A DNA stretch of 64,000 nucleotides, from contig NZ_CP101989.1 of the NCBI RefSeq assembly GCF_024508275.1, positions 1,488,001 to 1,552,000 of the forward strand, given 5' to 3'. The DNA is from Cellulomonas wangsupingiae. GTDB lineage: Bacteria > Actinomycetota > Actinomycetes > Actinomycetales > Cellulomonadaceae. A program made the translations under genes and the position numbers. Of the stretch, positions 1-64,000 are shown piece by piece; the first letter of the stretch is position 1; every line of letters begins with the position of its first letter. The notes under the pieces were generated by a model that searched no databases, was not told the DNA's origin, and saw only the letters and a program-made list of their open reading frames with translations.

Positions 1-1177
1 GCTCGCCGTGCACGAGGCCGGCTGCCGCCAGGGCTGTCGCCGACCGTCCGCCGAGGTACAGCGCACCGAGCTCGCGCACGTCGAGCCGCACGTCGGCGTC
101 CGCACCCGTGCGCGAGACGTCGGCGGTCCCCGAGGCGTCGACGGCGAGGCGCCACCGTCCGGCGTTGGCGGGCAGCAGGGCGTCCGTCACCTCCAGGACG
201 ACGTCGCTCGGCGCGGCGTAGCGCCGGGCGGTCAGCGCCGCCGGCAGGTCCAGCAGACGCACCCACAGGTTGTCGGCGGTGCGCCGCCGCGAGGGCCGCG
301 GGGTGACCAGCAGCTGGAGCAGGGCGTCGTCCACGGGGAGCATCGGGGTCTCGACCGTCGTCGTCAGGTCGAGGTCGAGCAGGAAGGACCACAGGCGGTA
401 CGTCGCGGCGGGGTCCAGGGCCGAGGCCTGCCGCACCTTCACGGTGTAGTCGGGACCGCTCTCGCCCCACGACTCCTTGCGGGCGAACAGCGCGAGACCG
501 CGCACCTCCTCCCCGTCCCGCACGGTCACGAGCAGCAGCGGCTCGTTGCCGTGCCGCCAGGCAGGCGGGTCGCCGACGGTCCGCGCGCGCAGCGCGGGGG
601 TCGCGCGGGGCATCCACCCCGGCCGCCCGTCGCCCGCGCGCACGTACAGGTCCTCGACGAGCTCCCCGTGCCGGTCCTGGTCCACCCGCTCCAGGTGCAC
701 CGTCAGGGCGTCGGCCCCGTCGACGGGGCGCAGGGCGGCCCGGCGCGGGAGGGTCAGCCGCACGTCGTCGGCCGCGCTGCCGTAGCCGAACCGGCCGTAG
801 ATCGCGGCCTCCGCCGCGAACAGGGCCGACACCGGCTCGCCGCGGTCGAGCGATCGCTCGACGTGCGTCCTGATCATCGACGTCAGCAGGCCACGCCGCC
901 TGTGGTCGGGGCGCACGGCGACCCACGTCAGGCCCGAGCACGCGACCTCGCCGCCGGGCACGGGCATGACGAAGTCGTACGAGCCGTGCACCGCCGCGAA
1001 CGCGCCGTCGGGCCCTTCGACCGCCATGAGGCGGTCCTGCCGGATGGGGAACGGCAGGAGCTTCTCGATCTCGGGATCCGGGGTGCCCGCGAACGCCAGC
1101 TGGTCGGTGCCACGGAACTCGGCGAGACGCTCGGCGGGGACGTCGACGGTGCGGTAGCCGGCAGGCAGGGTGCTCAT
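1..1177 (-). CDS. Eis-like GNAT family N-acetyltransferase, 3' end outside window
   Basis: The first 392 residues are present and the C-terminus lies beyond base 1. The N-terminal GNAT domain carries the acetyl-CoA loop WVAVRPDHRRRGLL, then a GRFGYG turn. The second half (sterol-carrier-like domain, seen as LAVDASGTADVSRTGADADV) gives the two-domain layout of the Eis/enhanced-intracellular-survival family, usually 400-420 residues. Eis members acetylate amines, for example aminoglycosides or lysine side chains; the substrate here is unknown. The start ATG at 1177 faces the divergent phosphatase gene across about 80 bp. Family call is firm; function is inferred. Confidence 0.85.
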   Translation of the reverse strand, partial: MSTLPAGYRTVDVPAERLAEFRGTDQLAFAGTPDPEIEKLLPFPIRQDRLMAVEGPDGAFAAVHGSYDFVMPVPGGEVACSGLTWVAVRPDHRRRGLLTSMIRTHVERSLDRGEPVSALFAAEAAIYGRFGYGSAADDVRLTLPRRAALRPVDGADALTVHLERVDQDRHGELVEDLYVRAGDGRPGWMPRATPALRARTVGDPPAWRHGNEPLLLVTVRDGEEVRGLALFARKESWGESGPDYTVKVRQASALDPAATYRLWSFLLDLDLTTTVETPMLPVDDALLQLLVTPRPSRRRTADNLWVRLLDLPAALTARRYAAPSDVVLEVTDALLPANAGRWRLAVDASGTADVSRTGADADVRLDVRELGALYLGGRSATALAAAGLVHGE

Positions 1178-1260
1178 GGCGCCATCCTGGGGCCACGGCA
1201 CGGTGCGCCGCACGGTCTTTCCTTCCGCCCGGCGCCGATCGGCGCCCCTACGCTCGGGGG

Positions 1261-2331
1261 GTGACCACCTCCCCGCGCGCCGCGCCCTCCGGCTGGGTCT
1301 GGCGCCTGCTGGCCGGGTGGGCGGCGGGCCCGCAGCCGGTCGTCGGAGCGGCGCTGTGCCTGGCGGCGGCCCTGTACACGGCGGCCGCCCTGTGGCGCGC
1401 GCAGTGGTTCGCGCCGTCCGGGCTGGTCCTGCTCCTGCTCGTCGGCGCCTTCGTGCTGCGCTGGCGTGCCCTGCTGGTCCTCGTCGCCCTGGTGGTGCTC
1501 CTGACTGCCGGGCTCGCGACGGACCCGGCGGTCGACCCGGGGCAGATCGCCGTCCTCGTGCTGGCCTGCGGCGCCGTCGTGACGTTCGGGGTGGAGCGGG
1601 AGCGGCTCGGTCTGCAGGGCGCCCCGGGTGCCCTGATGCTCGTCGACCTGCGCGACCGTCTCGCCGTCGGCGGGCGCCTGCCGGAGCTGCCCGCCCGGTG
1701 GCGTGCCGACTCGGTGGTGCGCTCCGCCCACGGCGCGGCGTTCTCGGGCGACTTCGTCGTGGCGTACCGCAGCGGTGACGCGTACGAGGTGGTGCTCGTC
1801 GACGTGTCGGGCAAGGGCCAGGCGGCCGGCGTGCGTGCCCTGCAGCTGCAGGGGGCGCTCGGAGGGCTGCTCGGTGCGCTGCCCGTCGACCGGTTCCTGC
1901 CGGCGGCCAACGACTACCTGCTGAGCCAGGGCTGGGACGAGGGCTTCGCGACGGCGGCGCACCTCGCAGTGGACCTGCCGACGGGGCGCTACCGGGTGGC
2001 GACGGCCGGCCACCCGCCGCCGGCCGTGCTGCACGCGGGGTCGGGGCGCATCGAGGTCCTCGACGCGCGCGGCGGCGTGGCGCTCGGGGTCGTCGAGGAC
2101 ATGCACCCGGGGGTCGCGGTCGGCGTGCTCGAGCCCGGCGACGTGATCGTGCTGTACACCGACGGGCTGGTCGAGGCGCCGGGCCGTGACGTCGACCAGG
2201 GCATCGACCGGCTGCTCGGCGTCGTCGAGGCGGTCGTGGCCGCGCAGCCCGGCAGTGCGCGCGAGGTGCTGGCCGGCGTGCGGGCCGGCGAGGACGACGA
2301 CCGGGCCGTCGTCGTGCTGCGGCGGCTGTGA
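1261..2331 (+). CDS. Membrane-anchored PP2C/SpoIIE-type serine phosphatase
   Basis: 356 residues from a GTG start. Residues 10-110 form several hydrophobic helices (AALYTAAALW; LVLLLLVGAFVLRW; LLVLVALVVLL) and anchor the protein in the membrane. Residues 135-356 form a SpoIIE/RsbU phosphatase domain. Metal-binding signatures are visible: SGDFVVAY, LVDVSGKG, TAGHPPPAVL and VLYTDGLVE. Such proteins usually dephosphorylate anti-anti-sigma factors in partner-switching cascades. No anti-sigma or STAS gene is nearby, so its partner must be encoded elsewhere. The downstream alkyltransferase-like gene starts one base after the stop, so the two are probably co-transcribed. Confidence 0.85.
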   Translation: MTTSPRAAPSGWVWRLLAGWAAGPQPVVGAALCLAAALYTAAALWRAQWFAPSGLVLLLLVGAFVLRWRALLVLVALVVLLTAGLATDPAVDPGQIAVLVLACGAVVTFGVERERLGLQGAPGALMLVDLRDRLAVGGRLPELPARWRADSVVRSAHGAAFSGDFVVAYRSGDAYEVVLVDVSGKGQAAGVRALQLQGALGGLLGALPVDRFLPAANDYLLSQGWDEGFATAAHLAVDLPTGRYRVATAGHPPPAVLHAGSGRIEVLDARGGVALGVVEDMHPGVAVGVLEPGDVIVLYTDGLVEAPGRDVDQGIDRLLGVVEAVVAAQPGSAREVLAGVRAGEDDDRAVVVLRRL

Positions 2332-2332
2332 C

Positions 2333-2689
2333 GTGAGGGCCGACGAGGGCGACGGCGCCCCGGCCGACGACGACTACGCCGACGAGGTCCACGACCTGGT
2401 CGCGACGATCCCCGCCGGCAGGGTCATGACGTACGGCCTGGTCGCGGAGGTGCTGGCCGACCGGGCCGCCGCGGCGGGTCGCCCGGCGCGCGGCGGGCCC
2501 CGGCAGGTCGGACGTGCGATGGCGCTCGGCGGTGCCGTGCCGTGGTGGCGCGTCGTCGACGCGTCGGGCAGCCCGCCGGCCCACCACCTGACGCGCGCGC
2601 TCGCCCACCTGCGCGCCGAGCGGACGCCGCTGACGACGGACGGGCTGCGGGTCCGCGTGCGTCAGGCGGTGTGGTTCCCCGACGAGTGA
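2333..2689 (+). CDS. Alkyltransferase-like protein (ATL, MGMT family without catalytic Cys)
   Basis: 118 residues with the fold of the C-terminal DNA-binding domain of O6-alkylguanine-DNA alkyltransferase: IPAGRVMTYGLVAEVL, the recognition helix RQVGRAMALGG and the active-site segment VPWWRVVDASG. In MGMT that segment is PCHRV with a cysteine acceptor; here Trp replaces the Cys, as in ATL proteins. ATLs bind O6-alkylguanine without repairing it and hand it to nucleotide excision repair. The GTG at 2333, one base after the phosphatase stop, is the only upstream start that leaves an intact domain. A bidirectional terminator follows. Confidence 0.85.
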   Translation: MRADEGDGAPADDDYADEVHDLVATIPAGRVMTYGLVAEVLADRAAAAGRPARGGPRQVGRAMALGGAVPWWRVVDASGSPPAHHLTRALAHLRAERTPLTTDGLRVRVRQAVWFPDE

Positions 2690-2693
2690 GGCG

Positions 2694-2719
2694 GCGCCCG
2701 GCGTCGGGACGCCGGGCGC
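2694..2719. terminator. Bidirectional hairpin terminator
   Basis: A 12-bp perfect stem, GCGCCCGGCGTC (2694-2705) with GACGCCGGGCGC (2708-2719), sits between the stop codons of two convergent genes. Only GG lies between the arms, so the innermost pairs must open. There is no U tract, which is usual at this GC content. Confidence 0.7.
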
Positions 2720-2723
2720 GCGC

Positions 2724-3215
2724 TCAGCGCAGCGCGCGCCGCGAGGAGACGACCCCGGTGTCGAACCCCGCGAGGTGCAGCCCACCGTGGAAGCGGGCGT
2801 GCTCGATCTTCACGCAGCGGTCCATCACCACGTCGAGCCCGGCCTCCTCGCCGCGGCGGGCCACGTCCTCGTGCCACGAGCCGAGCTGCAGCCACAGCGT
2901 CCGCGCACCCACGGCCACGGTCTCGTCGAGCACGGTCGGCAGGTCGTCGTGGCGCCGGAACACGTCGACCAGGTCGGGGACCACGGGCAGCGCGTCGAGC
3001 GAGGGGTAGACGGGCCGGCCGAGGATCTGCTCGGCGCGCGGGTTGACGAAGTACACGTCGTACGGCGAGCTCGACAGCAGGTACGTCGCGACGAAGTACG
3101 ACGCGCGTGCCGGGTTGTCCGAGGCGCCGACGATCGCGATGGAGCGGGTGGCGCGCAGGAGCGCGAGCCGCTCGGGGGCGGACGGACCCTGCCAGGTGCG
3201 CGGTGCGGTGCTCAT
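2724..3215 (-). CDS. CoA-binding (YccU-like) Rossmann protein
   Basis: 163 residues. The glycine-rich nucleotide loop SIAIVGASDNPARASY is near residue 27, followed by VYFVNPRAEQILGRPVYPSL and LWLQLGSWHEDVA, typical of the stand-alone CoA_binding family related to succinyl-CoA synthetase alpha. The start ATG at 3215 overlaps the stop of the O-acetylhomoserine sulfhydrylase gene (ATGA), so translation is coupled. The biochemical role of this family is unsettled. Its position as last gene of a sulfur operon suggests a link to methionine or cysteine synthesis or to CoA status. Confidence 0.8.
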   Translation of the reverse strand: MSTAPRTWQGPSAPERLALLRATRSIAIVGASDNPARASYFVATYLLSSSPYDVYFVNPRAEQILGRPVYPSLDALPVVPDLVDVFRRHDDLPTVLDETVAVGARTLWLQLGSWHEDVARRGEEAGLDVVMDRCVKIEHARFHGGLHLAGFDTGVVSSRRALR

Positions 3216-4522
3216 CGGGTGACCCCCGTCGCGGTGGTGAGTGCCTGGTCGAGGTCCCACAGGATGTCGGCGGCGTCCTCGATGCCCACGCTCAGGCGCA
3301 CGAGGTCCTCGGGGACGCCCGCGGTCTCGAGCTGGGCGGCGGACAGCTGCTGGTGCGTCGTGGACGCCGGGTGGATGACCAGCGTGCGGGCGTCGCCCAC
3401 GTTCGCCAGGTGGCTCGCGAGCTGCAGCGCCTCGATGAACCGCCGACCGACCTCGCGGCCGGCGAGGTCGCCCGCCGGGGCCAGCCGGAACGCGAACACC
3501 GAGCCCGGGCCCAGCGGCAGGTAGCGCTGCGCGCGCTCGTGGTGCGGGTGCGACGGCAGGCCTGCCCACAGGACGTGCGCGATGCGCGGGTCGGACTCCA
3601 GCCAGGCGGCGACCTCGCGCGCGTTGGCGAGGTGCGCGTCGATGCGCTGCGGGAGCGTCTCGACGCCCTGCAGGAGCTGGAAAGCCGACTGCGGCGACAG
3701 CGCGGGACCGATGTCACGCAGCTGCTCCGAGCGCAGCTTGGTGAGGAACCCGTACTCGCCGAAGTTCTCCCACCAGCGCACGCCGCCGTACGACGGCACG
3801 GGCTCGGTCATCGTGGGGAAGCGGCCGTTGCCCCAGTCGAACCGGCCCGACTCGACGATCACGCCGCCGAGCGTCGTGCCGTGCCCGCCGAGGAACTTGG
3901 TCGCGGAGTGGATGACGATGTCGGCGCCGTGCTCGATGGGACGCACGAGGTACGGCGTCGAGAGCGTCGAGTCGACGACCAGGGGAACGCCGGCCGCGTG
4001 CGCGACCTCGGCCAGGCCGGCGAGGTCGGCGATCTCGCCCGACGGGTTCGCGATGACCTCGGTGTAGACGGCCTTGGTCTCCGGGCGGATCGCCGCGGCG
4101 TAGTCCGCCGGGTCGGTGCCGGCGACGAACGTCGTCTCGACGCCGAAGCGCCGCAGCGTGACGTCGAGCTGCGTGACCGTGCCGCCGTACAGCTGCGCCG
4201 AGGCGACGAGGTGGTCGCCCGCCCCGGCGAGCGCCGCGAAGACGAGGAACTCCGCGGCCATGCCGGATGCGGTGGCGACCGCGCCGATGCCGCCCTCGAG
4301 GGACGCGATGCGCTCCTCGAACGCCGCGACCGTGGGGTTGCCGATGCGCGAGTAGATGTTGCCGTACTTCTGCAGCGCGAAGAGGTTCGCGGCGTCGGCG
4401 GTGTCGTCGAAGACGAACGACGTCGTCTGGTAGATCGGCACGGCGCGTGCGCCGGTGGTGGCGTCGGGGATGCCACCGGCGTGCAGCGCGCGGGTGCGGA
4501 AGCCGAAGCGGTGCTCGCTCAC
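3212..4522 (-). CDS. metY: O-acetylhomoserine sulfhydrylase (PLP-dependent)
   Basis: 436 residues, normal for MetY. It condenses O-acetyl-L-homoserine with sulfide to give homocysteine and acetate in the cytosol. Visible features: GARAVPIYQTTSF near the N-terminus, YSRIGNPT, the PLP-contact stretch YTEVIANPSGEIADL, and the Schiff-base lysine in HSATKFLGGHG. The GTG start at 4522 gives the standard N-terminus (RTRALHAGG). It lies 35 bases after acs and overlaps the next gene by ATGA. Its place behind a sulfonate-type transporter implies that liberated sulfide is fixed directly into homocysteine. Some relatives also accept O-acetylserine, so side activity is possible. Confidence 0.93.
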   Translation of the reverse strand: MSEHRFGFRTRALHAGGIPDATTGARAVPIYQTTSFVFDDTADAANLFALQKYGNIYSRIGNPTVAAFEERIASLEGGIGAVATASGMAAEFLVFAALAGAGDHLVASAQLYGGTVTQLDVTLRRFGVETTFVAGTDPADYAAAIRPETKAVYTEVIANPSGEIADLAGLAEVAHAAGVPLVVDSTLSTPYLVRPIEHGADIVIHSATKFLGGHGTTLGGVIVESGRFDWGNGRFPTMTEPVPSYGGVRWWENFGEYGFLTKLRSEQLRDIGPALSPQSAFQLLQGVETLPQRIDAHLANAREVAAWLESDPRIAHVLWAGLPSHPHHERAQRYLPLGPGSVFAFRLAPAGDLAGREVGRRFIEALQLASHLANVGDARTLVIHPASTTHQQLSAAQLETAGVPEDLVRLSVGIEDAADILWDLDQALTTATGVTR

Positions 4523-4557
4523 GGTGCTCCTGTTCTGGGGTGCGGTCGGCCGGTCGG

Positions 4558-6591
4558 TCAGCGGGGGAGACCGGCGGTGACGAGCGTGCCGACCTGGTCG
4601 ACCGCCCACGGGTTCTGCAGGGACGTCGTGTCGCCGAGGGTGGTCCCCTCGACGAGCTGGGTGAGCAGCCTGCGCATGATCTTGCCCGAGCGGGTCTTGG
4701 GGACCTCGGGGACGACCAGCAGGTGGCGCGGCTTGGCGACGGGGCCGATCTCGCGCGCGACGTGCGCGCGCAGCTCCTCGCGGAGCGCGAGCGTCGCGGC
4801 CAGCCACGCGTCGACGTCCTCGACCGGGCCGGGGGGCGTGCTCGGGACCACGAAGGCGGCGATGGCCTGGCCCGTCACCGCATCGGCGACCCCGGCGACC
4901 CCGGCCTCGCCGACGGCGGGGTGCGCGACGAGGGCCGACTCGACCTCGATCGTCGACAGCCGGTGGCCCGAGACGTTGATGACGTCGTCGATGCGGCCCA
5001 GCAGCCAGATGTCGCGGTCCTCGTCGTACGAGGCGCCGTCGCCGGCCAGGAAGTACCCGCCGTGCGGGCCGTGCCCGGCGAACCGGCGCCAGTACGCCTC
5101 GAGGTACCGCTGCGGGTCGCGCCACACGGTGCGGGCCATGCCCGGCCAGGGCCGCTCGACCACGAGGAAGCCACCCTGCCCGGGCTGCACCTCGACGCCG
5201 TCCTCGCCGACGACCTTGGCCGCGATCCCGGGCAGCGGACGCGTCGCCGACCCGGGCTTGAGCGTCGTGACGCCGGGGACGGGCGCGATCATGGCCGCGC
5301 CCGTCTCGGACTGCCACCACGTGTCGACGACCGGGGCCGCGTCGCGGCCGAACGTGCGGCGGAACCACACCCACGCCTCGGGGTTGATCGCCTCGCCGAC
5401 CGTGCCCAGCAGGCGGATGCTCGTCAGGTCGTGCCCGCCGGGCAGCTCGTCGCCGAACCACGTCATGAAGGTCCGGATCAGGGTCGGCGCCGTGTAGTAC
5501 GTCGTGACGCCGTAGCGCTCGATGACCTCGAGGTGGCGCTCGCGGCGGGGCGTGTCCGGGGTGCCCTCGTAGATGACCTGCGTCAGCCCGTTCGCCAGCG
5601 GCCCGTAGATCTCGTACGTGTGCGCGGTGACCCAGGCGAGGTCGGCGGTGCACCAGTGCACGTCGTCGTCCTTGACGTCGAACACCGCCCAGTGCGACCA
5701 CGCGGCGTGCGTGAGGTACCCGCCGGACGTGTGCACCAGGCCCTTCGGCTTGCCCGTGGTGCCCGACGTGTAGATGACGAACAGCGGGTGCTCGGCGTCG
5801 AACGCCTGGGGGTCGTGCACGTCGGGCTGGGTCGCGACGACGTCGTGCCACCAGACGTCGCGCCCGTCGGTCCACGCGACGTCCTGGCCGGTGCGGCGCA
5901 CGACGAGCACGTGCTCGACGTGGTCCAACCCGGCCACGGCCTCGTCGGCCGCGGACTTCACCTCGACCGCCTGCCCCCGGCGGAACTGCCCGTCGCTCGT
6001 GACGAGCACCTTCGCCTCGGTGTCCTGCACGCGGAACCGCACGGCCTCGGCCGAGAACCCGCCGAACACCAGAGAGTGCACCGCGCCGATGCGCGCGATC
6101 GCGAGCGTCACGACGACCGTCTCGGCGATCACCGGCAGGTACACCACGACGCGGTCGCCGGGGCCCACGCCCAGTGCCGTGAGCGCGTGCGCCGCCTGCG
6201 CGACCTCGCGCTGCAGCTGGGCGTACGTGATCGACCGACGGTCCCCGCGCTCGCCCTCGACGTGCAGCGCGACCTTGTCGCCGCGGCCCGCCGTGACGTG
6301 CCGGTCGACGCAGTTGACGGCGACGTTGAGCCGCCCGCCGACGAACCAGCGGGCCTCGGGGACGGTGAGGTCGCCGTCGGCACCGCCGTCGACCGGGACG
6401 GGTGGCGACCACTCGTGCGCGGTGTGCCACGGCGTGTCCCACTCGAGGCGCCGTGCGGCGTCCTCCCAGAACGCGACGGGATCGGCCGCGGCACGCGCCC
6501 AGTCCTCGGGGCGGACGTTCGAGGTCGCGGCGAGGTCGACCGGCGCGGGGTAGGTGCGCGTCTCGGTCTGCAGCGCGGTCAGGGTGGTCAT
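4558..6591 (-). CDS. acs: Acetyl-CoA synthetase (AMP-forming)
   Basis: 677 residues, close to the 650 typical of Acs. It activates acetate with ATP and CoA. Motifs seen: N-terminal ACAS domain (RWFVGGRLNVAVNCVDRH), the P-loop-like YTSGTTGKPKG, VDTWWQSETGAAMIAP, and the C-terminal PKTRSGKIMRR with the catalytic, acetylation-regulated lysine. The start at 6591 overlaps the permease stop by ATGA. Acs inside a sulfur-acquisition operon is unusual. MetY releases acetate and homoserine or serine acetylation consumes acetyl-CoA, so Acs could recycle that acetate. Activation of another short carboxylate cannot be excluded from sequence. Confidence 0.9.
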   Translation of the reverse strand: MTTLTALQTETRTYPAPVDLAATSNVRPEDWARAAADPVAFWEDAARRLEWDTPWHTAHEWSPPVPVDGGADGDLTVPEARWFVGGRLNVAVNCVDRHVTAGRGDKVALHVEGERGDRRSITYAQLQREVAQAAHALTALGVGPGDRVVVYLPVIAETVVVTLAIARIGAVHSLVFGGFSAEAVRFRVQDTEAKVLVTSDGQFRRGQAVEVKSAADEAVAGLDHVEHVLVVRRTGQDVAWTDGRDVWWHDVVATQPDVHDPQAFDAEHPLFVIYTSGTTGKPKGLVHTSGGYLTHAAWSHWAVFDVKDDDVHWCTADLAWVTAHTYEIYGPLANGLTQVIYEGTPDTPRRERHLEVIERYGVTTYYTAPTLIRTFMTWFGDELPGGHDLTSIRLLGTVGEAINPEAWVWFRRTFGRDAAPVVDTWWQSETGAAMIAPVPGVTTLKPGSATRPLPGIAAKVVGEDGVEVQPGQGGFLVVERPWPGMARTVWRDPQRYLEAYWRRFAGHGPHGGYFLAGDGASYDEDRDIWLLGRIDDVINVSGHRLSTIEVESALVAHPAVGEAGVAGVADAVTGQAIAAFVVPSTPPGPVEDVDAWLAATLALREELRAHVAREIGPVAKPRHLLVVPEVPKTRSGKIMRRLLTQLVEGTTLGDTTSLQNPWAVDQVGTLVTAGLPR

Positions 6592-7556
6592 GCGAGCCTC
6601 CGCAGCAGCTGCTTCTCGACGACGGCGACGATCGAGTCGGTGAGCTTGCCGATCAGCGCGAGCAGCACGATCGCGAGCAGGATCCGGTCGACGCGCCCGT
6701 TGTTCTGGGAGTCGGTCAGCAGGAAGCCCAGCCCCATGGACGACGCGATGAGCTCGGCCGCGACGAGGAAGAGCCACGCCTGCGCGAGCCCCAGCCGCAG
6801 GCCGGACATGACGGCCGGGACGACGGCGGGCAGCTGGACCGACTGCAGCAGCCGCACGCCGCGCAGCCCGAACGCGCGCCCGGCCTCGACGAGCTGCGGG
6901 TCGACGTGCCGCAGCGCGGCGGCGACCGTCGTGTAGACCGGGAAGAACGCGCCGATCGCGATGAGCGTGATCTTGGAGTCCTCGCCGATCTTCATCCACA
7001 GGATGAGCAGCGGGACCCACGCGAGCGACGGGACCGCCCGGATCGCCGCGAGCGTCGGGGCCAGCAGCACGTCGCCCGCTCGGGACAGGCCGACGACCGC
7101 GGCGACGACGAGTGCGACGACCGCACCGATCGTGAAGCCGATGAGGACACGCTGCACCGAGATCGCGACGTGCGTGACGAGCTCGCCGCGCTGCTGCAGG
7201 TCGAGCGCCGCGTCCCACACGGACGCCGGGCTCGGCAGCTGGTACGGCGCGACGAGGCCGGACGTCGTGACGTACTGCCACACCGCCAGGACCAGGACGG
7301 GCAGCACAGCACCGCCCACGACGCGGGTGGTGCGGCGGGACCAGAAGGGTACGAGCGCGCGACGCACCGGTGCGGCAACCGGTGCGTCGACGGCCGCGTC
7401 GGTGACGGGCGACGGGTCGGGCTCGTCGACCTGTCGCGCGTGGGGGTCGTGCCCGGGGTCGTCACCGTCGTCGAAGGGGTTGAGCGCGCGCAGCGGCCGG
7501 CCCTGAGGGTCGGTGACGGGGCCCGCGCCGGGGCCGCCGATCCATCCGTCGGTCAT
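6588..7556 (-). CDS. Sulfonate/taurine-type ABC transporter permease
   Basis: 322 residues with a roughly 70-residue polar N-terminal extension, then six membrane helices of the BPD_transp_1 type (VVGGAVLPVLVLAVWQY; FTIGAVVALVVAAVVGL; IALLAIVL-like end). The EAA loop VEAGRAFGLRGVRLLQSVQLP is the docking site for the ATPase. Closest families are SsuC, TauC and nitrate-type permeases. It follows the binding-protein gene by 75 bases and overlaps acs by four, so it is part of the same operon. The substrate class (sulfonate, taurine or sulfate ester) is inferred from operon context. Confidence 0.85.
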   Translation of the reverse strand: MTDGWIGGPGAGPVTDPQGRPLRALNPFDDGDDPGHDPHARQVDEPDPSPVTDAAVDAPVAAPVRRALVPFWSRRTTRVVGGAVLPVLVLAVWQYVTTSGLVAPYQLPSPASVWDAALDLQQRGELVTHVAISVQRVLIGFTIGAVVALVVAAVVGLSRAGDVLLAPTLAAIRAVPSLAWVPLLILWMKIGEDSKITLIAIGAFFPVYTTVAAALRHVDPQLVEAGRAFGLRGVRLLQSVQLPAVVPAVMSGLRLGLAQAWLFLVAAELIASSMGLGFLLTDSQNNGRVDRILLAIVLLALIGKLTDSIVAVVEKQLLRRLA

Positions 7557-7631
7557 GGGTGTCTCTCCTGGGGGACGAGGAGGCGGTGCGGGGGCGGTGC
7601 CCCGCCCGGCGACGGGCGGGGCACCGCGTGG

Positions 7632-8675
7632 TCAGCCGGCGATGTTCGCGGCGTCGGCCTTCTCGGCGAACGTGGGCTCGAACAGCTCGGCCAGGGCCGT
7701 GTCGATCGTGGCCTGGTCCGCGACGTCACCGGACTCGACGAAGATCGGGCCGACGACCTCGAGCACCTTTCGCTGCGCGTCGCCGGGGACCGGGTCGACG
7801 TCGAGGTTGGTGCGCTCGACGATGACCTTCTCCGCGACGGCCGGGTCGATCCCGGCGACCTCGGCGAGGATCGCGACGACCTCCTCGGGGTTCTCCTGCG
7901 CCCACGCGCGTGCCTTCTCGTACGCGTCGACGACGACCTGCGCGAGGTCGGGGCTCGCGTCGAGGAACTCCTGCGTCGCGTTGAGGAACCCGTAGGTGTT
8001 GAAGTCGATGTTGCGGTAGATCAGCTTCGTGCCCGACTCGGCCTCGCTCGCGGCCATGATCGGGTCGAGGCCCGACCACGCGGCGACCGAGCCCTGCTCG
8101 AGGGCCGTGCGGCCGTCGGCGTGCTGCAGGTTCTGCACCTCGACCTGGTCGAGCGGGACACCGGCCTCCTCGAGCGACTGCAGGAGGAAGAAGTACGGGT
8201 CGGTGCCCTTGGTCGCGGCCACGGACTTCCCGGCGAGGTCGGCCACCGACGTGACGTCCGAGCCCTCCGGGACGACGATCGCCGCCCACTCGGGCTGGGA
8301 GTAGATGCCGATCGTGTGGATGGGCGAGCCGTTGGAGCGCGCGAGCAGCGCGGCCGAGCCGGCCGTGGAGCCCACGTCGACCGCACCGGCGCGCAACGCC
8401 TCGTTGGCCTTGTTCGACCCCGCGGACTGGACCCAGTTCACGGTGACGTCGTCACCGAGCGTCTCCTCGAGCCAGCCCTGGTCCTTGATGACCAGGCTCA
8501 GCGGGTTGTAGGTCGCGAAGTCGATGTCGAGCGTGTCGGCGCTCCACGACGCCGTGGCGTCGTCGGCGGGCGGGGCGGCCTCGGCCTCGGCGTCCTCACC
8601 GGCGACGCAGCCGGTCAGCGCCAGGGCGGTCACGAGGGCCAGTGCGGTGGCGGAGACGGCGGTGCGGATCGTCAT
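7632..8675 (-). CDS. Sulfonate-type ABC transporter substrate-binding lipoprotein
   Basis: 347 residues. A lipoprotein signal peptide ends in ALTGC with the lipidated Cys at residue 23. The mature protein has NMT1/SsuA-like landmarks: TYNPLSLVIKDQGWLEETLG, VDVGSTAGSAALLARS, SVAATKGTDPYFFLLQ and LQHADGRTALEQG. Members bind sulfonates, taurine, nitrate or pyrimidine precursors; the context favours an organosulfur compound. I chose the ATG at 8675 because GAGAG lies about eight bases upstream; the ATG at 8690 has no such site. The first gene after it is the permease, and the ATPase gene precedes it by 80 bases. Confidence 0.85.
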   Translation of the reverse strand: MTIRTAVSATALALVTALALTGCVAGEDAEAEAAPPADDATASWSADTLDIDFATYNPLSLVIKDQGWLEETLGDDVTVNWVQSAGSNKANEALRAGAVDVGSTAGSAALLARSNGSPIHTIGIYSQPEWAAIVVPEGSDVTSVADLAGKSVAATKGTDPYFFLLQSLEEAGVPLDQVEVQNLQHADGRTALEQGSVAAWSGLDPIMAASEAESGTKLIYRNIDFNTYGFLNATQEFLDASPDLAQVVVDAYEKARAWAQENPEEVVAILAEVAGIDPAVAEKVIVERTNLDVDPVPGDAQRKVLEVVGPIFVESGDVADQATIDTALAELFEPTFAEKADAANIAG

Positions 8676-8755
8676 CGTCGGTTCTCTCATCTCGGGGTGC
8701 GGGGCCGGGGCCCGGGTGGGTGCGGACGCGGGTGCGCGGACGTCGGGCGGGTGGG

Positions 8756-9592
8756 TCAGATGGAGTGGTGCAGGTCGGGGTCGAGCGGCGCCGTGTGGTG
8801 CGTCGCGACGCCGAGGCCCTCGAGCAGCTCGGCGCGCAGCTCGGCGAGCTGGTGGTCGGCGCGGTCGCGGGGCCGGGTGCCGGGGACGTCGATGACGCGC
8901 ACGACGCTCGCGGTGCCCTGCGGGCAGCGGGCCAGGTTGCGCAGCAGCAGGACGCGGTCGGCCAGGTAGAGGGCCTCCTCGACGTCGTGCGTGACGAGCA
9001 GGACCGTCGTCGGCTCGGCCCGGTGCACGTCGAGCAGCAGGTCCTGCATACGCAGCCGCGTCAGCGCGTCGAGCGCGCCGAACGGCTCGTCGAGCAGCAG
9101 GACGCCGGGGTTGCGGGCCAGTGCCCGCGCCAGGGAAGCGCGCTGGGCCATGCCGCCGGAGACCTGGCGCGGGCGCAGCCCGGCGGACTCCTCGAGCCCG
9201 ACCAGCCCCAGCAGCTCCGCGACGCGCTCGCGCCCGGCCTGCGCCGGGGTGCCGCGTGGCAGGCCGAGGGCGACGTTGGCGGTCAGGGTGCGCCACGGCA
9301 GCAGGCGCGGCTCCTGGAACGCCATGGCGGTGCGCCGGTCGACGCCGGTCACGGGCGTGCCGTCGAGCAGGATGCGCCCGGCGTCGGGGGTGTCCAGGCC
9401 GCTGACCTGCCGCAGCAGGGTCGACTTGCCGCACCCGGACGGGCCGACGAGGGCGACGATCTCACCGGCGCGCAGCTCGAGGTCGACGGCGTGCAGGACC
9501 GTGCGGGTCCCGGTGGGTGTGGGGAAGGTGCGGCGCACCGCGTCGAGCGCGACCGTGTGGGCGCGTCGCGCGCGCGTGGAGGTCAGGGTCAT
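8756..9592 (-). CDS. Sulfonate-type ABC transporter ATP-binding protein
   Basis: 278 residues of the SsuB/TauB class. Walker A GPSGCGKSTLLRQVSG, Q-loop MAFQEPRLLPWRTL (the PRLLPW signature of this subfamily), ABC signature VSGGMAQRASLARAL, Walker B GVLLLDEPFGALDALTR and the switch histidine in LLVTHDVEEAL are all intact. It is the first large gene of the operon and lies 100 bases downstream of the polycysteine leader reading frame. No strong ribosome-binding site precedes its ATG, which fits control by upstream translation. Confidence 0.88.
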   Translation of the reverse strand: MTLTSTRARRAHTVALDAVRRTFPTPTGTRTVLHAVDLELRAGEIVALVGPSGCGKSTLLRQVSGLDTPDAGRILLDGTPVTGVDRRTAMAFQEPRLLPWRTLTANVALGLPRGTPAQAGRERVAELLGLVGLEESAGLRPRQVSGGMAQRASLARALARNPGVLLLDEPFGALDALTRLRMQDLLLDVHRAEPTTVLLVTHDVEEALYLADRVLLLRNLARCPQGTASVVRVIDVPGTRPRDRADHQLAELRAELLEGLGVATHHTAPLDPDLHHSI

Positions 9593-9692
9593 GGGGACGT
9601 CCGTGGGGTCGTGCGCGGGCGTCCGGCGGGGGCCGGGCGGCCACGAGGGCGGGCACCGGCGGGGCGACCCGTGAGGGTCGGTGTCGCTGAGG

Positions 9693-9788
9693 TCAGCGGG
9701 GGCCGGTGCAGGGCTGCATCGAGCAGCACAGGCAACAGCGGCACAGGGGGGAGACGGCGACGCGGACGGAACGGCGGGCGACGTTCAT
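9693..9788 (-). CDS. Polycysteine leader peptide, putative cysteine-responsive attenuator
   Basis: A 31-codon reading frame with a good ribosome-binding site (GGGAGG, eight bases upstream of the ATG). The peptide is MNVARRSVRVAV, then SPLCRCCLCC, then SMQPCTGPR. Six of 31 residues are Cys, at 16, 18, 19, 21, 22 and 27, in a window whose proteins average about 1% Cys or less. The frame precedes a sulfonate-type transporter operon by 100 bases. In mycobacteria, short polycysteine frames before sulfur genes act as attenuators: ribosomes stall when Cys-tRNA is scarce and free the downstream start. The same role is inferred here. No homology search was possible. Confidence 0.7.
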   Translation of the reverse strand: MNVARRSVRVAVSPLCRCCLCCSMQPCTGPR

Positions 9789-9828
9789 CGCTGGCCTCCC
9801 TGTCGCATCGGGGTGCTCACCTGCGGTT

Positions 9829-9843
9829 TCTCACGATGTGAGA
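9829..9843. promoter_or_regulatory. 15-bp palindrome upstream of the sulfonate operon leader
   Basis: TCTCACGATGTGAGA has perfect 5-bp arms (TCTCA/TGAGA) around CGATG. It lies about 40 bases upstream of the leader start codon, where the -10 region or transcription start should be. It is a likely operator for a dimeric regulator of sulfur genes; the regulator is not in the window. Confidence 0.45.
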
Positions 9844-9902
9844 TGCAGTGACCACGTTTCAGACAGACTGTAGCCGCACGCGTCCCGCCGCGGCAACGCC
9901 CG

Positions 9903-11792
9903 TCACCCGCGGGGTTGGATCTCCTGCGCGATCCACGACGCGTAGCCCGCGCGTCCGCCGTCCTCACGCAGGTGGATCCCGTCGTCGTAGAACCAGCCGG
10001 GGTTGGCGTCGCCGCCGGACTTCCAGTCGAGCAGGCGCACGTGCGGGTACTGAGGCACCACGCGCCCGAAGAGCTCGTTGTCGTACTGCTCCCACGCGCG
10101 CGGCACACGCACGTTCACGACGAACACCCGCCGGCCCGCGGTGCCGTCGAGCAGGCGGCGCAGGTCCTCCTCGGCGACCGGCCCGTTGGTGCCGCCGTGC
10201 ACGACCACGGTGTGGCCGAGCGTGCCCGCCGCGGCCGCCTCGAGCACGCGGTCGACCATCTCGGAGAACTGGCGGGACACCGCCGCGTCGACGGCGACGC
10301 CCCGGGCGGCCAGCTCGGCGGCGGCGCCGAGCATCACCGAGTCCCCGTACGCGGTGACGGTGCCGACCTCGTCGGCGGGCGTGGGTGACGGGCTCGGTCC
10401 GCGGTCCTGCTCCGGGGCGACCTGGCCGATCACCTCCGGTGCGGGTGCCGGGCTCGTCGGCGCGTCGGCCGGGCCGTCCGTCGTCGCGGGCGTCCGGGCC
10501 ACGCCGACGCCGAGCAGCGTCAGCGCCACCAGCACGCACGTCGCAGCGGCAGCGGTCCGCACCGCCAGGCTCCGGCGTCCCGGGGCGGGCGTGCGCAGCC
10601 GCTGCGCCAGCCGTCGCAGCGCACCCCGACGGACCGGTGTCTCGACCCAGCGGTATGACGCCTCGGCCAGCAGGAGCGTCACCCCGACGCGCACCACCGG
10701 CGACGCCCACCCGGGCAGGGTGACGTCCTGGTCCGGGCGCGTCAGCATGAGGACGGGCCAGTGCCACAGGTAGATGCCGTAGGACCGCTCGCCGAGCCAC
10801 CGCAGCGGCTGCACCGCCAGCGCGCGGCCGAGCAGGCTCGCGGGGTCGGCGGCCGCGGCGACCAGCAGCGCCGCCACGGCGGCGAACCCGAGGAAACCGC
10901 CCCGGTACAGCGCCTCGGAGAACGGGTCGACGAGGACCACGGCGGCCACCACGCCGCCGAGGGCCAGCACGCCCAGGACGTCGGTGACGCCGGCCTCGAA
11001 CCTGCGCACCGGGTCGCCGCGCTCGGTGAGCCAGGAGCCGGGGTGCCGCCACGTGCGCCACGGCCGCCACACCGCGGCCGTCGCGACCCCGAGCAGCAGC
11101 CCCATCGCGTGCGTGTCGGTCCCCACGTACGCGCGGGAGGCGTCGTGCGGCACGGGCATGCCCGCGCGTGCCGCCATCACGCCCATCGCGACCGTGGAGG
11201 CGACCGCCAGCAGGGCCGCGACCTGCCCGAGCCGCGCGCGCCCGGCCCGCAGCGCGAGCAGTGCCGCGAGCGGGACCACGAGGTAGAACTGCGCCTCCAC
11301 CGCCAGCGACCACAGGTGCTGCAGCAGCGGCGGCCGGCCCGTGAGCGCGAAGTACGAGCGGTCCGCGACGACCTGCCACCAGTTCGACGTGTACGTCAGC
11401 GCCGCGAGCAGGTCGCCCCGCAGCGACGTGAGCGCGTCGCGCGCCACCAGGCCGGCGCCGGCGACCGCCACGAGCACCACGAGCAGCGCGGGGACGAGCC
11501 GGCGCACGCGCCGTGCGAGGAAGCGCCCGGTCCGGAACGCACCCGTGGTCTCGACCTCCTCGAGCACGAGCGTCGCGACGAGGAACCCGGACAGCACGAA
11601 GAACACGTCGACGCCGAGGAACCCGCCGCGGGCCCACGGCACGTCCAGGTGGTAGAGCAGCACCGCGACGACGGCGAGCGCCCGCACGCCGTCGAGGCCG
11701 CGCAGGTGAGGCAGTCGTGGAGCCCTGTCCGCCGCCGGTCCCGTGCGGGCGACCGGACGCGAAGGGACCTGCTCGACGACTGCCAACACCAC
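9903..11792 (-). CDS. OatA-like acyltransferase 3 with SGNH domain
   Basis: 629 residues. Residues 25-400 form an acyltransferase-3 membrane domain of ten or more helices, opening with LRGLDGVRALAVVAVLLYH and FLGVDVFFVLSGFL, the family signatures. A proline-rich linker (TSPAPAPEVIGQ; PSPSPTPADE) leads to an extracytoplasmic SGNH esterase-like domain from residue 480: AYGDSVMLG, VVVHGGTNG and the C-terminal DDGIHLREDG with Asp and His. This is the layout of OatA, which O-acetylates peptidoglycan or other surface glycans. GTG at 11792 or 11789 could start. It is not obviously part of an operon. Confidence 0.88.
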   Translation of the reverse strand: MVLAVVEQVPSRPVARTGPAADRAPRLPHLRGLDGVRALAVVAVLLYHLDVPWARGGFLGVDVFFVLSGFLVATLVLEEVETTGAFRTGRFLARRVRRLVPALLVVLVAVAGAGLVARDALTSLRGDLLAALTYTSNWWQVVADRSYFALTGRPPLLQHLWSLAVEAQFYLVVPLAALLALRAGRARLGQVAALLAVASTVAMGVMAARAGMPVPHDASRAYVGTDTHAMGLLLGVATAAVWRPWRTWRHPGSWLTERGDPVRRFEAGVTDVLGVLALGGVVAAVVLVDPFSEALYRGGFLGFAAVAALLVAAAADPASLLGRALAVQPLRWLGERSYGIYLWHWPVLMLTRPDQDVTLPGWASPVVRVGVTLLLAEASYRWVETPVRRGALRRLAQRLRTPAPGRRSLAVRTAAAATCVLVALTLLGVGVARTPATTDGPADAPTSPAPAPEVIGQVAPEQDRGPSPSPTPADEVGTVTAYGDSVMLGAAAELAARGVAVDAAVSRQFSEMVDRVLEAAAAGTLGHTVVVHGGTNGPVAEEDLRRLLDGTAGRRVFVVNVRVPRAWEQYDNELFGRVVPQYPHVRLLDWKSGGDANPGWFYDDGIHLREDGGRAGYASWIAQEIQPRG

Positions 11793-11854
11793 AACCCTCT
11801 GCCGACCTACCGGTGCCGCGGTGCACCCCTGCTCGGGTGCACCGCACGACCAGG

Positions 11855-12940
11855 CTAGGCCGGGCCGGCGGCGGTCCCGTCCGCGGGAGGGCCGTCGTGA
11901 GCAGCGTCACCCCACAGCGCCGCGAGGCGCGGCAGGGCGCGCGGGTCGGTCTGGGCGAGCACCGTCGTGACCGCGGTCGCACGCCACGCCGGCAGCTGCG
12001 CGCGCACGTCCGCCTCGGTGCCGACGAGCGCGACGTCACGCACGAGCTCGGTCGGCACGGCGGCCGCGGCGCGACCGCGGTCACCCGCGAGGTAGTGCGC
12101 CTGGATCTCGTCGCACGCCGCGGTGTACCCGAGGCGGTCGAGCACGTCGCGGTGGAAGTTGGCGCCCTTGGCGCCCATCCCGCCGGCGTACAGCGCGATG
12201 AACGGGCGCACGACGTCCGCGGCGGACTCCACGTCGCCCGCGAGGACCACCGGGACCGTGGCGACGACCTCGAACTCCTCGGGGGCCCGGCGCGCCGGCG
12301 AGCGGCGGGCGAACCCCTCGGCGAGGAGCTCGCGGTACGTCGCGTCCATGCGTGGGGAGTAGAAGAGCGGCAGCCAGCCGTCGGCGATCTCCGCGGTCAT
12401 GGCGATGTTCCGGGGCCCCTCGGCGGCCAGGTGGATCGGCAGGTCGGCGCGCAGCGGGTGGACGGTCGACCGCAGCGCCTTGCCGAGGCCCGCTCCCTGG
12501 TCCGCCGGCAGGGGCAGCCGGTAGAACGCTCCGTCGTACGTCACGGGTGCCTCGCGCGCGAGCACCTGGCGCACGACGTCGACGTACTCGCGCGTGCGGG
12601 CCAGCGGGCGCGGGTAGGGCTGCCCGTACCATCCCTCGACGACCTGCGGGCCGGACGCCCCGAGCCCGAGGACGAAGCGTCCGCCGGACAGGTGGTCCAG
12701 CGTGAGGGCGGCCATCGCGGCGGCCGTCGGCGTCCGGGCCGAGATCTGCGCGATCGCGGTGCCGAGCCGGACCCGGCGCGTGCCGGCGCCCCACCACGCC
12801 AGCGGGGTCAGGGCGTCGGAGCCGTACGCCTCCGCCGTCCAGACGGAGTCGAGCCCCAGCTCGTCGGCGGCGCGCACGGCCTGCGCGGCGCCCGGTGGGG
12901 GACCGGCCGACCAGTAGCCCGTGTGGTACCCGAGGCGCAT
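11855..12940 (-). CDS. LLM-class F420-dependent oxidoreductase
   Basis: 361 residues of the luciferase-like monooxygenase fold. It starts MRLGYHTGYW and contains GTAIAQISARTPTAAAM, LDHLSGGRFVLGLGASGPQ and the AEGPRNIAMTAEIADGWLP stretch shared by F420-binding LLM enzymes. The F420 gene cofE and an F420-dependent sugar-phosphate dehydrogenase occur further along, so the cofactor is available. The substrate cannot be read from the sequence. It stands alone, 55 bases downstream of the DUF1648 gene start side, on the same strand. Confidence 0.82.
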   Translation of the reverse strand: MRLGYHTGYWSAGPPPGAAQAVRAADELGLDSVWTAEAYGSDALTPLAWWGAGTRRVRLGTAIAQISARTPTAAAMAALTLDHLSGGRFVLGLGASGPQVVEGWYGQPYPRPLARTREYVDVVRQVLAREAPVTYDGAFYRLPLPADQGAGLGKALRSTVHPLRADLPIHLAAEGPRNIAMTAEIADGWLPLFYSPRMDATYRELLAEGFARRSPARRAPEEFEVVATVPVVLAGDVESAADVVRPFIALYAGGMGAKGANFHRDVLDRLGYTAACDEIQAHYLAGDRGRAAAAVPTELVRDVALVGTEADVRAQLPAWRATAVTTVLAQTDPRALPRLAALWGDAAHDGPPADGTAAGPA

Positions 12941-12995
12941 GCGCTGCTCCTTGTCGTCGCCGTCGACGTGCGCCCGACGGGACGCCCCGGCGACG

Positions 12996-13991
12996 TTACC
13001 CGGCGGTAGCGGCGCTGCGCGCCCGGTCCGCCAGGGTGTTGAGCAGCGCGGCGCCGGTCGCCGCGTCGTCGACGGTCACGACGAGGACCCGTCCACCCGT
13101 GCGCTCGACCTCGATGCCCTCGCCCTTGCGCAGCACGAACCCTGCCCGGCCGCCGTGGCCGATCCGGTACCCCCAGCCGCCGAACTCGCCGAACGGGTCG
13201 ACCCGGATGGCGCGGGCCGCGACGACCTCGTCGAGCGGGACGTGCGCGGTCGGCCAGCCGAGGGGTGAGCGGGCCACGAGCCCGCGCGCGTCGACGCTGA
13301 CGCGCAGTACCAGCATGGTGGCCAGCAGCAGCCCCAGGGCGGCCGCGACGATCAGGAGCGCCGGCGTGCGCAGCGCGAGCGCCAGCACGACGTTCACGAG
13401 AACCGCGGCGCCCCCGACCCACGCGCCCGCAGGGCTGGTGACGGTCCGGCTCCAAGCGGCGCGCTCGCTGTTCGCGAGCGGCGTGCGCGGCGCGGCCGGG
13501 TCGACAGGGGCGCGGCTGGGCATCGGTGCGTCGCGCGGCACGACGAGCGCGGCCAGCACCCCCGCGACGATGCCGCCGGCGAACGCCCACGCGATGACGT
13601 GGCCGATCCCCGGTACGTCGGCGGCGTCCGCGAGGTCCAGCTGGACCGACAGCGAGCCGAGCACGACGACGGACATCAGCACGGTCAGCCCTGTCGCGGA
13701 CCCGGCCGCGATCCGGCGTGTCGCGGTGTCGCGGCCCGCCCAGAACGCCAGGGCCCACATGCCGACCGCGAACAGGGGAGCGAACAGCAGGGGGATCGCG
13801 ACGGCGTCCTTCAGGGACCCGTACCCGTCGGGCCGCATGGCGGCGTCCCAGTGCACCGCGAGCGGGTCGGGCAGCCGCGGGGTCCACGACAGCGCGACGA
13901 GCACTGTCACCAGGACCAGGAGGAGCGGCACCACGAGCGTCGTCACCGTGGTCGCGAGGCGGTGCGGGGGTGCCGGTCGGGGGGTGGTCAT
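12996..13991 (-). CDS. DUF1648-type membrane protein
   Basis: 331 residues. The N-terminal DUF1648 segment (LSWTPRLPDPLAVHWDAAMRPDGYG) is followed by about six hydrophobic helices and a soluble C-terminal region (RVDPFGEFGGWGYRIGH; VLRKGEGIEVERTGGR). Such proteins resemble SdpI-type immunity or bacteriocin-response proteins, but most are uncharacterised. The start ATG at 13991 overlaps the stop of a GntR gene (ATGA), the usual arrangement for a YtrA-type regulator and its membrane target. Expression is probably repressed by that regulator. Confidence 0.78.
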   Translation of the reverse strand: MTTPRPAPPHRLATTVTTLVVPLLLVLVTVLVALSWTPRLPDPLAVHWDAAMRPDGYGSLKDAVAIPLLFAPLFAVGMWALAFWAGRDTATRRIAAGSATGLTVLMSVVVLGSLSVQLDLADAADVPGIGHVIAWAFAGGIVAGVLAALVVPRDAPMPSRAPVDPAAPRTPLANSERAAWSRTVTSPAGAWVGGAAVLVNVVLALALRTPALLIVAAALGLLLATMLVLRVSVDARGLVARSPLGWPTAHVPLDEVVAARAIRVDPFGEFGGWGYRIGHGGRAGFVLRKGEGIEVERTGGRVLVVTVDDAATGAALLNTLADRARSAATAG

Positions 13992-14341
13992 CGCAGGGCC
14001 TCCTTGACGAGGGCGGTCACGGTCTCGGGGGCGACGCGCAGGCGTCGTGCGGCGACGACGAGTGCGTCGACCGCCGCGTGCAGGTCCGTCAGGTCGGGCG
14101 CGCCCGACCCGGTCACGACGGCGCCACGGCCGCGCCGCAGCTCGATCACGCCCTCGTCGCGCAGCTCCTGGTAGGCGTGCAGCACCGTGTGGAGGTTGAC
14201 GTCGAGGGACGCCGCGAGGTCGCGCGCCGACGGGAGCCGCTCGCCGGGGCGCAGCTCGTCGTGGGCCACGGCCGTACGGACCTGCGCGGCCAGCTGCGCG
14301 TACAGCGGGTCGCCGGACGTCGGGTCGATGCGGAACAGCAT
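13988..14341 (-). CDS. GntR/YtrA-type transcriptional regulator
   Basis: 117 residues, short as in the YtrA subfamily. The winged-helix domain has SGDPLYAQLAAQVRTAVAHD, GERLPSARDLAASLDVNLHT and VIELRRGRGAVVTG. The small C-terminal tail has no ligand domain of the FadR or HutC kind. It is translationally coupled to the DUF1648 gene. A palindrome at 14351-14372 directly before the ATG suggests autoregulation. Confidence 0.88.
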   Translation of the reverse strand: MLFRIDPTSGDPLYAQLAAQVRTAVAHDELRPGERLPSARDLAASLDVNLHTVLHAYQELRDEGVIELRRGRGAVVTGSGAPDLTDLHAAVDALVVAARRLRVAPETVTALVKEALR

Positions 14342-14350
14342 GCGATCACT

Positions 14351-14372
14351 CTAGTAGTTAGACAACAACTAG
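14351..14372. promoter_or_regulatory. Probable GntR/YtrA operator
   Basis: An AT-rich island with nested dyad symmetry: CTAGT, one base, GTT, four bases, AAC, one base, ACTAG. It lies 10 bases upstream of the GntR start codon. Its dyad, AT-richness and position are those of an autoregulatory operator. Confidence 0.6.
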
Positions 14373-14437
14373 AACAACACTGCGCCCGAATCGTGGGCAC
14401 CGCCGCGGGGCGGGTCGTCAGCTGCAGGGGCGGGGCC

Positions 14438-15022
14438 TCAGATGTAGATGGCCGGGTCGTCGACCTCGACGTCGAACGGCACCTGCGTGCCGCGCTGCCG
14501 GATCTTCGCCGGCACGCCCACCGCGATCGCCCCCGCGGGGACGTCGGTGATGACGACGGCGTTCGCGCCCACCTGGACGTCGTGCCCCACCCACACCGGC
14601 CCCAGGATCTTCGCGCCGGCGCCGACGACGACGCGGTCACCCAGCGTGGGGTGGCGCTTGCCCCGCTTCATCGAGCGCCCACCCAGCGTCGCGCCGTGGA
14701 AGAGGACGACGTCGTCGCCGACCTCGGCCGTCTCGCCGATGACCACCCCCATGCCGTGGTCGATGAACAGCCTCTCGCCGAGCCGCGCGCCCGGGTGGAT
14801 CTCGATGCCCGTCGCGGCCCGCGCCATCTGGGAGACGAGTCGCGCGAGCAGACGAAGCGCGGGCACCTGCCACATGCGGTGGGTCAGCCGGTACACCCAG
14901 ATGGCGTGCACACCGGGGTACGCGAGAGCGACCTCGACGCGCGTGCGCGCCGCGGGGTCGTGCCGGTGCGCGGCGTCGAGGTCGTCGCGCAGCGTGCGCA
15001 GGAAGTGGTGCAGGGGGCGCAT
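14438..15022 (-). CDS. cysE: Serine O-acetyltransferase
   Basis: 194 residues, the short CysE form. It makes O-acetylserine from serine and acetyl-CoA. The left-handed beta-helix of hexapeptide repeats is clear: IDHGMGVVIGETAEVGDDV, FHGATLGGRSMKRGKRHPTL, GAKILGPVWVG, VGANAVVITDVPAG. Catalytic His residues sit in IDHGMG and KRHPTLGD. It lies 88 bases after cysK on the same strand, so cysK-cysE form an operon under the upstream polycysteine leader. Confidence 0.93.
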   Translation of the reverse strand: MRPLHHFLRTLRDDLDAAHRHDPAARTRVEVALAYPGVHAIWVYRLTHRMWQVPALRLLARLVSQMARAATGIEIHPGARLGERLFIDHGMGVVIGETAEVGDDVVLFHGATLGGRSMKRGKRHPTLGDRVVVGAGAKILGPVWVGHDVQVGANAVVITDVPAGAIAVGVPAKIRQRGTQVPFDVEVDDPAIYI

Positions 15023-15110
15023 GGCGGGCTCCGGGTGGCGGGGTGGGCGTCCACGGGGTGGACGGTGCGGGCCCGGTCGCCGTCGAGGGACGGCGACCGG
15101 GCCCGGGCGC

Positions 15111-16046
15111 TCAGTCGAGCAGGTCGGAGTAGAGCACCGACGTCAGGTAGCGCTCACCGAACGACGGGATGATCGCGACGATGAGCTTGCCCGCGTTCTC
15201 GGGGCGGTGGGCCAGCAGCGTCGCGGCGTGCAGGGCCGCGCCGGACGAGATGCCGACGAGCAGTCCCTCCTCGCGGGCGGCGCGACGCGCGACGGCGACG
15301 GCCGTCTCGGCGTCGACGTCGATGATCTCGTCGTAGATGGTCGTGTCGAGGATCTCGGGGACGAAGTTCGCGCCGATGCCCTGGATCTTGTGCGGGCCGG
15401 GGGCGCCGCCGTTGAGGATGGGCGACTCGGCCGGCTCGACGCCGACGATCTGCACGCCCGGCTTGCGCTCCTTGAGCACCTGCCCGACGCCCGTGATCGT
15501 GCCGCCCGTGCCGATGCCCGCGACGAGGATGTCGATCTCGCCGTCGGTGTCCGCCCAGATCTCCTCGGCCGTCGTACGGCGGTGGATCTCCGGGTTCGCC
15601 TCGTTGGCGAACTGCCGGGCCAGGATCGCGCCCGGACGCTCGGAGACGATCTCGGTGGCGCGGTTGACCGCACCCTTCATGCCCTCGGAGCCCGGCGTGA
15701 GGATGAGCTCGGCGCCGAACGCGCGCAGCAGGGCACGCCGCTCCTTCGACATCGTCTCGGGCATCGTCAGCACGACCTCGTAGCCGCGCGCCGCGCCGAC
15801 GAACGCCAGGGCGATGCCGGTGTTGCCGCTCGTGGCCTCGACGATCGTGCCGCCGGGCTGCAGCTCGCCGGACTTCTCGGCGGCGTCGATGATCGCGACG
15901 CCGATGCGGTCCTTCACCGAGTTCGCCGGGTTGTAGAACTCGAGCTTGCCGACGACCCGGGCGGGCGCGCCGTCGGTGATCCTGTTGATGCGGACCAGCG
16001 GGGTGTTGCCGATGAGCGCGGTCGCGTCCTCGTAGATGCGTGCCAT
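15111..16046 (-). CDS. cysK: Cysteine synthase A (O-acetylserine sulfhydrylase)
   Basis: 311 residues, normal length. It converts O-acetylserine and sulfide to cysteine. Seen: NTPLVRINR, the PLP lysine in [11 protein letters not shown], the substrate loop [11 protein letters not shown], the phosphate-binding [13 protein letters not shown] and [10 protein letters not shown]. The ATG at 16046 is preceded by AAGAGGAA. A leader frame rich in Cys codons ends 187 bases upstream, so expression should respond to cysteine supply. Confidence 0.95.
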
Positions 16047-16233
16047 GGTTCCTCTTCGGTCGGTGCCGTACCCCTCCGGGGCGGCAGGTGCGGGGGATCG
16101 TCCACGGGTGCGGCGCGGGCGCGTCGCGGGTGGGTCGTGGGGAGCGTGCCGTGGTGGCGTCTTCGGGGCGAGCGCTGGCGAGGGTGCACCGGTGCGGTGC
16201 GCACGAGGGGACGTGCGGGGAGCGGCCAGCGCT

Positions 16234-16308
16234 CTACCGACAGCGACAACAGGCGCACGCCACGCAGGCGTGCGGGACGGGGGCAACGGCGGCGGCGGGC
16301 ACGCGCAT
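16234..16308 (-). CDS. Polycysteine leader peptide upstream of cysK-cysE
   Basis: A 24-codon frame with a strong ribosome-binding site (GAGGAGA, a few bases before the ATG). The peptide is [14 protein letters not shown] then [10 protein letters not shown]. Cys occurs at residues 15, 18, 20, 21 and 23. Three of the five Cys codons are TGT, a rare choice in this genome. It ends 187 bases before cysK. A Cys-dense frame in front of cysteine synthase is the arrangement of known mycobacterial polycysteine attenuators; regulation by Cys-tRNA supply is inferred. A second, unrelated leader precedes the sulfonate operon. Confidence 0.75.
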
Positions 16309-16377
16309 CGCTCTCCTCGTCCGGGGCCGCGCCGGGAGGCGGGCCGGGGGGCACGGGCGTCCACCCGTGGTCGGGCC

Positions 16378-16389
16378 GACGCTAGCGTC
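16378..16389. promoter_or_regulatory. 12-bp palindrome in the cysK promoter region
   Basis: GACGCTAGCGTC is a perfect palindrome about 70 bases upstream of the cysK leader start. On the minus strand it overlaps a TTGACG -35-like hexamer. It may be an operator, but no second copy was found, so support is weak. Confidence 0.3.
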
Positions 16390-16461
16390 AACACCGTAGC
16401 GGGCGCAAAGGTTCCCGTGAGACGGCCGTCCCGCGATGCGGACCGGCCATCGGCCCGTGGG

Positions 16462-17106
16462 TCAGGCGGACAGGCCGACCGCCGCGAGCCACGCCTCGGC
16501 CAGCAGCCCGTGCCCCGCCGCGGTCGGGTGGACCCCGTCGAAGGCCCAGCGCTCGGGCGGCGTGCGGGCCGCCGCGGCGGCGAAGAGGCCGTCGGCGGGC
16601 ACGAGCGCCGCGTCGTACTCGGCCGCCAGGCGCCGCACGACGTGGATGCGCGGGTTGAGGTCCTCGCGCCACGCCGGCTGCACGGGCGGCACCGGCAGGA
16701 CGAACGGCTCGACCAGCACGAACCGCGGGTCGAGCCGCTCGCGCGTCGCCTGCAGGATCGCGCGGTAGTGCCCCTCGTACTCCTCGACGCTCGTCACCGC
16801 GCCGGAGTCGAAGCGTCGCCACGTGTCGTTGACGCCCACGAGGATCGACACGACGGTCGGCTCGAGGTCCAGCGCGTCGGGCTGCCAGCGCTCGCGCAGC
16901 ATGCGTGTGGTGTCGCCACCGATCCCGCGGTTGTGGAACGTCAGGTCCAGGTCGGGTCGACGCGCCCCCGCCAGCGCCGCGACGATGCCGGCGTACCCGT
17001 GCCCCAGTCCCCACGGGCTGTCGGGCTGGTCGCGGTCGCGTCCCCAGTCGGTGATGGAGTCGCCGGTCAGGAGCACCCGGTCACCGGGGCGGAGGAACGT
17101 CGTCAC
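16462..17106 (-). CDS. SGNH/GDSL hydrolase
   Basis: 214 residues with all four SGNH blocks: [11 protein letters not shown] (Ser), [13 protein letters not shown] (Gly), [12 protein letters not shown] (Asn) and [20 protein letters not shown] (Asp and His). No signal peptide, so it is cytosolic, like many carbohydrate-esterase family 3-like proteins. The GTG at 17106 is the only plausible start before the first block. The substrate is probably an acyl ester on a small molecule or sugar, but cannot be specified. Confidence 0.85.
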
Positions 17107-17198
17107 CGGGCCATCCCACCACGCGGCTCGCAGCACCGGGGCGCCGGTAGGGTGAGCGCGTGCCCCGCCCGGCACCCGCGCGGGTGCCGAGGGGCGCA

Positions 17199-17272
17199 CG
17201 GGGTGTGGCGCAGGTTGGTAGCGCGTCCGCTTTGGGAGCGGAAGGTCGCCGGTTCGAATCCGACCACCCCGA
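17199..17272 (+). tRNA. tRNA-Pro (anticodon TGG)
   Basis: A 74-base cloverleaf. Acceptor arms CGGGGTG and CACCCCG pair fully. The anticodon stem TCCGC/GCGGA encloses TTTGGGA, giving anticodon TGG. The T loop is GGTTCGAATCC. The discriminator is A and CCA is not encoded. Confidence 0.95.
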
Positions 17273-17310
17273 CACTGACACGGACCGACCCCCGTGCGGT
17301 CTACTGGGAC

Positions 17311-18093
17311 ATGGCCCAGGACCTGTGGGGGAGCGCGTCGACAGTCCCGGCGCTGCCGTGCGGGGACATCGACGAGCTGTGCGAGTTCTGGGTCGCGCTC
17401 GGGTTCGAGGTGACGTACCGCCAGCTGCGTCCCCAGCCGTACCTCGCGCTGCGTCGCGGTGGGGTCGACCTGCACTACTTCGGCCTCGACGGGATCGCCC
17501 CGCAGGACAGCTACTCGACGTGCCTCGTGCTGGTCGACGACACCGGCGCGGTTTTCGAGACCCTGGCCGACGGCCTGCGGTCGCGGTACGCCAGGCTGCC
17601 GCTGACGGGGTTCCCGCGGATCACCCGTCCGCGGCGGCGCGCCAACGCCGGCGGTGTCACGGGCTTCAGCCTGATCGACCCCGCCGGGAACTGGGTGCGG
17701 TTCATGCGCCGCCCGCCCCCGCCCGACCGTGCCGCCCCGGCCGCGGCCGGGGACTCCTCCCGCGCGGCGTACGCCGAGCGCCCGCCGGACCGGCTCGCCC
17801 GCGCGCTCGACGACGCCGTGGTCCAGGCGGACTCCCGCGGCGAGCCGGACCAGGCCCGCAAGATCCTCGCCGGCGCCCTGCGCCGTGCGGACGACGCGCG
17901 CGACGTCGACCGCGTCCGCGCGCTCGCGTTCCTCGCCGAGCTCGCCGTGCGCACGCAGGACGACGCCGCGGCGGGAGACCTGCTCGACGAGCTCGCGGCC
18001 GTCGAACGCACGCTCGATCCGGGCGCCGCACGCGAGGTGGCGCAGGAGCTGACGCAGGCAGCCGAGCTGCGGGCGGACCTCGCCGGTCGCTGA
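17311..18093 (+). CDS. VOC/glyoxalase-like domain fused to a helical repeat domain
   Basis: 260 residues. Residues 8-135 are a single VOC (glyoxalase/bleomycin-resistance) module: PALPCGDIDELCEFWVALGF, a beta-strand pair PQPYLALRRGGVDLHYFG, and SLIDPAGNWVRFM. A proline-rich linker is followed by about 100 residues of helical repeats (RALDDAVVQADSRGEPDQA; LAELAVRTQDDAAAGDLLDE) that look TPR-like. Bleomycin-resistance proteins normally lack such a tail. It may be a scaffold or binding protein; no enzyme activity can be assigned. Confidence 0.75.
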   Translation: MAQDLWGSASTVPALPCGDIDELCEFWVALGFEVTYRQLRPQPYLALRRGGVDLHYFGLDGIAPQDSYSTCLVLVDDTGAVFETLADGLRSRYARLPLTGFPRITRPRRRANAGGVTGFSLIDPAGNWVRFMRRPPPPDRAAPAAAGDSSRAAYAERPPDRLARALDDAVVQADSRGEPDQARKILAGALRRADDARDVDRVRALAFLAELAVRTQDDAAAGDLLDELAAVERTLDPGAAREVAQELTQAAELRADLAGR

Positions 18094-18177
18094 GCGGCGC
18101 ATCGGTCACGATCCGAGAAGCGCTCGGGCACGGCCGGTCCCTAGCGTGGCCGGCACACCGGAGCGAGGGAGAGAACG

Positions 18178-18636
18178 ATGAGCAGCAGCACGCAGGCGAC
18201 GAGCGACCCGGGCACGTTCACCGCGGAGGAGCGCACGGCGATGAAGGAGCGGGCCGCCGAGCTCCGGGCGGAGTCCCGGCGGGGCAGCGCGGCGGCCAAG
18301 GCGGCGGAGGCCGAGGCGCAGGTGCTGGCGAAGATCGCCGAGCTCCCCGCGGCCGACCGCGTGATCGCCGAGCGCGTCCACGCGATCGTGCGCGAGGTGG
18401 CCCCCGACCTGACGCCGCGCACCTGGTACGGCATGCCGGCGTACGCGAAGGACGGCAAGGTCGTGTGCTTCCTCAAGCCCGCCGGCAAGTTCGAGTCCCG
18501 GTACGCCACATTGGGCTTCGAGGATCCGGCGGCGCTCGACGACGGACCGATGTGGCCGACGTCGTACGCGCTGACGGCGATGAACGAGGAGGTCGAGCGA
18601 GCGCTGGCGGACCTCGTCCGCCGGGCCGCGGCCTGA
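18178..18636 (+). CDS. DUF1801/YdhG-like small protein
   Basis: 152 residues. The N-terminal half is a charged helix (FTAEERTAMKERAAELRAE; AKAAEAEAQVLAKIAEL). The C-terminal half has the DUF1801 signatures VAPDLTPRTWYGMPAYAKDG and VCFLKPAGKFESRYATLGF. The family includes the iron-chaperone-like frataxin relative YdhG of Bacillus, but most members are uncharacterised. It has a proper GAGGGAGAG site and its own terminator region is not evident. Confidence 0.75.
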   Translation: MSSSTQATSDPGTFTAEERTAMKERAAELRAESRRGSAAAKAAEAEAQVLAKIAELPAADRVIAERVHAIVREVAPDLTPRTWYGMPAYAKDGKVVCFLKPAGKFESRYATLGFEDPAALDDGPMWPTSYALTAMNEEVERALADLVRRAAA

Positions 18637-18833
18637 GGCAGGAGGGCCCGGCCCTTCGTCGGACACCGGCCGCGCCAGGACGGAAACCGTCGGCGCGGGT
18701 CGCGCCGCCCGGGGAAAACGCGCGTCCGTTCACGCTTTCGCCCACCAGAAGGAAGTCCTCGCCTATAGCATCGTGCCGGCGGGGTAACGACGCTCGGCTT
18801 GTGCTGCGCGGCCCTTCAGGAGGTCGGAAAAAG

Positions 18834-19874
18834 ATGTCAAAGACGCGCCAAGCGCCGCACTATGCGACGATGCGCGACGTCGCAGCCGTCGCGGGCGTCA
18901 GTGTCAAGACGGTCTCGCGCGTGCTCAATGCCGAGCCGAACGTGTCGGAAGAGCTCAAGGAGCGCGTGCGGCGTGCAGCCGCGACGTTGAACTACGAGCT
19001 CAACGTCTACGCGGGCGGACTGCGCCGCATGGGTGCCCGGACCAATGCGATCGGGCTGATGCTCGAGAGCGTGGACGACGCGTTCTCCGCCGCGATCCAC
19101 CGCGGTGTCGAGACGGTCACGCGACGGCACTCGATCATCGTGCTCGCGCAGAGCTTCGAGGAGGACGCCGACCGTGAGCGGACGGTTGTCAAGGAGTTCC
19201 TGCGCCGCCGCGTCGACGGCCTGATCCTCACCACGGTGTCCCGCGACCAGGCGTACCTGTCGGCGGAGGCGGCCCGCGGCACGTCGATCGTGTTCGTCGA
19301 CCGTCCGGCCGTGTCCGTCGCGTTCGACTCGGTCGTGTCGTGCAACTTCGACGGTGCGGTGGCGGCGACGCGTCACCTGCTGGAGCACGGGCACCGTCGC
19401 CTCGCCTACGTGGGCGGTGACCACGAGATCTGGACGCTGCGGGAGCGGTTGCGCGGCTACTTCGACGAGCTGGACCGGTGGGGCGTGCCGCGGTCCGACG
19501 TCGTCGCGCTCACCGGTGTGCACGGCGAGGAGGGCGCGCGCACGGAGGTCCACCGGATGCTGGACGGTCCGCAGCCGCCGACGGCGATCTTCGCGGCGCA
19601 CAACCGCATGACCGTCGGGGTCCTGCGTGCGCTCCACGAGCGCGGTCGCCAGCACGACGTGGCGATGGTCGGGTTCGACGACGTCCAGCTGCTCGACCTG
19701 CTCGAGCCCGGCGTGACGGTCGTCGCGCAGGACCCGCACCGGCTGGGCGAGCTCGCGGCCGAGCGTCTGCTGGCACGGATGGCCGGCAACCCGCTGGAGC
19801 TGGAGACGCTGACCGTCCCGACGACGCTGATCGAGCGCGGGTCGGGCGAGATCCCGGGGCCCTTCGCCGCCTGA
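18834..19874 (+). CDS. LacI-family transcriptional regulator of the catabolic block
   Basis: 346 residues. The helix-turn-helix and hinge (MRDVAAVAGVSVKTVSRVLN; LNYELNVYAGGLRRMGAR) are followed by a periplasmic-binding-protein-like sensor domain (GLMLESVDDAFSAAIHRG; VVFVDRP-like core; IFAAHNRMTVGVLRALHE; VGFDDVQLLDLLEPGVTVV). The start ATG follows AGGAGG. The gene sits 358 bases upstream of the ABC importer, and four TGACA-TGTCA palindromes with the CG centre typical of LacI operators occur at the promoters of the block. The inducer is presumably the imported compound or a breakdown product. Confidence 0.9.
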   Translation: MSKTRQAPHYATMRDVAAVAGVSVKTVSRVLNAEPNVSEELKERVRRAAATLNYELNVYAGGLRRMGARTNAIGLMLESVDDAFSAAIHRGVETVTRRHSIIVLAQSFEEDADRERTVVKEFLRRRVDGLILTTVSRDQAYLSAEAARGTSIVFVDRPAVSVAFDSVVSCNFDGAVAATRHLLEHGHRRLAYVGGDHEIWTLRERLRGYFDELDRWGVPRSDVVALTGVHGEEGARTEVHRMLDGPQPPTAIFAAHNRMTVGVLRALHERGRQHDVAMVGFDDVQLLDLLEPGVTVVAQDPHRLGELAAERLLARMAGNPLELETLTVPTTLIERGSGEIPGPFAA

Positions 19875-19987
19875 GCGCGACCGTGCGTCCGCGCGAGTTG
19901 CGGGGCGCGTCGTGCGCGCAGAGGCCTGCGCCGCAGTCGTGAGCGCCGTCACCCGTCAGGTCGACGTCCATGCCTGCCGTGACCCGT

Positions 19988-20001
19988 TGACAACGCTGTC
20001 A
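19988..20001. promoter_or_regulatory. LacI-type operator O2, upstream of importer operon
   Basis: TGACAACGCTGTCA has perfect TGACA/TGTCA arms. Its centre is 112 bp upstream of the centre of the operator at 20100-20113, so a repression loop between the two is possible. The 358-base gap between the regulator gene and the importer otherwise holds only the promoter and the second operator. Confidence 0.7.
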
Positions 20002-20061
20002 TCCCTGCGGGCTACACGGTGTGCAGTGCAGCGAGTCGCGCCCGACCGCCGTCCTGCGACG

Positions 20062-20089
20062 TTGACATCCCCGCTCGCGCGACTAACCT
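20062..20089 (+). promoter_or_regulatory. Predicted sigma-70-type promoter of the importer operon
   Basis: TTGACA (20062-20067), a 16-base spacer, then TAACCT (20084-20089). Both hexamers are near consensus. The next operator starts 11 bases after the -10, covering the expected transcription start. Confidence 0.6.
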
Positions 20090-20099
20090 CGGCCACGCA

Positions 20100-20113
20100 T
20101 GACATCGTTGTCA
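20100..20113. promoter_or_regulatory. LacI-type operator O1 at importer transcription start
   Basis: TGACATCGTTGTCA. Perfect TGACA/TGTCA arms around a CG-containing centre. It overlaps the predicted +1 of the promoter at 20062-20089, a position that blocks initiation. Confidence 0.8.
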
Positions 20114-20232
20114 GTCGGAGCGCGAGCCTCACGGACGACGGCCTCGCCCTGGTGGCGGAGGCGTCCTGCGGTCAGTGAAGACCCGAGGGGCCCAGGGATC
20201 GGTGCAGATCCCGGGAAGAGAGGTGACGCGTC

Positions 20233-21156
20233 ATGGTCGGCTATCTCGTACGGCGACTGTTGCTGGCAGTCTTTGTGCTGTGGGGCGTCGCCACCGCGGT
20301 GTTCCTCATCGTCCGGGTCGTCCCTGCCGACCCGGCACTGCTCATCGCTGGTTCGGACGCACCGCCCGAGCAGCTCGACCAGCTGCGGCGTGACCTCGGT
20401 CTCGACCAGTCGATGTTCGTGCAGTACGGCACCTTCCTGGGCAACGCCGTCTCCGGCGACCTGGGCTCGTCGTACGTGCTCAAGGAGCCGGCGGTGACCC
20501 TCATCGGCCAGGTGCTGCCGAACACGGCGCTCCTGGCGCTCCTCGCGTGCGTGCTCGCCATGCTGATCGCCTTCCCGCTCGGCCTGATGGCGGCGCTGCG
20601 GGCCAACCGGCCCCTCGACCGCGTGGTGACCACCGGTTCGCTCTTCACGCAGGCGCTGCCGAACTTCTGGATCGGTGTCGTCCTTCTCCTGGTGTTCTCG
20701 CGCATGCTCAAGTGGTTGCCCAGCGTGGGGCTCGACGGGCCGAAGAGCCTGATCCTGCCGACAATCGTGCTGGCGCTGCCATTCGTCTCGGTCCTCACCC
20801 GCATGATTCGCAACGGGCTGCTCGAGGTGATGAGCGAGAGCTATATCCAGACCGCTCGCGCCAAGGGGTTGTCGGAACGGATCGTGGTCTTCCGCCACGC
20901 CGTCCGGAATGCGGCGATCCCCGTGATCACCATCGTCGGACTGCAGTTCGGGACGCTGCTCGGAGGTGCCGTCGTCACCGAGTCGGTCTTCTCGTTCCCG
21001 GGGATCGGCCGGCTCCTCGTGAGCTCCATCCAGCTGCGTGACTACAACGTCGTGCAGGCGTGCGTGCTCGTGATCGCCGCCGTCTTCGTCATCATCAACC
21101 TCGTCGTGGACCTGCTGTACGGGATCCTCGACCCTCGCGTGAGGCTCGCCAAGTGA
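20233..21156 (+). CDS. Dpp/Opp-type ABC transporter permease, DppB-like
   Basis: 307 residues. It opens MVGYLVRRLLLAVFVLWG as DppB proteins do, has the periplasmic loop VPADPALLIAG and LGLDQSMFVQYGTFLG, and six membrane helices. The EAA loop reads YIQTARAKGLSERIVVFRHA. It pairs with the next gene, the DppC-like permease, whose GTG overlaps this stop. Members import di- and oligopeptides, but many in catabolic loci import oligosaccharides or glycosides. Here the context is sugar or polyol metabolism, and the locus is under a LacI-type regulator. Confidence 0.88.
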   Translation: MVGYLVRRLLLAVFVLWGVATAVFLIVRVVPADPALLIAGSDAPPEQLDQLRRDLGLDQSMFVQYGTFLGNAVSGDLGSSYVLKEPAVTLIGQVLPNTALLALLACVLAMLIAFPLGLMAALRANRPLDRVVTTGSLFTQALPNFWIGVVLLLVFSRMLKWLPSVGLDGPKSLILPTIVLALPFVSVLTRMIRNGLLEVMSESYIQTARAKGLSERIVVFRHAVRNAAIPVITIVGLQFGTLLGGAVVTESVFSFPGIGRLLVSSIQLRDYNVVQACVLVIAAVFVIINLVVDLLYGILDPRVRLAK

Positions 21157-22043
21157 CCGCCGCACCTGTCCTCGCCGTCAACGCGACGATGCGCCGGGCC
21201 CGTCGGGCCCGGCGGGGCGTCAAGATCCGCATCATCGGGCCGCTGGTCGTCATCGGTCTGATCGTGCTCGGCGCCGTCGTCATCCCGCTCGCCTACGACT
21301 TCGACCCGCTGCGCGCGGACCTCATGGCGCGGCTGATGCCCCCCGGGACCGTCATGTCGGACGGCCGCACCGCGCTGCTCGGTACCGACCAGATCGGGTC
21401 GGACCTCTTCGCGCAGATCATGGCCGGTGCCAGGATCTCGCTGCTCGTCGGCGTCGCGACCCTCGCCATCTCCGGGCTGGTCGGGGTGCTGCTCGGTCTG
21501 CTCGCCGGGCACTTCGGCGGGTGGATCGACGCGACGCTCATGCGGATCGCCGACATCCAGCTCGCGTTCCCCTCCATCCTGCTGGCGATCCTCATCGCCT
21601 CGGTGCTCGGTCAGGGCGTCGGCAACATCATCCTCGTGCTGTCGATCTCGAATTGGGTCGTCTTCGCCCGCGTCGCGCGCAGCCAGGTGCTGTCGCTGAA
21701 GAACCGCGAGTACGTCGAGGCCGCCCGGACCCTGGGTGCGGGCAACTGGCACCTGATGTTCCGGACGCTGCTGCCCGGATGCATGGCGCCGGTCATCGTG
21801 GTGGCGACCACGCAGTTCGCCCAGGTGATCCTCACGGAGGCGTCCCTGTCGTTCCTCGGCGTCGGGGTGCCGCTCGGCACGCCGAGCCTGGGCAGCACGA
21901 TCTTCAACGGGACGCAGTACCTGTCGACCGCATGGTGGATCTCCACCCTCCCCGGCGTCGTGCTCGTGATCCTCATGCTCGCCTTCGGGATCCTCGGCGA
22001 CGCCCTCCGCGACAAGTTCGACCCGACGCTCCGGAGCGCCTGA
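21153..22043 (+). CDS. Dpp/Opp-type ABC transporter permease, DppC-like
   Basis: 296 residues starting at the GTG that overlaps the DppB stop (GTGA). An N-terminal helix precedes the conserved GTDQIGSDLFAQIMAGARIS segment, typical of DppC proteins. The EAA loop is YVEAARTLGAGNWHLMFRTLLPG. Near the end LSFLGVGVPLGTPSLGS is also family-specific. It overlaps oppD by TGATG. It forms the membrane channel with the DppB-like partner. Confidence 0.88.
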   Translation: MTAAPVLAVNATMRRARRARRGVKIRIIGPLVVIGLIVLGAVVIPLAYDFDPLRADLMARLMPPGTVMSDGRTALLGTDQIGSDLFAQIMAGARISLLVGVATLAISGLVGVLLGLLAGHFGGWIDATLMRIADIQLAFPSILLAILIASVLGQGVGNIILVLSISNWVVFARVARSQVLSLKNREYVEAARTLGAGNWHLMFRTLLPGCMAPVIVVATTQFAQVILTEASLSFLGVGVPLGTPSLGSTIFNGTQYLSTAWWISTLPGVVLVILMLAFGILGDALRDKFDPTLRSA

Positions 22044-23080
22044 TGACGACGACACAGACGGGCCTCGTCGGCCCCACCTCCGCCACGAGCGGCGCGCCGC
22101 TGCTGAGCGTCGAGAACCTCACGGTGGAGTTCTCCACCGCCGCGGGGGTGGCCCGCGCGCTGGACGGCGTCAGCTTCGAGGTCCGGGCGGGCGAGACGCT
22201 CGCCATCCTCGGCGAGTCCGGCTGCGGCAAGTCGACCACCGCGCAGGCGATCATGGGCCTGCTGCCCAAGCCGGCCGGATCGGTCACGGGAGGCAGGATC
22301 ATGTACGGCGGGCGTGACCTCGCGGCCGAGCCCGTCCGCAAGGTGCGCGAGGTGTGCGGCACCGAGATCGCCATGATCTTCCAGGACCCCCTGAGCTCGC
22401 TGAACCCGGTGTTCCGGGTCGGCGCGCAGGTGGCCGAGCCGTTCCGGCAGCGGCGGGGCATGGGCCGCCAGGAGGCGTGGGCGCGCGCGCTCGAGCTGCT
22501 CAAGCGCGTGGGCATCCCGGACGCGGAGACGCGGATCTCCGACTACCCGCACCAGTTCTCCGGCGGGCAGCGTCAGCGGATCATGATCGCGATGGCGCTC
22601 GCGCTCGGCCCGAAGCTGCTGATCGCCGACGAGCCGACCACCGCGCTGGACGTGACCGTCCAGAAGCAGGTGATGAACCTGCTGGCCGACCTGCAGGCGG
22701 AGACCGGGATGGCGATGGTGCTCGTCAGCCACGACCTCGGTGTCGTCGCGGAGGTCGCCCAGCGGGCCGCCATCATGTACGGGGGCCGGATCGTCGAGAC
22801 CGGCGCGATCCGGGACATGTACGACCACCCGGCGCACCCGTACACCAAGGGCCTGCTGGAGTCGATCCCCGGTGGCCGCGTCGGCAGTCGGCTCAAGCCG
22901 ATCGTCGGGTCGCCACCGAACCTGCTGAACCTGCCGACCGGGTGCGCGTTCAACCCGCGCTGCCCGTTCGCGATCGACCGGTGCCGGGAGCTGGCGCCGA
23001 CGTTGCGCACGCCGCAGGGATGGCCCGCGGGCCACCAGGCCGCGTGCCACCTGTCCGAGGAGGTCCTCACCCATGTCTGA
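22043..23080 (+). CDS. Oligopeptide-type ABC transporter ATPase, OppD-like
   Basis: 345 residues. Walker A GESGCGKSTTAQAIMG, Q-loop MIFQDPLSSLNP, signature FSGGQRQRIMIAMAL, Walker B LLIADEPTTALDVTVQ and LVSHDLGVVAEVA are intact. The C-terminal oligopeptide-transporter extension carries the Cys cluster CAFNPRCPFAIDRC, which in relatives binds an iron-sulfur cluster. The ATG overlaps the DppC stop; its end overlaps oppF by eight bases. Confidence 0.9.
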   Translation: MTTTQTGLVGPTSATSGAPLLSVENLTVEFSTAAGVARALDGVSFEVRAGETLAILGESGCGKSTTAQAIMGLLPKPAGSVTGGRIMYGGRDLAAEPVRKVREVCGTEIAMIFQDPLSSLNPVFRVGAQVAEPFRQRRGMGRQEAWARALELLKRVGIPDAETRISDYPHQFSGGQRQRIMIAMALALGPKLLIADEPTTALDVTVQKQVMNLLADLQAETGMAMVLVSHDLGVVAEVAQRAAIMYGGRIVETGAIRDMYDHPAHPYTKGLLESIPGGRVGSRLKPIVGSPPNLLNLPTGCAFNPRCPFAIDRCRELAPTLRTPQGWPAGHQAACHLSEEVLTHV

Positions 23081-23900
23081 CGCCGGGACCACGCCGCTGT
23101 TGAGCGTCAGGGACCTGAAGGTCGCCTACCCGATCCGCTCGTCGTTCCTGCAGCGCAAGATCGGCGAGAACGTCGCCGTCGACGGCGTCACGTTCGACAT
23201 CCGGCCGGGGGAGACCGTCGGCCTGGTCGGCGAGTCGGGATCCGGCAAGTCGACGGTCGCCCGCGCCGTGATCGGGCTGGTCAGGGCCGACGCGGGCACG
23301 ATCGAGTTCGAGGGGCAGGACATCACCCGCTTCTCCCCGCGGCAGCTCACCGCGGTGCGTCGTGAGATGCAGATGGTGTTCCAGGACCCGTACGCCTCGC
23401 TCAACCCGCGGCTGACGGTCCGGGACGTGATCGCCGAGGCGTGGCGCGTGCACCGCGACGTCGTGCCGCGCGACCGGTGGACGGCCGAGGTGAAGGAGCT
23501 GATGGACCGCGTCGGCCTCAACCCCGACTACAGCGACCGGTACCCCCACCAGTTCTCGGGTGGTCAGCGTCAGCGCATCGGGATCGCACGGGCCCTGGCG
23601 CTGCGGCCCAAGCTGATCATCTGCGACGAGCCGGTCTCGGCCCTGGACGTGTCGGTCCAGGCCCAGGTCCTCAACCTGCTCGACGACCTGCAGGACGACC
23701 TGGGCCTGGCGTACCTGTTCATCTCGCACGACCTGTCGGTCGTCGAGCACCTGTGCGACCGCGTCCTGGTGCTGCACCACGGCGTCGTCGCCGAGGAGGG
23801 CACCGCGCGGGAGGTCTTCGACCATCCCCGCGACGACTACACCCGCGCGCTGCTGGCGGCTGTGCCCGTCGCACGGCCGTGGCTGGAGCCCACCTCCTGA
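23073..23900 (+). CDS. Oligopeptide-type ABC transporter ATPase, OppF-like (short)
   Basis: 275 residues. Walker A GESGSGKSTVARAVIG, MVFQDPYASLNPRLTV, FSGGQRQRIGIARAL and LIICDEPVSALDVSVQ are intact. It lacks the C-terminal oligopeptide-transporter extension with Cys residues that its OppD partner has; the usual length is 310-330. It probably works as the second half of the ATPase heterodimer all the same. A hairpin and an operator separate it from the binding-protein gene. Confidence 0.88.
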   Translation: MSDAGTTPLLSVRDLKVAYPIRSSFLQRKIGENVAVDGVTFDIRPGETVGLVGESGSGKSTVARAVIGLVRADAGTIEFEGQDITRFSPRQLTAVRREMQMVFQDPYASLNPRLTVRDVIAEAWRVHRDVVPRDRWTAEVKELMDRVGLNPDYSDRYPHQFSGGQRQRIGIARALALRPKLIICDEPVSALDVSVQAQVLNLLDDLQDDLGLAYLFISHDLSVVEHLCDRVLVLHHGVVAEEGTAREVFDHPRDDYTRALLAAVPVARPWLEPTS

Positions 23901-23909
23901 CCCCCGCGT

Positions 23910-23941
23910 CGTAGGCCGGGAAGAACGACCCCCGGCCTACG
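23910..23941 (+). terminator. Intercistronic hairpin between oppF and binding-protein gene
   Basis: An 11-bp perfect stem (CGTAGGCCGGG, 23910-23920, with CCCGGCCTACG, 23931-23941) around a 10-base loop. It is followed within 20 bases by a LacI-type operator, so the binding-protein gene may be a separate transcription unit. Confidence 0.6.
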
Positions 23942-23957
23942 AGAGCACCGACCTTGA

Positions 23958-23971
23958 TGACATCGATGTCA
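23958..23971. promoter_or_regulatory. LacI-type operator before the binding-protein gene
   Basis: TGACATCGATGTCA, a perfect 14-bp palindrome and the most symmetric of the four copies. It ends 19 bases before the start ATG. It would control an internal promoter or act as a roadblock to read-through from the permease operon. Confidence 0.8.
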
Positions 23972-23990
23972 ACGATCAAAGGAGATGGCC

Positions 23991-25553
23991 ATGACATCAC
24001 TGCGCGCACGGCGGATGTCCGTCGCCGGAATTGCTGCCGTCCTCGCCCTGGCGCTTGCCGGGTGCGGCGGCTCGAGCGAGAGCAGCGGCGGCGGTGCCGG
24101 GAACGGTGACGCCACACCCGGCGCAGCGCTCCCCGACGACCAGCAGCACCTGACGTACGTCCTCAACTACGGGTGCACGTCGCTGGACCCCACGGAGAAC
24201 TTCGACAACTGCCGCATGCAGGTCGACAGCAACGTCCTGCAGGGCCTGGTCGCGCTGGACGAGGAGTCGCAGCCGCAGCCGCTGCTCGCGAGCTCCTGGG
24301 AGTGGACGGACGACACGACGCTCGTCTTCACGCTGCGCGACGACGTGACGTTCAGCGACGGCACGCCCTTCACCTCGGCGGACGTCGTGGCCACCTTCGA
24401 CCGCTACATCGCGATGCAGTCCGTGCTCGCGACGCAGCTCGCGGTCATCGACACCTACACGGCGAACGACCCGACGACGCTGACGATCACGACGAAGAAC
24501 CCGACCGGCACGCTGCTCGGTGTGCTGTCGATGATCTTCATCGGCAAGGCCGACGGGGTCGCCGACGACGCCTACTGGTCCAAGCCGATCGGCACCGGTC
24601 CGTTCGTCGTGACCGAGTTCGTCACGAACGACCACGTCACGCTCACCCGCAACGACGCCTACTGGGGCGAGCCGGCGAAGCTCAAGACGGTGACCTTCCA
24701 GCAGATCACCGACACCAACGGCAAGGTGACCGCGCTGTCCAACCGCTCGGCCCAGGTGATCGCCGGCGTGCCGGGCGACCAGATCGCGACGGTCGAGAGC
24801 ATGGACGGGGTGCGACTGGAGCAGATCCCCAGCTTCACGTACACGTTCCTGTGGTTCCAGAACAGCCGCGAGCCGTTCACCGACCCGCTGGTGCGCGAGG
24901 CCCTGTGGGCGGCACTCGACCTCGACACGATCGTCACCTCGCTCCTCGGGGAGACCGCCGAGCCGATGACCTCCCTGTGCCCCGAGGCCGCCTTCGGCTG
25001 CCTGCCGGCCTCCGAGGCGCCGTCCTACGACCCGGAGCGCGCCAAGGACCTGCTCGCCGAGGCCGGTTACCCCGACGGGTTCACCACGACGATCGACTAC
25101 AGCACCGCGAACCCGGGCTACGACCAGCTCGTCTCGGCGATGATCTCCTACTGGAAGGAGGTCGGCATCACCGTCGAGCCGAAGTCGGACGACCAGGCCA
25201 CCTTCCTCGCGAACATCGCCAAGCCCGGCAACTACGACATGATCGTCAACTCGAACCTGACGAGCACCGGGGACGCCGACTTCACGCTCAACCGCCTCTA
25301 CACCTGCGCGGCCGACCGCCTCGGGTACTGCAACCCGGACCTCGACGCCCTGCTGGCCAAGGGCCAGCAGACGCTCGATGCCGACGAGCGCCTGTCCGTC
25401 TACCAGGAGATCTCCGACCTCCTCGCGGCGGACGCACCGGCGATCGGGCTGTTCCAGCAGAACACCAACCTGGCGTCGCTGGACACCGTGCAGGGTCTGA
25501 AGCTCGTGCCCAGCGAGAACTACGACTGGAGCACCGTCTACCTCACCGACTAG
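23991..25553 (+). CDS. Extracellular solute-binding lipoprotein, family 5
   Basis: 520 residues. The lipoprotein signal ends ALALAGC with Cys25. The mature protein shows family-5 landmarks: LNYGCTSLDPTENFDNCRMQ, VLQGLVALDEESQPQPLLAS, FSDGTPFTSADVVATFDRY, KPIGTGPFVVTEF and VREALWAALDLD. Family 5 proteins bind peptides, oligosaccharides or opines. AGGAG ends seven bases before the ATG at 23991; the ATG at 23985 abuts that site and is rejected. The strong hairpin at 25567-25601 lies directly after the stop. It delivers the block's substrate to the Dpp/Opp permease. Confidence 0.88.
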   Translation: MTSLRARRMSVAGIAAVLALALAGCGGSSESSGGGAGNGDATPGAALPDDQQHLTYVLNYGCTSLDPTENFDNCRMQVDSNVLQGLVALDEESQPQPLLASSWEWTDDTTLVFTLRDDVTFSDGTPFTSADVVATFDRYIAMQSVLATQLAVIDTYTANDPTTLTITTKNPTGTLLGVLSMIFIGKADGVADDAYWSKPIGTGPFVVTEFVTNDHVTLTRNDAYWGEPAKLKTVTFQQITDTNGKVTALSNRSAQVIAGVPGDQIATVESMDGVRLEQIPSFTYTFLWFQNSREPFTDPLVREALWAALDLDTIVTSLLGETAEPMTSLCPEAAFGCLPASEAPSYDPERAKDLLAEAGYPDGFTTTIDYSTANPGYDQLVSAMISYWKEVGITVEPKSDDQATFLANIAKPGNYDMIVNSNLTSTGDADFTLNRLYTCAADRLGYCNPDLDALLAKGQQTLDADERLSVYQEISDLLAADAPAIGLFQQNTNLASLDTVQGLKLVPSENYDWSTVYLTD

Positions 25554-25566
25554 GTCGGGACGCGGA

Positions 25567-25601
25567 CGTGGGGACGGCCGGCCCGGCCGGCCGTCCCCAC
25601 G
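25567..25601 (+). terminator. Strong hairpin after the binding-protein gene
   Basis: Near-perfect 17-bp stem, CGTGGGGACGGCCGGCC (25567-25583) with its complement (25585-25601), which leaves a single unpaired C at the centre, so the innermost pairs must open. Such hairpins after binding-protein genes commonly protect that message or attenuate read-through into the enzymes that follow. Confidence 0.7.
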
Positions 25602-25651
25602 CACCGCGGACCGCAGCGCCCACCGGTAGGTCGAGCAAAGGACAGTTCAGC

Positions 25652-27016
25652 GTGTTCGTGCGAGAGCCCGAGCGTCAGGTTCCCGTCGTCGCGAGCTACG
25701 ACGTCATCGTGTGCGGGGGCGGTCCGGCCGGCCTCGTCGCGGCGACGGCCGCGGCCCGCAACGGGGCAAGGACGCTCCTCATCGAGCGGTACGGGTTCGT
25801 CGGTGGCATGTCGACGAGCGCGCTCGTGACACCGATCAGCGAGTTCCGCCACTACGGCAAGCAGCACATCGGGGGGATCCCCTTCGAGCTCATGGCCATG
25901 GCCGCCGAGCTGGGCGGGGCCGAGATCACGCGGGAGAGCGGGAACTACCCGGTCAACGACGAGATCCTCAAGCTCGCCGCGCAGCGCCTGCTGCTCGACA
26001 GCGGCGTGACCCTGCTGTACCACTCGTGGTTCTCCGACTGCGTGACGCAGGACGGCCGGGTGACGCACGTGATCGTGCAGAACAAGGCCGGCCGCGTCGC
26101 GTACGAGGGCAAGGTCTTCATCGACTGCACGGGCGACGCCGACCTGGTGCGCGCGGCCGGCTTCGAGACGGTCAAGGGCGACGTGCTGCAGCCGGCCTCG
26201 TTGTGGTTCCAGCTCGGAGGGGTCGACACCGACGCCCTGGAGTACCTCTTCGGCGACGCGGTCGACGCGATGCTGCCCGTGTCGGCGGTGATCCGGGACC
26301 GGTTGACCGAGCTGCACGAGCAGGGCGTCATCCCGATCTTCGGTGGACCGTGGATCAACCGGTTCTTCCACGACGGCATGGTCAGCATCAACCTGCTGCG
26401 CGAGGCGACCGACGCGAGCGACCCCGAGTGGTTCACCCGCACCGAGTGCAGCCTGCGGGAGGCGCTGCACCTGGTCATCGACGTGCTGCGCGAGAACTTC
26501 CCCGAGTTCCGGGACTGCTGGCTGGCGAAGTCGGGCATCCAGACCGGGGTCCGCGAGACGTATCACATCGTCGGCGAGTACACGCTGCTCAAGGACGACA
26601 TCGTCACGCCCAAGGCGTTCCCCGACACGATCGCCAAGGGCGCCCACGTCATCGACATCCACGCCGCGGACAGCACCGAGCAGAACGACATGGTGATCCC
26701 GCGGCAGGAGTACAACGTGCCGTTCCGCTGCCTGGTCCCGAAGGGCAGCGTCAACCTCGTCACCGCCGGGCGCTGCCTCAGCGCCGACGGTCCCGGGTTC
26801 GGCTCCGTGCGCGTCATGGCGACGTGCATGGCCATGGGACAGGGCGCGGGGACGGCCGCCGCGCTGAGCATCGCGCACGGGTTCGGCATGACCGACATGG
26901 ACCACGAGCTGCTGCGCGCGACGCTCGCGGCGCAGGGCGCCGTCGTCGACCACGACAACACCGTCAACCCCGGGGCGCCCGTCGACGTGACGGTCTACCC
27001 GGGCGTCCGGAAATGA
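25652..27016 (+). CDS. FAD-dependent oxidoreductase (FAD_oxidored family), substrate unknown
   Basis: 454 residues. The dinucleotide-binding fold starts at residue 18: VIVCGGGPAGLVAATAAARNG, then RTLLIERYGFVGGMSTSALV, the signature of the FAD_oxidored family. A second FAD contact is CTGDADLVRAAGFE, and LVTAGRCLSADGPGFGSVRV near residue 370 closes the FAD site. The family is frequent in uncharacterised carbohydrate loci. The GTG at 25652 follows AAAGGA and gives a normal N-terminus. No signal peptide, so it acts in the cytosol on imported material. Oxidation of a sugar or polyol moiety is inferred from neighbours only. Confidence 0.8.
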   Translation: MFVREPERQVPVVASYDVIVCGGGPAGLVAATAAARNGARTLLIERYGFVGGMSTSALVTPISEFRHYGKQHIGGIPFELMAMAAELGGAEITRESGNYPVNDEILKLAAQRLLLDSGVTLLYHSWFSDCVTQDGRVTHVIVQNKAGRVAYEGKVFIDCTGDADLVRAAGFETVKGDVLQPASLWFQLGGVDTDALEYLFGDAVDAMLPVSAVIRDRLTELHEQGVIPIFGGPWINRFFHDGMVSINLLREATDASDPEWFTRTECSLREALHLVIDVLRENFPEFRDCWLAKSGIQTGVRETYHIVGEYTLLKDDIVTPKAFPDTIAKGAHVIDIHAADSTEQNDMVIPRQEYNVPFRCLVPKGSVNLVTAGRCLSADGPGFGSVRVMATCMAMGQGAGTAAALSIAHGFGMTDMDHELLRATLAAQGAVVDHDNTVNPGAPVDVTVYPGVRK

Positions 27017-27036
27017 CCAAGGAGAGAGAGATTTCG

Positions 27037-27966
27037 ATGCAGAAGTTCCTCAGCTACGACCGCGGGCTGGAGCGGTTCAACCCGCTCGCGCGGGTCATCT
27101 GCTACGACGACTTCGACACGGGGTTCAACGGCTGGCTCGACCTCACGCCGAACTACGTCGAGGAGAACTACGAGTCGTTCGACTCGGTCGTCGACCTGTC
27201 GAGCTGGGCCCCCAACCAGCTGAGCTCGGCCTCGATGCGCTTCGCGTCGTCGCACGGCTCGATGGAGGGCACGTACTCGCTGAAGATCACGACGGCGCCG
27301 ACGGGCGGCCCGCACACCGAGCCGCCGCGCAACGGCTCGATGGGCCACGCGATCAAGCGGCTGTCGCGCTTCGGCAACCCCAAGCTCATCCAGATCGAGG
27401 CCTGGTACTCCTACACCCCCGTGCAGGACCGGGAGGGCAAGGGCGAGGAGGACATCCGCGCGATCGGGTTCTTCTTCGACGTCCAGGACTCCGAGTACCG
27501 CTACATGCCGGGCGTGCGGTACGTGAACTCCCTCGGCGGCAAGCTCGTCAAGAAGTGGCAGTACTACCAGGTCTCCGAGGGCGTCACCCCCGAGGACTGG
27601 AACTTCGGCGTCAAGGACGGCTGGTGCGTGCCCGGCGTCGACAACCAGTGGTACGGCCGGCGGTTCGAGGACGGCTCCGGCGACGGCTACCAGTGGCTGC
27701 CCGGGGGCGAGCAGGAGCTCGTCTACAACGAGAGCCCCGACAAGATCAACTGGATGTACTTCCGCCTGACCGTCGACATCGAGAAGCGCGAGTACGTCGA
27801 GATGCAGAGCGGCGACCAGGTGTTCGACATGCGGGGCATCAAGCCGACCCTCACCGAGGGCTACGCCTCGATCGACAACCTCATCAACCCCATCTTCTTC
27901 ATCGAGACCGACTCCGAGCGCTCGGTCAACCTCTACCTCGACTCCGTCGTGTACTCGGTCGAGTGA
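27037..27966 (+). CDS. Uncharacterised intracellular beta-rich protein, large member of duplicated pair (copy 1)
   Basis: 309 residues with no signal peptide or membrane helix. I do not recognise a function; it may be the family catalogued as DUF6772, a name recalled and not checked. Aromatic, strand-rich segments (FNGWLDLTPNYVEENY; GSMEGTYSLKIT; IEAWYSYTP; RYVNSLGGKLVKKWQYYQV; LVYNESPDKINWMYFRL; LYLDSVVYS) suggest a jelly-roll or lectin-like sandwich. A clearly homologous protein is encoded at 33363-34304. ATG 27037 follows GGAGAGAGAG; ATG 27013 overlapping the FAD gene stop is the alternative. A small partner gene follows at 28002. Confidence 0.8.
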   Translation: MQKFLSYDRGLERFNPLARVICYDDFDTGFNGWLDLTPNYVEENYESFDSVVDLSSWAPNQLSSASMRFASSHGSMEGTYSLKITTAPTGGPHTEPPRNGSMGHAIKRLSRFGNPKLIQIEAWYSYTPVQDREGKGEEDIRAIGFFFDVQDSEYRYMPGVRYVNSLGGKLVKKWQYYQVSEGVTPEDWNFGVKDGWCVPGVDNQWYGRRFEDGSGDGYQWLPGGEQELVYNESPDKINWMYFRLTVDIEKREYVEMQSGDQVFDMRGIKPTLTEGYASIDNLINPIFFIETDSERSVNLYLDSVVYSVE

Positions 27967-28001
27967 CGACGCACCCCTGACGACACCTGAGAGACGACAA
28001 C

Positions 28002-28325
28002 ATGCAGACGACGAACACCTCCGTCATCGCACGGCGGGTCAAGATCTCCGACGCCCACGCGACACTTCCCTACGAGGCGGGCTGGGCCACCGAGGCGGTC
28101 ATCTTCGTGCAGGCCGAGGGGGACCACCCCGACCTGGCGATCGCCGTCGAGGTCTCGCCCGACGGCATCACCTGGGTCCGGCGCGCCGGTGCGACGCTCG
28201 CGGCCTCGCAGCAGCTCGTCGACGTGCCCGTGGCGCAGTTCGGCAACTGGCTCCGGGTCGTGATCACCGGTGCGACGAGCGAGCAGCCCGCGCGGGTGCT
28301 CGTCCACCTCAACCTCAAGGGCTGA
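28002..28325 (+). CDS. Uncharacterised small protein, partner of duplicated pair (copy 1)
   Basis: 107 residues, no signal peptide. It may be the family catalogued as DUF6385 (unchecked). The sequence alternates short strands: LPYEAGWATEAVIFVQAEG, HPDLAIAVEVSPDGITWVRR, FGNWLRVVITGAT, RVLVHLNLKG, which predicts a small beta-sandwich. The paralogue at 33024-33350 shares PYEA.WA.EA, VSPDG..W and the C-terminal LKG. In both copies the small gene directly follows the large one, so the two proteins probably form one complex. It lies seven bases before the dehydrogenase gene. Confidence 0.78.
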   Translation: MQTTNTSVIARRVKISDAHATLPYEAGWATEAVIFVQAEGDHPDLAIAVEVSPDGITWVRRAGATLAASQQLVDVPVAQFGNWLRVVITGATSEQPARVLVHLNLKG

Positions 28326-28331
28326 GCGGAC

Positions 28332-29798
28332 ATGGAACGACTGGGAGTGCGGGCGCTCGAGACCCTTCCGTCGCACGTGGACGTCCCGGGGTACCTCGGT
28401 GACGACCTGCGGATCGGGATCGTCCACTTCGGGGTGGGGAACTTCCACCGTTCCCATCAGGCGATGTACGTCGACCGGCTGCTCGAGGCGGGCGCCGGGG
28501 ACGACTGGGCCATCTGCGGTGTCGGCCTGCTGGAACGGGACGCACCCATGCGCGACGCGCTCGCCGCGCAGGACTGCCTGTTCACGCTCACGCTGCGCGA
28601 GCCGGACGGCCAGAACCGGTTCAGCGTCATCGGGTCGATCCGGCGCTACCTCTACGCGCCGGACGACCCGGCGGCCGTGCTGGACCAGCTCGTGTCGCCC
28701 GACGTCCGCATCGTGTCGCTCACGGTCACCGAGGGCGGGTACGTCAGCGACCCGACGAACGGTCGGGTGCCGCAGGACGACCCGCTGGTCGCCGAGGAGG
28801 TCGCGGACGGGTTCGCCCACCCGCGCACGGCGTTCGGCTGGATCGTCGCCGCGCTGCGTGAGCGCCGCAGGCGGGGGATCGCCCCGTTCACCGTGATGTC
28901 GTGCGACAACATCCAGGGCAACGGCCGTGTCGCCCGGGCGAGCGTCGAGGGCGTGGCGCGGCTGGCGGACCCCGAGCTGGCCGACTGGATCGGCGCCGAG
29001 GTGGCGTTCCCGTCCACGATGGTCGACCGGATCACGCCGGCGACCACGCAGGCGGACGTGGACCGGGTCGCGACGCGGCTCGGGGTCGAGGACCTCTGGC
29101 CGGTGGCCAGCGAGCCCTTCACGCAGTGGGTGATCGAGGACGTGTTCGCTGCCGGTCGACCGCCGTTCGAGCAGGTCGGCGCGTTGCTGGTGTCGGACAT
29201 CGACCCCTACGAGGCCATCAAGCTGCGGCTGCTCAACGGGTCGCACCAGGCGCTCGCGTACATCGGCCAGCTGGCGGGCTACACGTACGTGCACGACGCG
29301 GTGGCAGATCCTCGGATCGCCGCGTACGTGCGGGCGTACATGGAGCGTGAGGGTGCTCCGACGCTCGAGGTGCCCGCGGGGTTCGACCTCCCGGCGTACG
29401 TCGACGAGCTGTTCGTCCGCTTCGGCAACCCGCACGTCCAGGACCTCCTGGCGCGGCTGTCCGTGGACGCGTCCAACCGGATCCCGAAGTTCGTGGTCCC
29501 CGTGCTCGTCGACCGGGTGGCGGCGGGTGCGGCGTGCGAGGTCGGTGCCGCGATCCTCGCGACCTGGCGCGCGTGGTGCCGTGGCGTCGGCGAGGGGCGC
29601 TTCGTGATCGACGACGTGGACGGCGAGGCGCTCGTCGCGGCGGCCGCGGACGAGCCCCTCGGCTTCCTGCGGGGGGTCCCGACGCTCACCGGGTTCCTCG
29701 ACGCACCCGGCTTCGTGGAGGCGTACCTGCGGGCCGCCGACGCGCTCGAGCGCGACGGGGTCGAGGCGTTCTTCGAGGCCGTCCTGGCGGGGGAGTAG
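28332..29798 (+). CDS. Mannitol dehydrogenase-family oxidoreductase
   Basis: 488 residues, the usual length of polyol-specific long-chain dehydrogenases. The NAD-binding start IGIVHFGVGNFHRSHQAMYV, the PSTMVDRITPAT motif and the catalytic KLRLLNGSHQ (Lys, Asn, His) are present. Relatives interconvert mannitol and fructose, altronate and tagaturonate, or mannonate and fructuronate. With the fructokinase-like PfkB gene four bases downstream, a hexitol-to-fructose reaction is the simplest reading, but a sugar acid is equally possible. Confidence 0.88.
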   Translation: MERLGVRALETLPSHVDVPGYLGDDLRIGIVHFGVGNFHRSHQAMYVDRLLEAGAGDDWAICGVGLLERDAPMRDALAAQDCLFTLTLREPDGQNRFSVIGSIRRYLYAPDDPAAVLDQLVSPDVRIVSLTVTEGGYVSDPTNGRVPQDDPLVAEEVADGFAHPRTAFGWIVAALRERRRRGIAPFTVMSCDNIQGNGRVARASVEGVARLADPELADWIGAEVAFPSTMVDRITPATTQADVDRVATRLGVEDLWPVASEPFTQWVIEDVFAAGRPPFEQVGALLVSDIDPYEAIKLRLLNGSHQALAYIGQLAGYTYVHDAVADPRIAAYVRAYMEREGAPTLEVPAGFDLPAYVDELFVRFGNPHVQDLLARLSVDASNRIPKFVVPVLVDRVAAGAACEVGAAILATWRAWCRGVGEGRFVIDDVDGEALVAAAADEPLGFLRGVPTLTGFLDAPGFVEAYLRAADALERDGVEAFFEAVLAGE

Positions 29799-29801
29799 CA
29801 C

Positions 29802-30746
29802 GTGGTGTCCAACGGTTCACCGATCCCCGGGCTGGCGAAGTCGGTCTTCGTCGTCGGCGAGGCGCTCGTCGACGTGACGGTCGACGTGAACGGCGTCGAG
29901 CACCGTCAGCCCGGGGGCAGCCCGATGAACGTCGCGTTCGGGCTGGCGCGCCTCGGCGTGCCGACGCGGCTCATGAGCTGGGTCGGGGACGACGCCGACG
30001 GGCGGCTCGTCGCGGCTCACCTGAGGTCGGCCGGGGTCAAGCTCGACGACGTGACGGTGGCGCCCCGGACGGCGACGTCCACGGCACGCGCGACGCTCGA
30101 CGCAGCCGGTGCGGCGACGTACGCGTTCGACCTGCGGTGGGACCTGCCGGACGGGGGCGTCCCGCCCGAGTGCACGGTCATCCACACGGGCTCGATCGCC
30201 GCCGTGCTCCCGCCGGGTGCCGATCGTGTGCTCGACCTGTACCGCTCGGCGGCCCCCGAGGTGATCCGCTCGTTCGACCCCAACGTCCGTCCGGCCATCA
30301 CGCCGGACCGCGCGGCGGTGCTCGAGCGGGTCGAGTGGTTCGTCGACCGGACCGACGTCCTCAAGCTGAGCGACGAGGACGCGGCCTGGCTCCACCCCGG
30401 CGAGGACGAGGCGTTCGTCACCGACTGGGCGCTGGGCCGCGGCGTCAAGCTCTTCGTCATGACGCGGGGTGCGCACGGCTGCACCGTCGCCACGCCGTCG
30501 CACCGGCTGGAGCAGCCGGCCATCCCCACGGAGGTGGTCGACACCATCGGTGCGGGAGACGCGTTCATGTCGGGGCTGCTGGCCGGGTTGTCCCGGTGGG
30601 GCCTGTTCGACGCCCTGCGCCGCGACGGCGTCGGAGCCGGTGACCTCAGCAGGCTCGCGGGGCTCGCCACCCGCACGGCGTCGCTGACGGTCGCCCAGGT
30701 CGGTGCGCAGCCGCCGACCTGGACGCAGGTCCGCACGGCCGCCTGA
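29802..30746 (+). CDS. PfkB-family sugar kinase (fructokinase-like)
   Basis: 314 residues. Both PfkB signatures are visible: N-terminal GGSPMNVAFGLARLGVPTRL and C-terminal DTIGAGDAFMSGLLAG with the catalytic Asp. DPNVRPAITPD and LKLSDEDAAWL are typical of fructokinases and 2-keto-3-deoxygluconate kinases. The GTG at 29802 is three bases after the dehydrogenase stop, so they are co-translated. It likely phosphorylates the ketose or keto-acid produced by the preceding enzyme and sends it to glycolysis. Confidence 0.88.
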   Translation: MVSNGSPIPGLAKSVFVVGEALVDVTVDVNGVEHRQPGGSPMNVAFGLARLGVPTRLMSWVGDDADGRLVAAHLRSAGVKLDDVTVAPRTATSTARATLDAAGAATYAFDLRWDLPDGGVPPECTVIHTGSIAAVLPPGADRVLDLYRSAAPEVIRSFDPNVRPAITPDRAAVLERVEWFVDRTDVLKLSDEDAAWLHPGEDEAFVTDWALGRGVKLFVMTRGAHGCTVATPSHRLEQPAIPTEVVDTIGAGDAFMSGLLAGLSRWGLFDALRRDGVGAGDLSRLAGLATRTASLTVAQVGAQPPTWTQVRTAA

Positions 30747-30750
30747 CGGC

Positions 30751-30789
30751 AGGCCGCACCGTGGTCCGCGCCGGACCGCGGTGCGGCCT
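30751..30789. terminator. Bidirectional terminator after the kinase gene
   Basis: Stem AGGCCGCACCG (30751-30761) with CGGTGCGGCCT (30779-30789), plus an inner GGTCC/GGACC. It overlaps the stop region of the convergent AraC gene. Confidence 0.7.
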
Positions 30790-31705
30790 ACGGCCGTGCC
30801 GCGGTGCGGTACTCGCGCGGTGTGACGCCGTACGCCCGGCGGAACTGCCGGTTGAAGTTGGAGAGGTTGGCGTAGCCGACGGCGCCCGCGACGGCCGCGA
30901 CCGGGTCCCGGGTCGTCTCGAGCAGGCGGCACGCCTGCGTCAGGCGCAGGCGACGGACCATGTCGGTGAACGTCTGCCCGCTGCCCGCCTTGAACTGGCG
31001 TGAGAAGGCGGAGTCGCTCATCGCGGCCTGCCGGGCCGCGTCGTGCAGGCGCACCCCGGTCGCCAGGTTCTCGAGGATGTGGTCGATCGCGCGGCTGATC
31101 AGCTCCGAGTCGGCGCCCTCGACGTCGGCGCGCCACGACTGCACGACGAGGCGCTGGTCGCCCGGCGGGGAGCCGGCCAGCACGCGCAGCAGGTCGAGGA
31201 CGCGCACGACGCGGTCCATCCCGGGCTCGGCGTCGCGGACCGCGAGCATGGCCGCCGCGCCTGTCGTCGCCGAGGCGCCGCGGAACTCGATGCCGTGGGC
31301 GGACCGGGCGAGCAGCGGGTCCAGTGCCCGCAGCTCGGGGACGGCCGCCTGGCACCCCCGTACCCACGCGTCGCTGAAGTGCAGCACGGCGTGGGTGTCC
31401 GCGAGCGAGCCGCCGTCGGCGTCGGCGTCGGCGATCCAGTGGTGCGGCAGGTCGGGGCCGACGAGCACGAGCTGGCCGGCGTCGTAGGCCCCGACGACGT
31501 CGCCGATCACGTACCGGCCGCTGGTGCGCAGGATCAGGTGGACCTCGTACTCCGGGTGGTAGTGCCAGCCCGCGTACGGGTGCGGCTCCTCGTGCACGTA
31601 GAACCGGAACGACGCGACGGGGTCCGACGCGATCACTTCGCGGACGGCCCGGCGGCGCAGTGTGCGCGCGGCGCGTGACTCCAGGGCGGTGGCGACGTCC
31701 GTCAT
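30788..31705 (-). CDS. AraC-family transcriptional regulator
   Basis: 305 residues. The N-terminal cupin domain has GWHYHPEYEVHLILRTSGRY and ADTHAVLHFSD. The C-terminal double helix-turn-helix has ATGVRLHDAARQAAMSDSAF, RQFKAGSGQTF and FNRQFRRAYGVTPREYR, the AraC signature. Start ATG 31705. It is divergent from the zinc dehydrogenase gene, with 177 bases between, so it probably controls that gene and perhaps the kinase end of the block. Confidence 0.88.
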   Translation of the reverse strand: MTDVATALESRAARTLRRRAVREVIASDPVASFRFYVHEEPHPYAGWHYHPEYEVHLILRTSGRYVIGDVVGAYDAGQLVLVGPDLPHHWIADADADGGSLADTHAVLHFSDAWVRGCQAAVPELRALDPLLARSAHGIEFRGASATTGAAAMLAVRDAEPGMDRVVRVLDLLRVLAGSPPGDQRLVVQSWRADVEGADSELISRAIDHILENLATGVRLHDAARQAAMSDSAFSRQFKAGSGQTFTDMVRRLRLTQACRLLETTRDPVAAVAGAVGYANLSNFNRQFRRAYGVTPREYRTAARP

Positions 31706-31882
31706 GGTGCGATTGTGCGCGCCGTCGCCCCGTACGTTCGGCAAGACATGCCCACGACGCGCATGAGAGTACCGGTATCAGGCGCCGGACGGTGATGTGC
31801 GCGCGTCGTCGTGCCGCGAGCATGGGACGCCAAGGCTCTCCCCGTGGCCGGGGACGGGCGTCACAGCGAGAACGGGGTCCCG

Positions 31883-32926
31883 ATGAGCGCGACGATGCGC
31901 CAGGTGAAGGTCGCAGGTCTGGACGAGGTGACGGTGGTGGACTCCCGGGTCCCCGAGGCGGGCCCGGGTCAGGTGCGGGTCGAGGTCGCCCTGGCGGGCA
32001 TCTGCGGCTCGGACACGCACGCGGTCGCCGGCCACCACCCGCTGCTGCCGCCGCCCTACCTGCCGGGTCACGAGCTGGTGGGGACCGTCGAGGCGGTGGG
32101 CGCCGGCGGTGACGGCGGGCTCGTCGGCGCGCGCGTCGTCGTCAAGCCGAACGTCGACTGCGGCGAGTGCGTCAACTGCCGCGCAGGGCGCAGCAACGCC
32201 TGCCAGACGCTGCAGTGGATCGGGTGCGACCCCTCCGGTGCGCTGCCCGGCGGCATGGCCCGCTACGTGGTCGTCCCGGAGCGCAACGTCTTCCCGGTGC
32301 CCGACGAGGTCAGCGACGTGGACGCCGTCCTGGTCGAGTGCCTCGCGACGCCGGTCCACGCCGCGCGCATCGCGGGGGACCTGACCGGTGCGCGGGTCGT
32401 CGTCATCGGCGCGGGGACCATCGGGCTGCTCTCGGTCGTGGCGGCGCGCCGCGCGGGTGCGGGCGTGGTCGTCGTGTCCGACCCCGTGCCCGCCAAGCGC
32501 GACCGGGCGCTGGGCCTCGGCGCGGACGCGACCGTCGACGCGGTGTCGCCCGACTTCACGGCCTCGGTGCACGCGGCGCTCGGCGGACCCGCGGACGTCG
32601 TCTTCGACTGCGTCGGCATCGAGGCGTCGATCCGTCAGGCGGTCGGGGTGCTGCGGCGCGCGGGCACGCTGCTGATCGTGGGCGTGCCGCCGCGTGACGG
32701 CGTGGTGCCGCTGCCGCTGTTCCAGGACTGGGAGCTGCGCGTCCAGGGCTGTGCCAACTACACGCCGCAGGACATCGAGGTCGCGATCGCGATCGCCGCG
32801 GACGGCGGCCTGCCGGGCGACGAGATCGTCAGCGCGACCTACGGGGTCGAGGAGGCCGCGCAGGCCTTCGCGGCCGCCGCGCTGGGGACCGCCGGCAAGG
32901 TGGTCATCGCACCCGCGTCCTCCTGA
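31883..32926 (+). CDS. Zinc-dependent alcohol/polyol dehydrogenase (MDR superfamily)
   Basis: 347 residues. Catalytic zinc site: GICGSDTHAV (Cys) and LPGHELVGTVEAVG (His, Glu). Structural zinc: CGECVNCRAGRSNAC with four Cys. NAD-binding GAGTIGLLSVVAARRAG. Sorbitol-, threonine- and galactitol-dehydrogenase-like. The context supports oxidation of a secondary alcohol on a sugar or polyol. ATG 31883 is preferred; ATG 31895 is possible. Transcribed divergently from the AraC regulator. Confidence 0.87.
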   Translation: MSATMRQVKVAGLDEVTVVDSRVPEAGPGQVRVEVALAGICGSDTHAVAGHHPLLPPPYLPGHELVGTVEAVGAGGDGGLVGARVVVKPNVDCGECVNCRAGRSNACQTLQWIGCDPSGALPGGMARYVVVPERNVFPVPDEVSDVDAVLVECLATPVHAARIAGDLTGARVVVIGAGTIGLLSVVAARRAGAGVVVVSDPVPAKRDRALGLGADATVDAVSPDFTASVHAALGGPADVVFDCVGIEASIRQAVGVLRRAGTLLIVGVPPRDGVVPLPLFQDWELRVQGCANYTPQDIEVAIAIAADGGLPGDEIVSATYGVEEAAQAFAAAALGTAGKVVIAPASS

Positions 32927-32935
32927 CGAGGACAG

Positions 32936-32960
32936 CCCCGGGCGCCGACGGCGCCCGGGG
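32936..32960. terminator. First of two tandem hairpins
   Basis: Perfect 11-bp stem, CCCCGGGCGCC and GGCGCCCGGGG, with GAC as loop. It lies ten bases after the dehydrogenase stop. Confidence 0.7.
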
Positions 32961-32968
32961 CACACCCA

Positions 32969-33002
32969 CAGGGGCCGTCCCGCCGTAGCGGGACGGCCCC
33001 TG
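32969..33002. terminator. Second tandem hairpin, bidirectional
   Basis: Perfect 15-bp stem, CAGGGGCCGTCCCGC with its complement, around CGTA. It separates the dehydrogenase from the convergent small gene at 33024. Two hairpins in tandem give strong insulation in both directions. Confidence 0.75.
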
Positions 33003-33023
33003 TGTCGCGCGCGGGCGCTCGCG

Positions 33024-33350
33024 TCAGCCCTTGAGCTCCAGGCGGACCAGCACGGTGGCCGGCTCCTGCGGCGTGGCGCCGGTCAGGAGCAGGCGGACCC
33101 ACGTGCCGAACCGGACCATGTCGACGTCGACCAGGTCGCGGTCGGCCGGGAGGGTGACGGGCGCGCCGCGGTCGAGCCAGTCGACGCCGTCGGGGGAGAC
33201 CTGCGGCTGGATCGTCAGGGCCGGGTGAGGGCCCTCGGTGCGCACGAAGAACAGCGCCTCGGACGCCCAGGCGGCCTCGTAGGGGTGGGTGCCGTACTCG
33301 GTGGTGAGGACGGTGCGGCGCTCGACGAGCGTGGTGGCAGAGGTCAGCAT
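33024..33350 (-). CDS. Uncharacterised small protein, partner of duplicated pair (copy 2)
   Basis: 108 residues, paralogous to the protein at 28002-28325. Shared blocks: PYEAAWASEALFFV, EGPHPALTI, VSPDGVDWLDRG, RDLVDVDMVRFGTWVRLLLT and VLVRLELKG. No signal peptide, no Cys, strand-rich. Its gene starts 12 bases after the stop of the large partner, as in copy 1. Function unknown; the conserved pairing argues for a two-subunit protein. Confidence 0.78.
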   Translation of the reverse strand: MLTSATTLVERRTVLTTEYGTHPYEAAWASEALFFVRTEGPHPALTIQPQVSPDGVDWLDRGAPVTLPADRDLVDVDMVRFGTWVRLLLTGATPQEPATVLVRLELKG

Positions 33351-33362
33351 CGTCGTCTCCTC

Positions 33363-34304
33363 TCAGGCCTGGGGCTCGCGGCCCGTCGAGTACACGACGG
33401 AGTCCAGGTACATGAAGACACGGCGGTCCGTGTCGGTCTCGATGAAGAAGACGGGGTTGATGAGGCCCGTGATGCCGTCGTACGGCGGTGCGGGCGTCGT
33501 CGCCGTGCCCCGCAGGTCGAACGTGCGGCCCATGCTCTGGAACTCGACGTACTCGCGCCGGTCGAGGTCGACCAGCAGGCGCATGTACAGCCAGTTGAGC
33601 TTGTCGGGACTCTCGTTGTAGACGAGCTTCTGCTCGCCGTCGGGAACCCACTGGAACCCGTCCGCCGAGCCGTCGGCGTAGCGCTGCCCGCACCAGATGG
33701 CGTCGATGCCGGGGGCCTCCCAGCCCTCGGGGCTGCCGGTCCACTGCTCGCGGGTGACGCCGTCGGCGACCTGGAAGTACTGCCAGCGCTTGACCTTCGT
33801 CCCGTTCACCGAGTTGACGTAGCGGATGCCCGGCTGCCAGCGGTGGGTCTCGTCCTGCACGTCGAACCACAGGCCGAACGCGCGGATGTCCTCCTCGCCG
33901 GTGCCCCAGCGGTCCTGCTCGGGGGTGTAGGAGTACCAGGCCTCGAGCTGGATGTAGCGGTGGTCGTCGTCGAGCTTCGACAGGCGCTTGATGACGGTGC
34001 TCATGGCACCCTCGGCAGGCGGCTGCTCGTACTCGCGCGCGGTGGGCCGCGTGGCGAGCTTCAGGGAGTAGTTGCCCTCCATCGAGCCGTGGCCGGCGGC
34101 GAACCGCATCGGTGCCGCGCTGATCATCGACGGCCCCCAGGAGCCGAGGTCGAGCTGCGACGGCTGGGACTGGAAGCCCGGACGGACGAAGTTCGGGGTG
34201 AGGTCGAGCCAGCCGTTGAAGCCGCGGTCGAAGTCGTCGTGGACCAAGACCTTCTCGAGCGGACGGAACTTCTCGAGCCCGCGCTCGTGGACCATCAGCG
34301 CCAT
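33363..34304 (-). CDS. Uncharacterised intracellular beta-rich protein, large member of duplicated pair (copy 2)
   Basis: 313 residues, homologous along its full length to the protein at 27037-27966, by eye about half identical. Fully conserved between the two: FNGWLDLTPN, HGSMEG, LEAWYSYTP or IEAWYSYTP, GEEDIRA, FDVQD, LVYNESPDK, FFIETD and YLDSVVYS. Conserved acids and aromatics (Glu-Glu-Asp of GEEDIRA; Asn-Glu of YNESPDK) are candidate active-site or metal residues. ATG 34304 follows AAGGAG by nine bases; ATG 34322 overlaps that site and is rejected. Its promoter carries a LacI-type operator. Confidence 0.8.
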   Translation of the reverse strand: MALMVHERGLEKFRPLEKVLVHDDFDRGFNGWLDLTPNFVRPGFQSQPSQLDLGSWGPSMISAAPMRFAAGHGSMEGNYSLKLATRPTAREYEQPPAEGAMSTVIKRLSKLDDDHRYIQLEAWYSYTPEQDRWGTGEEDIRAFGLWFDVQDETHRWQPGIRYVNSVNGTKVKRWQYFQVADGVTREQWTGSPEGWEAPGIDAIWCGQRYADGSADGFQWVPDGEQKLVYNESPDKLNWLYMRLLVDLDRREYVEFQSMGRTFDLRGTATTPAPPYDGITGLINPVFFIETDTDRRVFMYLDSVVYSTGREPQA

Positions 34305-34340
34305 TGCCAGGGTCTCCTTCATAAATGGATGTGCTTCGGG

Positions 34341-34370
34341 ACGGTAGTGAGCGATTGACAACGATGTCAA
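34341..34370 (-). promoter_or_regulatory. Predicted promoter of the copy-2 pair
   Basis: Read on the minus strand: TTGACA (34370-34365), an 18-base spacer, TACCGT (34346-34341). The -35 hexamer lies inside the LacI-type operator at 34356-34369. Confidence 0.55.
34356..34369. promoter_or_regulatory. LacI-type operator before the copy-2 pair
   Basis: TGACAACGATGTCA has the same TGACA/TGTCA arms and CG-containing centre as the three sites at 19988, 20100 and 23958. It ties the inverted second gene pair to the importer regulon. Confidence 0.8.
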
Positions 34371-34501
34371 ACCCGATTTCGTCACCGGTGCGGAGCCAGC
34401 GATGGTCACGGCGGACGCCGTCGTCACGCTCGTGGTGGACGGGCTGCGTGGCCGGTGCTGGGAACGGTCCGACACGTCCACCCGGCCGGGGGGGAGTCCG
34501 A

Positions 34502-34855
34502 TGAGCACGGATCCTCGTCGCCATCGCACCGATCACGGGGTACGTCCGCCCGCTCTTGCCCGTCGTGCGCGTCCCCGCGGACGCCGGGCACGTCGTGCTC
34601 GTCACCACCGGCAGCAAGTTCGCGCGCTGGGTGGAGGAGGCCGGCGGTCGGTACCTGCCGCTCGTCCACGGACGTGACCTGGACGCCGCGACCATCGACG
34701 CGTGGTCGCTCGCGCACGGGGCCCCGGCCCTCGGGCTGCGCCCTGCGCAGTGGGACGTCCGCCACCACTTCCTCGACCTCATCGAGGGTGACCTGGCCGA
34801 TCTGCGTGCCGCCATCGGTCGGTACCGGCCGGACGTGCTGGTTCGGAACCACCCG
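34502..34855 (+). pseudogene. Truncated, frameshifted MGT-type glycosyltransferase fragment
   Basis: The ATG at 34502 follows a purine-rich site. Dropping one base near 34508 restores MSRILVAIAPITGYVRPLLP, the usual N-terminus of macroside-type (GT1) glycosyltransferases. After it come AGHVVLVTTGSKFARWVEEA and WDVRHHFLDLIEGDLADLR, up to RPDVLV near residue 115. A complete protein has about 400 residues. Homology stops just before the tRNA-Gly 3' end at 34856. The gene is therefore broken by a frameshift at the start and cut at the tRNA, consistent with a recombination or integration event there. Confidence 0.75.
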
Positions 34856-34929
34856 TGGAGCGGACGACGGGAATCGAACCCGCGTAGCCAGTTTGGAAGA
34901 CTGGGGCTCTACCATTGAGCTACGTCCGC
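34856..34929 (-). tRNA. tRNA-Gly (anticodon TCC)
   Basis: 74 bases including an encoded CCA. Acceptor GCGGACG pairs with CGTCCGC. Anticodon stem CCAGT/ACTGG encloses CTTCCAA, giving TCC. T loop GGTTCGATTCC, discriminator T. The 3' end abuts a glycosyltransferase remnant, the classic position of integrase attachment sites. Confidence 0.95.
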
Positions 34930-35044
34930 ACGTGCCCGAGGATCGGTCACCCGACCCGGACAGCGCAGCAAGGTTACCGGGTCCGTGGCGGTCGTCGTGG
35001 ACATCAGCGCGGACGCGGCGAGCCGTTGCGCCCTGGAGTCCGCT

Positions 35045-35075
35045 TTGGCGGCCGGTCCCGCCCGTGGCGTAGCAT
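35045..35075 (+). promoter_or_regulatory. Possible promoter of tig
   Basis: TTGGCG (35045-35050), a 19-base spacer and TAGCAT (35070-35075). The stretch 34930-35255 has no convincing gene: an 83-residue frame at 34985 lacks family features and a ribosome-binding site. I see only this promoter and the leader of tig. Confidence 0.4.
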
Positions 35076-35255
35076 CGAGGGTCGCGCGTACGCGCCGTCG
35101 GGTGCTCGAACGTCGCCTCACCGGGGCAGGTCCTCGGGAAGGTCACGACGTCGCCCGGCCCGCAGCGGGCAGCGCCTCCCAGAGCGTGCAGATCGAAGCG
35201 TGCCACCACGTCGGAACCTCCGGCGCCCGGCCATGACCAGTTGGAGACCATCGAA

Positions 35256-36650
35256 GTGAAGAGCGCCGTCGAGACCCTGGACCCGACCAAGGTCAAGCTG
35301 TCCGTCGAGGTGACGTACGACGAGCTCAAGCCGAGCATCGACCACGCGTACCAGCACATCGCCGAGTCGGTGACCGTGCCGGGCTTCCGCAAGGGGAAGG
35401 TGCCGCCGCGCATCATCGACCAGCGCGTGGGTCGTCCTGCCGTCATCGAGCACGCCGTCAACGAGGGCCTGTCCGGCTTCTACGCCGAGGCCGTCCGCGA
35501 GAACAAGCTGCGCCCCATGGGCCAGCCCGAGGTCGAGGTCACCAAGGTCCCCGGCCTGGTCGCCGCCGCTCCCGGTGAGGAGGGCGAGCTGCACTTCACC
35601 GCCGAGGTCGAGGTGCGCCCCGAGATCACGCTGCCCGCGCTGGACGGCCTGAGCGTCACGGTCGACGACGTCGAGGTCACCGACGAGGACGTCGACGCGC
35701 GTCTCGACGCCCTGCGCGAGCGCTTCGGCTCGCTGGTCGGCGTCGACCGTCCCGCCGAGTCGGGCGACTTCGTCGTCATCGACCTGGTCGCGGCCATCGG
35801 TGACGAGCAGGTCGACCAGGTCGCCGGCACGAGCTACCAGATCGGCTCGGGCAACATGCTCGAGGGTCTCGACGAGGCGCTCGTGGGCCTGTCCACCGGT
35901 GAGACGACGACGTTCGAGACCGAGCTCGTCGGCGGCGACCGCAAGGGCGAGAAGGCGCTGGTGACCGTCACGGCCACCGCCGTCAAGGAGCGCCAGCTGC
36001 CCGAGGTCGACGACGAGTTCGCGCAGCTCGCGAGCGAGTTCGACACGATCGACGAGCTGAAGGCCGACCTGCGCGAGCAGGCGGGCCGCATCAAGGCGTC
36101 GAACCAGGCCGTCCAGGCGCGTGACCTGCTCGTCGAGAAGCTGACGACCGAGGTCGAGATCCCCGTCCCCAGCGGCGTCGTCGAGGCCGAGGTGCACCGC
36201 CACCTCGAGTCCGAGGGTCGCCTGGAGGACGACGAGCACCGCGCCGAGGTCACCGAGCAGGCGCAGACCGCGCTGCGCAACCAGATCCTGCTCGACACGC
36301 TGGCCGAGCAGCTCGACATCAAGGTCAGCCAGAGCGAGCTGCTCGACTACCTGGTCAGCGCGTCGCGCCAGTACGGCATGGACCCGAACACGTTCATCAC
36401 GACGCTCGACCAGCAGGGCCAGATCCCCGCGATGGTGGCCGAGGTCGCGCGTTCCAAGGCGCTCGCCGTGTCGCTGCGCCAGGTGAACGTCGTCGACGGC
36501 TCCGGTGCGGCCGTCGACCTGTCGGAGTTCATCGGGACCGAGGAGGAGGACGCCGCGCTCGACGAGGCCGAGGCGACGCCCGCGGCCGACGCCGCGACCG
36601 ACGTCTCGTCCGTCGCGTTCGGCGAGGACAGCGCGGACGAGAAGGCCTGA
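35256..36650 (+). CDS. tig: Trigger factor, ribosome-associated chaperone and prolyl isomerase
   Basis: 464 residues. The N-terminal ribosome-binding domain contains the contact motif VPGFRKGKVPP near residue 45. The FKBP-type isomerase domain follows (SGDFVVIDLVAAIGDEQVD; FETELVGGDRKGEKALVTV), then a long helical C-terminal chaperone domain and an acidic tail (GTEEEDAALDEAEATP). The GTG at 35256, with GGAG nine bases upstream, gives the standard VKSAVETLDP start; the upstream TTG is rejected. Adjacency to clpP1-clpP2-clpX is the conserved order. Confidence 0.96.
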   Translation: MKSAVETLDPTKVKLSVEVTYDELKPSIDHAYQHIAESVTVPGFRKGKVPPRIIDQRVGRPAVIEHAVNEGLSGFYAEAVRENKLRPMGQPEVEVTKVPGLVAAAPGEEGELHFTAEVEVRPEITLPALDGLSVTVDDVEVTDEDVDARLDALRERFGSLVGVDRPAESGDFVVIDLVAAIGDEQVDQVAGTSYQIGSGNMLEGLDEALVGLSTGETTTFETELVGGDRKGEKALVTVTATAVKERQLPEVDDEFAQLASEFDTIDELKADLREQAGRIKASNQAVQARDLLVEKLTTEVEIPVPSGVVEAEVHRHLESEGRLEDDEHRAEVTEQAQTALRNQILLDTLAEQLDIKVSQSELLDYLVSASRQYGMDPNTFITTLDQQGQIPAMVAEVARSKALAVSLRQVNVVDGSGAAVDLSEFIGTEEEDAALDEAEATPAADAATDVSSVAFGEDSADEKA

Positions 36651-36670
36651 GCCGCTCCGCACCGGTACCT

Positions 36671-36715
36671 GACGACGGCCCCGCAGCGCCCCCACGGGCG
36701 TGCGGGGCCGTCGTC
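36671..36715 (+). terminator. Terminator of tig
   Basis: 15-bp stem GACGACGGCCCCGCA (36671-36685) with TGCGGGGCCGTCGTC (36701-36715), extended inside by CGCCC/GGGCG. Confidence 0.75.
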
Positions 36716-36748
36716 GTCCGGCGCGCGGCCCGTGCCGCGTCCCCGCTG

Positions 36749-36759
36749 CGCCGACAGCG
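36749..36759. promoter_or_regulatory. ClgR-box match upstream of clpP1-clpP2
   Basis: CGCCGACAGCG followed by AA matches the ClgR core CGCYNANRGCG known from corynebacterial and streptomycete clp promoters. It lies 134 bases upstream of clpP1. Activation of this operon by ClgR under protein stress is inferred; clgR itself is not in the window. Confidence 0.6.
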
Positions 36760-36892
36760 AAACGGTGCGTGGGCGGGACATGGCGGGGCGCGCACGGGCG
36801 TTAGGGTCGCTGCAACGCGCGGCCGGCAGCAGCCTCCCGGAACGGGGGCGCACCACCGCGCACGTAGGACGTAGCCAGACGAGGGAGCCTTC

Positions 36893-37537
36893 GTGAACGA
36901 GCAGGTGCCGGCCCTGGCCCGGGCAGATTCTCCGGGCCTCGGTCTCAACGACCACATCTACAACCGACTGCTCCGTGAGCGGATCATCTGGCTGGGGTCG
37001 GAGGTCCGCGACGAGAACGCCAACGCCATCTGCGCGCAGATGATGCTGCTGGCGGCGGAGGACCCGGACAAGGACATCTGGCTGTACATCAACTCGCCGG
37101 GCGGGTCGATCACGGCCGGCATGGCGATCTACGACACCATGCAGTACATCAAGCCCGACGTCGCGACGATCGCGATGGGCATGGCGGCCTCGATGGGGCA
37201 GTTCCTGCTGTCCTCGGGCGCCAAGGGCAAGCGGTACGCGACGCCCCACGCCCGCGTGATGATGCACCAGCCCTCCGGCGGCATCGGCGGCACCGCCACC
37301 GACGTGCGCATCAACGCCCAGCTCATCCTGCACATGAAGAAGGTGCTGGCCGAGCTGATCGCCGAGCAGACCGGCAAGAGCGTCGAGCAGATCAACGCCG
37401 ACTCGGACCGCGACCGCTGGTTCACCGCGCCCGAGGCGCTCGAGTACGGCTTCATCGACCACGTGGTCACGCAGAGCCACTCGGTCACCGGCGGCGGGGG
37501 TACCGACCCCGACGGCGGCGCCGGGACCCCGGCCTGA
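36893..37537 (+). CDS. clpP1: ATP-dependent Clp protease proteolytic subunit 1
   Basis: 214 residues. Catalytic Ser100 in [14 protein letters not shown] and His125 in [15 protein letters not shown]; oxyanion turn [11 protein letters not shown]. In actinobacteria ClpP1 and ClpP2 form a mixed tetradecamer, fed by ClpX or ClpC. It starts at GTG and lies 34 bases before clpP2. Confidence 0.95.
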
Positions 37538-37571
37538 CGGTCCGGCGACGCAGAGAACGAGGAGAAGCTTC

Positions 37572-38267
37572 GTGAGCATGGAGTCCCAGTTCATCGCCCG
37601 TGCCGGCCGCCTGGGCGGCGGCACGGCGCCCGCCTCGCCCGTCGGCCGGTACGTGCTCCCGCAGTTCGAGGAGCGCACCGCCTACGGCTTCAAGCGTCAG
37701 GACCCGTACACCAAGCTGTTCGAGGACCGCATCATCTTCCTCGGTGTGCAGGTCGACGACGCCTCGGCCGACGACGTCATGGCGCAGCTGCTCGTCCTGG
37801 AGTCGACGGACCCCGACCGCGACATCACCCTGTACATCAACTCGCCCGGCGGCTCGTTCACGGCGCTGACGGCGATCTACGACACGATGCAGTACATCAA
37901 GCCGCACATCCAGACCGTCTGCCTCGGGCAGGCTGCCTCGGCGGCGGCGATCCTCCTCGCGGCCGGGTCGCCCGGCAAGCGTCTGGCGCTGCCCAACGCG
38001 CGCGTGCTGATCCACCAGCCCGCGATGGAGGGCGGCGGCTACGCGCAGGCGTCGGACATCGAGATCCAGGCCAACGAGCTCATCCGCATCCGCGAGTGGC
38101 TCGAGGCGGCGCTCGCGCAGCACACGGGACGCCCGATCGAGCAGGTCCGCCAGGACATCGAGCGCGACAAGATCCTCACGGCCGCCCAGGCCAAGGACTA
38201 CGGGATCGTCGACCAGGTGCTCGAGAGCCGCAAGGGTGTTCACCCCACGGTGGTCCAGCCGTCCTGA
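37572..38267 (+). CDS. clpP2: ATP-dependent Clp protease proteolytic subunit 2
   Basis: 231 residues with a longer N-terminus (about 25 residues) than ClpP1. Catalytic Ser123 in [15 protein letters not shown] and His148 in [30 protein letters not shown] is the oxyanion strand. It is the second gene of the operon; a 15-bp hairpin follows before clpX. Confidence 0.95.
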
Positions 38268-38276
38268 CGTCGTGAC

Positions 38277-38311
38277 AGCCCGGCCCCGCCGTCGACCGGC
38301 GGGGCCGGGCT
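38277..38311 (+). terminator. Terminator between clpP2 and clpX
   Basis: Perfect 15-bp stem AGCCCGGCCCCGCCG (38277-38291) with its complement (38297-38311), loop TCGAC. clpX, 208 bases further on, is likely to have its own promoter. Confidence 0.75.
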
Positions 38312-38519
38312 CTGACACGGTGCAGACAGGGTCTTCGGCGCGTACCGGGACGGACCGGTCGGCGTGTCCCGCCCGACACGCCGCGACCCACCCCCCGGGT
38401 TCGGCTGACAGGTGGCCCCCGGTGGTGTGCAATGGGGGAACGTGACTCGCGGACCGCGAGGTCACGACGACGGCGCACCGCCTTCACGGCGGAGGGCGAC
38501 ACGAAGGAAGGGGACGCAC

Positions 38520-39797
38520 GTGGCGCGGATCGGGGACGGTGCGGACCTTCTCAAGTGCTCGTTCTGCGGCAAGTCCCAGAAGCAGGTCAAGAAGCTGATC
38601 GCGGGCCCCGGGGTCTACATCTGCGACGAGTGCATCGATCTGTGCAACGAGATCATCGAGGAGGAGCTCGCCGAGGCGACCGAGGTCGGCATGGTCGACC
38701 TGCCGAAGCCGAAGGAGATCTTCGAGTTCCTCGAGCAGTACATCGTCGGGCAGGAGCCCGCGAAGCGGTCGCTCGCCGTGGCCGTGTACAACCACTACAA
38801 GCGCATCCAGGCCGGTGAGGGCGCTCGCGCCGCCGGCGACGAGCAGGTCGAGATCGCCAAGTCGAACATCCTGCTGATCGGCCCGACCGGCTGCGGCAAG
38901 ACGTACCTGGCGCAGACGCTCGCCAAGATGCTCAACGTCCCGTTCGCGATCGCGGACGCCACGGCCCTCACCGAGGCGGGCTACGTCGGCGAGGACGTCG
39001 AGAACATCCTCCTCAAGCTCATCCAGGCCGCCGACTACGACGTCAAGAAGGCCGAGACGGGCATCATCTACATCGACGAGATCGACAAGATCGCCCGCAA
39101 GAGCGAGAACCCCTCGATCACGCGCGACGTGTCGGGTGAGGGCGTGCAGCAGGCCCTGCTGAAGATCCTCGAGGGCACCACGGCGTCGGTGCCGCCGCAG
39201 GGTGGACGCAAGCACCCGCACCAGGAGTTCATCCAGATCGACACCACGAACGTGCTGTTCATCGTCGCCGGTGCGTTCGCCGGCCTCGACGAGATCATCA
39301 CGTCGCGCGCCGGTCGCCGGGGCATCGGCTTCGGCTCCCCGATCCACTCGGCCGACGACACGGACGTCTACGGCGAGGTCATGCCGGAGGACCTGCTGAA
39401 GTTCGGTCTGATCCCCGAGTTCATCGGCCGCGTCCCGATCATCACGACCGTCTCGCCGCTGGACCAGGTCGCGCTCGTAAGGATCCTCACCGAGCCGCGC
39501 AACGCGCTGGTCAAGCAGTACCAGCGCATGTTCCAGATCGACGGGGTCGAGCTGGAGTTCGAGCAGGACGCCATCGAGGCGATCGCCGACCAGGCGCTGC
39601 TGCGGGGCACGGGCGCGCGCGGCCTGCGGGCGATCCTCGAGGAGGTCCTGCAGCAGGTCATGTTCGAGGTGCCGTCGCGTGACGACGTCGCGCGGGTCGT
39701 CATCACGCGGGACGTCGTGCTGGAGAACGTGAACCCCACGCTGGTGCCGCGCGAGGTGACGCGCGACAAGCGTGCGCCGCGCGAGAAGAGCGCGTGA
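38520..39797 (+). CDS. clpX: Clp protease ATP-binding subunit ClpX
   Basis: 425 residues. N-terminal zinc-binding domain (CSFCGKSQ and CDECIDLC), Walker [13 protein letters not shown], pore loop GYVGEDVEN, Walker [12 protein letters not shown], and the IGF loop [10 protein letters not shown] that docks on ClpP. The GTG at 38520 follows AAGGAAGGGG. Its stop overlaps the chorismate mutase start by GTGA. ClpX unfolds tagged substrates for the ClpP1P2 chamber encoded just upstream. Confidence 0.96.
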
Positions 39798-40108
39798 ACG
39801 CACCCGAGAGGGCCGTGCCGGCGGAGCTGGCGCGGCTGCGCGGCAGCATCGACAACATCGACGCCGCCCTCGTCCACATCCTGGCCGAGCGGTTCAAGGC
39901 GACGCAGCGCGTCGGGGTCCTCAAGGCCGAGCTCGGCCTGCCCGCCTCCGACCCGGGCCGCGAGGCCCAGCAGGTCGCACGGCTGCGCCAGCTGGCGCAC
40001 GACGCGGAGCTCGACCCGGTCTTCGCCGAGAAGTTCCTCGCCTTCATCGTCGCCGAGGTGATCCGGCACCACGAGGACATCGCACAGGGCCACGCACAGC
40101 GCGCCTGA
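39794..40108 (+). CDS. Chorismate mutase, AroQ class
   Basis: 104 residues, all helical: [52 protein letters not shown] and [15 protein letters not shown] fit the AroQ (type II) family. Arg, Lys and Glu residues at the expected sites ([17 protein letters not shown]) support activity. It makes prephenate from chorismate for Phe and Tyr. Overlap with clpX by GTGA couples its translation to a protease gene, a common but unexplained actinobacterial arrangement. Confidence 0.85.
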
Positions 40109-40250
40109 CGGCCCGCTGTGCAACGCAGTGCGCGCGCGGTGGCCGTTGGCGTCGCCCGGCGGGGTGACCGAAGGTAGATGGGTCAGCCCCGGGTAGGACG
40201 CACCGGACGCGGCGTCACCGGGGACGTGCACACGCTGGAGGAGTCACCCC

Positions 40251-41444
40251 ATGCACCTGCACTGGCTCAAGCCGCTGCTCGGGCGCCCCGGCCCGTTCGT
40301 CACCGTCCACCTCGACGCGTCGCCCGCGCAGGTGGCAGGCGAGTCGGGACCCGTGGACCGCTGGCGCTCGGTCCGGCGGGAGCTCGAGCGGGACGGCGTC
40401 CCTGCGGCTCTGCTCGACGAGATCGCCGATCGCGTCGCCCAGCCCGACGGCCGCCGCGACCCCCACGGGCGCGTGCTCGTGGCCGACGCCGACGGCGTCG
40501 TGGTCGACCGGGTGCTCCTGGCGGCTCCTGCGGCCTCTCGCGGCGTCTACGGCCCCGTCCCGGCGCTGTCGCCGGCGGTCCGCGCGACCGACGAGTCCGT
40601 CTGCCTGCTGCTCGTCGCGGTGGACCGCACCGGCGCCGACCTGCGCTGGGTGGCCGCCGACGACGGCGAGGACCACGGTCCGGCGTCCGAGACGGTCGAC
40701 GGCGGGCACGACGACGTGCACAAGCAGCGCGAAGGGGGCCCGGGCCGGCGCGGGCAGACGCGTGCCGAGGACTCGTGGCAGCGCAACGCGGAGGCGGTGG
40801 CGGCCGCCGTGGACCAGCGGGTGCGCGACCGGCATCCCGACCTGGTGGTCCTGACCGGGGACGTGCGCGCCGTGGCGCTGGTGCACGACGCCCTGGGGCA
40901 GCAGGTGCGGGACCTGGTCGTCGAGGTGCCCGGCGGCGGGCGCGGCGACGGCATCCACGAGGACGTGTTCGCGTCGCGCGTGGCCGAGGCCGTCGACGAG
41001 GCGCGTGCCCGGCGCCGTGCGACGCACGTCGAGCGGTACCGCGAGGCGCGGGGTCGGGACGAGGGCGCCGTGACGGGCCTCGACGACGTCGTGGAGGTGC
41101 TGCGCCGCGGGCAGGTGGACGAGCTGCTGGTCGCGAGCCGGGTGCTCGACGGGGCGCTCACCGAGCGGACCCTGTTCGTCGGACCGAGCCCGTTGCACAT
41201 CGCGGCGGCGCGCTCGGACCTCGCGGACATCGGCGTGCAGGACGACGAGGTCCGCGAGCTGCCGACGGACGTCGCGCTGCTGCGTGCCGTCGTCGGTCAG
41301 GACGCGGGCGTGACGTTCGTGGACGACGACGTCGAGGTCGTCGACGGCGTCGGTGCCGTGCTGCGGTGGGCCGACGGGTCGACGCCCAGCGAGTCCGTGC
41401 CGACGCAGTCCGCCGACAACAGGCGTCTGCGCTCGGTCGGCTGA
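40251..41444 (+). CDS. Vms1/Rv2629-type (baeRF) release-factor-like protein
   Basis: 397 residues. N-terminus HWLKPLLGRPGPFVTVHLD, an internal low-complexity basic loop (DDVHKQREGGPGRRGQTRAE), and the C-terminal eRF1 domain-3-like segment VEVLRRGQVDELLVASRV. The family resembles eRF1 and Vms1, which release peptides on stalled ribosomes; the mycobacterial member Rv2629 is linked to dormancy. The key residue cannot be assigned with certainty by eye. GGAGGAG precedes the ATG. Confidence 0.78.
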   Translation: MHLHWLKPLLGRPGPFVTVHLDASPAQVAGESGPVDRWRSVRRELERDGVPAALLDEIADRVAQPDGRRDPHGRVLVADADGVVVDRVLLAAPAASRGVYGPVPALSPAVRATDESVCLLLVAVDRTGADLRWVAADDGEDHGPASETVDGGHDDVHKQREGGPGRRGQTRAEDSWQRNAEAVAAAVDQRVRDRHPDLVVLTGDVRAVALVHDALGQQVRDLVVEVPGGGRGDGIHEDVFASRVAEAVDEARARRRATHVERYREARGRDEGAVTGLDDVVEVLRRGQVDELLVASRVLDGALTERTLFVGPSPLHIAAARSDLADIGVQDDEVRELPTDVALLRAVVGQDAGVTFVDDDVEVVDGVGAVLRWADGSTPSESVPTQSADNRRLRSVG

Positions 41445-41457
41445 CCGGCCGCCGGCG

Positions 41458-41485
41458 GGGGGCCGGGCGTCGACGCCCGGCCCCC
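41458..41485. terminator. Bidirectional terminator
   Basis: A perfect 28-bp palindrome between two convergent genes. Each arm reads GGGGGCCGGGCGTC, from 41458 to 41471, and its complement runs to 41485. Confidence 0.75.
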
Positions 41486-41528
41486 GCGCCGCGGCGGTCG
41501 GTGCCCCCTGCAGTCGGTGCTCCTGCAG

Positions 41529-43343
41529 TCAGTGCCCGGCGCGGGTGTCCACGTAGAGCTGGTCCACCTCGTCCGCGAAGTCCTGCAGGACGGCCGCGCG
41601 CTTCACCTTCAGCGACGGCGTGAGGTACCCGTTCGCCTCGGTGAAGTCGGTCGTGAGCACGGCGATCTTGCGGATCGACTCGGCGCGCGACACGGCCTCG
41701 TTGGCGCGCTCGACCGCGCGGTCGAGCGCCTCGAGCACCTGCGGGTGCCGCGCCGCGGTGGTCACGTCCATCGCGGGCAGGCCGTGCATGGTGAGCCAGC
41801 CGGGCAGCATCTCGGCGTCGAGCGTGACGAGTGCGCCGATGAACGGGCGCTGGTCGCCCACGACGACGACCTGGCTGACCACGGGGTGGCCGCGCAACCG
41901 GTCCTCGAGCAGGGCGGGGGCGACGTTCTTGCCGCCGGCCGTGACGATGATCTCCTTGCTGCGGCCCGTGATGCGCAGGTAGCCGTCGTCGTCGAGGGTG
42001 CCGATGTCGCCGGTGCGGAACCAGCCGTCGACGAGCGCCTCGGCGGTCTCCTTGGGCATGTGCCGGTAGCCGCGGAAGACGTGCGGCCCCGCGACCCAGA
42101 TCTGGCCGTCGTCGTCGACGCGCAGGGTCGTCCCGGGCATCGGGGGGCCGACCGTGCCGATCTTGGTCAGCGACGGGCGGTTGACCGCCGTGGCGGCCGC
42201 GGTCTCGGTCAGCCCGTAGCCCTCCAGCACGTGCAGGCCGATGCCGCGGTAGAAGTGACCGAGGCGTTCCCCGAGCGGCGCGCCGCCCGACACGGCGAAC
42301 TCGGCACGTCCCCCGAGGGCCGCCCGGAGCTTGCGGTGCACGAGGGCGCCCGCCGTGCGGTGCTGCGCCCGCAGGGCGGCGCCGGGGCCACCGGGGGTGT
42401 CGAGCGCGCGGGAGTACGCGATCGCGACCTTCGCGGCCCAGCGGAAGATGCGCAGGGAGGTCCCCGCACCCGCCTTCTGCTCGGCCGAGTTGTAGACCTT
42501 CTCGAAGACCCGCGGGACGGCCAGGAGGAACGTCGGCTTGAACGACGCGAGGTCCGGCATGAGGTTGCGGGTGTCGGGCGCGTGCCCCAGCACCGCGCCC
42601 GACTCGACGCACACCACCTGGATGAACCGGGCGAAGACGTGGGCGAGCGGCATGAACAGCAGGGTGCGCGAGGTCGGCTTCGAGACGACGTCTCCGAGGC
42701 CGACGGCGCCGTTGCGGACCAGCTCCACGAAGTTGCCGTGCGTGAGCTCGACGCCCTTCGGGCGGCCGGTGGTGCCGGACGTGTAGATGACGGTCGCGAG
42801 GTCGTCCCCGCGCGCGAGCGCGCTGCGGCGGTCGATCTCGTCGTCCGGCACGTCGGTGCCCCGCTCGACGAGCGTGCCGACGGCGCCCTCGTCGAGCACG
42901 AGGACCTCGGTCAGCCCGGGCAGGTCGTTGCGCACCTGGGCCACGACGGCCGCGTGCGCGGCGGTCTCGACGACGGCGAGCCGCACACCGGAGTCGGACG
43001 CGATCCACCGCACCTGCTCGGCGGCCGACGTCTCGTAGACGGGCACGCCGACGGCGCCGGCCGCCCACACGGCGAAGTCGACGAGCATCCACTCGTACCG
43101 GGTGCGGGACATGATCGCGACGCGGTCGCCGGGCTGGACGCCCGAGGCGACGAGGCCCTTCGCGAGGGCGCGCACCTCGGTGACGAAGGCGGCGACGGTC
43201 ATCGGCTGCCAGGTGCCGCCGAGACCGGTCTGGCGCTCGAGGAGGACGCCGTCGGGGTCGCGTGCGAGACGGTCGGCGAGCAGCGTGCAGATGGAGGCCG
43301 CGGGGGAGGGTGCGACGAGGGCGGGGGACGTGAACTCGGACAT
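41529..43343 (-). CDS. Long-chain fatty acid-CoA ligase (AMP-forming)
   Basis: 604 residues of the FadD/FadD15-like type. Motifs: YTSGTTGRPKGVELTHG, MPLAHVFARFIQVV, EGYGLTETAAATAVNRP, WFRTGDIGTLDDDGYLRITG and the C-terminal LTPSLKVKRAAVLQ with the catalytic Lys. It activates long-chain acids for phospholipid synthesis or beta-oxidation. ATG 43343 gives MSEFTSPALV; an upstream ATG at 43376 would add 11 residues with no ribosome-binding site. Confidence 0.9.
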   Translation of the reverse strand: MSEFTSPALVAPSPAASICTLLADRLARDPDGVLLERQTGLGGTWQPMTVAAFVTEVRALAKGLVASGVQPGDRVAIMSRTRYEWMLVDFAVWAAGAVGVPVYETSAAEQVRWIASDSGVRLAVVETAAHAAVVAQVRNDLPGLTEVLVLDEGAVGTLVERGTDVPDDEIDRRSALARGDDLATVIYTSGTTGRPKGVELTHGNFVELVRNGAVGLGDVVSKPTSRTLLFMPLAHVFARFIQVVCVESGAVLGHAPDTRNLMPDLASFKPTFLLAVPRVFEKVYNSAEQKAGAGTSLRIFRWAAKVAIAYSRALDTPGGPGAALRAQHRTAGALVHRKLRAALGGRAEFAVSGGAPLGERLGHFYRGIGLHVLEGYGLTETAAATAVNRPSLTKIGTVGPPMPGTTLRVDDDGQIWVAGPHVFRGYRHMPKETAEALVDGWFRTGDIGTLDDDGYLRITGRSKEIIVTAGGKNVAPALLEDRLRGHPVVSQVVVVGDQRPFIGALVTLDAEMLPGWLTMHGLPAMDVTTAARHPQVLEALDRAVERANEAVSRAESIRKIAVLTTDFTEANGYLTPSLKVKRAAVLQDFADEVDQLYVDTRAGH

Positions 43344-43396
43344 GCGACCTGATTCCTGGTGTCGGGGGGACGTCACGACCCTAGTGCGCCGCGGGT

Positions 43397-44173
43397 TCAG
43401 CGTGTGGCGTGCTGGTGGGTGGGGTCGAGCACACGCTGCAGGAAGGTGCGCGTCCGCTCCTCGCGCGGGGCGCCCACGACCTGGTCGGCAGGGCCGGACT
43501 CGACGACGACGCCGTCGTCCATGAACACGACACGGTCGCCCACCTCACGGGCGAACGCCATCTCGTGCGTGACGACGATCATCGTCATGCCGGCGTCGGC
43601 CAGGTCACGCATGACGCCGAGGACGTCACCGACGAGCTCGGGGTCGAGGGCGGACGTCGGCTCGTCGAAGAGCATGAGCTGGGGGTCCATGGACAGCGCG
43701 CGCGCGATCGCGACGCGCTGCTGCTGACCGCCGGACAGCTGCCCGGGCATGGCGTGGGCGCGGTCGGCCAGGCCGACCCGCTCCAGGTTCGCCAGTGCGA
43801 CGCGCTCGGCCTCCTGGCGCGAGCGGCGCAGCACGGCGCGCTGGGCCATCGTGCAGTTCTCGAGCACGGAGCGGTGGCCGAACAGGTTGAACTGCTGGAA
43901 CACCATGCCGACGTGCGTGCGCACCCGGTCGATGTCGACGTCGGGGTCGGTGACCTCGACGCCCAGGACCTCGACGCGCCCGGACGTCGGCTGCTCGAGC
44001 AGGTTGACGCACCGCAGCAGCGTCGACTTGCCGGACCCCGACGGGCCGATGACGCACACGACCTCGCCGGCGCCGACCTCGAGGTCGATGCCCCGCAGGA
44101 CCTCGCGCTCGCCGAACGACTTGTGCAGGTCCTGGACGGAGACGACCGGGCCGCCCGTCGGGCTGTCGCTCAC
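43397..44173 (-). CDS. Polar amino acid ABC transporter ATPase (GlnQ-like)
   Basis: 258 residues. [18 protein letters not shown] (Walker A), [19 protein letters not shown] (PAAT-type Q-loop), [33 protein letters not shown] and [16 protein letters not shown] are textbook for GlnQ/HisP. The GTG at 44173 overlaps the permease stop. Last gene of a three-gene operon. Confidence 0.92.
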
Positions 44174-45021
44174 TTGCCGCGTCCCTTCATGGCGGTGCGC
44201 CGCTCGAGCCAGCGGGTCAGCTGACCCAGCGGCAGGGTGATGATGAGGTAGCAGGCGCCGGCGACGAACAGCGCGGTCAGCCCGCCCTGGGCGGTGCTCA
44301 GGGCGTCGCGTCCGATCTTCGTCAGCTCGTACTCGGCGACCTGCATGCCGAGCAGGAACACCAGCGAGGTGTCCTTCGTCAGCAGGATGATCTCGTTGGT
44401 CATCGGAGGCAGCACGATCCGGAACGCCTGCGGGACGACGACCTGCAGCAGCGTGCGGCCGTGCGACATGCCCAAGGACCGGGCCGCCTCGATCTGGCCC
44501 TTCGGCACGGCCTCGATGCCCGCACGCAGCGTCTCGGCGATGTACGCCGCCGAGACCAGGCCGAGCGCGATGGACGCCTTGGCGAGCATCGACGGGATGC
44601 TGATGCCGAACGCGATCGGCACCGCGAACCCGATCGCCAGGACGACGAGCAGCGCCGGGATGCCGCGGAAGAACTCGACGTACGCGGTGGCGATCCACCG
44701 GTACGGCGCGACCGACGACAGCTTCATGAACGCGAGGAGCGCACCCAGCGGGAGCCCGACGGCGAAGGCGCCGAGCGTGTACTTCACGGTGTTCCACAGC
44801 GCGGGGGGCATCCGGCCGATGAGCTCCCCAGCGACGGCGGGGTCGAACAGCTGCGACGTGACGTTCGACCAGTCGGTCAGCACGGCGAGCGCGACCACCA
44901 CGGCCACGAGCACGGCGTACTGCACGGCCCGCGTGATGCGGGCGCGGGTGCGCGGGCTCGTCCGGCGGCGGCCGGGTGGCATCTGCAGGGTCTGCGGGGC
45001 GGTCTGCGGGGCGGTGGTCAT
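44170..45021 (-). CDS. Polar amino acid ABC transporter permease
   Basis: 283 residues; HisMQ/GlnP-like. [39 protein letters not shown], the EAA-like loop [20 protein letters not shown] and [20 protein letters not shown] are all family-specific. ATG 45021 gives MTTAPQT. A single permease gene implies a homodimeric channel. Confidence 0.92.
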
Positions 45022-45081
45022 GCGCACTCCCGGGTCGTGGCGGTGCGGGGCCGGCCGCGGCCGGCCCCGCACCACGCGGCG

Positions 45082-45873
45082 TCAGTCGGCGGTGGGCGCC
45101 GTGCCGATGCGCTCGGTGTAGATGGCGTCGTACGTGCCGTCCTCGCGGATGCGGTCGAGCGTCGCGTCCACGGCCTCGAGGAGCGCGGTGTTCCCCTTCT
45201 TGACGCCCAGGCCGTACTGCTCGCCCGTCGGGAAGGTCGCGGCGACCTCGAGCCCTTCGGTGATGAACGGGCCGAGCACGGCGATGTCGTTGACGACGGC
45301 GTCGACCTGGCCGGTCCGCAGCGCGTTGATCTGCAGACCGAGGTCCTCGTACTGGACGGGGGTCAGGCCCTCGTCCTCGACCCAGGTCTCGCCCGTGGTG
45401 GCCATCTGCACGGCGATCTTCTTGCCCGCGAGGGACTCCACGTCGTCGATGCCGGAGCCCTCGGCCACGAGCAGCCCCTGGTCCGCGTCGAAGTACGGCT
45501 CGGAGAAGTCGAACTTCTCGGCGCGCTCGTCGGTGATCGTCAGGCCGGACGCGAGGATGTCGCACGCGTCGGTGGTGAGCGACGCGCCCGACTCCAGGGT
45601 GTCGAAGGGCGTGACGACGACCTCGAGGTCGACGCCCAGGTCGTCCGCGACCTCGCGGGTGATGTCGATGTCGAGGCCGACGATCTCGCCGTTCTCGTCC
45701 TCGAACTCGAAGGGCTCGAACGGCGGGTTGGTGCACACGGTCAGCGTGCCGGGGTTCACGAGCGTGAGCTCGCCGGCGGCGTCGGCCGCCGCGTCGTCGC
45801 CGGAGGACGAGCAGGCGGTCAGGGCGAGGAGGGCGGTCGCGGCGAGCGCGGCCGCGCGCAGGGTGGGGCGCAT
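45082..45873 (-). CDS. Polar amino acid ABC transporter substrate-binding lipoprotein
   Basis: 263 residues. Lipobox LLALTAC with Cys21, then the type-3 binding protein fold: [75 protein letters not shown]. An Asp/Glu-lined site suggests basic or polar amino acids, but the exact ligand is not readable. First gene of the operon, with a recognisable -10. Confidence 0.9.
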
Positions 45874-45906
45874 GGTGGTCCTTCCGAGCGGATCAGAGCG
45901 CGCATA

Positions 45907-45938
45907 ACTATACGCGTCACATCATTGCTATCCGTCAA
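45907..45938 (-). promoter_or_regulatory. Predicted promoter of the amino acid transporter operon
   Basis: On the minus strand: TTGACG (45938-45933), 20 bases, TATAGT (45912-45907). The -10 is excellent and sits in a local AT-rich patch; the spacer is longer than ideal. Confidence 0.45.
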
Positions 45939-45978
45939 CGAGGCGCATGGGACCTCGGTCCCGGCGACGGCACGACCG

Positions 45979-46008
45979 CGCCGGGGCTGCCCTGCGGCAG
46001 CCCCGGCG
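45979..46008. terminator. Terminator after valS
   Basis: 13-bp perfect stem, CGCCGGGGCTGCC with GGCAGCCCCGGCG, loop CTGC. It lies 10 bases after the valS stop, on the transporter side. Confidence 0.75.
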
Positions 46009-46017
46009 GGTGACGCG

Positions 46018-48678
46018 TCAGCGGGCGACGGCCTCGCCCAGCACGGCGTCGCGCGCGACGACCGTCTCGCCCGTCCCGGGGACGAGCTCGAGCGTCCCGG
46101 TCGCCCGCCCGGCGTTGCGGACGTCGTCGAGCGCCGCCTCGACACCGGCGCGCAGCGCGTCGGGGACCTCGAGCACGGCGTGCTCCACCGGCGTGCGCAT
46201 CGAGGCCTTGGCCTCGGACTTCACCTTGCGCAGCGCGGCCAGCGCAGCGCCCGCGCCCGCCACGAGACCGGGGTCGGCGTCGCCCGCGGCGGCGCGCAGC
46301 GTGTCGCTCGTCGGCCACGGCGTGCGGTGCACCGTGCCCTCGCGCCACCACGACCAGACCTCCTCGGTCGCGTACGGCAGCACCGGCGCGAACAGGCGCA
46401 GCAGCGTGTCGAGCGCCAGGCCGAGCGCCGCACGCGCCGACGCCGTGGCCGACGTCACATCGGCTGCCGACGCGCCCGCACCGTACGCGCGGTCCTTCAC
46501 CAGCTCGAGGTAGTCGTCGCAGAACGTCCAGAAGAACGTCTCCGTGAGCTCGAGGGCCCGCGTGTGGTCGTACGCCTCGAGCGCGGCCGTCGCCTGGTCG
46601 ACGACCTGGGCGAGGCCCGCGAGCATCGCCCGGTCGATCGGCTCGGTGACCTGCGACGCGTCGAGCGACACCGGCTCGTCGGCCGGCCCGAAGGACAGGA
46701 CGAACTTGGAGGCGTTGAGCACCTTGATGGCCAGGCGGCGGCCGATCTTCATCTGGCCGACCTCGAACGCGGCGTCCGTGCCCAGGCGCGCGCTCGCCGC
46801 CCAGTAGCGGACCGCGTCGGAGCCGTGCTCCTCGAGCAGGCCCATGGGCGTGACGACGTTGCCCTTGGACTTGCTCATCTTCTTGCGGTCGGGGTCGAGG
46901 ATCCACCCGCTGATCGCGGCGTGCTTCCACGGCAGCGAGCCCTCCTCGAGATGGGCCCGCACGACCGTCGAGAACAGCCAGGTCCGGATGATGTCCTGCC
47001 CCTGGGGGCGCAGGTCCATCGGGAAGGTCCGCGAGAACAGGTCGGGGTCGTCGAGCCAGCCGCACACGATCTGCGGGGTCAGCGAGCTCGTCGCCCAGGT
47101 GTCCATGATGTCGGGGTCGCCGACGAACCCGCCGGGCACGCCACGCTGGTCCGCCGTGTAGCCGGCCGGCACGTCGCTCGAGGGGTCGACGGGCAGCGAC
47201 GCCTCGTCGGGCACGATCGGGGCGTCGTACCGCGGCTCGCCGTCCGCGTCGAGCGGGTACCACACGGGGATCGGGACGCCGAAGAAGCGCTGGCGGGACA
47301 CGAGCCAGTCGCCGTTGAGGCCGCCGACCCAGTTGTCGTAGCGCACGCGCATGAAGTCCGGGTGGAACTCGAGCTCGCGGCCGCGCGCCAGCAGCTGCTC
47401 GCGCACGTCCTCGTCCCGCCCGCCGTTGCGGATGTACCACTGGCGGCTCGTGACGATCTCGAGGGGCTTGTCGCCCTTCTCGTAGAAGTTGGCCTTGCGC
47501 TGGGTCGGGACCGGGTCGGCGAGCAGGTCGCCGGACTCCCGCAGGCCCGCGACGACGGCCTCGCGCGCGCTGAACGTGGTCTTGCCGGCCAGCTCGCCGT
47601 AGACGGTGCGGCCCGCCTCCGACGTGAGCCACTCGGGCGTCTCGCGCAGGATGCGGCCGTCACGGCCCACGACCGAGCGCGTCGGCAGGCGCAGCTCGCG
47701 CCACCACTGCACGTCGGTCAGGTCGCCGAACGTGCAGCACATCGCGATGCCCGCGCCCTTGTCCGGCTCGGCGGCCGGGTGGGCCAGCACGGGCACCTCG
47801 ACGCCGAACAGCGGGCTGGTCACCGTGGTGCCGAACAGGTGCTGGTAGCGCTCGTCGTCGGGGTGGGCGATGAGCGCGACGCACGCGGGCAGGAGCTCGG
47901 GACGCGTGGTCTCGATGACGACCGGCTCGCCGTCCGGGCGGTGGAACGCGACCTTGTGGAAGGCGCCGGGGTAGTCGCGCGCCTCGAGCTCGGCCTGGGC
48001 GACGGCCGTCTGGAACGTCACGTCCCACAGGCCCGGCGCCTCGGCCTGGTACGCCTCGCCGCGGCCCAGGTTGCGCAGGAACGCGCGCTGGGACACCGCG
48101 CGGGCGCGCGCACCGATGGTCTGGTAGGTCATCGACCAGTCGACCGACAGGCCCAGGCGGCGCCACAGCGCCTCGAACTGGAGCTCGTCCTCGGCGGACA
48201 GGCGCTCGCACAGCTCGATGAAGTTGCGCCGCGAGACGGGCACCTGGTCGCCGGGCTTGATCGACTTGCCCTCGCCGCCCTCGTGCGGCGGCACGAAGCC
48301 CTCGACGTACGGCAGCGACGGGTCGCAGCGCACGCCGTAGTAGTTCTGCACGCGACGCTCGGTGGGCAGGCCGTTGTCGTCCCAGCCCATGGGGTACATG
48401 ACCTCGCGCCCGCGCATGCGCTGGAACCGGGCGACGACGTCGGTGTGCGTGTAGGAGAACACGTGGCCGACGTGCAGCGAGCCCGAGACGGTGGGGGGAG
48501 GGGTGTCGATCGAGTAGACCTGCTCGCGCTGCGCCGTGCGGTCGAAGGTGTACGTGCCCTCGTCGGCCCAGGTGCGCGACCAGCGGTCCTCGAGACCGTC
48601 GACCGTGACCTTGTCCGGTACCTGGCGGGCGGTGCGTGCGCTCGTCGGGGTGTCGGGGCTCGGGGTCAGGTCGCTCAT
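46018..48678 (-). CDS. valS: Valyl-tRNA synthetase
   Basis: 886 residues. HIGH-type motif SGSLHVGHVFSYTHTDV near residue 60 and KMSKS in DRKKMSKSKGNVVTP. The editing domain contains VIETTRPELLPACVALIAHP. WATSSLTPQI is typical of the archaeal-like ValRS form found in many actinobacteria. ATG 48678. It attaches valine to tRNA-Val. No T-box is visible in the upstream 240 bases. Confidence 0.95.
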   Translation of the reverse strand: MSDLTPSPDTPTSARTARQVPDKVTVDGLEDRWSRTWADEGTYTFDRTAQREQVYSIDTPPPTVSGSLHVGHVFSYTHTDVVARFQRMRGREVMYPMGWDDNGLPTERRVQNYYGVRCDPSLPYVEGFVPPHEGGEGKSIKPGDQVPVSRRNFIELCERLSAEDELQFEALWRRLGLSVDWSMTYQTIGARARAVSQRAFLRNLGRGEAYQAEAPGLWDVTFQTAVAQAELEARDYPGAFHKVAFHRPDGEPVVIETTRPELLPACVALIAHPDDERYQHLFGTTVTSPLFGVEVPVLAHPAAEPDKGAGIAMCCTFGDLTDVQWWRELRLPTRSVVGRDGRILRETPEWLTSEAGRTVYGELAGKTTFSAREAVVAGLRESGDLLADPVPTQRKANFYEKGDKPLEIVTSRQWYIRNGGRDEDVREQLLARGRELEFHPDFMRVRYDNWVGGLNGDWLVSRQRFFGVPIPVWYPLDADGEPRYDAPIVPDEASLPVDPSSDVPAGYTADQRGVPGGFVGDPDIMDTWATSSLTPQIVCGWLDDPDLFSRTFPMDLRPQGQDIIRTWLFSTVVRAHLEEGSLPWKHAAISGWILDPDRKKMSKSKGNVVTPMGLLEEHGSDAVRYWAASARLGTDAAFEVGQMKIGRRLAIKVLNASKFVLSFGPADEPVSLDASQVTEPIDRAMLAGLAQVVDQATAALEAYDHTRALELTETFFWTFCDDYLELVKDRAYGAGASAADVTSATASARAALGLALDTLLRLFAPVLPYATEEVWSWWREGTVHRTPWPTSDTLRAAAGDADPGLVAGAGAALAALRKVKSEAKASMRTPVEHAVLEVPDALRAGVEAALDDVRNAGRATGTLELVPGTGETVVARDAVLGEAVAR

Positions 48679-48742
48679 GGTCACCCATCCTCCCAGATCG
48701 CCGATCACCGACGCGCACCGGGAGCCGTCGTCCGGGGGCGCG

Positions 48743-48771
48743 TTGACCACCCCCGACCGCCGGGCTAGCGT
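48743..48771 (+). promoter_or_regulatory. Predicted promoter of the EamA gene
   Basis: TTGACC (48743-48748), a 17-base spacer, TAGCGT (48766-48771). It fires away from valS and gives a leader of about 145 bases. Confidence 0.5.
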
Positions 48772-48922
48772 CCGGCGCAGGAGCGCACGACAGGCGGTGC
48801 CGGTGATGCCGGGCCCGGTCCGCTCCCCACACGCCGGCAGTCGCCCGGCGCACGTCACCCGCCTCCCCGTGCCTCCGCCCGGGGCGCCCTGCGGGACGGA
48901 CGACCGAGGGCGGGGAGCCAGG

Positions 48923-49963
48923 GTGCAGGGGTCGAGCGCGCGCAGTGCCGGGATCGCGGCGGGGCTCGTCGCCGCGCTCGCGTTCGCCACGAGCGGTCCG
49001 GTGGTCAAGCCGCTGCTCGCGGCCGGGTGGAGCCCGGGCGCCGCGATCGTCGTGCGGCTGACGATCGGCGCCGTGCTGCTCGCCGGCCCGGCGGTGTGGG
49101 CGCTGCGTGGGCGCTGGTCCGCACTGCGCACGGACTGGGCGACCGTCGTGGGGCTCGGCCTCCTCGGCGTCGCCGGGGCCTCGACCCTGTACTTCTTCGC
49201 CGTCGACCGCCTCCCGGTCGCCGTCGCGCTGCTGGTCGAGTACACGGGTCCGCTGCTCCTGCTGCTGTGGGCGTGGGCGCGCACGGGCCGCACGCCCGCG
49301 CGGGCGACGCTCGTGGGCGCCGCGCTCGCCATGGGCGGCCTCGTCCTCGTGCTCGACGTCACCGGCAGCCTGGACCTGGATCCGCTCGGTCTGCTCTTCG
49401 CGGGCGGTGCGGCCGTCGGCAACGCGGCCTACTTCGCCCTGACGGCTCGTCCCATCTCGCTGCCGCCGGTGAGCCTCGCGGGCGCCGCGATGGCCGTCGG
49501 CGCGGTGGTCGTCGCGGTCCTCGCCGCCGTGGGCGTGCTGCCGGTGGAGGCTCCGGACGTGCGCGTCGACGTGCTCGGTGCCCAGGTGCACTGGGCGGTG
49601 CCGCTGCTCGTCGTCGGCGCCGTGCCGACCGCGTTCGCGTACGCCGTGTCCGCCGTGTCCGTGCGGCTGCTGGGGGAGCGGCTGGCGTCCTTCCTCGCGC
49701 TGTCCGAGGTGCTGCTCGCCGTCCTGCTCGCCTGGGTGCTGCTCGGGGAGCAGCCGCTGCTCTGGCAGGCGGCCGGTGCGGTGCTGGTCGTCCTGGGCGT
49801 CGCGCTGGTGCGCGCGGGCGCCGACAGCGACGTGCGACGCGGTGCCGCCCCGCCGCCGGCCGTCGACGTGGCCGCCGCCCCCGGTGCGCCGGCCGCACCC
49901 GGGGGCGTCCGGGCGACGGATCTGGGCCCCGACGGCGGCGGCGAGGTCACCCGCCGGGCCTGA
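48923..49963 (+). CDS. EamA/RhtA-like transporter of the DMT superfamily
   Basis: 346 residues with ten predicted membrane helices in two EamA halves: GLVAALAFATSGPVVKPLLA; GVAGASTLYFFAVDRLPVAV; LLLLWAWARTG; AVPTAFAYAVSAVSVRLLGE; ALSEVLLAVLLAWVLLGEQ. Such proteins export amino acids or metabolites. GTG 48923 is preferred; ATG 48806 would add 39 residues of atypical Pro/Arg-rich sequence. Its last 17 bases overlap the end of the convergent gene. Confidence 0.85.
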   Translation: MQGSSARSAGIAAGLVAALAFATSGPVVKPLLAAGWSPGAAIVVRLTIGAVLLAGPAVWALRGRWSALRTDWATVVGLGLLGVAGASTLYFFAVDRLPVAVALLVEYTGPLLLLLWAWARTGRTPARATLVGAALAMGGLVLVLDVTGSLDLDPLGLLFAGGAAVGNAAYFALTARPISLPPVSLAGAAMAVGAVVVAVLAAVGVLPVEAPDVRVDVLGAQVHWAVPLLVVGAVPTAFAYAVSAVSVRLLGERLASFLALSEVLLAVLLAWVLLGEQPLLWQAAGAVLVVLGVALVRAGADSDVRRGAAPPPAVDVAAAPGAPAAPGGVRATDLGPDGGGEVTRRA

Positions 49964-51602
49964 CCCGCAGGATCCGCTCGTCGCTGTTGTTGGCGGTGGA
50001 GTCCTTGTCGCCGCGCGTGCTCGTCGTCAGCCACAGGCTGCCGTCCGCCGACGGCTCCACGGTCCGCAGCCGGCCGTACGTGCCGGACAGCAGGGTCCGC
50101 ACGTCGGTGAGCTGCCCGTCCGCCGTGATCGTCGCGCGGTACAGCCGCGTCCCGCGCAGGCACGCGATCCACAGCGAGCTCCCCGTCACCGCGATGCCGC
50201 TGCACGACGCCGACGCGACCGGCAGCGTCAGGCGCGGGGCCACGAGCCCGGCGCCCGAGCAGTCGCCGGTGGTGCCCTCGCACTGGGGCCACCCGTAGTT
50301 GCCGCCGCGGACCACCACGTTCGTCTCGTCCATCACGGAGTTGCCGAACTCCTGCTGCCACAGCCGCCCCTGCGGGTCGAACGCCAGACCCTGCGGGTTG
50401 CGGTGGCCGTAGCTCCACACCGCGTTGCCGAAGGGGTTGTCCGCGGGGATCGAGCCGTCGGGCGCGATGCGCAGCACCTTGCCCGCCAGGTTGCTGGTGT
50501 CCTGCGCCCACGCGGGGTTCTGACCGTCGCCCGTCGCCACGTAGAGCATGCCGTCGGGGCCGAACCGCAGGCGCCCGCCGTTGTGGTACTTGTTGCGAGG
50601 GATCCCGCTGACCAGCACCTGCGGGCTGCCGGACAGGGCACCGTCGACGTACCGCACGCGCACCACGCGGTTGTCGGTGGACGTGGTGTGCATGACGTAC
50701 AGCCACGGCGACGTCGTGAAGTCGTCGGCGACCTCGAGCCCGAGCAGCCCGCCCTCGCCGTCCGTCCCGGCGACGCCGGGCAGCGTGCCGACGACGCTCG
50801 TCGCGCCGGTCGCCGGGTCGAGCCGCACGACCTGGAACGCGTCGCGCCGGCCGTAGAGGACCGACCCGTCCGGCAGCTCGACGAGCCCCCACGGCAGGTC
50901 CCGCTCGGTCGCGACCTGGGTGACGGAGCACACGGGGTTGGTGCACGAGCCGCCGGTCGTCGCCCGCACCGCCGTGGAGACGCCCGAGCGGTTGCCGGCC
51001 TGGTCGCGTGCGCGCACCTGGTAGGAGTACGTGACGCGGGGCTGCAGACCCGAGTCGACGAAGGTCAGCACCGACCCGGCGGTGCTGCCCACGACGGTGC
51101 CGTCGCGCAGCACGTCGTAGCCCGCGACCCCGACGGCGTCGGTGGACGCGCGCCACGACACGGTCACGGACGTGCCGGCCGCGGTCGCGGTGACGCCCGA
51201 CGGTGTCGTGGGGGCCGTCGTGTCCGTCTGGCACGGGGGCACCTTGAGCTCGAGCGTGTCGCTGGCCTGCGAGACGTTGCCCGCGGCGTCGCGCGCGTTG
51301 ACGTACAGGCCCCACGTGACGCCGGGCACGAGCGTCAGACGGGCGGCCGCCGCCCGCCCCGGCATGGTCAGCATGTGCTGGCCGTCGTGGTAGACGTCGT
51401 ACGCGACGACCCCGACGTCGTCCGTGGACCGCGTCCACATCAGCCACACCGCGTCGCACCGGAGCCACGTCGTGCGCAGGGCCGACGGCGGGGTGGGCGG
51501 CGTGGTGTCGGCCGCGGCGGTGGCGGCGGTGCCGGGCGTCACGGCGAGCACCCCCAGGACGAGGACCGCCAGCAGTCGGGCCAGTGGGCGGGTGCGGGTC
51601 AT
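49947..51602 (-). CDS. Secreted PQQ-dependent sugar dehydrogenase-like protein with FN3 domains
   Basis: 551 residues. Signal peptide (LLAVLVLGVLAVTPGTAATA), two FN3-like modules (TPPTPPSALRTTWLRC...; TAPTTPSGVTATAAGTSVTV) and a six-bladed GDH/HHIP-like propeller from residue 225: WGLVELPDGSVLYGRRD, GEGGLLGLEVADDF, KYHNGGRLRFGPDGMLYVAT, HRNPQGLAFDPQGRLW. The family contains soluble aldose dehydrogenase. Whether this member binds PQQ is not evident. It likely acts outside the cell on polysaccharide-derived sugars. Confidence 0.85.
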   Translation of the reverse strand: MTRTRPLARLLAVLVLGVLAVTPGTAATAAADTTPPTPPSALRTTWLRCDAVWLMWTRSTDDVGVVAYDVYHDGQHMLTMPGRAAAARLTLVPGVTWGLYVNARDAAGNVSQASDTLELKVPPCQTDTTAPTTPSGVTATAAGTSVTVSWRASTDAVGVAGYDVLRDGTVVGSTAGSVLTFVDSGLQPRVTYSYQVRARDQAGNRSGVSTAVRATTGGSCTNPVCSVTQVATERDLPWGLVELPDGSVLYGRRDAFQVVRLDPATGATSVVGTLPGVAGTDGEGGLLGLEVADDFTTSPWLYVMHTTSTDNRVVRVRYVDGALSGSPQVLVSGIPRNKYHNGGRLRFGPDGMLYVATGDGQNPAWAQDTSNLAGKVLRIAPDGSIPADNPFGNAVWSYGHRNPQGLAFDPQGRLWQQEFGNSVMDETNVVVRGGNYGWPQCEGTTGDCSGAGLVAPRLTLPVASASCSGIAVTGSSLWIACLRGTRLYRATITADGQLTDVRTLLSGTYGRLRTVEPSADGSLWLTTSTRGDKDSTANNSDERILRVRPGG

Positions 51603-51750
51603 GGACAGGTCCCCTCGCCGGTGTCGGCCCCGAGCCTCCCCAGGACTCCGACGTACTGTCCCGCCCCCGCCGCCGCCACGCCATCGATGAAACAGTTAGG
51701 GCCGGGCGGGCGCCCCGCCCGGCCGCCGCGGGTGCCGGAGGAGGTGACGG

Positions 51751-52365
51751 GTGCGGGTCCGTCCGACGACCCCCGACGCGCTCGTCGCGCACGTGGTCGA
51801 GCGTGTGCTCGAGCTCCCGGGACGACGACGGGTGCTCGTCGACGGAGCCGGGGTGCTCGGGCCGGCAGTGCCGGCCGACGCGCTGGTCGAGCCGCTGCGC
51901 GCCGCGGGGCGGCCCGTCGTGCGCGTGCACGCGGACGACTTCCTGCGGCCCGCCTCCCTGCGGTACGAGCACGGCCGCGAGGACCCCGTCGCCTACCTCG
52001 AGGACCGGCTCGACGCCCGTGCGCTCCAGCGGGAGGTGCTCGGGCCGTTCGCCGTCGACGGCGCCTACCTGCCGTCGCTGTGGGACGCGCGACGCGACCG
52101 CGCCACGCGTGCCGCCCCCGTGCGGGCGCCGCAGGGCGCGGTTCTCGTCCTCGACGGCGAGCTGCTGCTGGGCCGGTGGCTCGACGCCGACCTGACCGTG
52201 CACCTGACCGTGCGCCCCGACACGCTCGCGCGCCGGCTGGGCCCGGAGCGCGCCTGGCAGCTGCCCGCGTTCGCGCGGTACGAGGACGAGGCGACGCCCC
52301 AGGACGTGGCCGACGTCGTCGTGCGCGTCGACGACCCCCGGCACCCCGCCCTGGTCGAACGGTGA
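51751..52365 (+). CDS. Uridine kinase-like protein with degenerate P-loop
   Basis: 204 residues. It aligns by eye with actinobacterial uridine kinase-like P-loop proteins: HADDFLRPASLRYEHGREDP, YLEDRLDARALQREVLGPF and VLDGELLLGRW. The Walker A site, normally GxxGxGKT, reads VDGAGVLGPAVPADA here and lacks the Gly-Lys-Thr. ATP binding is therefore doubtful; it may be a non-catalytic relative. GGAGGAGGTG lies before the start at 51751. Confidence 0.7.
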   Translation: MRVRPTTPDALVAHVVERVLELPGRRRVLVDGAGVLGPAVPADALVEPLRAAGRPVVRVHADDFLRPASLRYEHGREDPVAYLEDRLDARALQREVLGPFAVDGAYLPSLWDARRDRATRAAPVRAPQGAVLVLDGELLLGRWLDADLTVHLTVRPDTLARRLGPERAWQLPAFARYEDEATPQDVADVVVRVDDPRHPALVER

Positions 52366-52442
52366 CCCCCCGCTCGACCGGCCGTCCGCGCGGACCGGGC
52401 TAGGCTCGACGGACAGGGAACGACAGCCGGGAGGCGCACCAC

Positions 52443-53444
52443 GTGGCAGGTCTGACGGTCGGGTACGCGGCGATGCTGGAGCAGTTCCACCCGCGCGAGG
52501 CGGTGGAGCTGTCGGCGTACGCCGAGCAGCACGGGTTCTCCGGCGTGATGGCCGCGGACCACTTCCAGCCCTGGGTGCCCGCCCAGGGGGAGTCCTCCTT
52601 CGTGTGGAACGTGCTCACCGCCGTCGGCGAGCGCACCACGGGTGACATGGGACCGGGCGTCACGGCGCCGACGTTCCGGTGGCACCCGGCGATGGTGGCG
52701 CAGGCCTCGGCGACGCTGGCCGCGATGTACCCCGGGCGGCACTGGCTCGGGCTGGGCTCCGGGGAGGCGCTGAACGAGCACGTCGTCGCCGGCTACTGGC
52801 CGGAGGCCCCGGAGCGGATCAACCGCATGTTCGAGGCCATCGACATCATCAAGAAGCTGTTCACGGCGTCGCTCGCCGGCAAGGACGTCAAGCACGCCGG
52901 TCCGTTCTACAAGCTCGAGTCGACGCGCCTGTGGACCATGCCGGAGGTCGCCCCGGAGATCCTCGTCGCGACCGCCGGGCCCGTCACCGCCAAGCGCACG
53001 GGCCGGCACGCCGACGGCATCATCACGGTCGGCGCGCCGCTGGAGAAGATCTCGGGGCTGTTCGGCAAGTTCGCCGAGGGTGCCCGCGAGGCCGGCAAGG
53101 ACCCCGACACGATGCCCAAGGTGCTGCAGCTGCACCTGTCGTGGGCGCCGACGGACGAGCAGGCGCTCGCGAACGCCATGCACGAGTGGCCCAACGGCGG
53201 CATGAAGTTCCCCAAGGCCGACATCCGCTCGCCGTTCGACTTCGAGCAGATGGCCAAGCTGGTGCGCCCGGAGGACTTCGACGGCCGGATGGTCATCTCG
53301 TCCGACCCCGACGTCCACCGCGCCGAGATCCAGAAGTACGTCGACCTCGGGTTCGACCGGATCTACCTGCACAACGTCGGCCGCAACCAGCGCGAGTGGA
53401 TCGAGGTCTTCGGCCGCGACGTGCTGCCGAAGCTGACGCGGTGA
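52443..53444 (+). CDS. fgd: F420-dependent glucose-6-phosphate dehydrogenase-family protein
   Basis: 333 residues, LLM fold of the TIGR03557 type. Seen: [40 protein letters not shown] (catalytic His and Trp), [15 protein letters not shown] core, [20 protein letters not shown]. Fgd oxidises glucose-6-phosphate and produces reduced F420. Its stop overlaps cofE, so cofactor synthesis and cofactor reduction are co-expressed. Some relatives act on other sugar phosphates. Confidence 0.85.
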
Positions 53445-54235
53445 GCGTGGGCGAGCTGCTCGTCTGGGCGCCGGACGGCATCCGCGAGGTCGTCCCGGGG
53501 GACGACCTCGTCGCGCTGCTCGCCGCCGGGCTGCGCGCGGACGCCGCCACGTGCCCCGACCACGCGCTGCGGGACGGCGACGTCGTCGTGGTGACCAGCA
53601 AGGTCGTGTCGAAGGCCGAGGGACGGGTGGTCTGTTCCGACGACCGCGAGCGCGCGATCACGGACGAGACCGTGCGCGTCGTCGCGACGCGTGAGCACGC
53701 GGGCGGCGTCACGCGGATCGTCGAGAACCACCTCGGGCTCGTCATGGCCGCGGCCGGCGTCGACGCGTCGAACACGCCCGAGGGCACCGTGCTGCTGCTG
53801 CCCGTCGACCCCGACGCGTCCGCCCGGACGCTGCGGGCCGGCCTCGCCGACGTGTTCGGCGTGCGGATCGGCGTGCTCGTCACGGACACCGCCGGTCGGC
53901 CGTGGCGGCAGGGCGTCACCGACCTGGCCATCGGCGCGGCGGGCGTCGAGGTGCTCGACGACCTGCGCGGGCAGCTCGACACGTTCGGTCGCCCGCTGAC
54001 CATGACCGTCGCGGCCGTCGCCGACGAGATCGCGAGCGCCGCCGAGCTCGTCAAGGGCAAGGCGTCGGGCCGCCCTGTCGCCGTCGTGCGCGGTGTCGGT
54101 CACGTCGTGACCGACGACGACGGGCCGGGCGCGCGCCTGCTGGTGCGCACCGGGCCGGACGACATGTTCCACCAGGGGTCGGCCGAGGCGTACGCGCAGG
54201 GGTGGAAGGACGCGCTCGAGCGCCCGGGACGGTGA
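53441..54235 (+). CDS. cofE: Coenzyme F420-0:L-glutamate ligase
   Basis: 264 residues. [19 protein letters not shown], the acidic [60 protein letters not shown] and [12 protein letters not shown] are CofE/FbiB N-terminal-domain signatures. It adds glutamates to F420-0 with GTP. The FbiB nitroreductase domain is absent, so this is the stand-alone form. GTG 53441 overlaps fgd (GTGA). Confidence 0.9.
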
Positions 54236-54651
54236 CCGGGCCCGTGGCCGACGAGGTCGTGCTCGTCGTCGACGCCGCGAACGTCGTGGGCTCGCGCCCG
54301 GACGGCTGGTGGCGCGACCGCGCCGGCGCGGCGACCGCGCTGCTGGGGCGGCTGGCCGGACTCGTCGGGGTCGGCGCGACGGGTCCGGGCGGCGATCCGG
54401 TACGCGTGCTGCGCGTCGAGGTGGTCCTCGAGGGCCAGGCGCGCGGTGCGTCGGACCCGGGTGTGCCCGGTCTCGTCGTCCACCTCGCCCGGCGCGACGG
54501 CGACACCGAGGTCGTCGCACGGGCTGCGGCTGCCGTACCGGCGGCGCTCGTCGTGAGCGCTGACCGCGGACTGCGCGCACGACTCGGCGACGCGATGGTG
54601 GCAGGTCCGGGGTGGTTGCTCGCGCTGCTCGACCGGACAGGCGGCGGATGA
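54232..54651 (+). CDS. Small NYN/PIN-like domain protein
   Basis: 139 residues. Starts with [21 protein letters not shown], the acidic nest of PIN/NYN nucleases, and ends with [18 protein letters not shown], the conserved Asp-Arg-Leu. GTG 54232 overlaps cofE (GTGA), so it is translated with F420 genes. A family of such proteins accompanies cofE in actinobacteria; the role is unknown. Nuclease activity is possible from the acidic residues. Confidence 0.72.
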
Positions 54652-54810
54652 GGCGCTGACGTCACGTCGTGAACCGGTCGCGGCCCGCCGCGTGCCGTCC
54701 CGAGCGTGAGCCGCGCCGTGCCGCGCGAGATGGCAGCCGAACCTCTCGTCGGGGCGCTCGTCCGGTACGGACCTTCGGCCGGACCTCGGTGTCGCGGATG
54801 GCGGCGCGGC

Positions 54811-55287
54811 TCAGGGTGCTGCGCGTGCGTCGGGTCGGCCGTGCCCGTGCTGCGTGGCGCCCAGGAGGACCGTCTGCTCGCGCAGGGTGGTGATCATGCG
54901 ACCGAGGTACTCGACGATCGCGGCCTGCTGGTCGGGCGTGTACTCGGCGAGGAGGCCGCCGAGCGCCCCGCCGAGACGCGTGAAGGCCTCGGCGAGCTCC
55001 GGGTTGGTCGAGGGCACGGCGCGGATGATCGCCCGCCGCCGGTCTGCCGGGTCCGTCTCGCGCAGCACGTGCCCGCCCGCGGCCAGGCGTCCGACGAGGC
55101 TGGTGATCGCCGCACCGGTGAGGCCGGTCCGCCGTGCGAGCTCGGTGGCGCTGAAGGGTCCCTCCCGCTCGATGAGCTCGAGGGTCTTCAGGTCGCCCGC
55201 CGACAGGCCGACGCGTGCGGCGACCGCCTGGTGGAAGAGGACGACGGCGCTGCTGAGCTCGCGGCCGAGGTCGGGACTGCTTGACAC
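54811..55287 (-). CDS. MarR-family transcriptional regulator
   Basis: 158 residues. Winged helix: LSAGDLKTLELIEREG, FSATELARRTGLTGAAITSL, VGRLAAGGHVLRETDPADRR (wing with DPADRR motif). A TTG at 55299 would also start; I prefer GTG 55287 because GGAAGG is just upstream. It faces the SnoaL-like gene across a 40-bp dyad, so it probably represses both. Confidence 0.87.
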   Translation of the reverse strand: MSSSPDLGRELSSAVVLFHQAVAARVGLSAGDLKTLELIEREGPFSATELARRTGLTGAAITSLVGRLAAGGHVLRETDPADRRRAIIRAVPSTNPELAEAFTRLGGALGGLLAEYTPDQQAAIVEYLGRMITTLREQTVLLGATQHGHGRPDARAAP

Positions 55288-55301
55288 TGGACCTTCCAAT
55301 C

Positions 55302-55341
55302 ACTTAGATCAATCGTAGTAATCACTACGCCCGATCTAAGT
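55302..55341. promoter_or_regulatory. 40-bp nested palindrome, MarR operator
   Basis: ACTTAGATC (55302-55310) mirrors GATCTAAGT (55333-55341), and CGTAGT (55314-55319) mirrors ACTACG (55324-55329). Both share one axis at 55321/55322. It fills most of the intergenic region between the MarR gene and the SnoaL-like gene. Confidence 0.75.
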
Positions 55342-55358
55342 ACATCAGGAGGCTCGGC

Positions 55359-55802
55359 ATGGATGCCACCGAGGCGATCGACGTGACGATGAGCGGGATC
55401 GAGGCATCCTGGTCCGCGGGGGACGCGCGGGCCTTCGCTGCGCTGCACGCGCCGACGGCGACCTACCTCGCGTTCGACGGCACGCTGATGATCGGACGGC
55501 ACGAGATCGAGAGCGGGCACGCGCCGCTGTTCCGCGGGATCATGCGCGGCTCGCGGCTCGTCAGCTGGGACCGTCACGTGCGGCTGGTCTCGCCCGACGT
55601 CGCGGTCGCCACGCAGAAGGGCGGGATCATCATGCGGTGGCAGGGCGACCGCGCGACGCCGTCGGCGAAGCGGGTCTCGGCGAACACGACGGTGCTCGTC
55701 CGCGACGGGGACCGGTGGGTGGTGACGGCGTTCCAGAACACCCGGTACCGGCCGTGGGCGCAGACGCTGGTGGGCCGGGTGATGACCCGGTCGACGCGAT
55801 GA
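55359..55802 (+). CDS. SnoaL-like / DUF4440 domain protein
   Basis: 147 residues in an NTF2-like cone fold: IEASWSAGDARAFAALHAPT, FDGTLMIGRHEIESGH, VATQKGGIIMRWQG, VLVRDGDRWVVTAFQNTRY. Members of this fold are small isomerases, hydrolases or binding proteins. First gene downstream of the MarR operator, so its target could be a toxic small molecule sensed by the regulator. Stop overlaps the next gene by ATGA. Confidence 0.8.
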   Translation: MDATEAIDVTMSGIEASWSAGDARAFAALHAPTATYLAFDGTLMIGRHEIESGHAPLFRGIMRGSRLVSWDRHVRLVSPDVAVATQKGGIIMRWQGDRATPSAKRVSANTTVLVRDGDRWVVTAFQNTRYRPWAQTLVGRVMTRSTR

Positions 55803-56395
55803 CCGCCGTGTCGCGCCACGTGCGCGGCGTCGCGGACCTGCTGGGCTCGGCGGCGGCGTTGTACCTCACGGCGCCGCTCCTGCTCGGGATCGCGGTGGTG
55901 CCGGCGGCCCTGCGCAGCTACCAGCTGTACAGCGGCGACCTCGACGTCCTGCTGGAGCTGGTGGTCGAGCTCCTGCGCGTGGTCCTGGTCGTCGCCATGG
56001 TCGTGGTCGGCCGGCGGTGGCGCGGTGTCGCGGGCCACCCGTGGCGGCAGGTGCGGGCCGACGTGGCCCACGCGTACCGCGTGGGCTGGTTCGGCATCCT
56101 CGTCCGGCTGGGCGTGGTCACGGGCGCCGCTCTCGCCGTAGGAGCCGGCGTCGAGGCGGTCGTGACGGAGTCGTCGGTGCGTACCGTGCTGAGCGCCCTG
56201 GGGCTGGACGGCGCACCTGCACGGCGCGTGGCTGTCTCCGTGACGTTCGCCGTCAAGAACGTCGTCGTGATCCCGGTCTACCTCGCGGCCCTGCTCATCG
56301 CGAGCGGCGCGGTCCCGGCGCCGCCGGGAGCGGCGGCCGAGGATCGTCAAGGCGCCGACCGCGGCGCGGACGGCCCGTCGTCTCGAGGCTCGTGA
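55799..56395 (+). CDS. Unrecognised membrane protein
   Basis: 198 residues with about four hydrophobic helices (LYLTAPLLLGIAVVPAALR; LVVELLRVVLVVAMVVVG; LVRLGVVTGAALAVGAGVEA; VVVIPVYLAALLIASG). No family recognised. Coupled to the SnoaL-like gene (ATGA) and to the metalloprotease-like fragment (GTGA), so it belongs to the MarR-controlled unit. Confidence 0.65.
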   Translation: MTAVSRHVRGVADLLGSAAALYLTAPLLLGIAVVPAALRSYQLYSGDLDVLLELVVELLRVVLVVAMVVVGRRWRGVAGHPWRQVRADVAHAYRVGWFGILVRLGVVTGAALAVGAGVEAVVTESSVRTVLSALGLDGAPARRVAVSVTFAVKNVVVIPVYLAALLIASGAVPAPPGAAAEDRQGADRGADGPSSRGS

Positions 56396-56793
56396 CCTTC
56401 ACTGTCCTGGACGACCTCACGGCGAGGCGCGACGTGCTGGCGGAGCCCTTCGCCGTCCGGGCGGACACTGCGCGCCCATTCCTCGAGCGTGCCGCCGGCA
56501 TCTACCGCGGGTTCCCCGGTGAGCCGGACGTCGTGGCGCTGTACCTGTGGTTCACCCTGTGGCCCAGCGCCGAGAACCTGCCGCGGGTCGAGGCGACCGC
56601 CGTGCACGAGCTGCACCACAACCTGCGCGACGCGAGCCGGGTGTGGGAGCCGGCGACCGCACGGGTGCGGGCTACGCCGCGGGCAACCGCCCGGTGGACG
56701 CCGTGGCCCGGCCGTAGACCAGTCGGCGGTACAGCCACTCGGCCGGCCCGCGCCGCCCCGCGGCCTCGAGAGCGACCGCGACGCCGACGGTGA
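56392..56793 (+). pseudogene. Truncated DUF2268-like zinc metalloprotease fragment
   Basis: The first 88 residues hold a helix-rich stretch (ARRDVLAEPFAVRADTARP) and the zinc motif VEATAVHELHHNLRDASRVW with HExxH. DUF2268 proteins continue for 150 or more residues with a third ligand after this motif. Here the frame turns into Arg/Pro-rich sequence from about 56655 and runs 122 bases into the opposite-strand DUF418 gene. The C-terminus has been lost, probably by deletion. It still overlaps the preceding membrane-protein gene by GTGA. Confidence 0.6.
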
Positions 56794-57928
56794 CCAGCCA
56801 GACGCCGATCGCCCACGCGACCACCTGCGCCGAGCCCATGCCCCGTCCGAGCCCTCCGGCCCACGCGGCGAGCGGGAGCACGAAGAGCACCGACTGCAGC
56901 AGGTAGCACGTCAGCGACCGGGTGCCGACGGCCCGCAGCGCGCGGCCGACGGGCCCGAGCGTGGCGGTCGTCGTGCCGCGGGCGGCGACGACCCAGCCCA
57001 CCAGCGCGGCGAACGCGACGCCACCGGCGGCGCCGGTGACCTCGTGCAGGATCGCCGACCCGATCGCGTCGCCGGTGGACGGGTCGCGCAGCCGCGCGAC
57101 GGCGGTGGCGAACGGCACGGCACCGAGCACGCTGACGGTCAGCCCCACGACCGCCGTGCGGCGCAGCAGCCGGACGTGCTCCGCGGGGCGCTCGAGGACC
57201 GAGCGACGTGCACCCCACATGCCCAGGAGCACGAGCGGCAGCGCGATGAAGGCGCCCAGCGGTGCGCCGAACAGTCCGCTGAGTGCCCGCGTCGCCAGCG
57301 CCGCGAGGGGCGACTCCTCGACGGGGATGACGAACGGCTCGCCCAGGAAGACCTCCTGGAGCACGATCGCTCCGTTCATCGCGCCACCGACGACCCCGGA
57401 GGCGACCAGCACGATCGCGGACGTGACGAGCAGCGCGCGGTCGGACGCGCGCACGAACGTCACCGCGAGCAGGCCGGTCAGGCCGTAGGCGCCGAGGATG
57501 TCACCCTCGAACAGCAGCAGCACGTGCACGGCACCGAAGGCGACGAGCAGCGCGGCGCGGCGCAGCAGGTCCGCGCGGCACGCGGGCCACGACACCCACG
57601 CGGCAGCTCGCCGGCGCACGACGACCCCGATGCCGTAGCCGTACAGCAGCGCGAACATCGGCATCGTGCGCCGGTCGACGAGCAGCGAGACCACGCCGTC
57701 GACGGCACGGTCGAGCGTCGAGGAGTCGAGCGGACGCAGGCCCAGACCCACGGCCCCGCCCGCGAGGTGCACCACGGCGTTGGCGACCGCGATGCCCAGC
57801 AGCGCGAGCCCGCGCGCGACGTCGGGGGCGACGGCCCGGCTCGCGACCGGGACGGGCCCGACGCGTGGCGGAGGCGGGAGCGGGACCGGCGCGGCGTGGG
57901 GCAGCACGGCGGGAGGCGGCGTCGTCAC
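56672..57928 (-). CDS. DUF418-type multi-pass membrane protein
   Basis: 418 residues. Landmarks: VARGLALLGIAVANAVVHL, RRTMPMFALLYGYGIGVVV, LLFEGDILGAYGLTGLLAV and the C-terminal DUF418 block VGTRSLTCYLLQSVLFVLPL. Ten or so helices. It is a relative of acyltransferase-3 proteins and may modify or move surface glycans; function unknown. GTG 57928 opens VTTPPPAVLP. Confidence 0.82.
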   Translation of the reverse strand: MTTPPPAVLPHAAPVPLPPPPRVGPVPVASRAVAPDVARGLALLGIAVANAVVHLAGGAVGLGLRPLDSSTLDRAVDGVVSLLVDRRTMPMFALLYGYGIGVVVRRRAAAWVSWPACRADLLRRAALLVAFGAVHVLLLFEGDILGAYGLTGLLAVTFVRASDRALLVTSAIVLVASGVVGGAMNGAIVLQEVFLGEPFVIPVEESPLAALATRALSGLFGAPLGAFIALPLVLLGMWGARRSVLERPAEHVRLLRRTAVVGLTVSVLGAVPFATAVARLRDPSTGDAIGSAILHEVTGAAGGVAFAALVGWVVAARGTTTATLGPVGRALRAVGTRSLTCYLLQSVLFVLPLAAWAGGLGRGMGSAQVVAWAIGVWLVTVGVAVALEAAGRRGPAEWLYRRLVYGRATASTGRLPAA

Positions 57929-58044
57929 GGGTTCATCCTGGCGTGACCGGCGGTGTCGGCGCGTCGGTCTCGCGGACGGGCCGGGCATCCGTCGCGCGAC
58001 GGAGGCGGGCAGCGGCGCCGGTGGCCCGGGTGCGACGAGGTGTG

Positions 58045-58620
58045 TCAGCGCGCGGCCTTCGCCGCAGCCTTGGCGGCCCGCTTGGTCTCCCGGACCTTGC
58101 CCAGCGACCCGGCGTCGCGGACGTCGGCGATGGACCGGAACTCGTCGTCGCCGTACGCGCCGGCGGCCTCGCGCCACCCCGCGGGCTGCACGCCGCGCTG
58201 CTTGCCCAGCAGGGCGAGGAAGATGCGGGCCTTCTGGTCCCCGAAGCCGGGCAGCGCCTTGAGGCGGCGCAGCACCGTCGGTCCGTCCGGGTCGCCGTCC
58301 GTCCACAGCCGCGTGACGTCGCCGTCGTACTGCTCCACCACGGCCCGGGCGACCGCCTGGATGCGACCGGCCATCGACCCGGGGTAGCGGTGCACCGCCG
58401 GCGGTGTCGCGCACAGCGCGGTGAAGTCGTCGGGGTCGGCCTCGGCGATGCGGTGCACGTCCCAGCCGCCCATGCGGTCGGCGATCTTCGCGGGACCCGC
58501 GAACGCCGTCTCCATCGCCACCTGCTGGTCCAGGAGCATGCCGACCAGCAGCGCGAACGGGTCGTCGTCGAGGAGCCGGTCGGCGGCCTCGTCACCGGTC
58601 ATCCAGAGCCTGGAGGTCAT
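58045..58620 (-). CDS. HhH-GPD superfamily DNA glycosylase-like protein
   Basis: 191 residues. DDDPFALLVGMLLDQQVAME, and the helix-hairpin-helix LPGFGDQKARIFLALLG. The usual catalytic Asp of the MutY/Nth class is not obvious in this short actinobacterial family. It may excise damaged bases or bind DNA only. The C-terminus is Lys/Ala-rich (ETKRAAKAAAKAAR). Start ATG 58620. Confidence 0.75.
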   Translation of the reverse strand: MTSRLWMTGDEAADRLLDDDPFALLVGMLLDQQVAMETAFAGPAKIADRMGGWDVHRIAEADPDDFTALCATPPAVHRYPGSMAGRIQAVARAVVEQYDGDVTRLWTDGDPDGPTVLRRLKALPGFGDQKARIFLALLGKQRGVQPAGWREAAGAYGDDEFRSIADVRDAGSLGKVRETKRAAKAAAKAAR

Positions 58621-58657
58621 GGCCCCATTGTGGCGCAGCACCCGGCGGTCGCGGGCG

Positions 58658-59422
58658 TCACCCCCGCCGCGCGGCGAACGACAGCATCGTGGGGATCGTC
58701 GCGAACCAGCGCTCGTCGTCCGTCCACGCGTGCTCGGGGACGTGACGCGTGGGGAGGGACGGCGGCTCGTCCAGGTCGACGAGCACCAGGCCCGCGTCGC
58801 GCAGCCGCTGCACATACCAGGACAGCGGCCGGTGGTAGTGGCGGTGACCGCCGAACCCGTCGATCCACCGCTCCTCGTGCTGCAGGTAGCCCGTGACGCG
58901 GCGGTGCCGCTCGTCGTCGTACACGGGCTGCTGGTGGAAGAACGCGGGGTGCAGGAGCGTCGCGATCAGGACCCCGTCGTCCGTCAGGAGCGAGGCGACG
59001 TCGGCCAGCACGCGGTCGAGGACCGGCAGGTCCATGAGGACCATGTGGCTCACGACGGCGTCGAACGGCCCGGGTGCAGCGCCCGGGACGCCCGCGGTGA
59101 GGTCCGCGACCTCGAACCTCAGCGTCGGGTGGTCGGCCCGCGCCCGCGCGACGAGCTCGGCGCTGCCGTCCACGCCGAGGACGCGCGCGCCGCGTTCCGC
59201 GAGGATCCCGGCGAGCCACCCGTGCCCGCAGCCGAGATCCAGCACGCGCGGTGCGCCGGTCGGCAGCCAGCGGTCGAGGAACGGCGCGAACCGACGCCAG
59301 AAGGAGTCGTCGGGGCCTCCCACGGTCGTCGCGTAGGTGCCCGCCACCCGGTCCCAGGCAGCGAGGTCGGCGACCGAGGCCCCGGCCGTCGGTGCAGCGC
59401 GCGGCGGTGTCGGCGTCGTCAT
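58658..59422 (-). CDS. Class I SAM-dependent methyltransferase
   Basis: 254 residues. Motif I VLDLGCGHGWLAGILAERG, motif II LGVDGSAELVARARADHP and FDAVVSHMVLMDLPVL. The UbiE/UbiG-like fold fits small-molecule methylation. The tail YHRPLSWYVQRLRDAGLVLV is typical of the group. Start ATG 59422, 37 bases before the HhH-GPD gene on the same strand. Confidence 0.85.
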   Translation of the reverse strand: MTTPTPPRAAPTAGASVADLAAWDRVAGTYATTVGGPDDSFWRRFAPFLDRWLPTGAPRVLDLGCGHGWLAGILAERGARVLGVDGSAELVARARADHPTLRFEVADLTAGVPGAAPGPFDAVVSHMVLMDLPVLDRVLADVASLLTDDGVLIATLLHPAFFHQQPVYDDERHRRVTGYLQHEERWIDGFGGHRHYHRPLSWYVQRLRDAGLVLVDLDEPPSLPTRHVPEHAWTDDERWFATIPTMLSFAARRG

Positions 59423-59593
59423 GCGCCCATCGTGGCGTCCGCCGTCGCGCGGGCGCGGGACCGGCACGCGGTCCGGGTGTGGACGAACCGGACATGACGG
59501 TCGTCCGGCTCGCTACTCTCGGCGGGCTCCGAGGCCGCTGCGGACCGGCGCCGGAGCTGCCCGTGACGGGCGGACGACGAGCAGGGGAGGGAC

Positions 59594-62500
59594 GTGCGCA
59601 CCCGACTGACGTACCGCCGCGCCGCCCCGGGCGGTGCCGTCGACGTGGACGTCGTCGTCACCGCCGACGCCGGTGCCATCGTCGCCGACGTCGCCGACGC
59701 GCTGGTCCGGGCCGAGCGGGCGGCCGGGAACGTCGTGACCGGTGAGGTGACGCTCGCCCTCGCGCCGCCGGACGGGGGCGCCCCGCGCACGCTGCCGCGT
59801 CGGGCCGGGCTGGCCGAGGCGGGGCTGCGCGCCGGGTCGACCGTGGGCCTGACGCCGGCGGACGAGGGGGCGCCGGGGACCGGCGTCGCGCCGCAGGACG
59901 CCCACGCACGCCTGACGGTCGTCAGCGGGCCGCAGGCAGGGCTCGAGGTGCACCTGCCGCGGGGCACGACCACCGTGGGCCGCGGGCCGCACAGCGACGT
60001 GCGGCTCACCGACCCCCTGGTCTCGACGACGCACGCGCGCGTCGTGGTCGGCGACACGGTGGAGGTCGTCGACGCCGGGTCGTCCAACGGCGTCGTCATC
60101 GGCTGGGGCCGGGTGGACCGCGCGACGGTGGGGCCGCGGGACTACGTGGTGCTGGGCGAGACGATCCTCACGCTCACACGCGTGCGCCCGGCCGACGGGT
60201 CGGGCGACGGTGCCGCCGTCGTGGCGTTCAACCGCTCGCCCCGCGTCGTGCCCGTGCACCCGGAGCGGACGGTGGAGGCGCCCGCGCCGCCCGAGCCCGG
60301 GCGTCCGGGCCGCTTCCCCGTGGTCGCGCTCGCCGCCCCGGTCGTCCTCGGCGCCGTGCTCTACGCGCTCGTGCCGCGCCCCACGACACTGGTCCTCCTC
60401 GCGCTCAGCCCGCTGCTCCTGATCGCCGGCTGGGTCGACAAGCGGTTCTCCGAACGTCGCCGGCTGCGGGAGGAGACGGCGGCGTTCCGGGCGTCGCTCG
60501 CGGCCCTCGAGCAGGACCTCGCCGCGGGCGCGCAGGACGAGCGGCGCGTGCGGCTCGGCGAGCTGGCGTCGACCGCGCAGGCCGTCCGCGCCGCGCGCGA
60601 CCTCGGCCCCACCCTCTGGTCGCGGCGTCCGCGCGACCCGGCGTTCCTCGCGCTGCGCCCGGGGGTCGGTACGTCCGCGTCGCGGACCACCGTGCGGCTG
60701 CCCCCGCGGGGGCGGGCGGGTGCCGAGCACTGGGCGATGGTGGAGGCGCTGCGGGACCGGTTCGCCGACGTCGACGGCGTGCCCGTGGAGGTCTCGCTGC
60801 GTGCCGCGGGAGCCGTGGGGGTCGCCGGCCCGCGGGCGGAGGTCGACGACGTCGCGCGCGCCCTCGTCGCGCAGCTGGTCTGCCTGCACGCGCCCTCCGA
60901 GCTCGTCGTGACCGGCCTCGCGTCCTCGTCGAGCCGCGACCGCTGGGACTGGCTCAAGTGGCTGCCGCACGTCGCGTCGCCGCACAGCCCTCTGCTCGGG
61001 CCGCACCTGGCCGCGGACCCCACGACGTCCACCGCGGTCGTGACGGCGCTCGAGGAGCTGGTCGCTGCGCGGCGTGCGCCCGGGCGGCACGGCGAGCAGG
61101 CGCAGCCCGCGGTCCTCCTCGTCGTCGAGGACGACGCGCAGGCCGAACGCGGGCGCCTGGTCCGGCTCGCCGAGGACGGCCCGGACGTCGGCGTGCACGT
61201 GCTGTGGTGCGCCGCGCAGGTCGAGCAGCTCCCCGCCGCCTGCCGGGCGTTCCTGGCGGTCACGGCGACCGGCGTGCGGGTCGGGCGGACGGGCGACGGC
61301 CGCTGGGACGACGTCGTGTGCGAGCGGCTCGACGTCGCGGCCGCCACGGACCTCGCCCGCCGGCTCGCGGCCGTCGTCGACGACGGCGCCCCCGTGGTCG
61401 ACGAGTCGGACCTGCCGCGCAGCGTCGGCCAGCTGAGCCTGCTGGGCGCGGAGGTCGCCGACGATCCCGAGGCTGTCGTCGCGCGCTGGCGCGAGACGGG
61501 GTCGATCCTCGCGCGCACCGGCACTCCCGTGCGGCGCCGCGGCGACGCCGGCCTGCGGGCCGTCGTCGGCCAGGGGTCGACCGGTCGGTTCGTGCTCGAC
61601 CTGCGGGCACAGGGGCCGCACGCGCTGGTCGGCGGCACGACGGGATCGGGCAAGAGCGAGTTCCTGCAGTCCTGGGTGCTGGGGCTGGCCACCGCGCACA
61701 GCCCGGACCGTGTGACGTTCCTGTTCGTCGACTACAAGGGCGGCGCGGCGTTCGCGGACTGCGTGGACCTGCCGCACGCCGTCGGCCTGGTCACCGACCT
61801 CTCGCCGCACCTCGTGCGGCGCGCGCTGGTCTCGCTGCGCGCCGAGCTGCGCCGCCGCGAGCACCTGCTGCAGCGCAAGGGTGTCAAGGACCTCCTGGCG
61901 CTCGAGCGGTCGGGGGACCCGCAGACCCCGCCGTCCCTGGTCATCGTCGTCGACGAGTTCGCCGCGCTCGCCGCGGACGTGCCGCAGTTCGTCGACGGCG
62001 TGGTCGACGTCGCGCAGCGTGGCCGGTCGCTCGGTCTGCACCTCGTGCTGGCCACGCAGCGGCCCGCGGGCGTCATCAAGGACAACCTGCGCGCGAACAC
62101 CAACCTGCGCGTCGCGCTGCGGATGGCCGACGAGGCCGACTCCGCCGACGTCCTCGGCACGCCCCTGGCCGCGGGGTTCGACCCGGCCGTGCCGGGCCGC
62201 GGCGCCGTGCGCACCGGCCCGGGGCGGCTCGCGCTGTTCCAGGCGGGCTACGCCGGCGGCCGGTCGCGCACGACGACGCCGCGGGTCGCCGTCGGCCTGG
62301 AGTCGCTCGAGTTCGGGCCCGGCGAGCCGTGGGACGTGCCGCTGGCCCCCGACGGCGTGCCCGTCGACGACGACGGGCCGACGGACCTCGCGCGGACCGT
62401 GCGGAACCTGCGGGCCGCCGCCCGCGCCGAGGCGATCCCGCCACCGCGGCGCCCGTGGCTGCCGGAGCTCCCGGCCGTCCGGGCGCACGAGGAGGTCGTG

Positions 62501-64000
62501 GACCCGGGGCAGACGGGGCTCGTGCTGGGCGTCGTGGACCGGCCGGCGCGCCAGGAGCAGCACCCGTGGGTGTGGGACCCCGACGCGGAGGGGTCGCTGG
62601 TCGTCCTGGGCACGAGCGGGGCGGGCAAGTCCGCGACGCTGCGCACCCTCGCGGTGAGCGCGGCGCTCGGTGCCCTGGGCGCCGGGGGGCCCGTGCACGT
62701 CCACGGCCTGGACCTCGGGTCCGGCGGGCTGGCCATGCTCGACGAGCTGCCGGTGGTCGGGTCCGTCGTCGACGGTGCGGACACCGAGCGCGTGCAGCGG
62801 CTGATGCGCACGCTGCGCGACGCGCTCGACGAGCGCGCGACCCGCTACGCGGCCGTGCGCGCGGGGTCGCTGACCGACTACCGCGCGTTGACCGGACGGG
62901 CGGACGAGCCGCGGCTGCTGCTGCTCCTGGACGGGCTCGCGGCGTTCCGCGAGGCGCACGAGGCGGACCCCGGGCGCACCGGCGCGTGGTCGGTGCTGCA
63001 GCGTCTGGTCGCCGAGGGCAGGCCGCTGGGGGTGCACGTCGCGATGTCCGCCGAGCGCCCTGGCGCCCTGCCCACGTCGCTCGCCGGCAGCGTCGCGCGG
63101 CGCCTCGTGCTGCGCCAGGCGGACGAGGGTGCGTACGGCGTCCTCGACGTGCCCAGGGACGTGCTCGGGCCGGCGTCGCCCCCCGGGCGCGGCGTCTTCG
63201 CCGGTGAGACCGACGAGGTCCAGGTCGCCGTGCCCGGCGGGCGCGCCGCACCGGCCGAGCAGGCCGCGGCCGTCGCGGCCGTCGCGCGCAGGCTGCGCGC
63301 GGCGGGCGTCGCGGCGACGCCGCCGGTGCGACGGCTGCCGACGGTCGTCGCCGCGTCGAGCCTGCCCGCCACCGTCGACGGGCTGCCGGTGCTGGGCGTC
63401 GCGGACGACACCCTGCAGCCCTGCGGGTTCGCACCGCGCGGCACGTTCCTGCTCGCCGGCATGCCGGGGTCGGGCCGCACGACGGCCCTCGTCGCCCTCG
63501 GTGACGCACTGCGCCGCGCACTGCCGGCCGCCCCGCTCTACTACGTCGGGGCGCGCCGCTCACCGGTGCGGGAGCGGGTCGCGTGGACGGCGACCGCCGG
63601 CACGCCCGAGCAGATCGCGACCCTCGCGCGGGACCTGCTGCCGGAGCTGGGTGCGGCACCCGCCGACGGCGCGCCGGTCGTGCTCGTCGTGGAGGCGATC
63701 GCCGACCTGCTCGGCGGGCCGGCCGAGCAGGCGCTGACGGAGGCCGTGCGCACGGCGCGGCGCAACGACCACTTCGTGCTCGCGGAGTCCGAGACCAGCA
63801 CCTGGGGCTCGTCGTGGCCGCTGGTGGCCGAGGTGCGCAACGGGCGACGCGGGCTCGTCCTGCAGCCGGACCACCTGGACGGGGACGCGCTGTTCCGCAC
63901 CACGTTCCCCCGCACGGGGCGCGCCGAGTTCCCTCCCGGTCGGGGCGTGCTGGTGGAGCACGGGAGGCTGCGCCGCGTCCAGCTGCCCGTCGCGGACTGA
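59594..64000 (+). CDS. FHA-FtsK/SpoIIIE ATPase, type VII secretion-like (EccC/EssC type)
   Basis: 1468 residues, complete; the stop codon is the last three bases. Order: a ubiquitin-like N-terminus, an FHA domain near residues 120-190 (TTTVGRGPHSDVRLTDPLVS; STTHARVVV; AGSSNGVVI), two membrane helices (residues 240-285), then three ATPase modules. Walker A sites: GGTTGSGKSEFLQ near residue 680, GTSGAGKSATLR near 1008 and GMPGSGRTTAL near 1290, where Arg replaces the Lys. The first module also has a good Walker B (LVIVVDEFAALAAD). This is the FHA-fused EssC-type layout; it powers export of WXG100-like proteins. Confidence 0.87.
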   Translation: MRTRLTYRRAAPGGAVDVDVVVTADAGAIVADVADALVRAERAAGNVVTGEVTLALAPPDGGAPRTLPRRAGLAEAGLRAGSTVGLTPADEGAPGTGVAPQDAHARLTVVSGPQAGLEVHLPRGTTTVGRGPHSDVRLTDPLVSTTHARVVVGDTVEVVDAGSSNGVVIGWGRVDRATVGPRDYVVLGETILTLTRVRPADGSGDGAAVVAFNRSPRVVPVHPERTVEAPAPPEPGRPGRFPVVALAAPVVLGAVLYALVPRPTTLVLLALSPLLLIAGWVDKRFSERRRLREETAAFRASLAALEQDLAAGAQDERRVRLGELASTAQAVRAARDLGPTLWSRRPRDPAFLALRPGVGTSASRTTVRLPPRGRAGAEHWAMVEALRDRFADVDGVPVEVSLRAAGAVGVAGPRAEVDDVARALVAQLVCLHAPSELVVTGLASSSSRDRWDWLKWLPHVASPHSPLLGPHLAADPTTSTAVVTALEELVAARRAPGRHGEQAQPAVLLVVEDDAQAERGRLVRLAEDGPDVGVHVLWCAAQVEQLPAACRAFLAVTATGVRVGRTGDGRWDDVVCERLDVAAATDLARRLAAVVDDGAPVVDESDLPRSVGQLSLLGAEVADDPEAVVARWRETGSILARTGTPVRRRGDAGLRAVVGQGSTGRFVLDLRAQGPHALVGGTTGSGKSEFLQSWVLGLATAHSPDRVTFLFVDYKGGAAFADCVDLPHAVGLVTDLSPHLVRRALVSLRAELRRREHLLQRKGVKDLLALERSGDPQTPPSLVIVVDEFAALAADVPQFVDGVVDVAQRGRSLGLHLVLATQRPAGVIKDNLRANTNLRVALRMADEADSADVLGTPLAAGFDPAVPGRGAVRTGPGRLALFQAGYAGGRSRTTTPRVAVGLESLEFGPGEPWDVPLAPDGVPVDDDGPTDLARTVRNLRAAARAEAIPPPRRPWLPELPAVRAHEEVVDPGQTGLVLGVVDRPARQEQHPWVWDPDAEGSLVVLGTSGAGKSATLRTLAVSAALGALGAGGPVHVHGLDLGSGGLAMLDELPVVGSVVDGADTERVQRLMRTLRDALDERATRYAAVRAGSLTDYRALTGRADEPRLLLLLDGLAAFREAHEADPGRTGAWSVLQRLVAEGRPLGVHVAMSAERPGALPTSLAGSVARRLVLRQADEGAYGVLDVPRDVLGPASPPGRGVFAGETDEVQVAVPGGRAAPAEQAAAVAAVARRLRAAGVAATPPVRRLPTVVAASSLPATVDGLPVLGVADDTLQPCGFAPRGTFLLAGMPGSGRTTALVALGDALRRALPAAPLYYVGARRSPVRERVAWTATAGTPEQIATLARDLLPELGAAPADGAPVVLVVEAIADLLGGPAEQALTEAVRTARRNDHFVLAESETSTWGSSWPLVAEVRNGRRGLVLQPDHLDGDALFRTTFPRTGRAEFPPGRGVLVEHGRLRRVQLPVAD

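Follow-up and report, generated by a model that had tools for sequence, protein, structure and literature searches.

Our analysis of a 64,000-nucleotide stretch of the Cellulomonas wangsupingiae genome (the window) points to proteins of two families, DUF6772 and DUF6385, as the candidate subunits of one intracellular protein that would process a carbohydrate after its import and would probably be an enzyme; we see about an even chance that this reading, with its candidate substrate and reaction, is right. It builds on the observed pairing of the two genes, their genetic context, a shared operator sequence, predicted folds and sequence constraint. The pairing, seen at all 64 distinct complete DUF6772 genes examined in four phyla, is new to this work: Pfam holds PF20562 and PF19912 as separate records without a function, and their names convey neither the pairing, nor the sub-types, nor the divergent DUF6385. 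The initial annotation knew of no described function, and no paper in the PMC library searched uses either family name or accession.

Two gene pairs within one cluster

A two-gene unit had been annotated as occurring twice, and both pairs were found, at 27037–28325 on the plus strand and 34304–33024 on the minus strand, among the following features (window coordinates).

18834–19874 (+), LacI-family regulator, probable cluster regulator (PF00356 match at 18867–18998; start codon read from the sequence)
19988–20001, LacI-type operator TGACAACGCTGTCA, one mismatch
20100–20113, LacI-type operator TGACATCGTTGTCA
20233–21156 (+), Dpp/Opp-type ABC permease
21153–22043 (+), Dpp/Opp-type ABC permease
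22043–23080 and 23073–23900 (+), two ABC ATPase genes (open frames with Walker-type sequences, assigned without a family scan)
23958–23971, LacI-type operator TGACATCGATGTCA, perfect palindrome
23985–25553 (+), SBP_bac_5 solute-binding protein (PF00496, E 3.1e-85; lipoprotein-like N-terminus)
25652–27016 (+), FAD_oxidored (PF12831) oxidoreductase (E 1.6e-106 at 25700–26926)
27037–27966 (+), DUF6772 copy A, 309 aa (PF20562, E 1.6e-92)
28002–28325 (+), DUF6385 copy A, 107 aa (PF19912, E 1.1e-6)
28332–29798 (+), mannitol-2-dehydrogenase-like protein (PDB 1lj8, E 6.4e-120; Pfam Mannitol_dh)
29802–30746 (+), PfkB sugar kinase, fructokinase-like (123.5 bits to fructokinase, below the 450-bit equivalog cut-off)
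30788–31705 (−), AraC-family regulator (alternative upstream start at 31744 possible)
31883–32926 (+), Zn-dependent polyol/alcohol dehydrogenase
32935–32961 and 32968–33003, two GC-rich inverted repeats between convergent genes, possible terminator
33024–33350 (−), DUF6385 copy B, 108 aa (PF19912, E 2.9e-7)
33363–34304 (−), DUF6772 copy B, 313 aa (PF20562, E 3.1e-96)
34356–34369, LacI-type operator TGACAACGATGTCA, upstream of copy B

For DUF6772 copy A another in-frame ATG is present at 27013. The inverted repeats at 32935–33003 carry no T run and were not reported by the terminator scan.

The tentative family names proposed for these proteins proved correct, since both copies exceed the Pfam cut-offs. 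Against PF20562 (cut-off 27 bits; 284 positions) the copies score 310.3 and 322.4 bits over positions 2–283 and 4–283, respectively, and against PF19912 (cut-off 26.8 bits; 82 positions) copies A and B reach 29.1 and 30.9 bits over positions 8–79 and 8–76, a narrow margin. A hydrophobic N-terminus is absent from all four proteins, which bears out the earlier statement that they lack signal peptides. Between the copies, protein identity is 58% over 306 aligned positions for DUF6772 (E 2e-136) and 50% over 108 for DUF6385 (E 7e-39), values that exclude a chance likeness, and the corresponding DNA-level identities are 71% and 65%; no third copy of either gene was found elsewhere in the genome at E ≤ 0.001. 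Copies A and B fall into separate clades with counterparts from Cellulomonas timonensis and Micromonospora rubida, and a recent tandem duplication is therefore rejected; judged by their sequences, the copies are old paralogues.

The LacI-type operator TGACAWCGWTGTCA precedes both the importer genes and copy B. A search of the 4.1-Mb genome that allowed at most one mismatch found five such sites, four of them inside the cluster; 0.03 sites are expected in the window, and a reversed control pattern gave zero sites in the genome at the same threshold. Similar pairs of sites with near-equal spacing, located by a scan that demanded a central CG, also stand ahead of the corresponding permease gene in C. 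timonensis and M. rubida. Because most of the genomic sites are in the cluster, and one precedes copy B, both copies probably belong to one LacI regulon. The initial annotation saw the pairs as bracketing a catabolic block; the duplicates are real but this description understates the regulon of about 18.8–34.4 kb, since copy A is preceded, in a longer run of genes, by the LacI regulator, the importer of Dpp type and the FAD oxidoreductase, and the unit extends over about 18834–34369.

Pairing and gene context in relatives

Every one of the 64 distinct complete DUF6772 genes examined, which diverge to about 30% identity, is followed on its own strand by DUF6385. The gap is 53 nt or less in 61 of them, and at the remaining three loci (L008, L009 and L028) an FAD-oxidoreductase gene intervenes. 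Some of the DUF6385 partners are divergent and are not reported by the Pfam model. The loci were gathered via DUF6772, and DUF6385 without DUF6772 was checked in the order sample; plasmid matches came from seven records, five of which were fetched. Trees of the two families are strongly correlated (mirror-tree r 0.918, 0/2000 permutations), a result in which interaction and joint inheritance are inseparable. DUF6772 is sparsely distributed: counting the centre genomes, it occurs in 1/396 genomes of the phylum and 14/297 of the order, in 1/295 for the order of a Superficieibacter genome and in 3/385 for the class of a Sphingomonas genome. The Superficieibacter pair has no DNA match in Escherichia coli.

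An importer gene lies within 10 kb of all 62 pairs examined for context (L079 and L080 of the 64 being omitted, and the queries being drawn from the same loci), and 59 of the 62 have both an importer and a recognised regulator within this reach. At random positions of the C. wangsupingiae genome, the one control genome, in which LacI and ABC permeases alone were counted, an ABC permease was near in 16.9% and a permease together with LacI in 5.6%. The neighbours of the pair in Jiangella are a Dpp-type importer and exported, Tat-like proteins of the beta-helix and sialidase-like kinds; on four alphaproteobacterial plasmids they include MR/MLE, SDR-type and sugar-importer genes.

Predicted folds, constraint and proposed function

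DUF6772 is predicted to form a mostly beta, concanavalin-A-like sandwich over most of its chain, and DUF6385 a small jelly roll. The best fold matches of the DUF6772 model are lectin carbohydrate-recognition domains, and chains of glycoside hydrolase or polysaccharide lyase type with this fold (6kzk, 3gne, 3w9a and 9xlc) are also among its matches, the enzyme groups considered being GH16, GH131 and alginate lyases. The concanavalin-like fold is common to enzymes and non-enzymatic lectins and does not decide between them. Among solved structures no credible sequence relative was found for DUF6772 (best E 0.47 and 1.5) or DUF6385 (best E 0.49).

Alignment of 59 DUF6772 rows (58 distinct) revealed 25 invariant residues, and the strongly conserved polar set comprises D24, K83, R108, E121, D148, R155, R161, N164, N231, E232, K236, N238, W239, Y241 and D247. 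Of the three motifs first singled out as conserved, YNESPDK (N231, E232 and K236) and FDVQD (D148) retain residues that are invariant in the 59 rows, but GEEDIRA is lost in divergent types. Both this and a 54-row alignment hold one duplicate (L052 = L018); alignment A1 contains 47 of 120 listed proteins, and A2 all 46 listed, each with the two window copies added. Among eight genes compared with C. timonensis, DUF6772 copy A has the smallest dN/dS, 0.06.

We propose that DUF6772 and DUF6385 would act as one functional unit, an intracellular protein of two physically associated subunits, in which DUF6772 would handle the substrate, and probably catalyse, and the small jelly-roll partner would stabilise or oligomerise it. 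The pair would break a bond in an imported carbohydrate after uptake and render it usable, the substrate probably being a glycoside or other bonded sugar derivative and perhaps acidic in several lineages. The LacI regulator would bind one operator sequence and thus control Dpp-type ABC import and both copies; copy A may work with the FAD oxidoreductase, and a released hexitol or ketose moiety would pass to the mannitol-dehydrogenase-like, fructokinase-like and Zn-dehydrogenase enzymes. Copy B could serve a second linkage or substrate form. An intracellular carbohydrate-processing complex had been suggested in the initial annotation, and to this extent the suggestion gains from the missing signal peptides, the constant pairing, an importer at every locus surveyed and the carbohydrate-type DUF6772 fold.

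Two families of unknown function would thereby be joined in a single module that can be tested and that comes with a fixed partner, an importer, an operator and a probable regulator. The operator, through an inducer, and the neighbouring binding protein, through its ligand, offer direct handles toward the substrate. Should the pair prove to be an enzyme, a family may be added to the carbohydrate-active enzymes, and uptake loci without a recognised hydrolase, so far found in four phyla, may be explained. We consider it unlikely that the pair constitutes a new class of two-subunit carbohydrate-active enzymes, in which a concanavalin-fold catalytic chain would sit on a phage-cement-like jelly-roll hub, the cytoplasmic multimer so built would cleave sugar derivatives taken up by the cell, and a dedicated FAD oxidase would first activate them in one lineage; if true, loci without a recognised glycosidase would conceal a catabolic entry point in this class.

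Alternative readings and known systems

The lectin-like fold matches, and the constancy of the pair while accessory enzymes vary, would also suit a non-enzymatic role, which we judge fairly unlikely, with DUF6772 as a cytoplasmic sugar binder on an oligomerising DUF6385 base that acts as ligand sensor, sugar buffer or scaffold. A precedent is YesU of Bacillus subtilis (PDB 1oq1), a ConA/galectin-like protein for which binding of fucosylated glycans has been reported (PMC6120924). However, 59 of the 62 pairs already have a recognised regulator nearby, and charged residues abound in the invariant set, which extends along the chain and in our judgement exceeds what a lectin site usually needs. 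In the part of locus L030 that was scanned, none of five neighbours is a catabolic enzyme, yet regulator, pair and MHS transporter are retained; at L032, on the other hand, a HAD-type hydrolase lies near the pair. YesU is 9% identical to DUF6772, and we know of no DUF6385 partner for it. For DUF6385 the closest known systems include phage cement proteins, the XepA C-domain and YomS of Bacillus prophages and the Bacillus endospore (Ena) pilus subunits; the latter three are phage or spore-surface proteins with 6–9% identity. A phage origin is rejected, as copy B has no match to phage records at E ≤ 0.1.

As a special case of our preferred reading, the FAD oxidoreductase might generate a keto-glycoside that DUF6772/DUF6385 then cleaves, as in 3-keto-glycoside routes, and this we hold to be distinctly unlikely. 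The FAD gene adjoins the pair in 9/9 loci of one DUF6772 A subclade (with only 35% identity at L010) and intervenes in the three loci mentioned above, but it is adjacent in 0/9 loci of the sister subclade, three of which are shorter than 17 kb, and relatives were found at only 9/52 loci of the context survey at the thresholds used; at L019, in the sister subclade, a relative with 25% identity lies at a distance of 8.7 kb. The FAD enzyme, which the initial annotation named as a neighbour, cannot therefore be a general partner. A known function for this enzyme could not be drawn from the PDB, where the 60 matches listed all fall in the FAD-binding N-terminal part, and among the literature matches listed for oxidases and keto-glycosides none was on the subject by title.

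Two-subunit enzymes that cleave after a sugar oxidase has acted are the C-glycoside deglycosidases CarB/CarC and DgpB/DgpC. Their large subunit, CarB or DgpB, is a TIM barrel, whereas DUF6772 is predicted to be a beta-sandwich and DUF6385 a jelly roll; CarC was not among the 50 matches listed for the DUF6385 model, a missing row that does not exclude likeness. Also against the keto-glycoside route, DUF6772 has no sequence match to DUF1080 (PF06439), a family with a ConA-like fold, hmmscan at E ≤ 0.01 giving PF20562 alone. DUF1080 keto-glycoside hydrolases act with sugar oxidases and provide a precedent, their members BT2157 and CCNA_01705 lying likewise in sugar catabolic loci with an oxidoreductase, but CCNA_01705 is proposed to be periplasmic, in contrast to the intracellular reading of our pair, and the excerpt available mentions no DUF6385-like partner (PMC9007349).

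A further reading, improbable in our estimate, is that the target is no glycosidic bond but a sugar acid, either free or lactonised, on which the pair would work as, for instance, an isomerase, a lactonase or a dehydratase. GntR/FCD regulators, MR/MLE proteins, TRAP and MHS transporters of organic-acid type and a neuraminate-lyase-like gene, in several lineages, speak for it, and exported polysaccharide-type proteins or GH13 at the Jiangella, Microlunatus and Actinophytocola loci, together with the polyol-type enzymes of the window, against it. A sialic-acid reading was considered too thin, the N-acetylneuraminate-lyase-like gene beside the pair at L037 and a weak neuraminidase match at L024 (46.9 bits; cut-off 900) coming from different lineages. 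Difructose-anhydride/GH172 and levoglucosan routes were dropped, as the scanned neighbours hold no gene of either. The GDPD, histidine-phosphatase and EEP-like neighbours in Microbacterium raised a phosphodiester reading.

The duplicated pair and its gene neighbourhood

The initial annotation placed a two-gene unit of unknown function at two positions in the window, and both units were recovered at the same coordinates as pairs of genes encoding DUF6772 (PF20562) and DUF6385 (PF19912). It also described them as bracketing a catabolic block; the two units are present but copy A lies inside a longer gene run rather than at the left edge. The genes are ordered as follows.

Genes of the cluster (window coordinates)
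18867-18998: LacI domain of a LacI regulator
20233-25553: Dpp-type ABC importer (two permeases, two ATPases, binding protein)
Between importer and DUF6772 copy A: FAD_oxidored enzyme
27037-27966, plus: DUF6772 copy A
28002-28325, plus: DUF6385 copy A
After DUF6385 copy A: mannitol-2-dehydrogenase-like enzyme (closest solved relative 1lj8, E 6.4e-120)
After the preceding gene: PfkB kinase, fructokinase-like
After the kinase, minus: AraC regulator
After the AraC regulator: Zn-dependent dehydrogenase
33350-33024, minus: DUF6385 copy B
34304-33363, minus: DUF6772 copy B

Copy B is transcribed towards the Zn-dependent dehydrogenase gene, from which it is separated by two GC-rich inverted repeats. 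The combination of mannitol 2-dehydrogenase, fructokinase and AraC regulator resembles that of known mannitol operons. Since tRNA-Pro (17199-17273) and tRNA-Gly (34856-34929) genes flank the whole cluster, and no DUF6772 match was found in six same-genus genomes of the order-level sample, the cluster may constitute an island. The only other near-full-length FAD_oxidored match in the genome lies within a few kb of a LacI gene and two ABC permease genes; this region (genome positions 3301494-3308155) is perhaps a second oxidative sugar locus, one lacking DUF6772.

Pairing and diversification of DUF6772 and DUF6385

A profile search covered 61 sources, comprising 33 genome-contig loci, 20 regions from other genomes, five of the seven matching records of a plasmid collection, two further loci and the window. 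It yielded 72 DUF6772 stretches, 70 of which are followed on the same strand by DUF6385, while the other two (loci L029 and L035) are truncated by contig ends; no solitary DUF6385 occurred in these sources. Removal of six duplicates left 64 distinct pairs with an intergenic gap of 8-53 nt in 61 and of about 1.4 kb in three, where an FAD gene is inserted. Judged by record titles, the pairs derive from Actinomycetota and Pseudomonadota and, through one metagenome-assembled genome each, from Chloroflexota and Acidobacteriota. One 11.85-Mb Nonomuraea record (L076, NZ_LT559118.1), labelled a plasmid in PLSDB, is probably a chromosome. The Pfam DUF6385 model matched 8 of 297 genomes of the order, all among the 14 carrying DUF6772, and in the other six the partner is present and was missed by that model. 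Even the most distant DUF6772 proteins (29-34% identity to copy A) have partners confirmed by profile (E 1.8e-26 or better, search space 1000).

At the sequence level, the likeness of copies A and B is far above chance (DUF6772, 58% identity, E 2e-136; DUF6385, 50%, E 7e-39), and no third copy was found in the genome at E <= 0.001. In trees of 42 pairs they fall into different clades, each beside a C. timonensis and an M. rubida counterpart (tree values for the copy A trio, 100/96; for the copy B trio, 92/87 with DUF6772 and 100/99 with DUF6385). Seven other loci (L007-L011, L013, L028) combine type A, the DUF6772 clade including copy A, with a third type that is far more divergent (about 33% identity). 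The separate clades and this third type thus mark, on phylogenetic grounds, an old, diversified family with two types maintained side by side. Constraint is strongest on DUF6772 copy A, with a dN/dS of 0.06 between the window and C. timonensis, the lowest of eight genes (others 0.13-0.26).

Within one type A subclade, an FAD_oxidored gene adjoins the pair in all nine loci (the copy in L010 being only 35% identical); in the sister subclade it is adjacent in none of nine (L019 has a relative of 25% identity at a distance of 8.7 kb), and CUT1-type importer genes (9/9) and an esterase (8/9) are found.

A LacI-type operator in the cluster

Comparison of promoters revealed a LacI-type palindrome of 14 bp, TGACAWCGWTGTCA, common to the promoter regions of the cluster. 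Allowing one mismatch, four sites occur in the window against 0.03 expected, and these are four of only five in the 4.12-Mb genome, where the reversed control pattern has no site. Two precede the permease gene, one the binding protein gene and one copy B, so that copies A and B are probably members of a single regulon; we infer that the adjacent LacI protein binds these sites. In C. timonensis and M. rubida the same permease gene is preceded by a pair of similar sites with one or two mismatches, spaced 112 and 113 bp apart versus 112 bp here. The copy B genes of these two species have no upstream site at up to two mismatches, so the link between copy B and the operator is known in this genome only.

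Genomic contexts and a reading of the module

Contexts were counted within 10 kb for 62 of the 64 pairs. All 62 have an importer gene nearby, and 59 also have a recognised LacI, GntR or AraC regulator, which alone is missing from loci L020, L027 and L033. Random positions in the window's genome gave 16.9% for an ABC permease, 12.0% for LacI and 5.6% for both, a control narrower than the queries, which were themselves chosen from the loci counted. Importers vary (Dpp-type ABC, CUT1-type ABC, MHS symporter, TRAP). On four alphaproteobacterial plasmids the pair keeps the same company, namely a FadR/GntR regulator, an MR/MLE protein, sugar-importer genes and an SDR-type protein. A Bifidobacteriaceae metagenome-assembled genome combines GntR, the pair, a neuraminate-lyase-like gene and a Dpp-type importer. 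In ten loci (L008, L009, L010, L028, L045, L050, L053, L054, L061, L063) the pair and a Dpp-type importer are found together with histidine-phosphatase and weakly EEP-like genes, joined in L009 by a GDPD-like gene (12630-13694); these neighbours hint at a phosphodiester-linked substrate. The common denominator is carbohydrate or sugar-acid uptake and no one substrate suits all contexts.

The best-supported reading is that the pair would form an intracellular two-subunit unit that processes a carbohydrate after its import, DUF6772 probably being the catalytic chain. The analysis itself shows the pairing, the constraint, the genomic context, the operator sequence common to the promoters and the predicted folds, whereas association of the two proteins, catalysis and substrate are inferred. 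DUF6385 copy B (33024-33350) is predicted to adopt a jelly roll like that of phage cement/XepA and spore-pilus proteins, and it had no sequence match in the phage collection searched. None of the terms DUF6772, DUF6385, PF20562 and PF19912 occurs in a paper of the PMC library searched, a result that covers these names only and no subscription journals.

Putatively exported proteins also occur near the pair. All four Jiangella and Microlunatus loci encode a sialidase-like protein whose N-terminus looks Tat-like by eye. Beta-helix proteins are present in Jiangella, Microlunatus, Actinophytocola and Prauserella loci, with a Tat-like N-terminus recognised in five of their nine frames, and a GH13 enzyme is encoded in two loci of Actinophytocola and one of Prauserella. 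In the Jiangella locus L024, such a sialidase-like protein and two beta-helix proteins (8302-9948 and 16678-20429) surround the pair, and this is perhaps an uncharacterised polysaccharide-utilisation locus.
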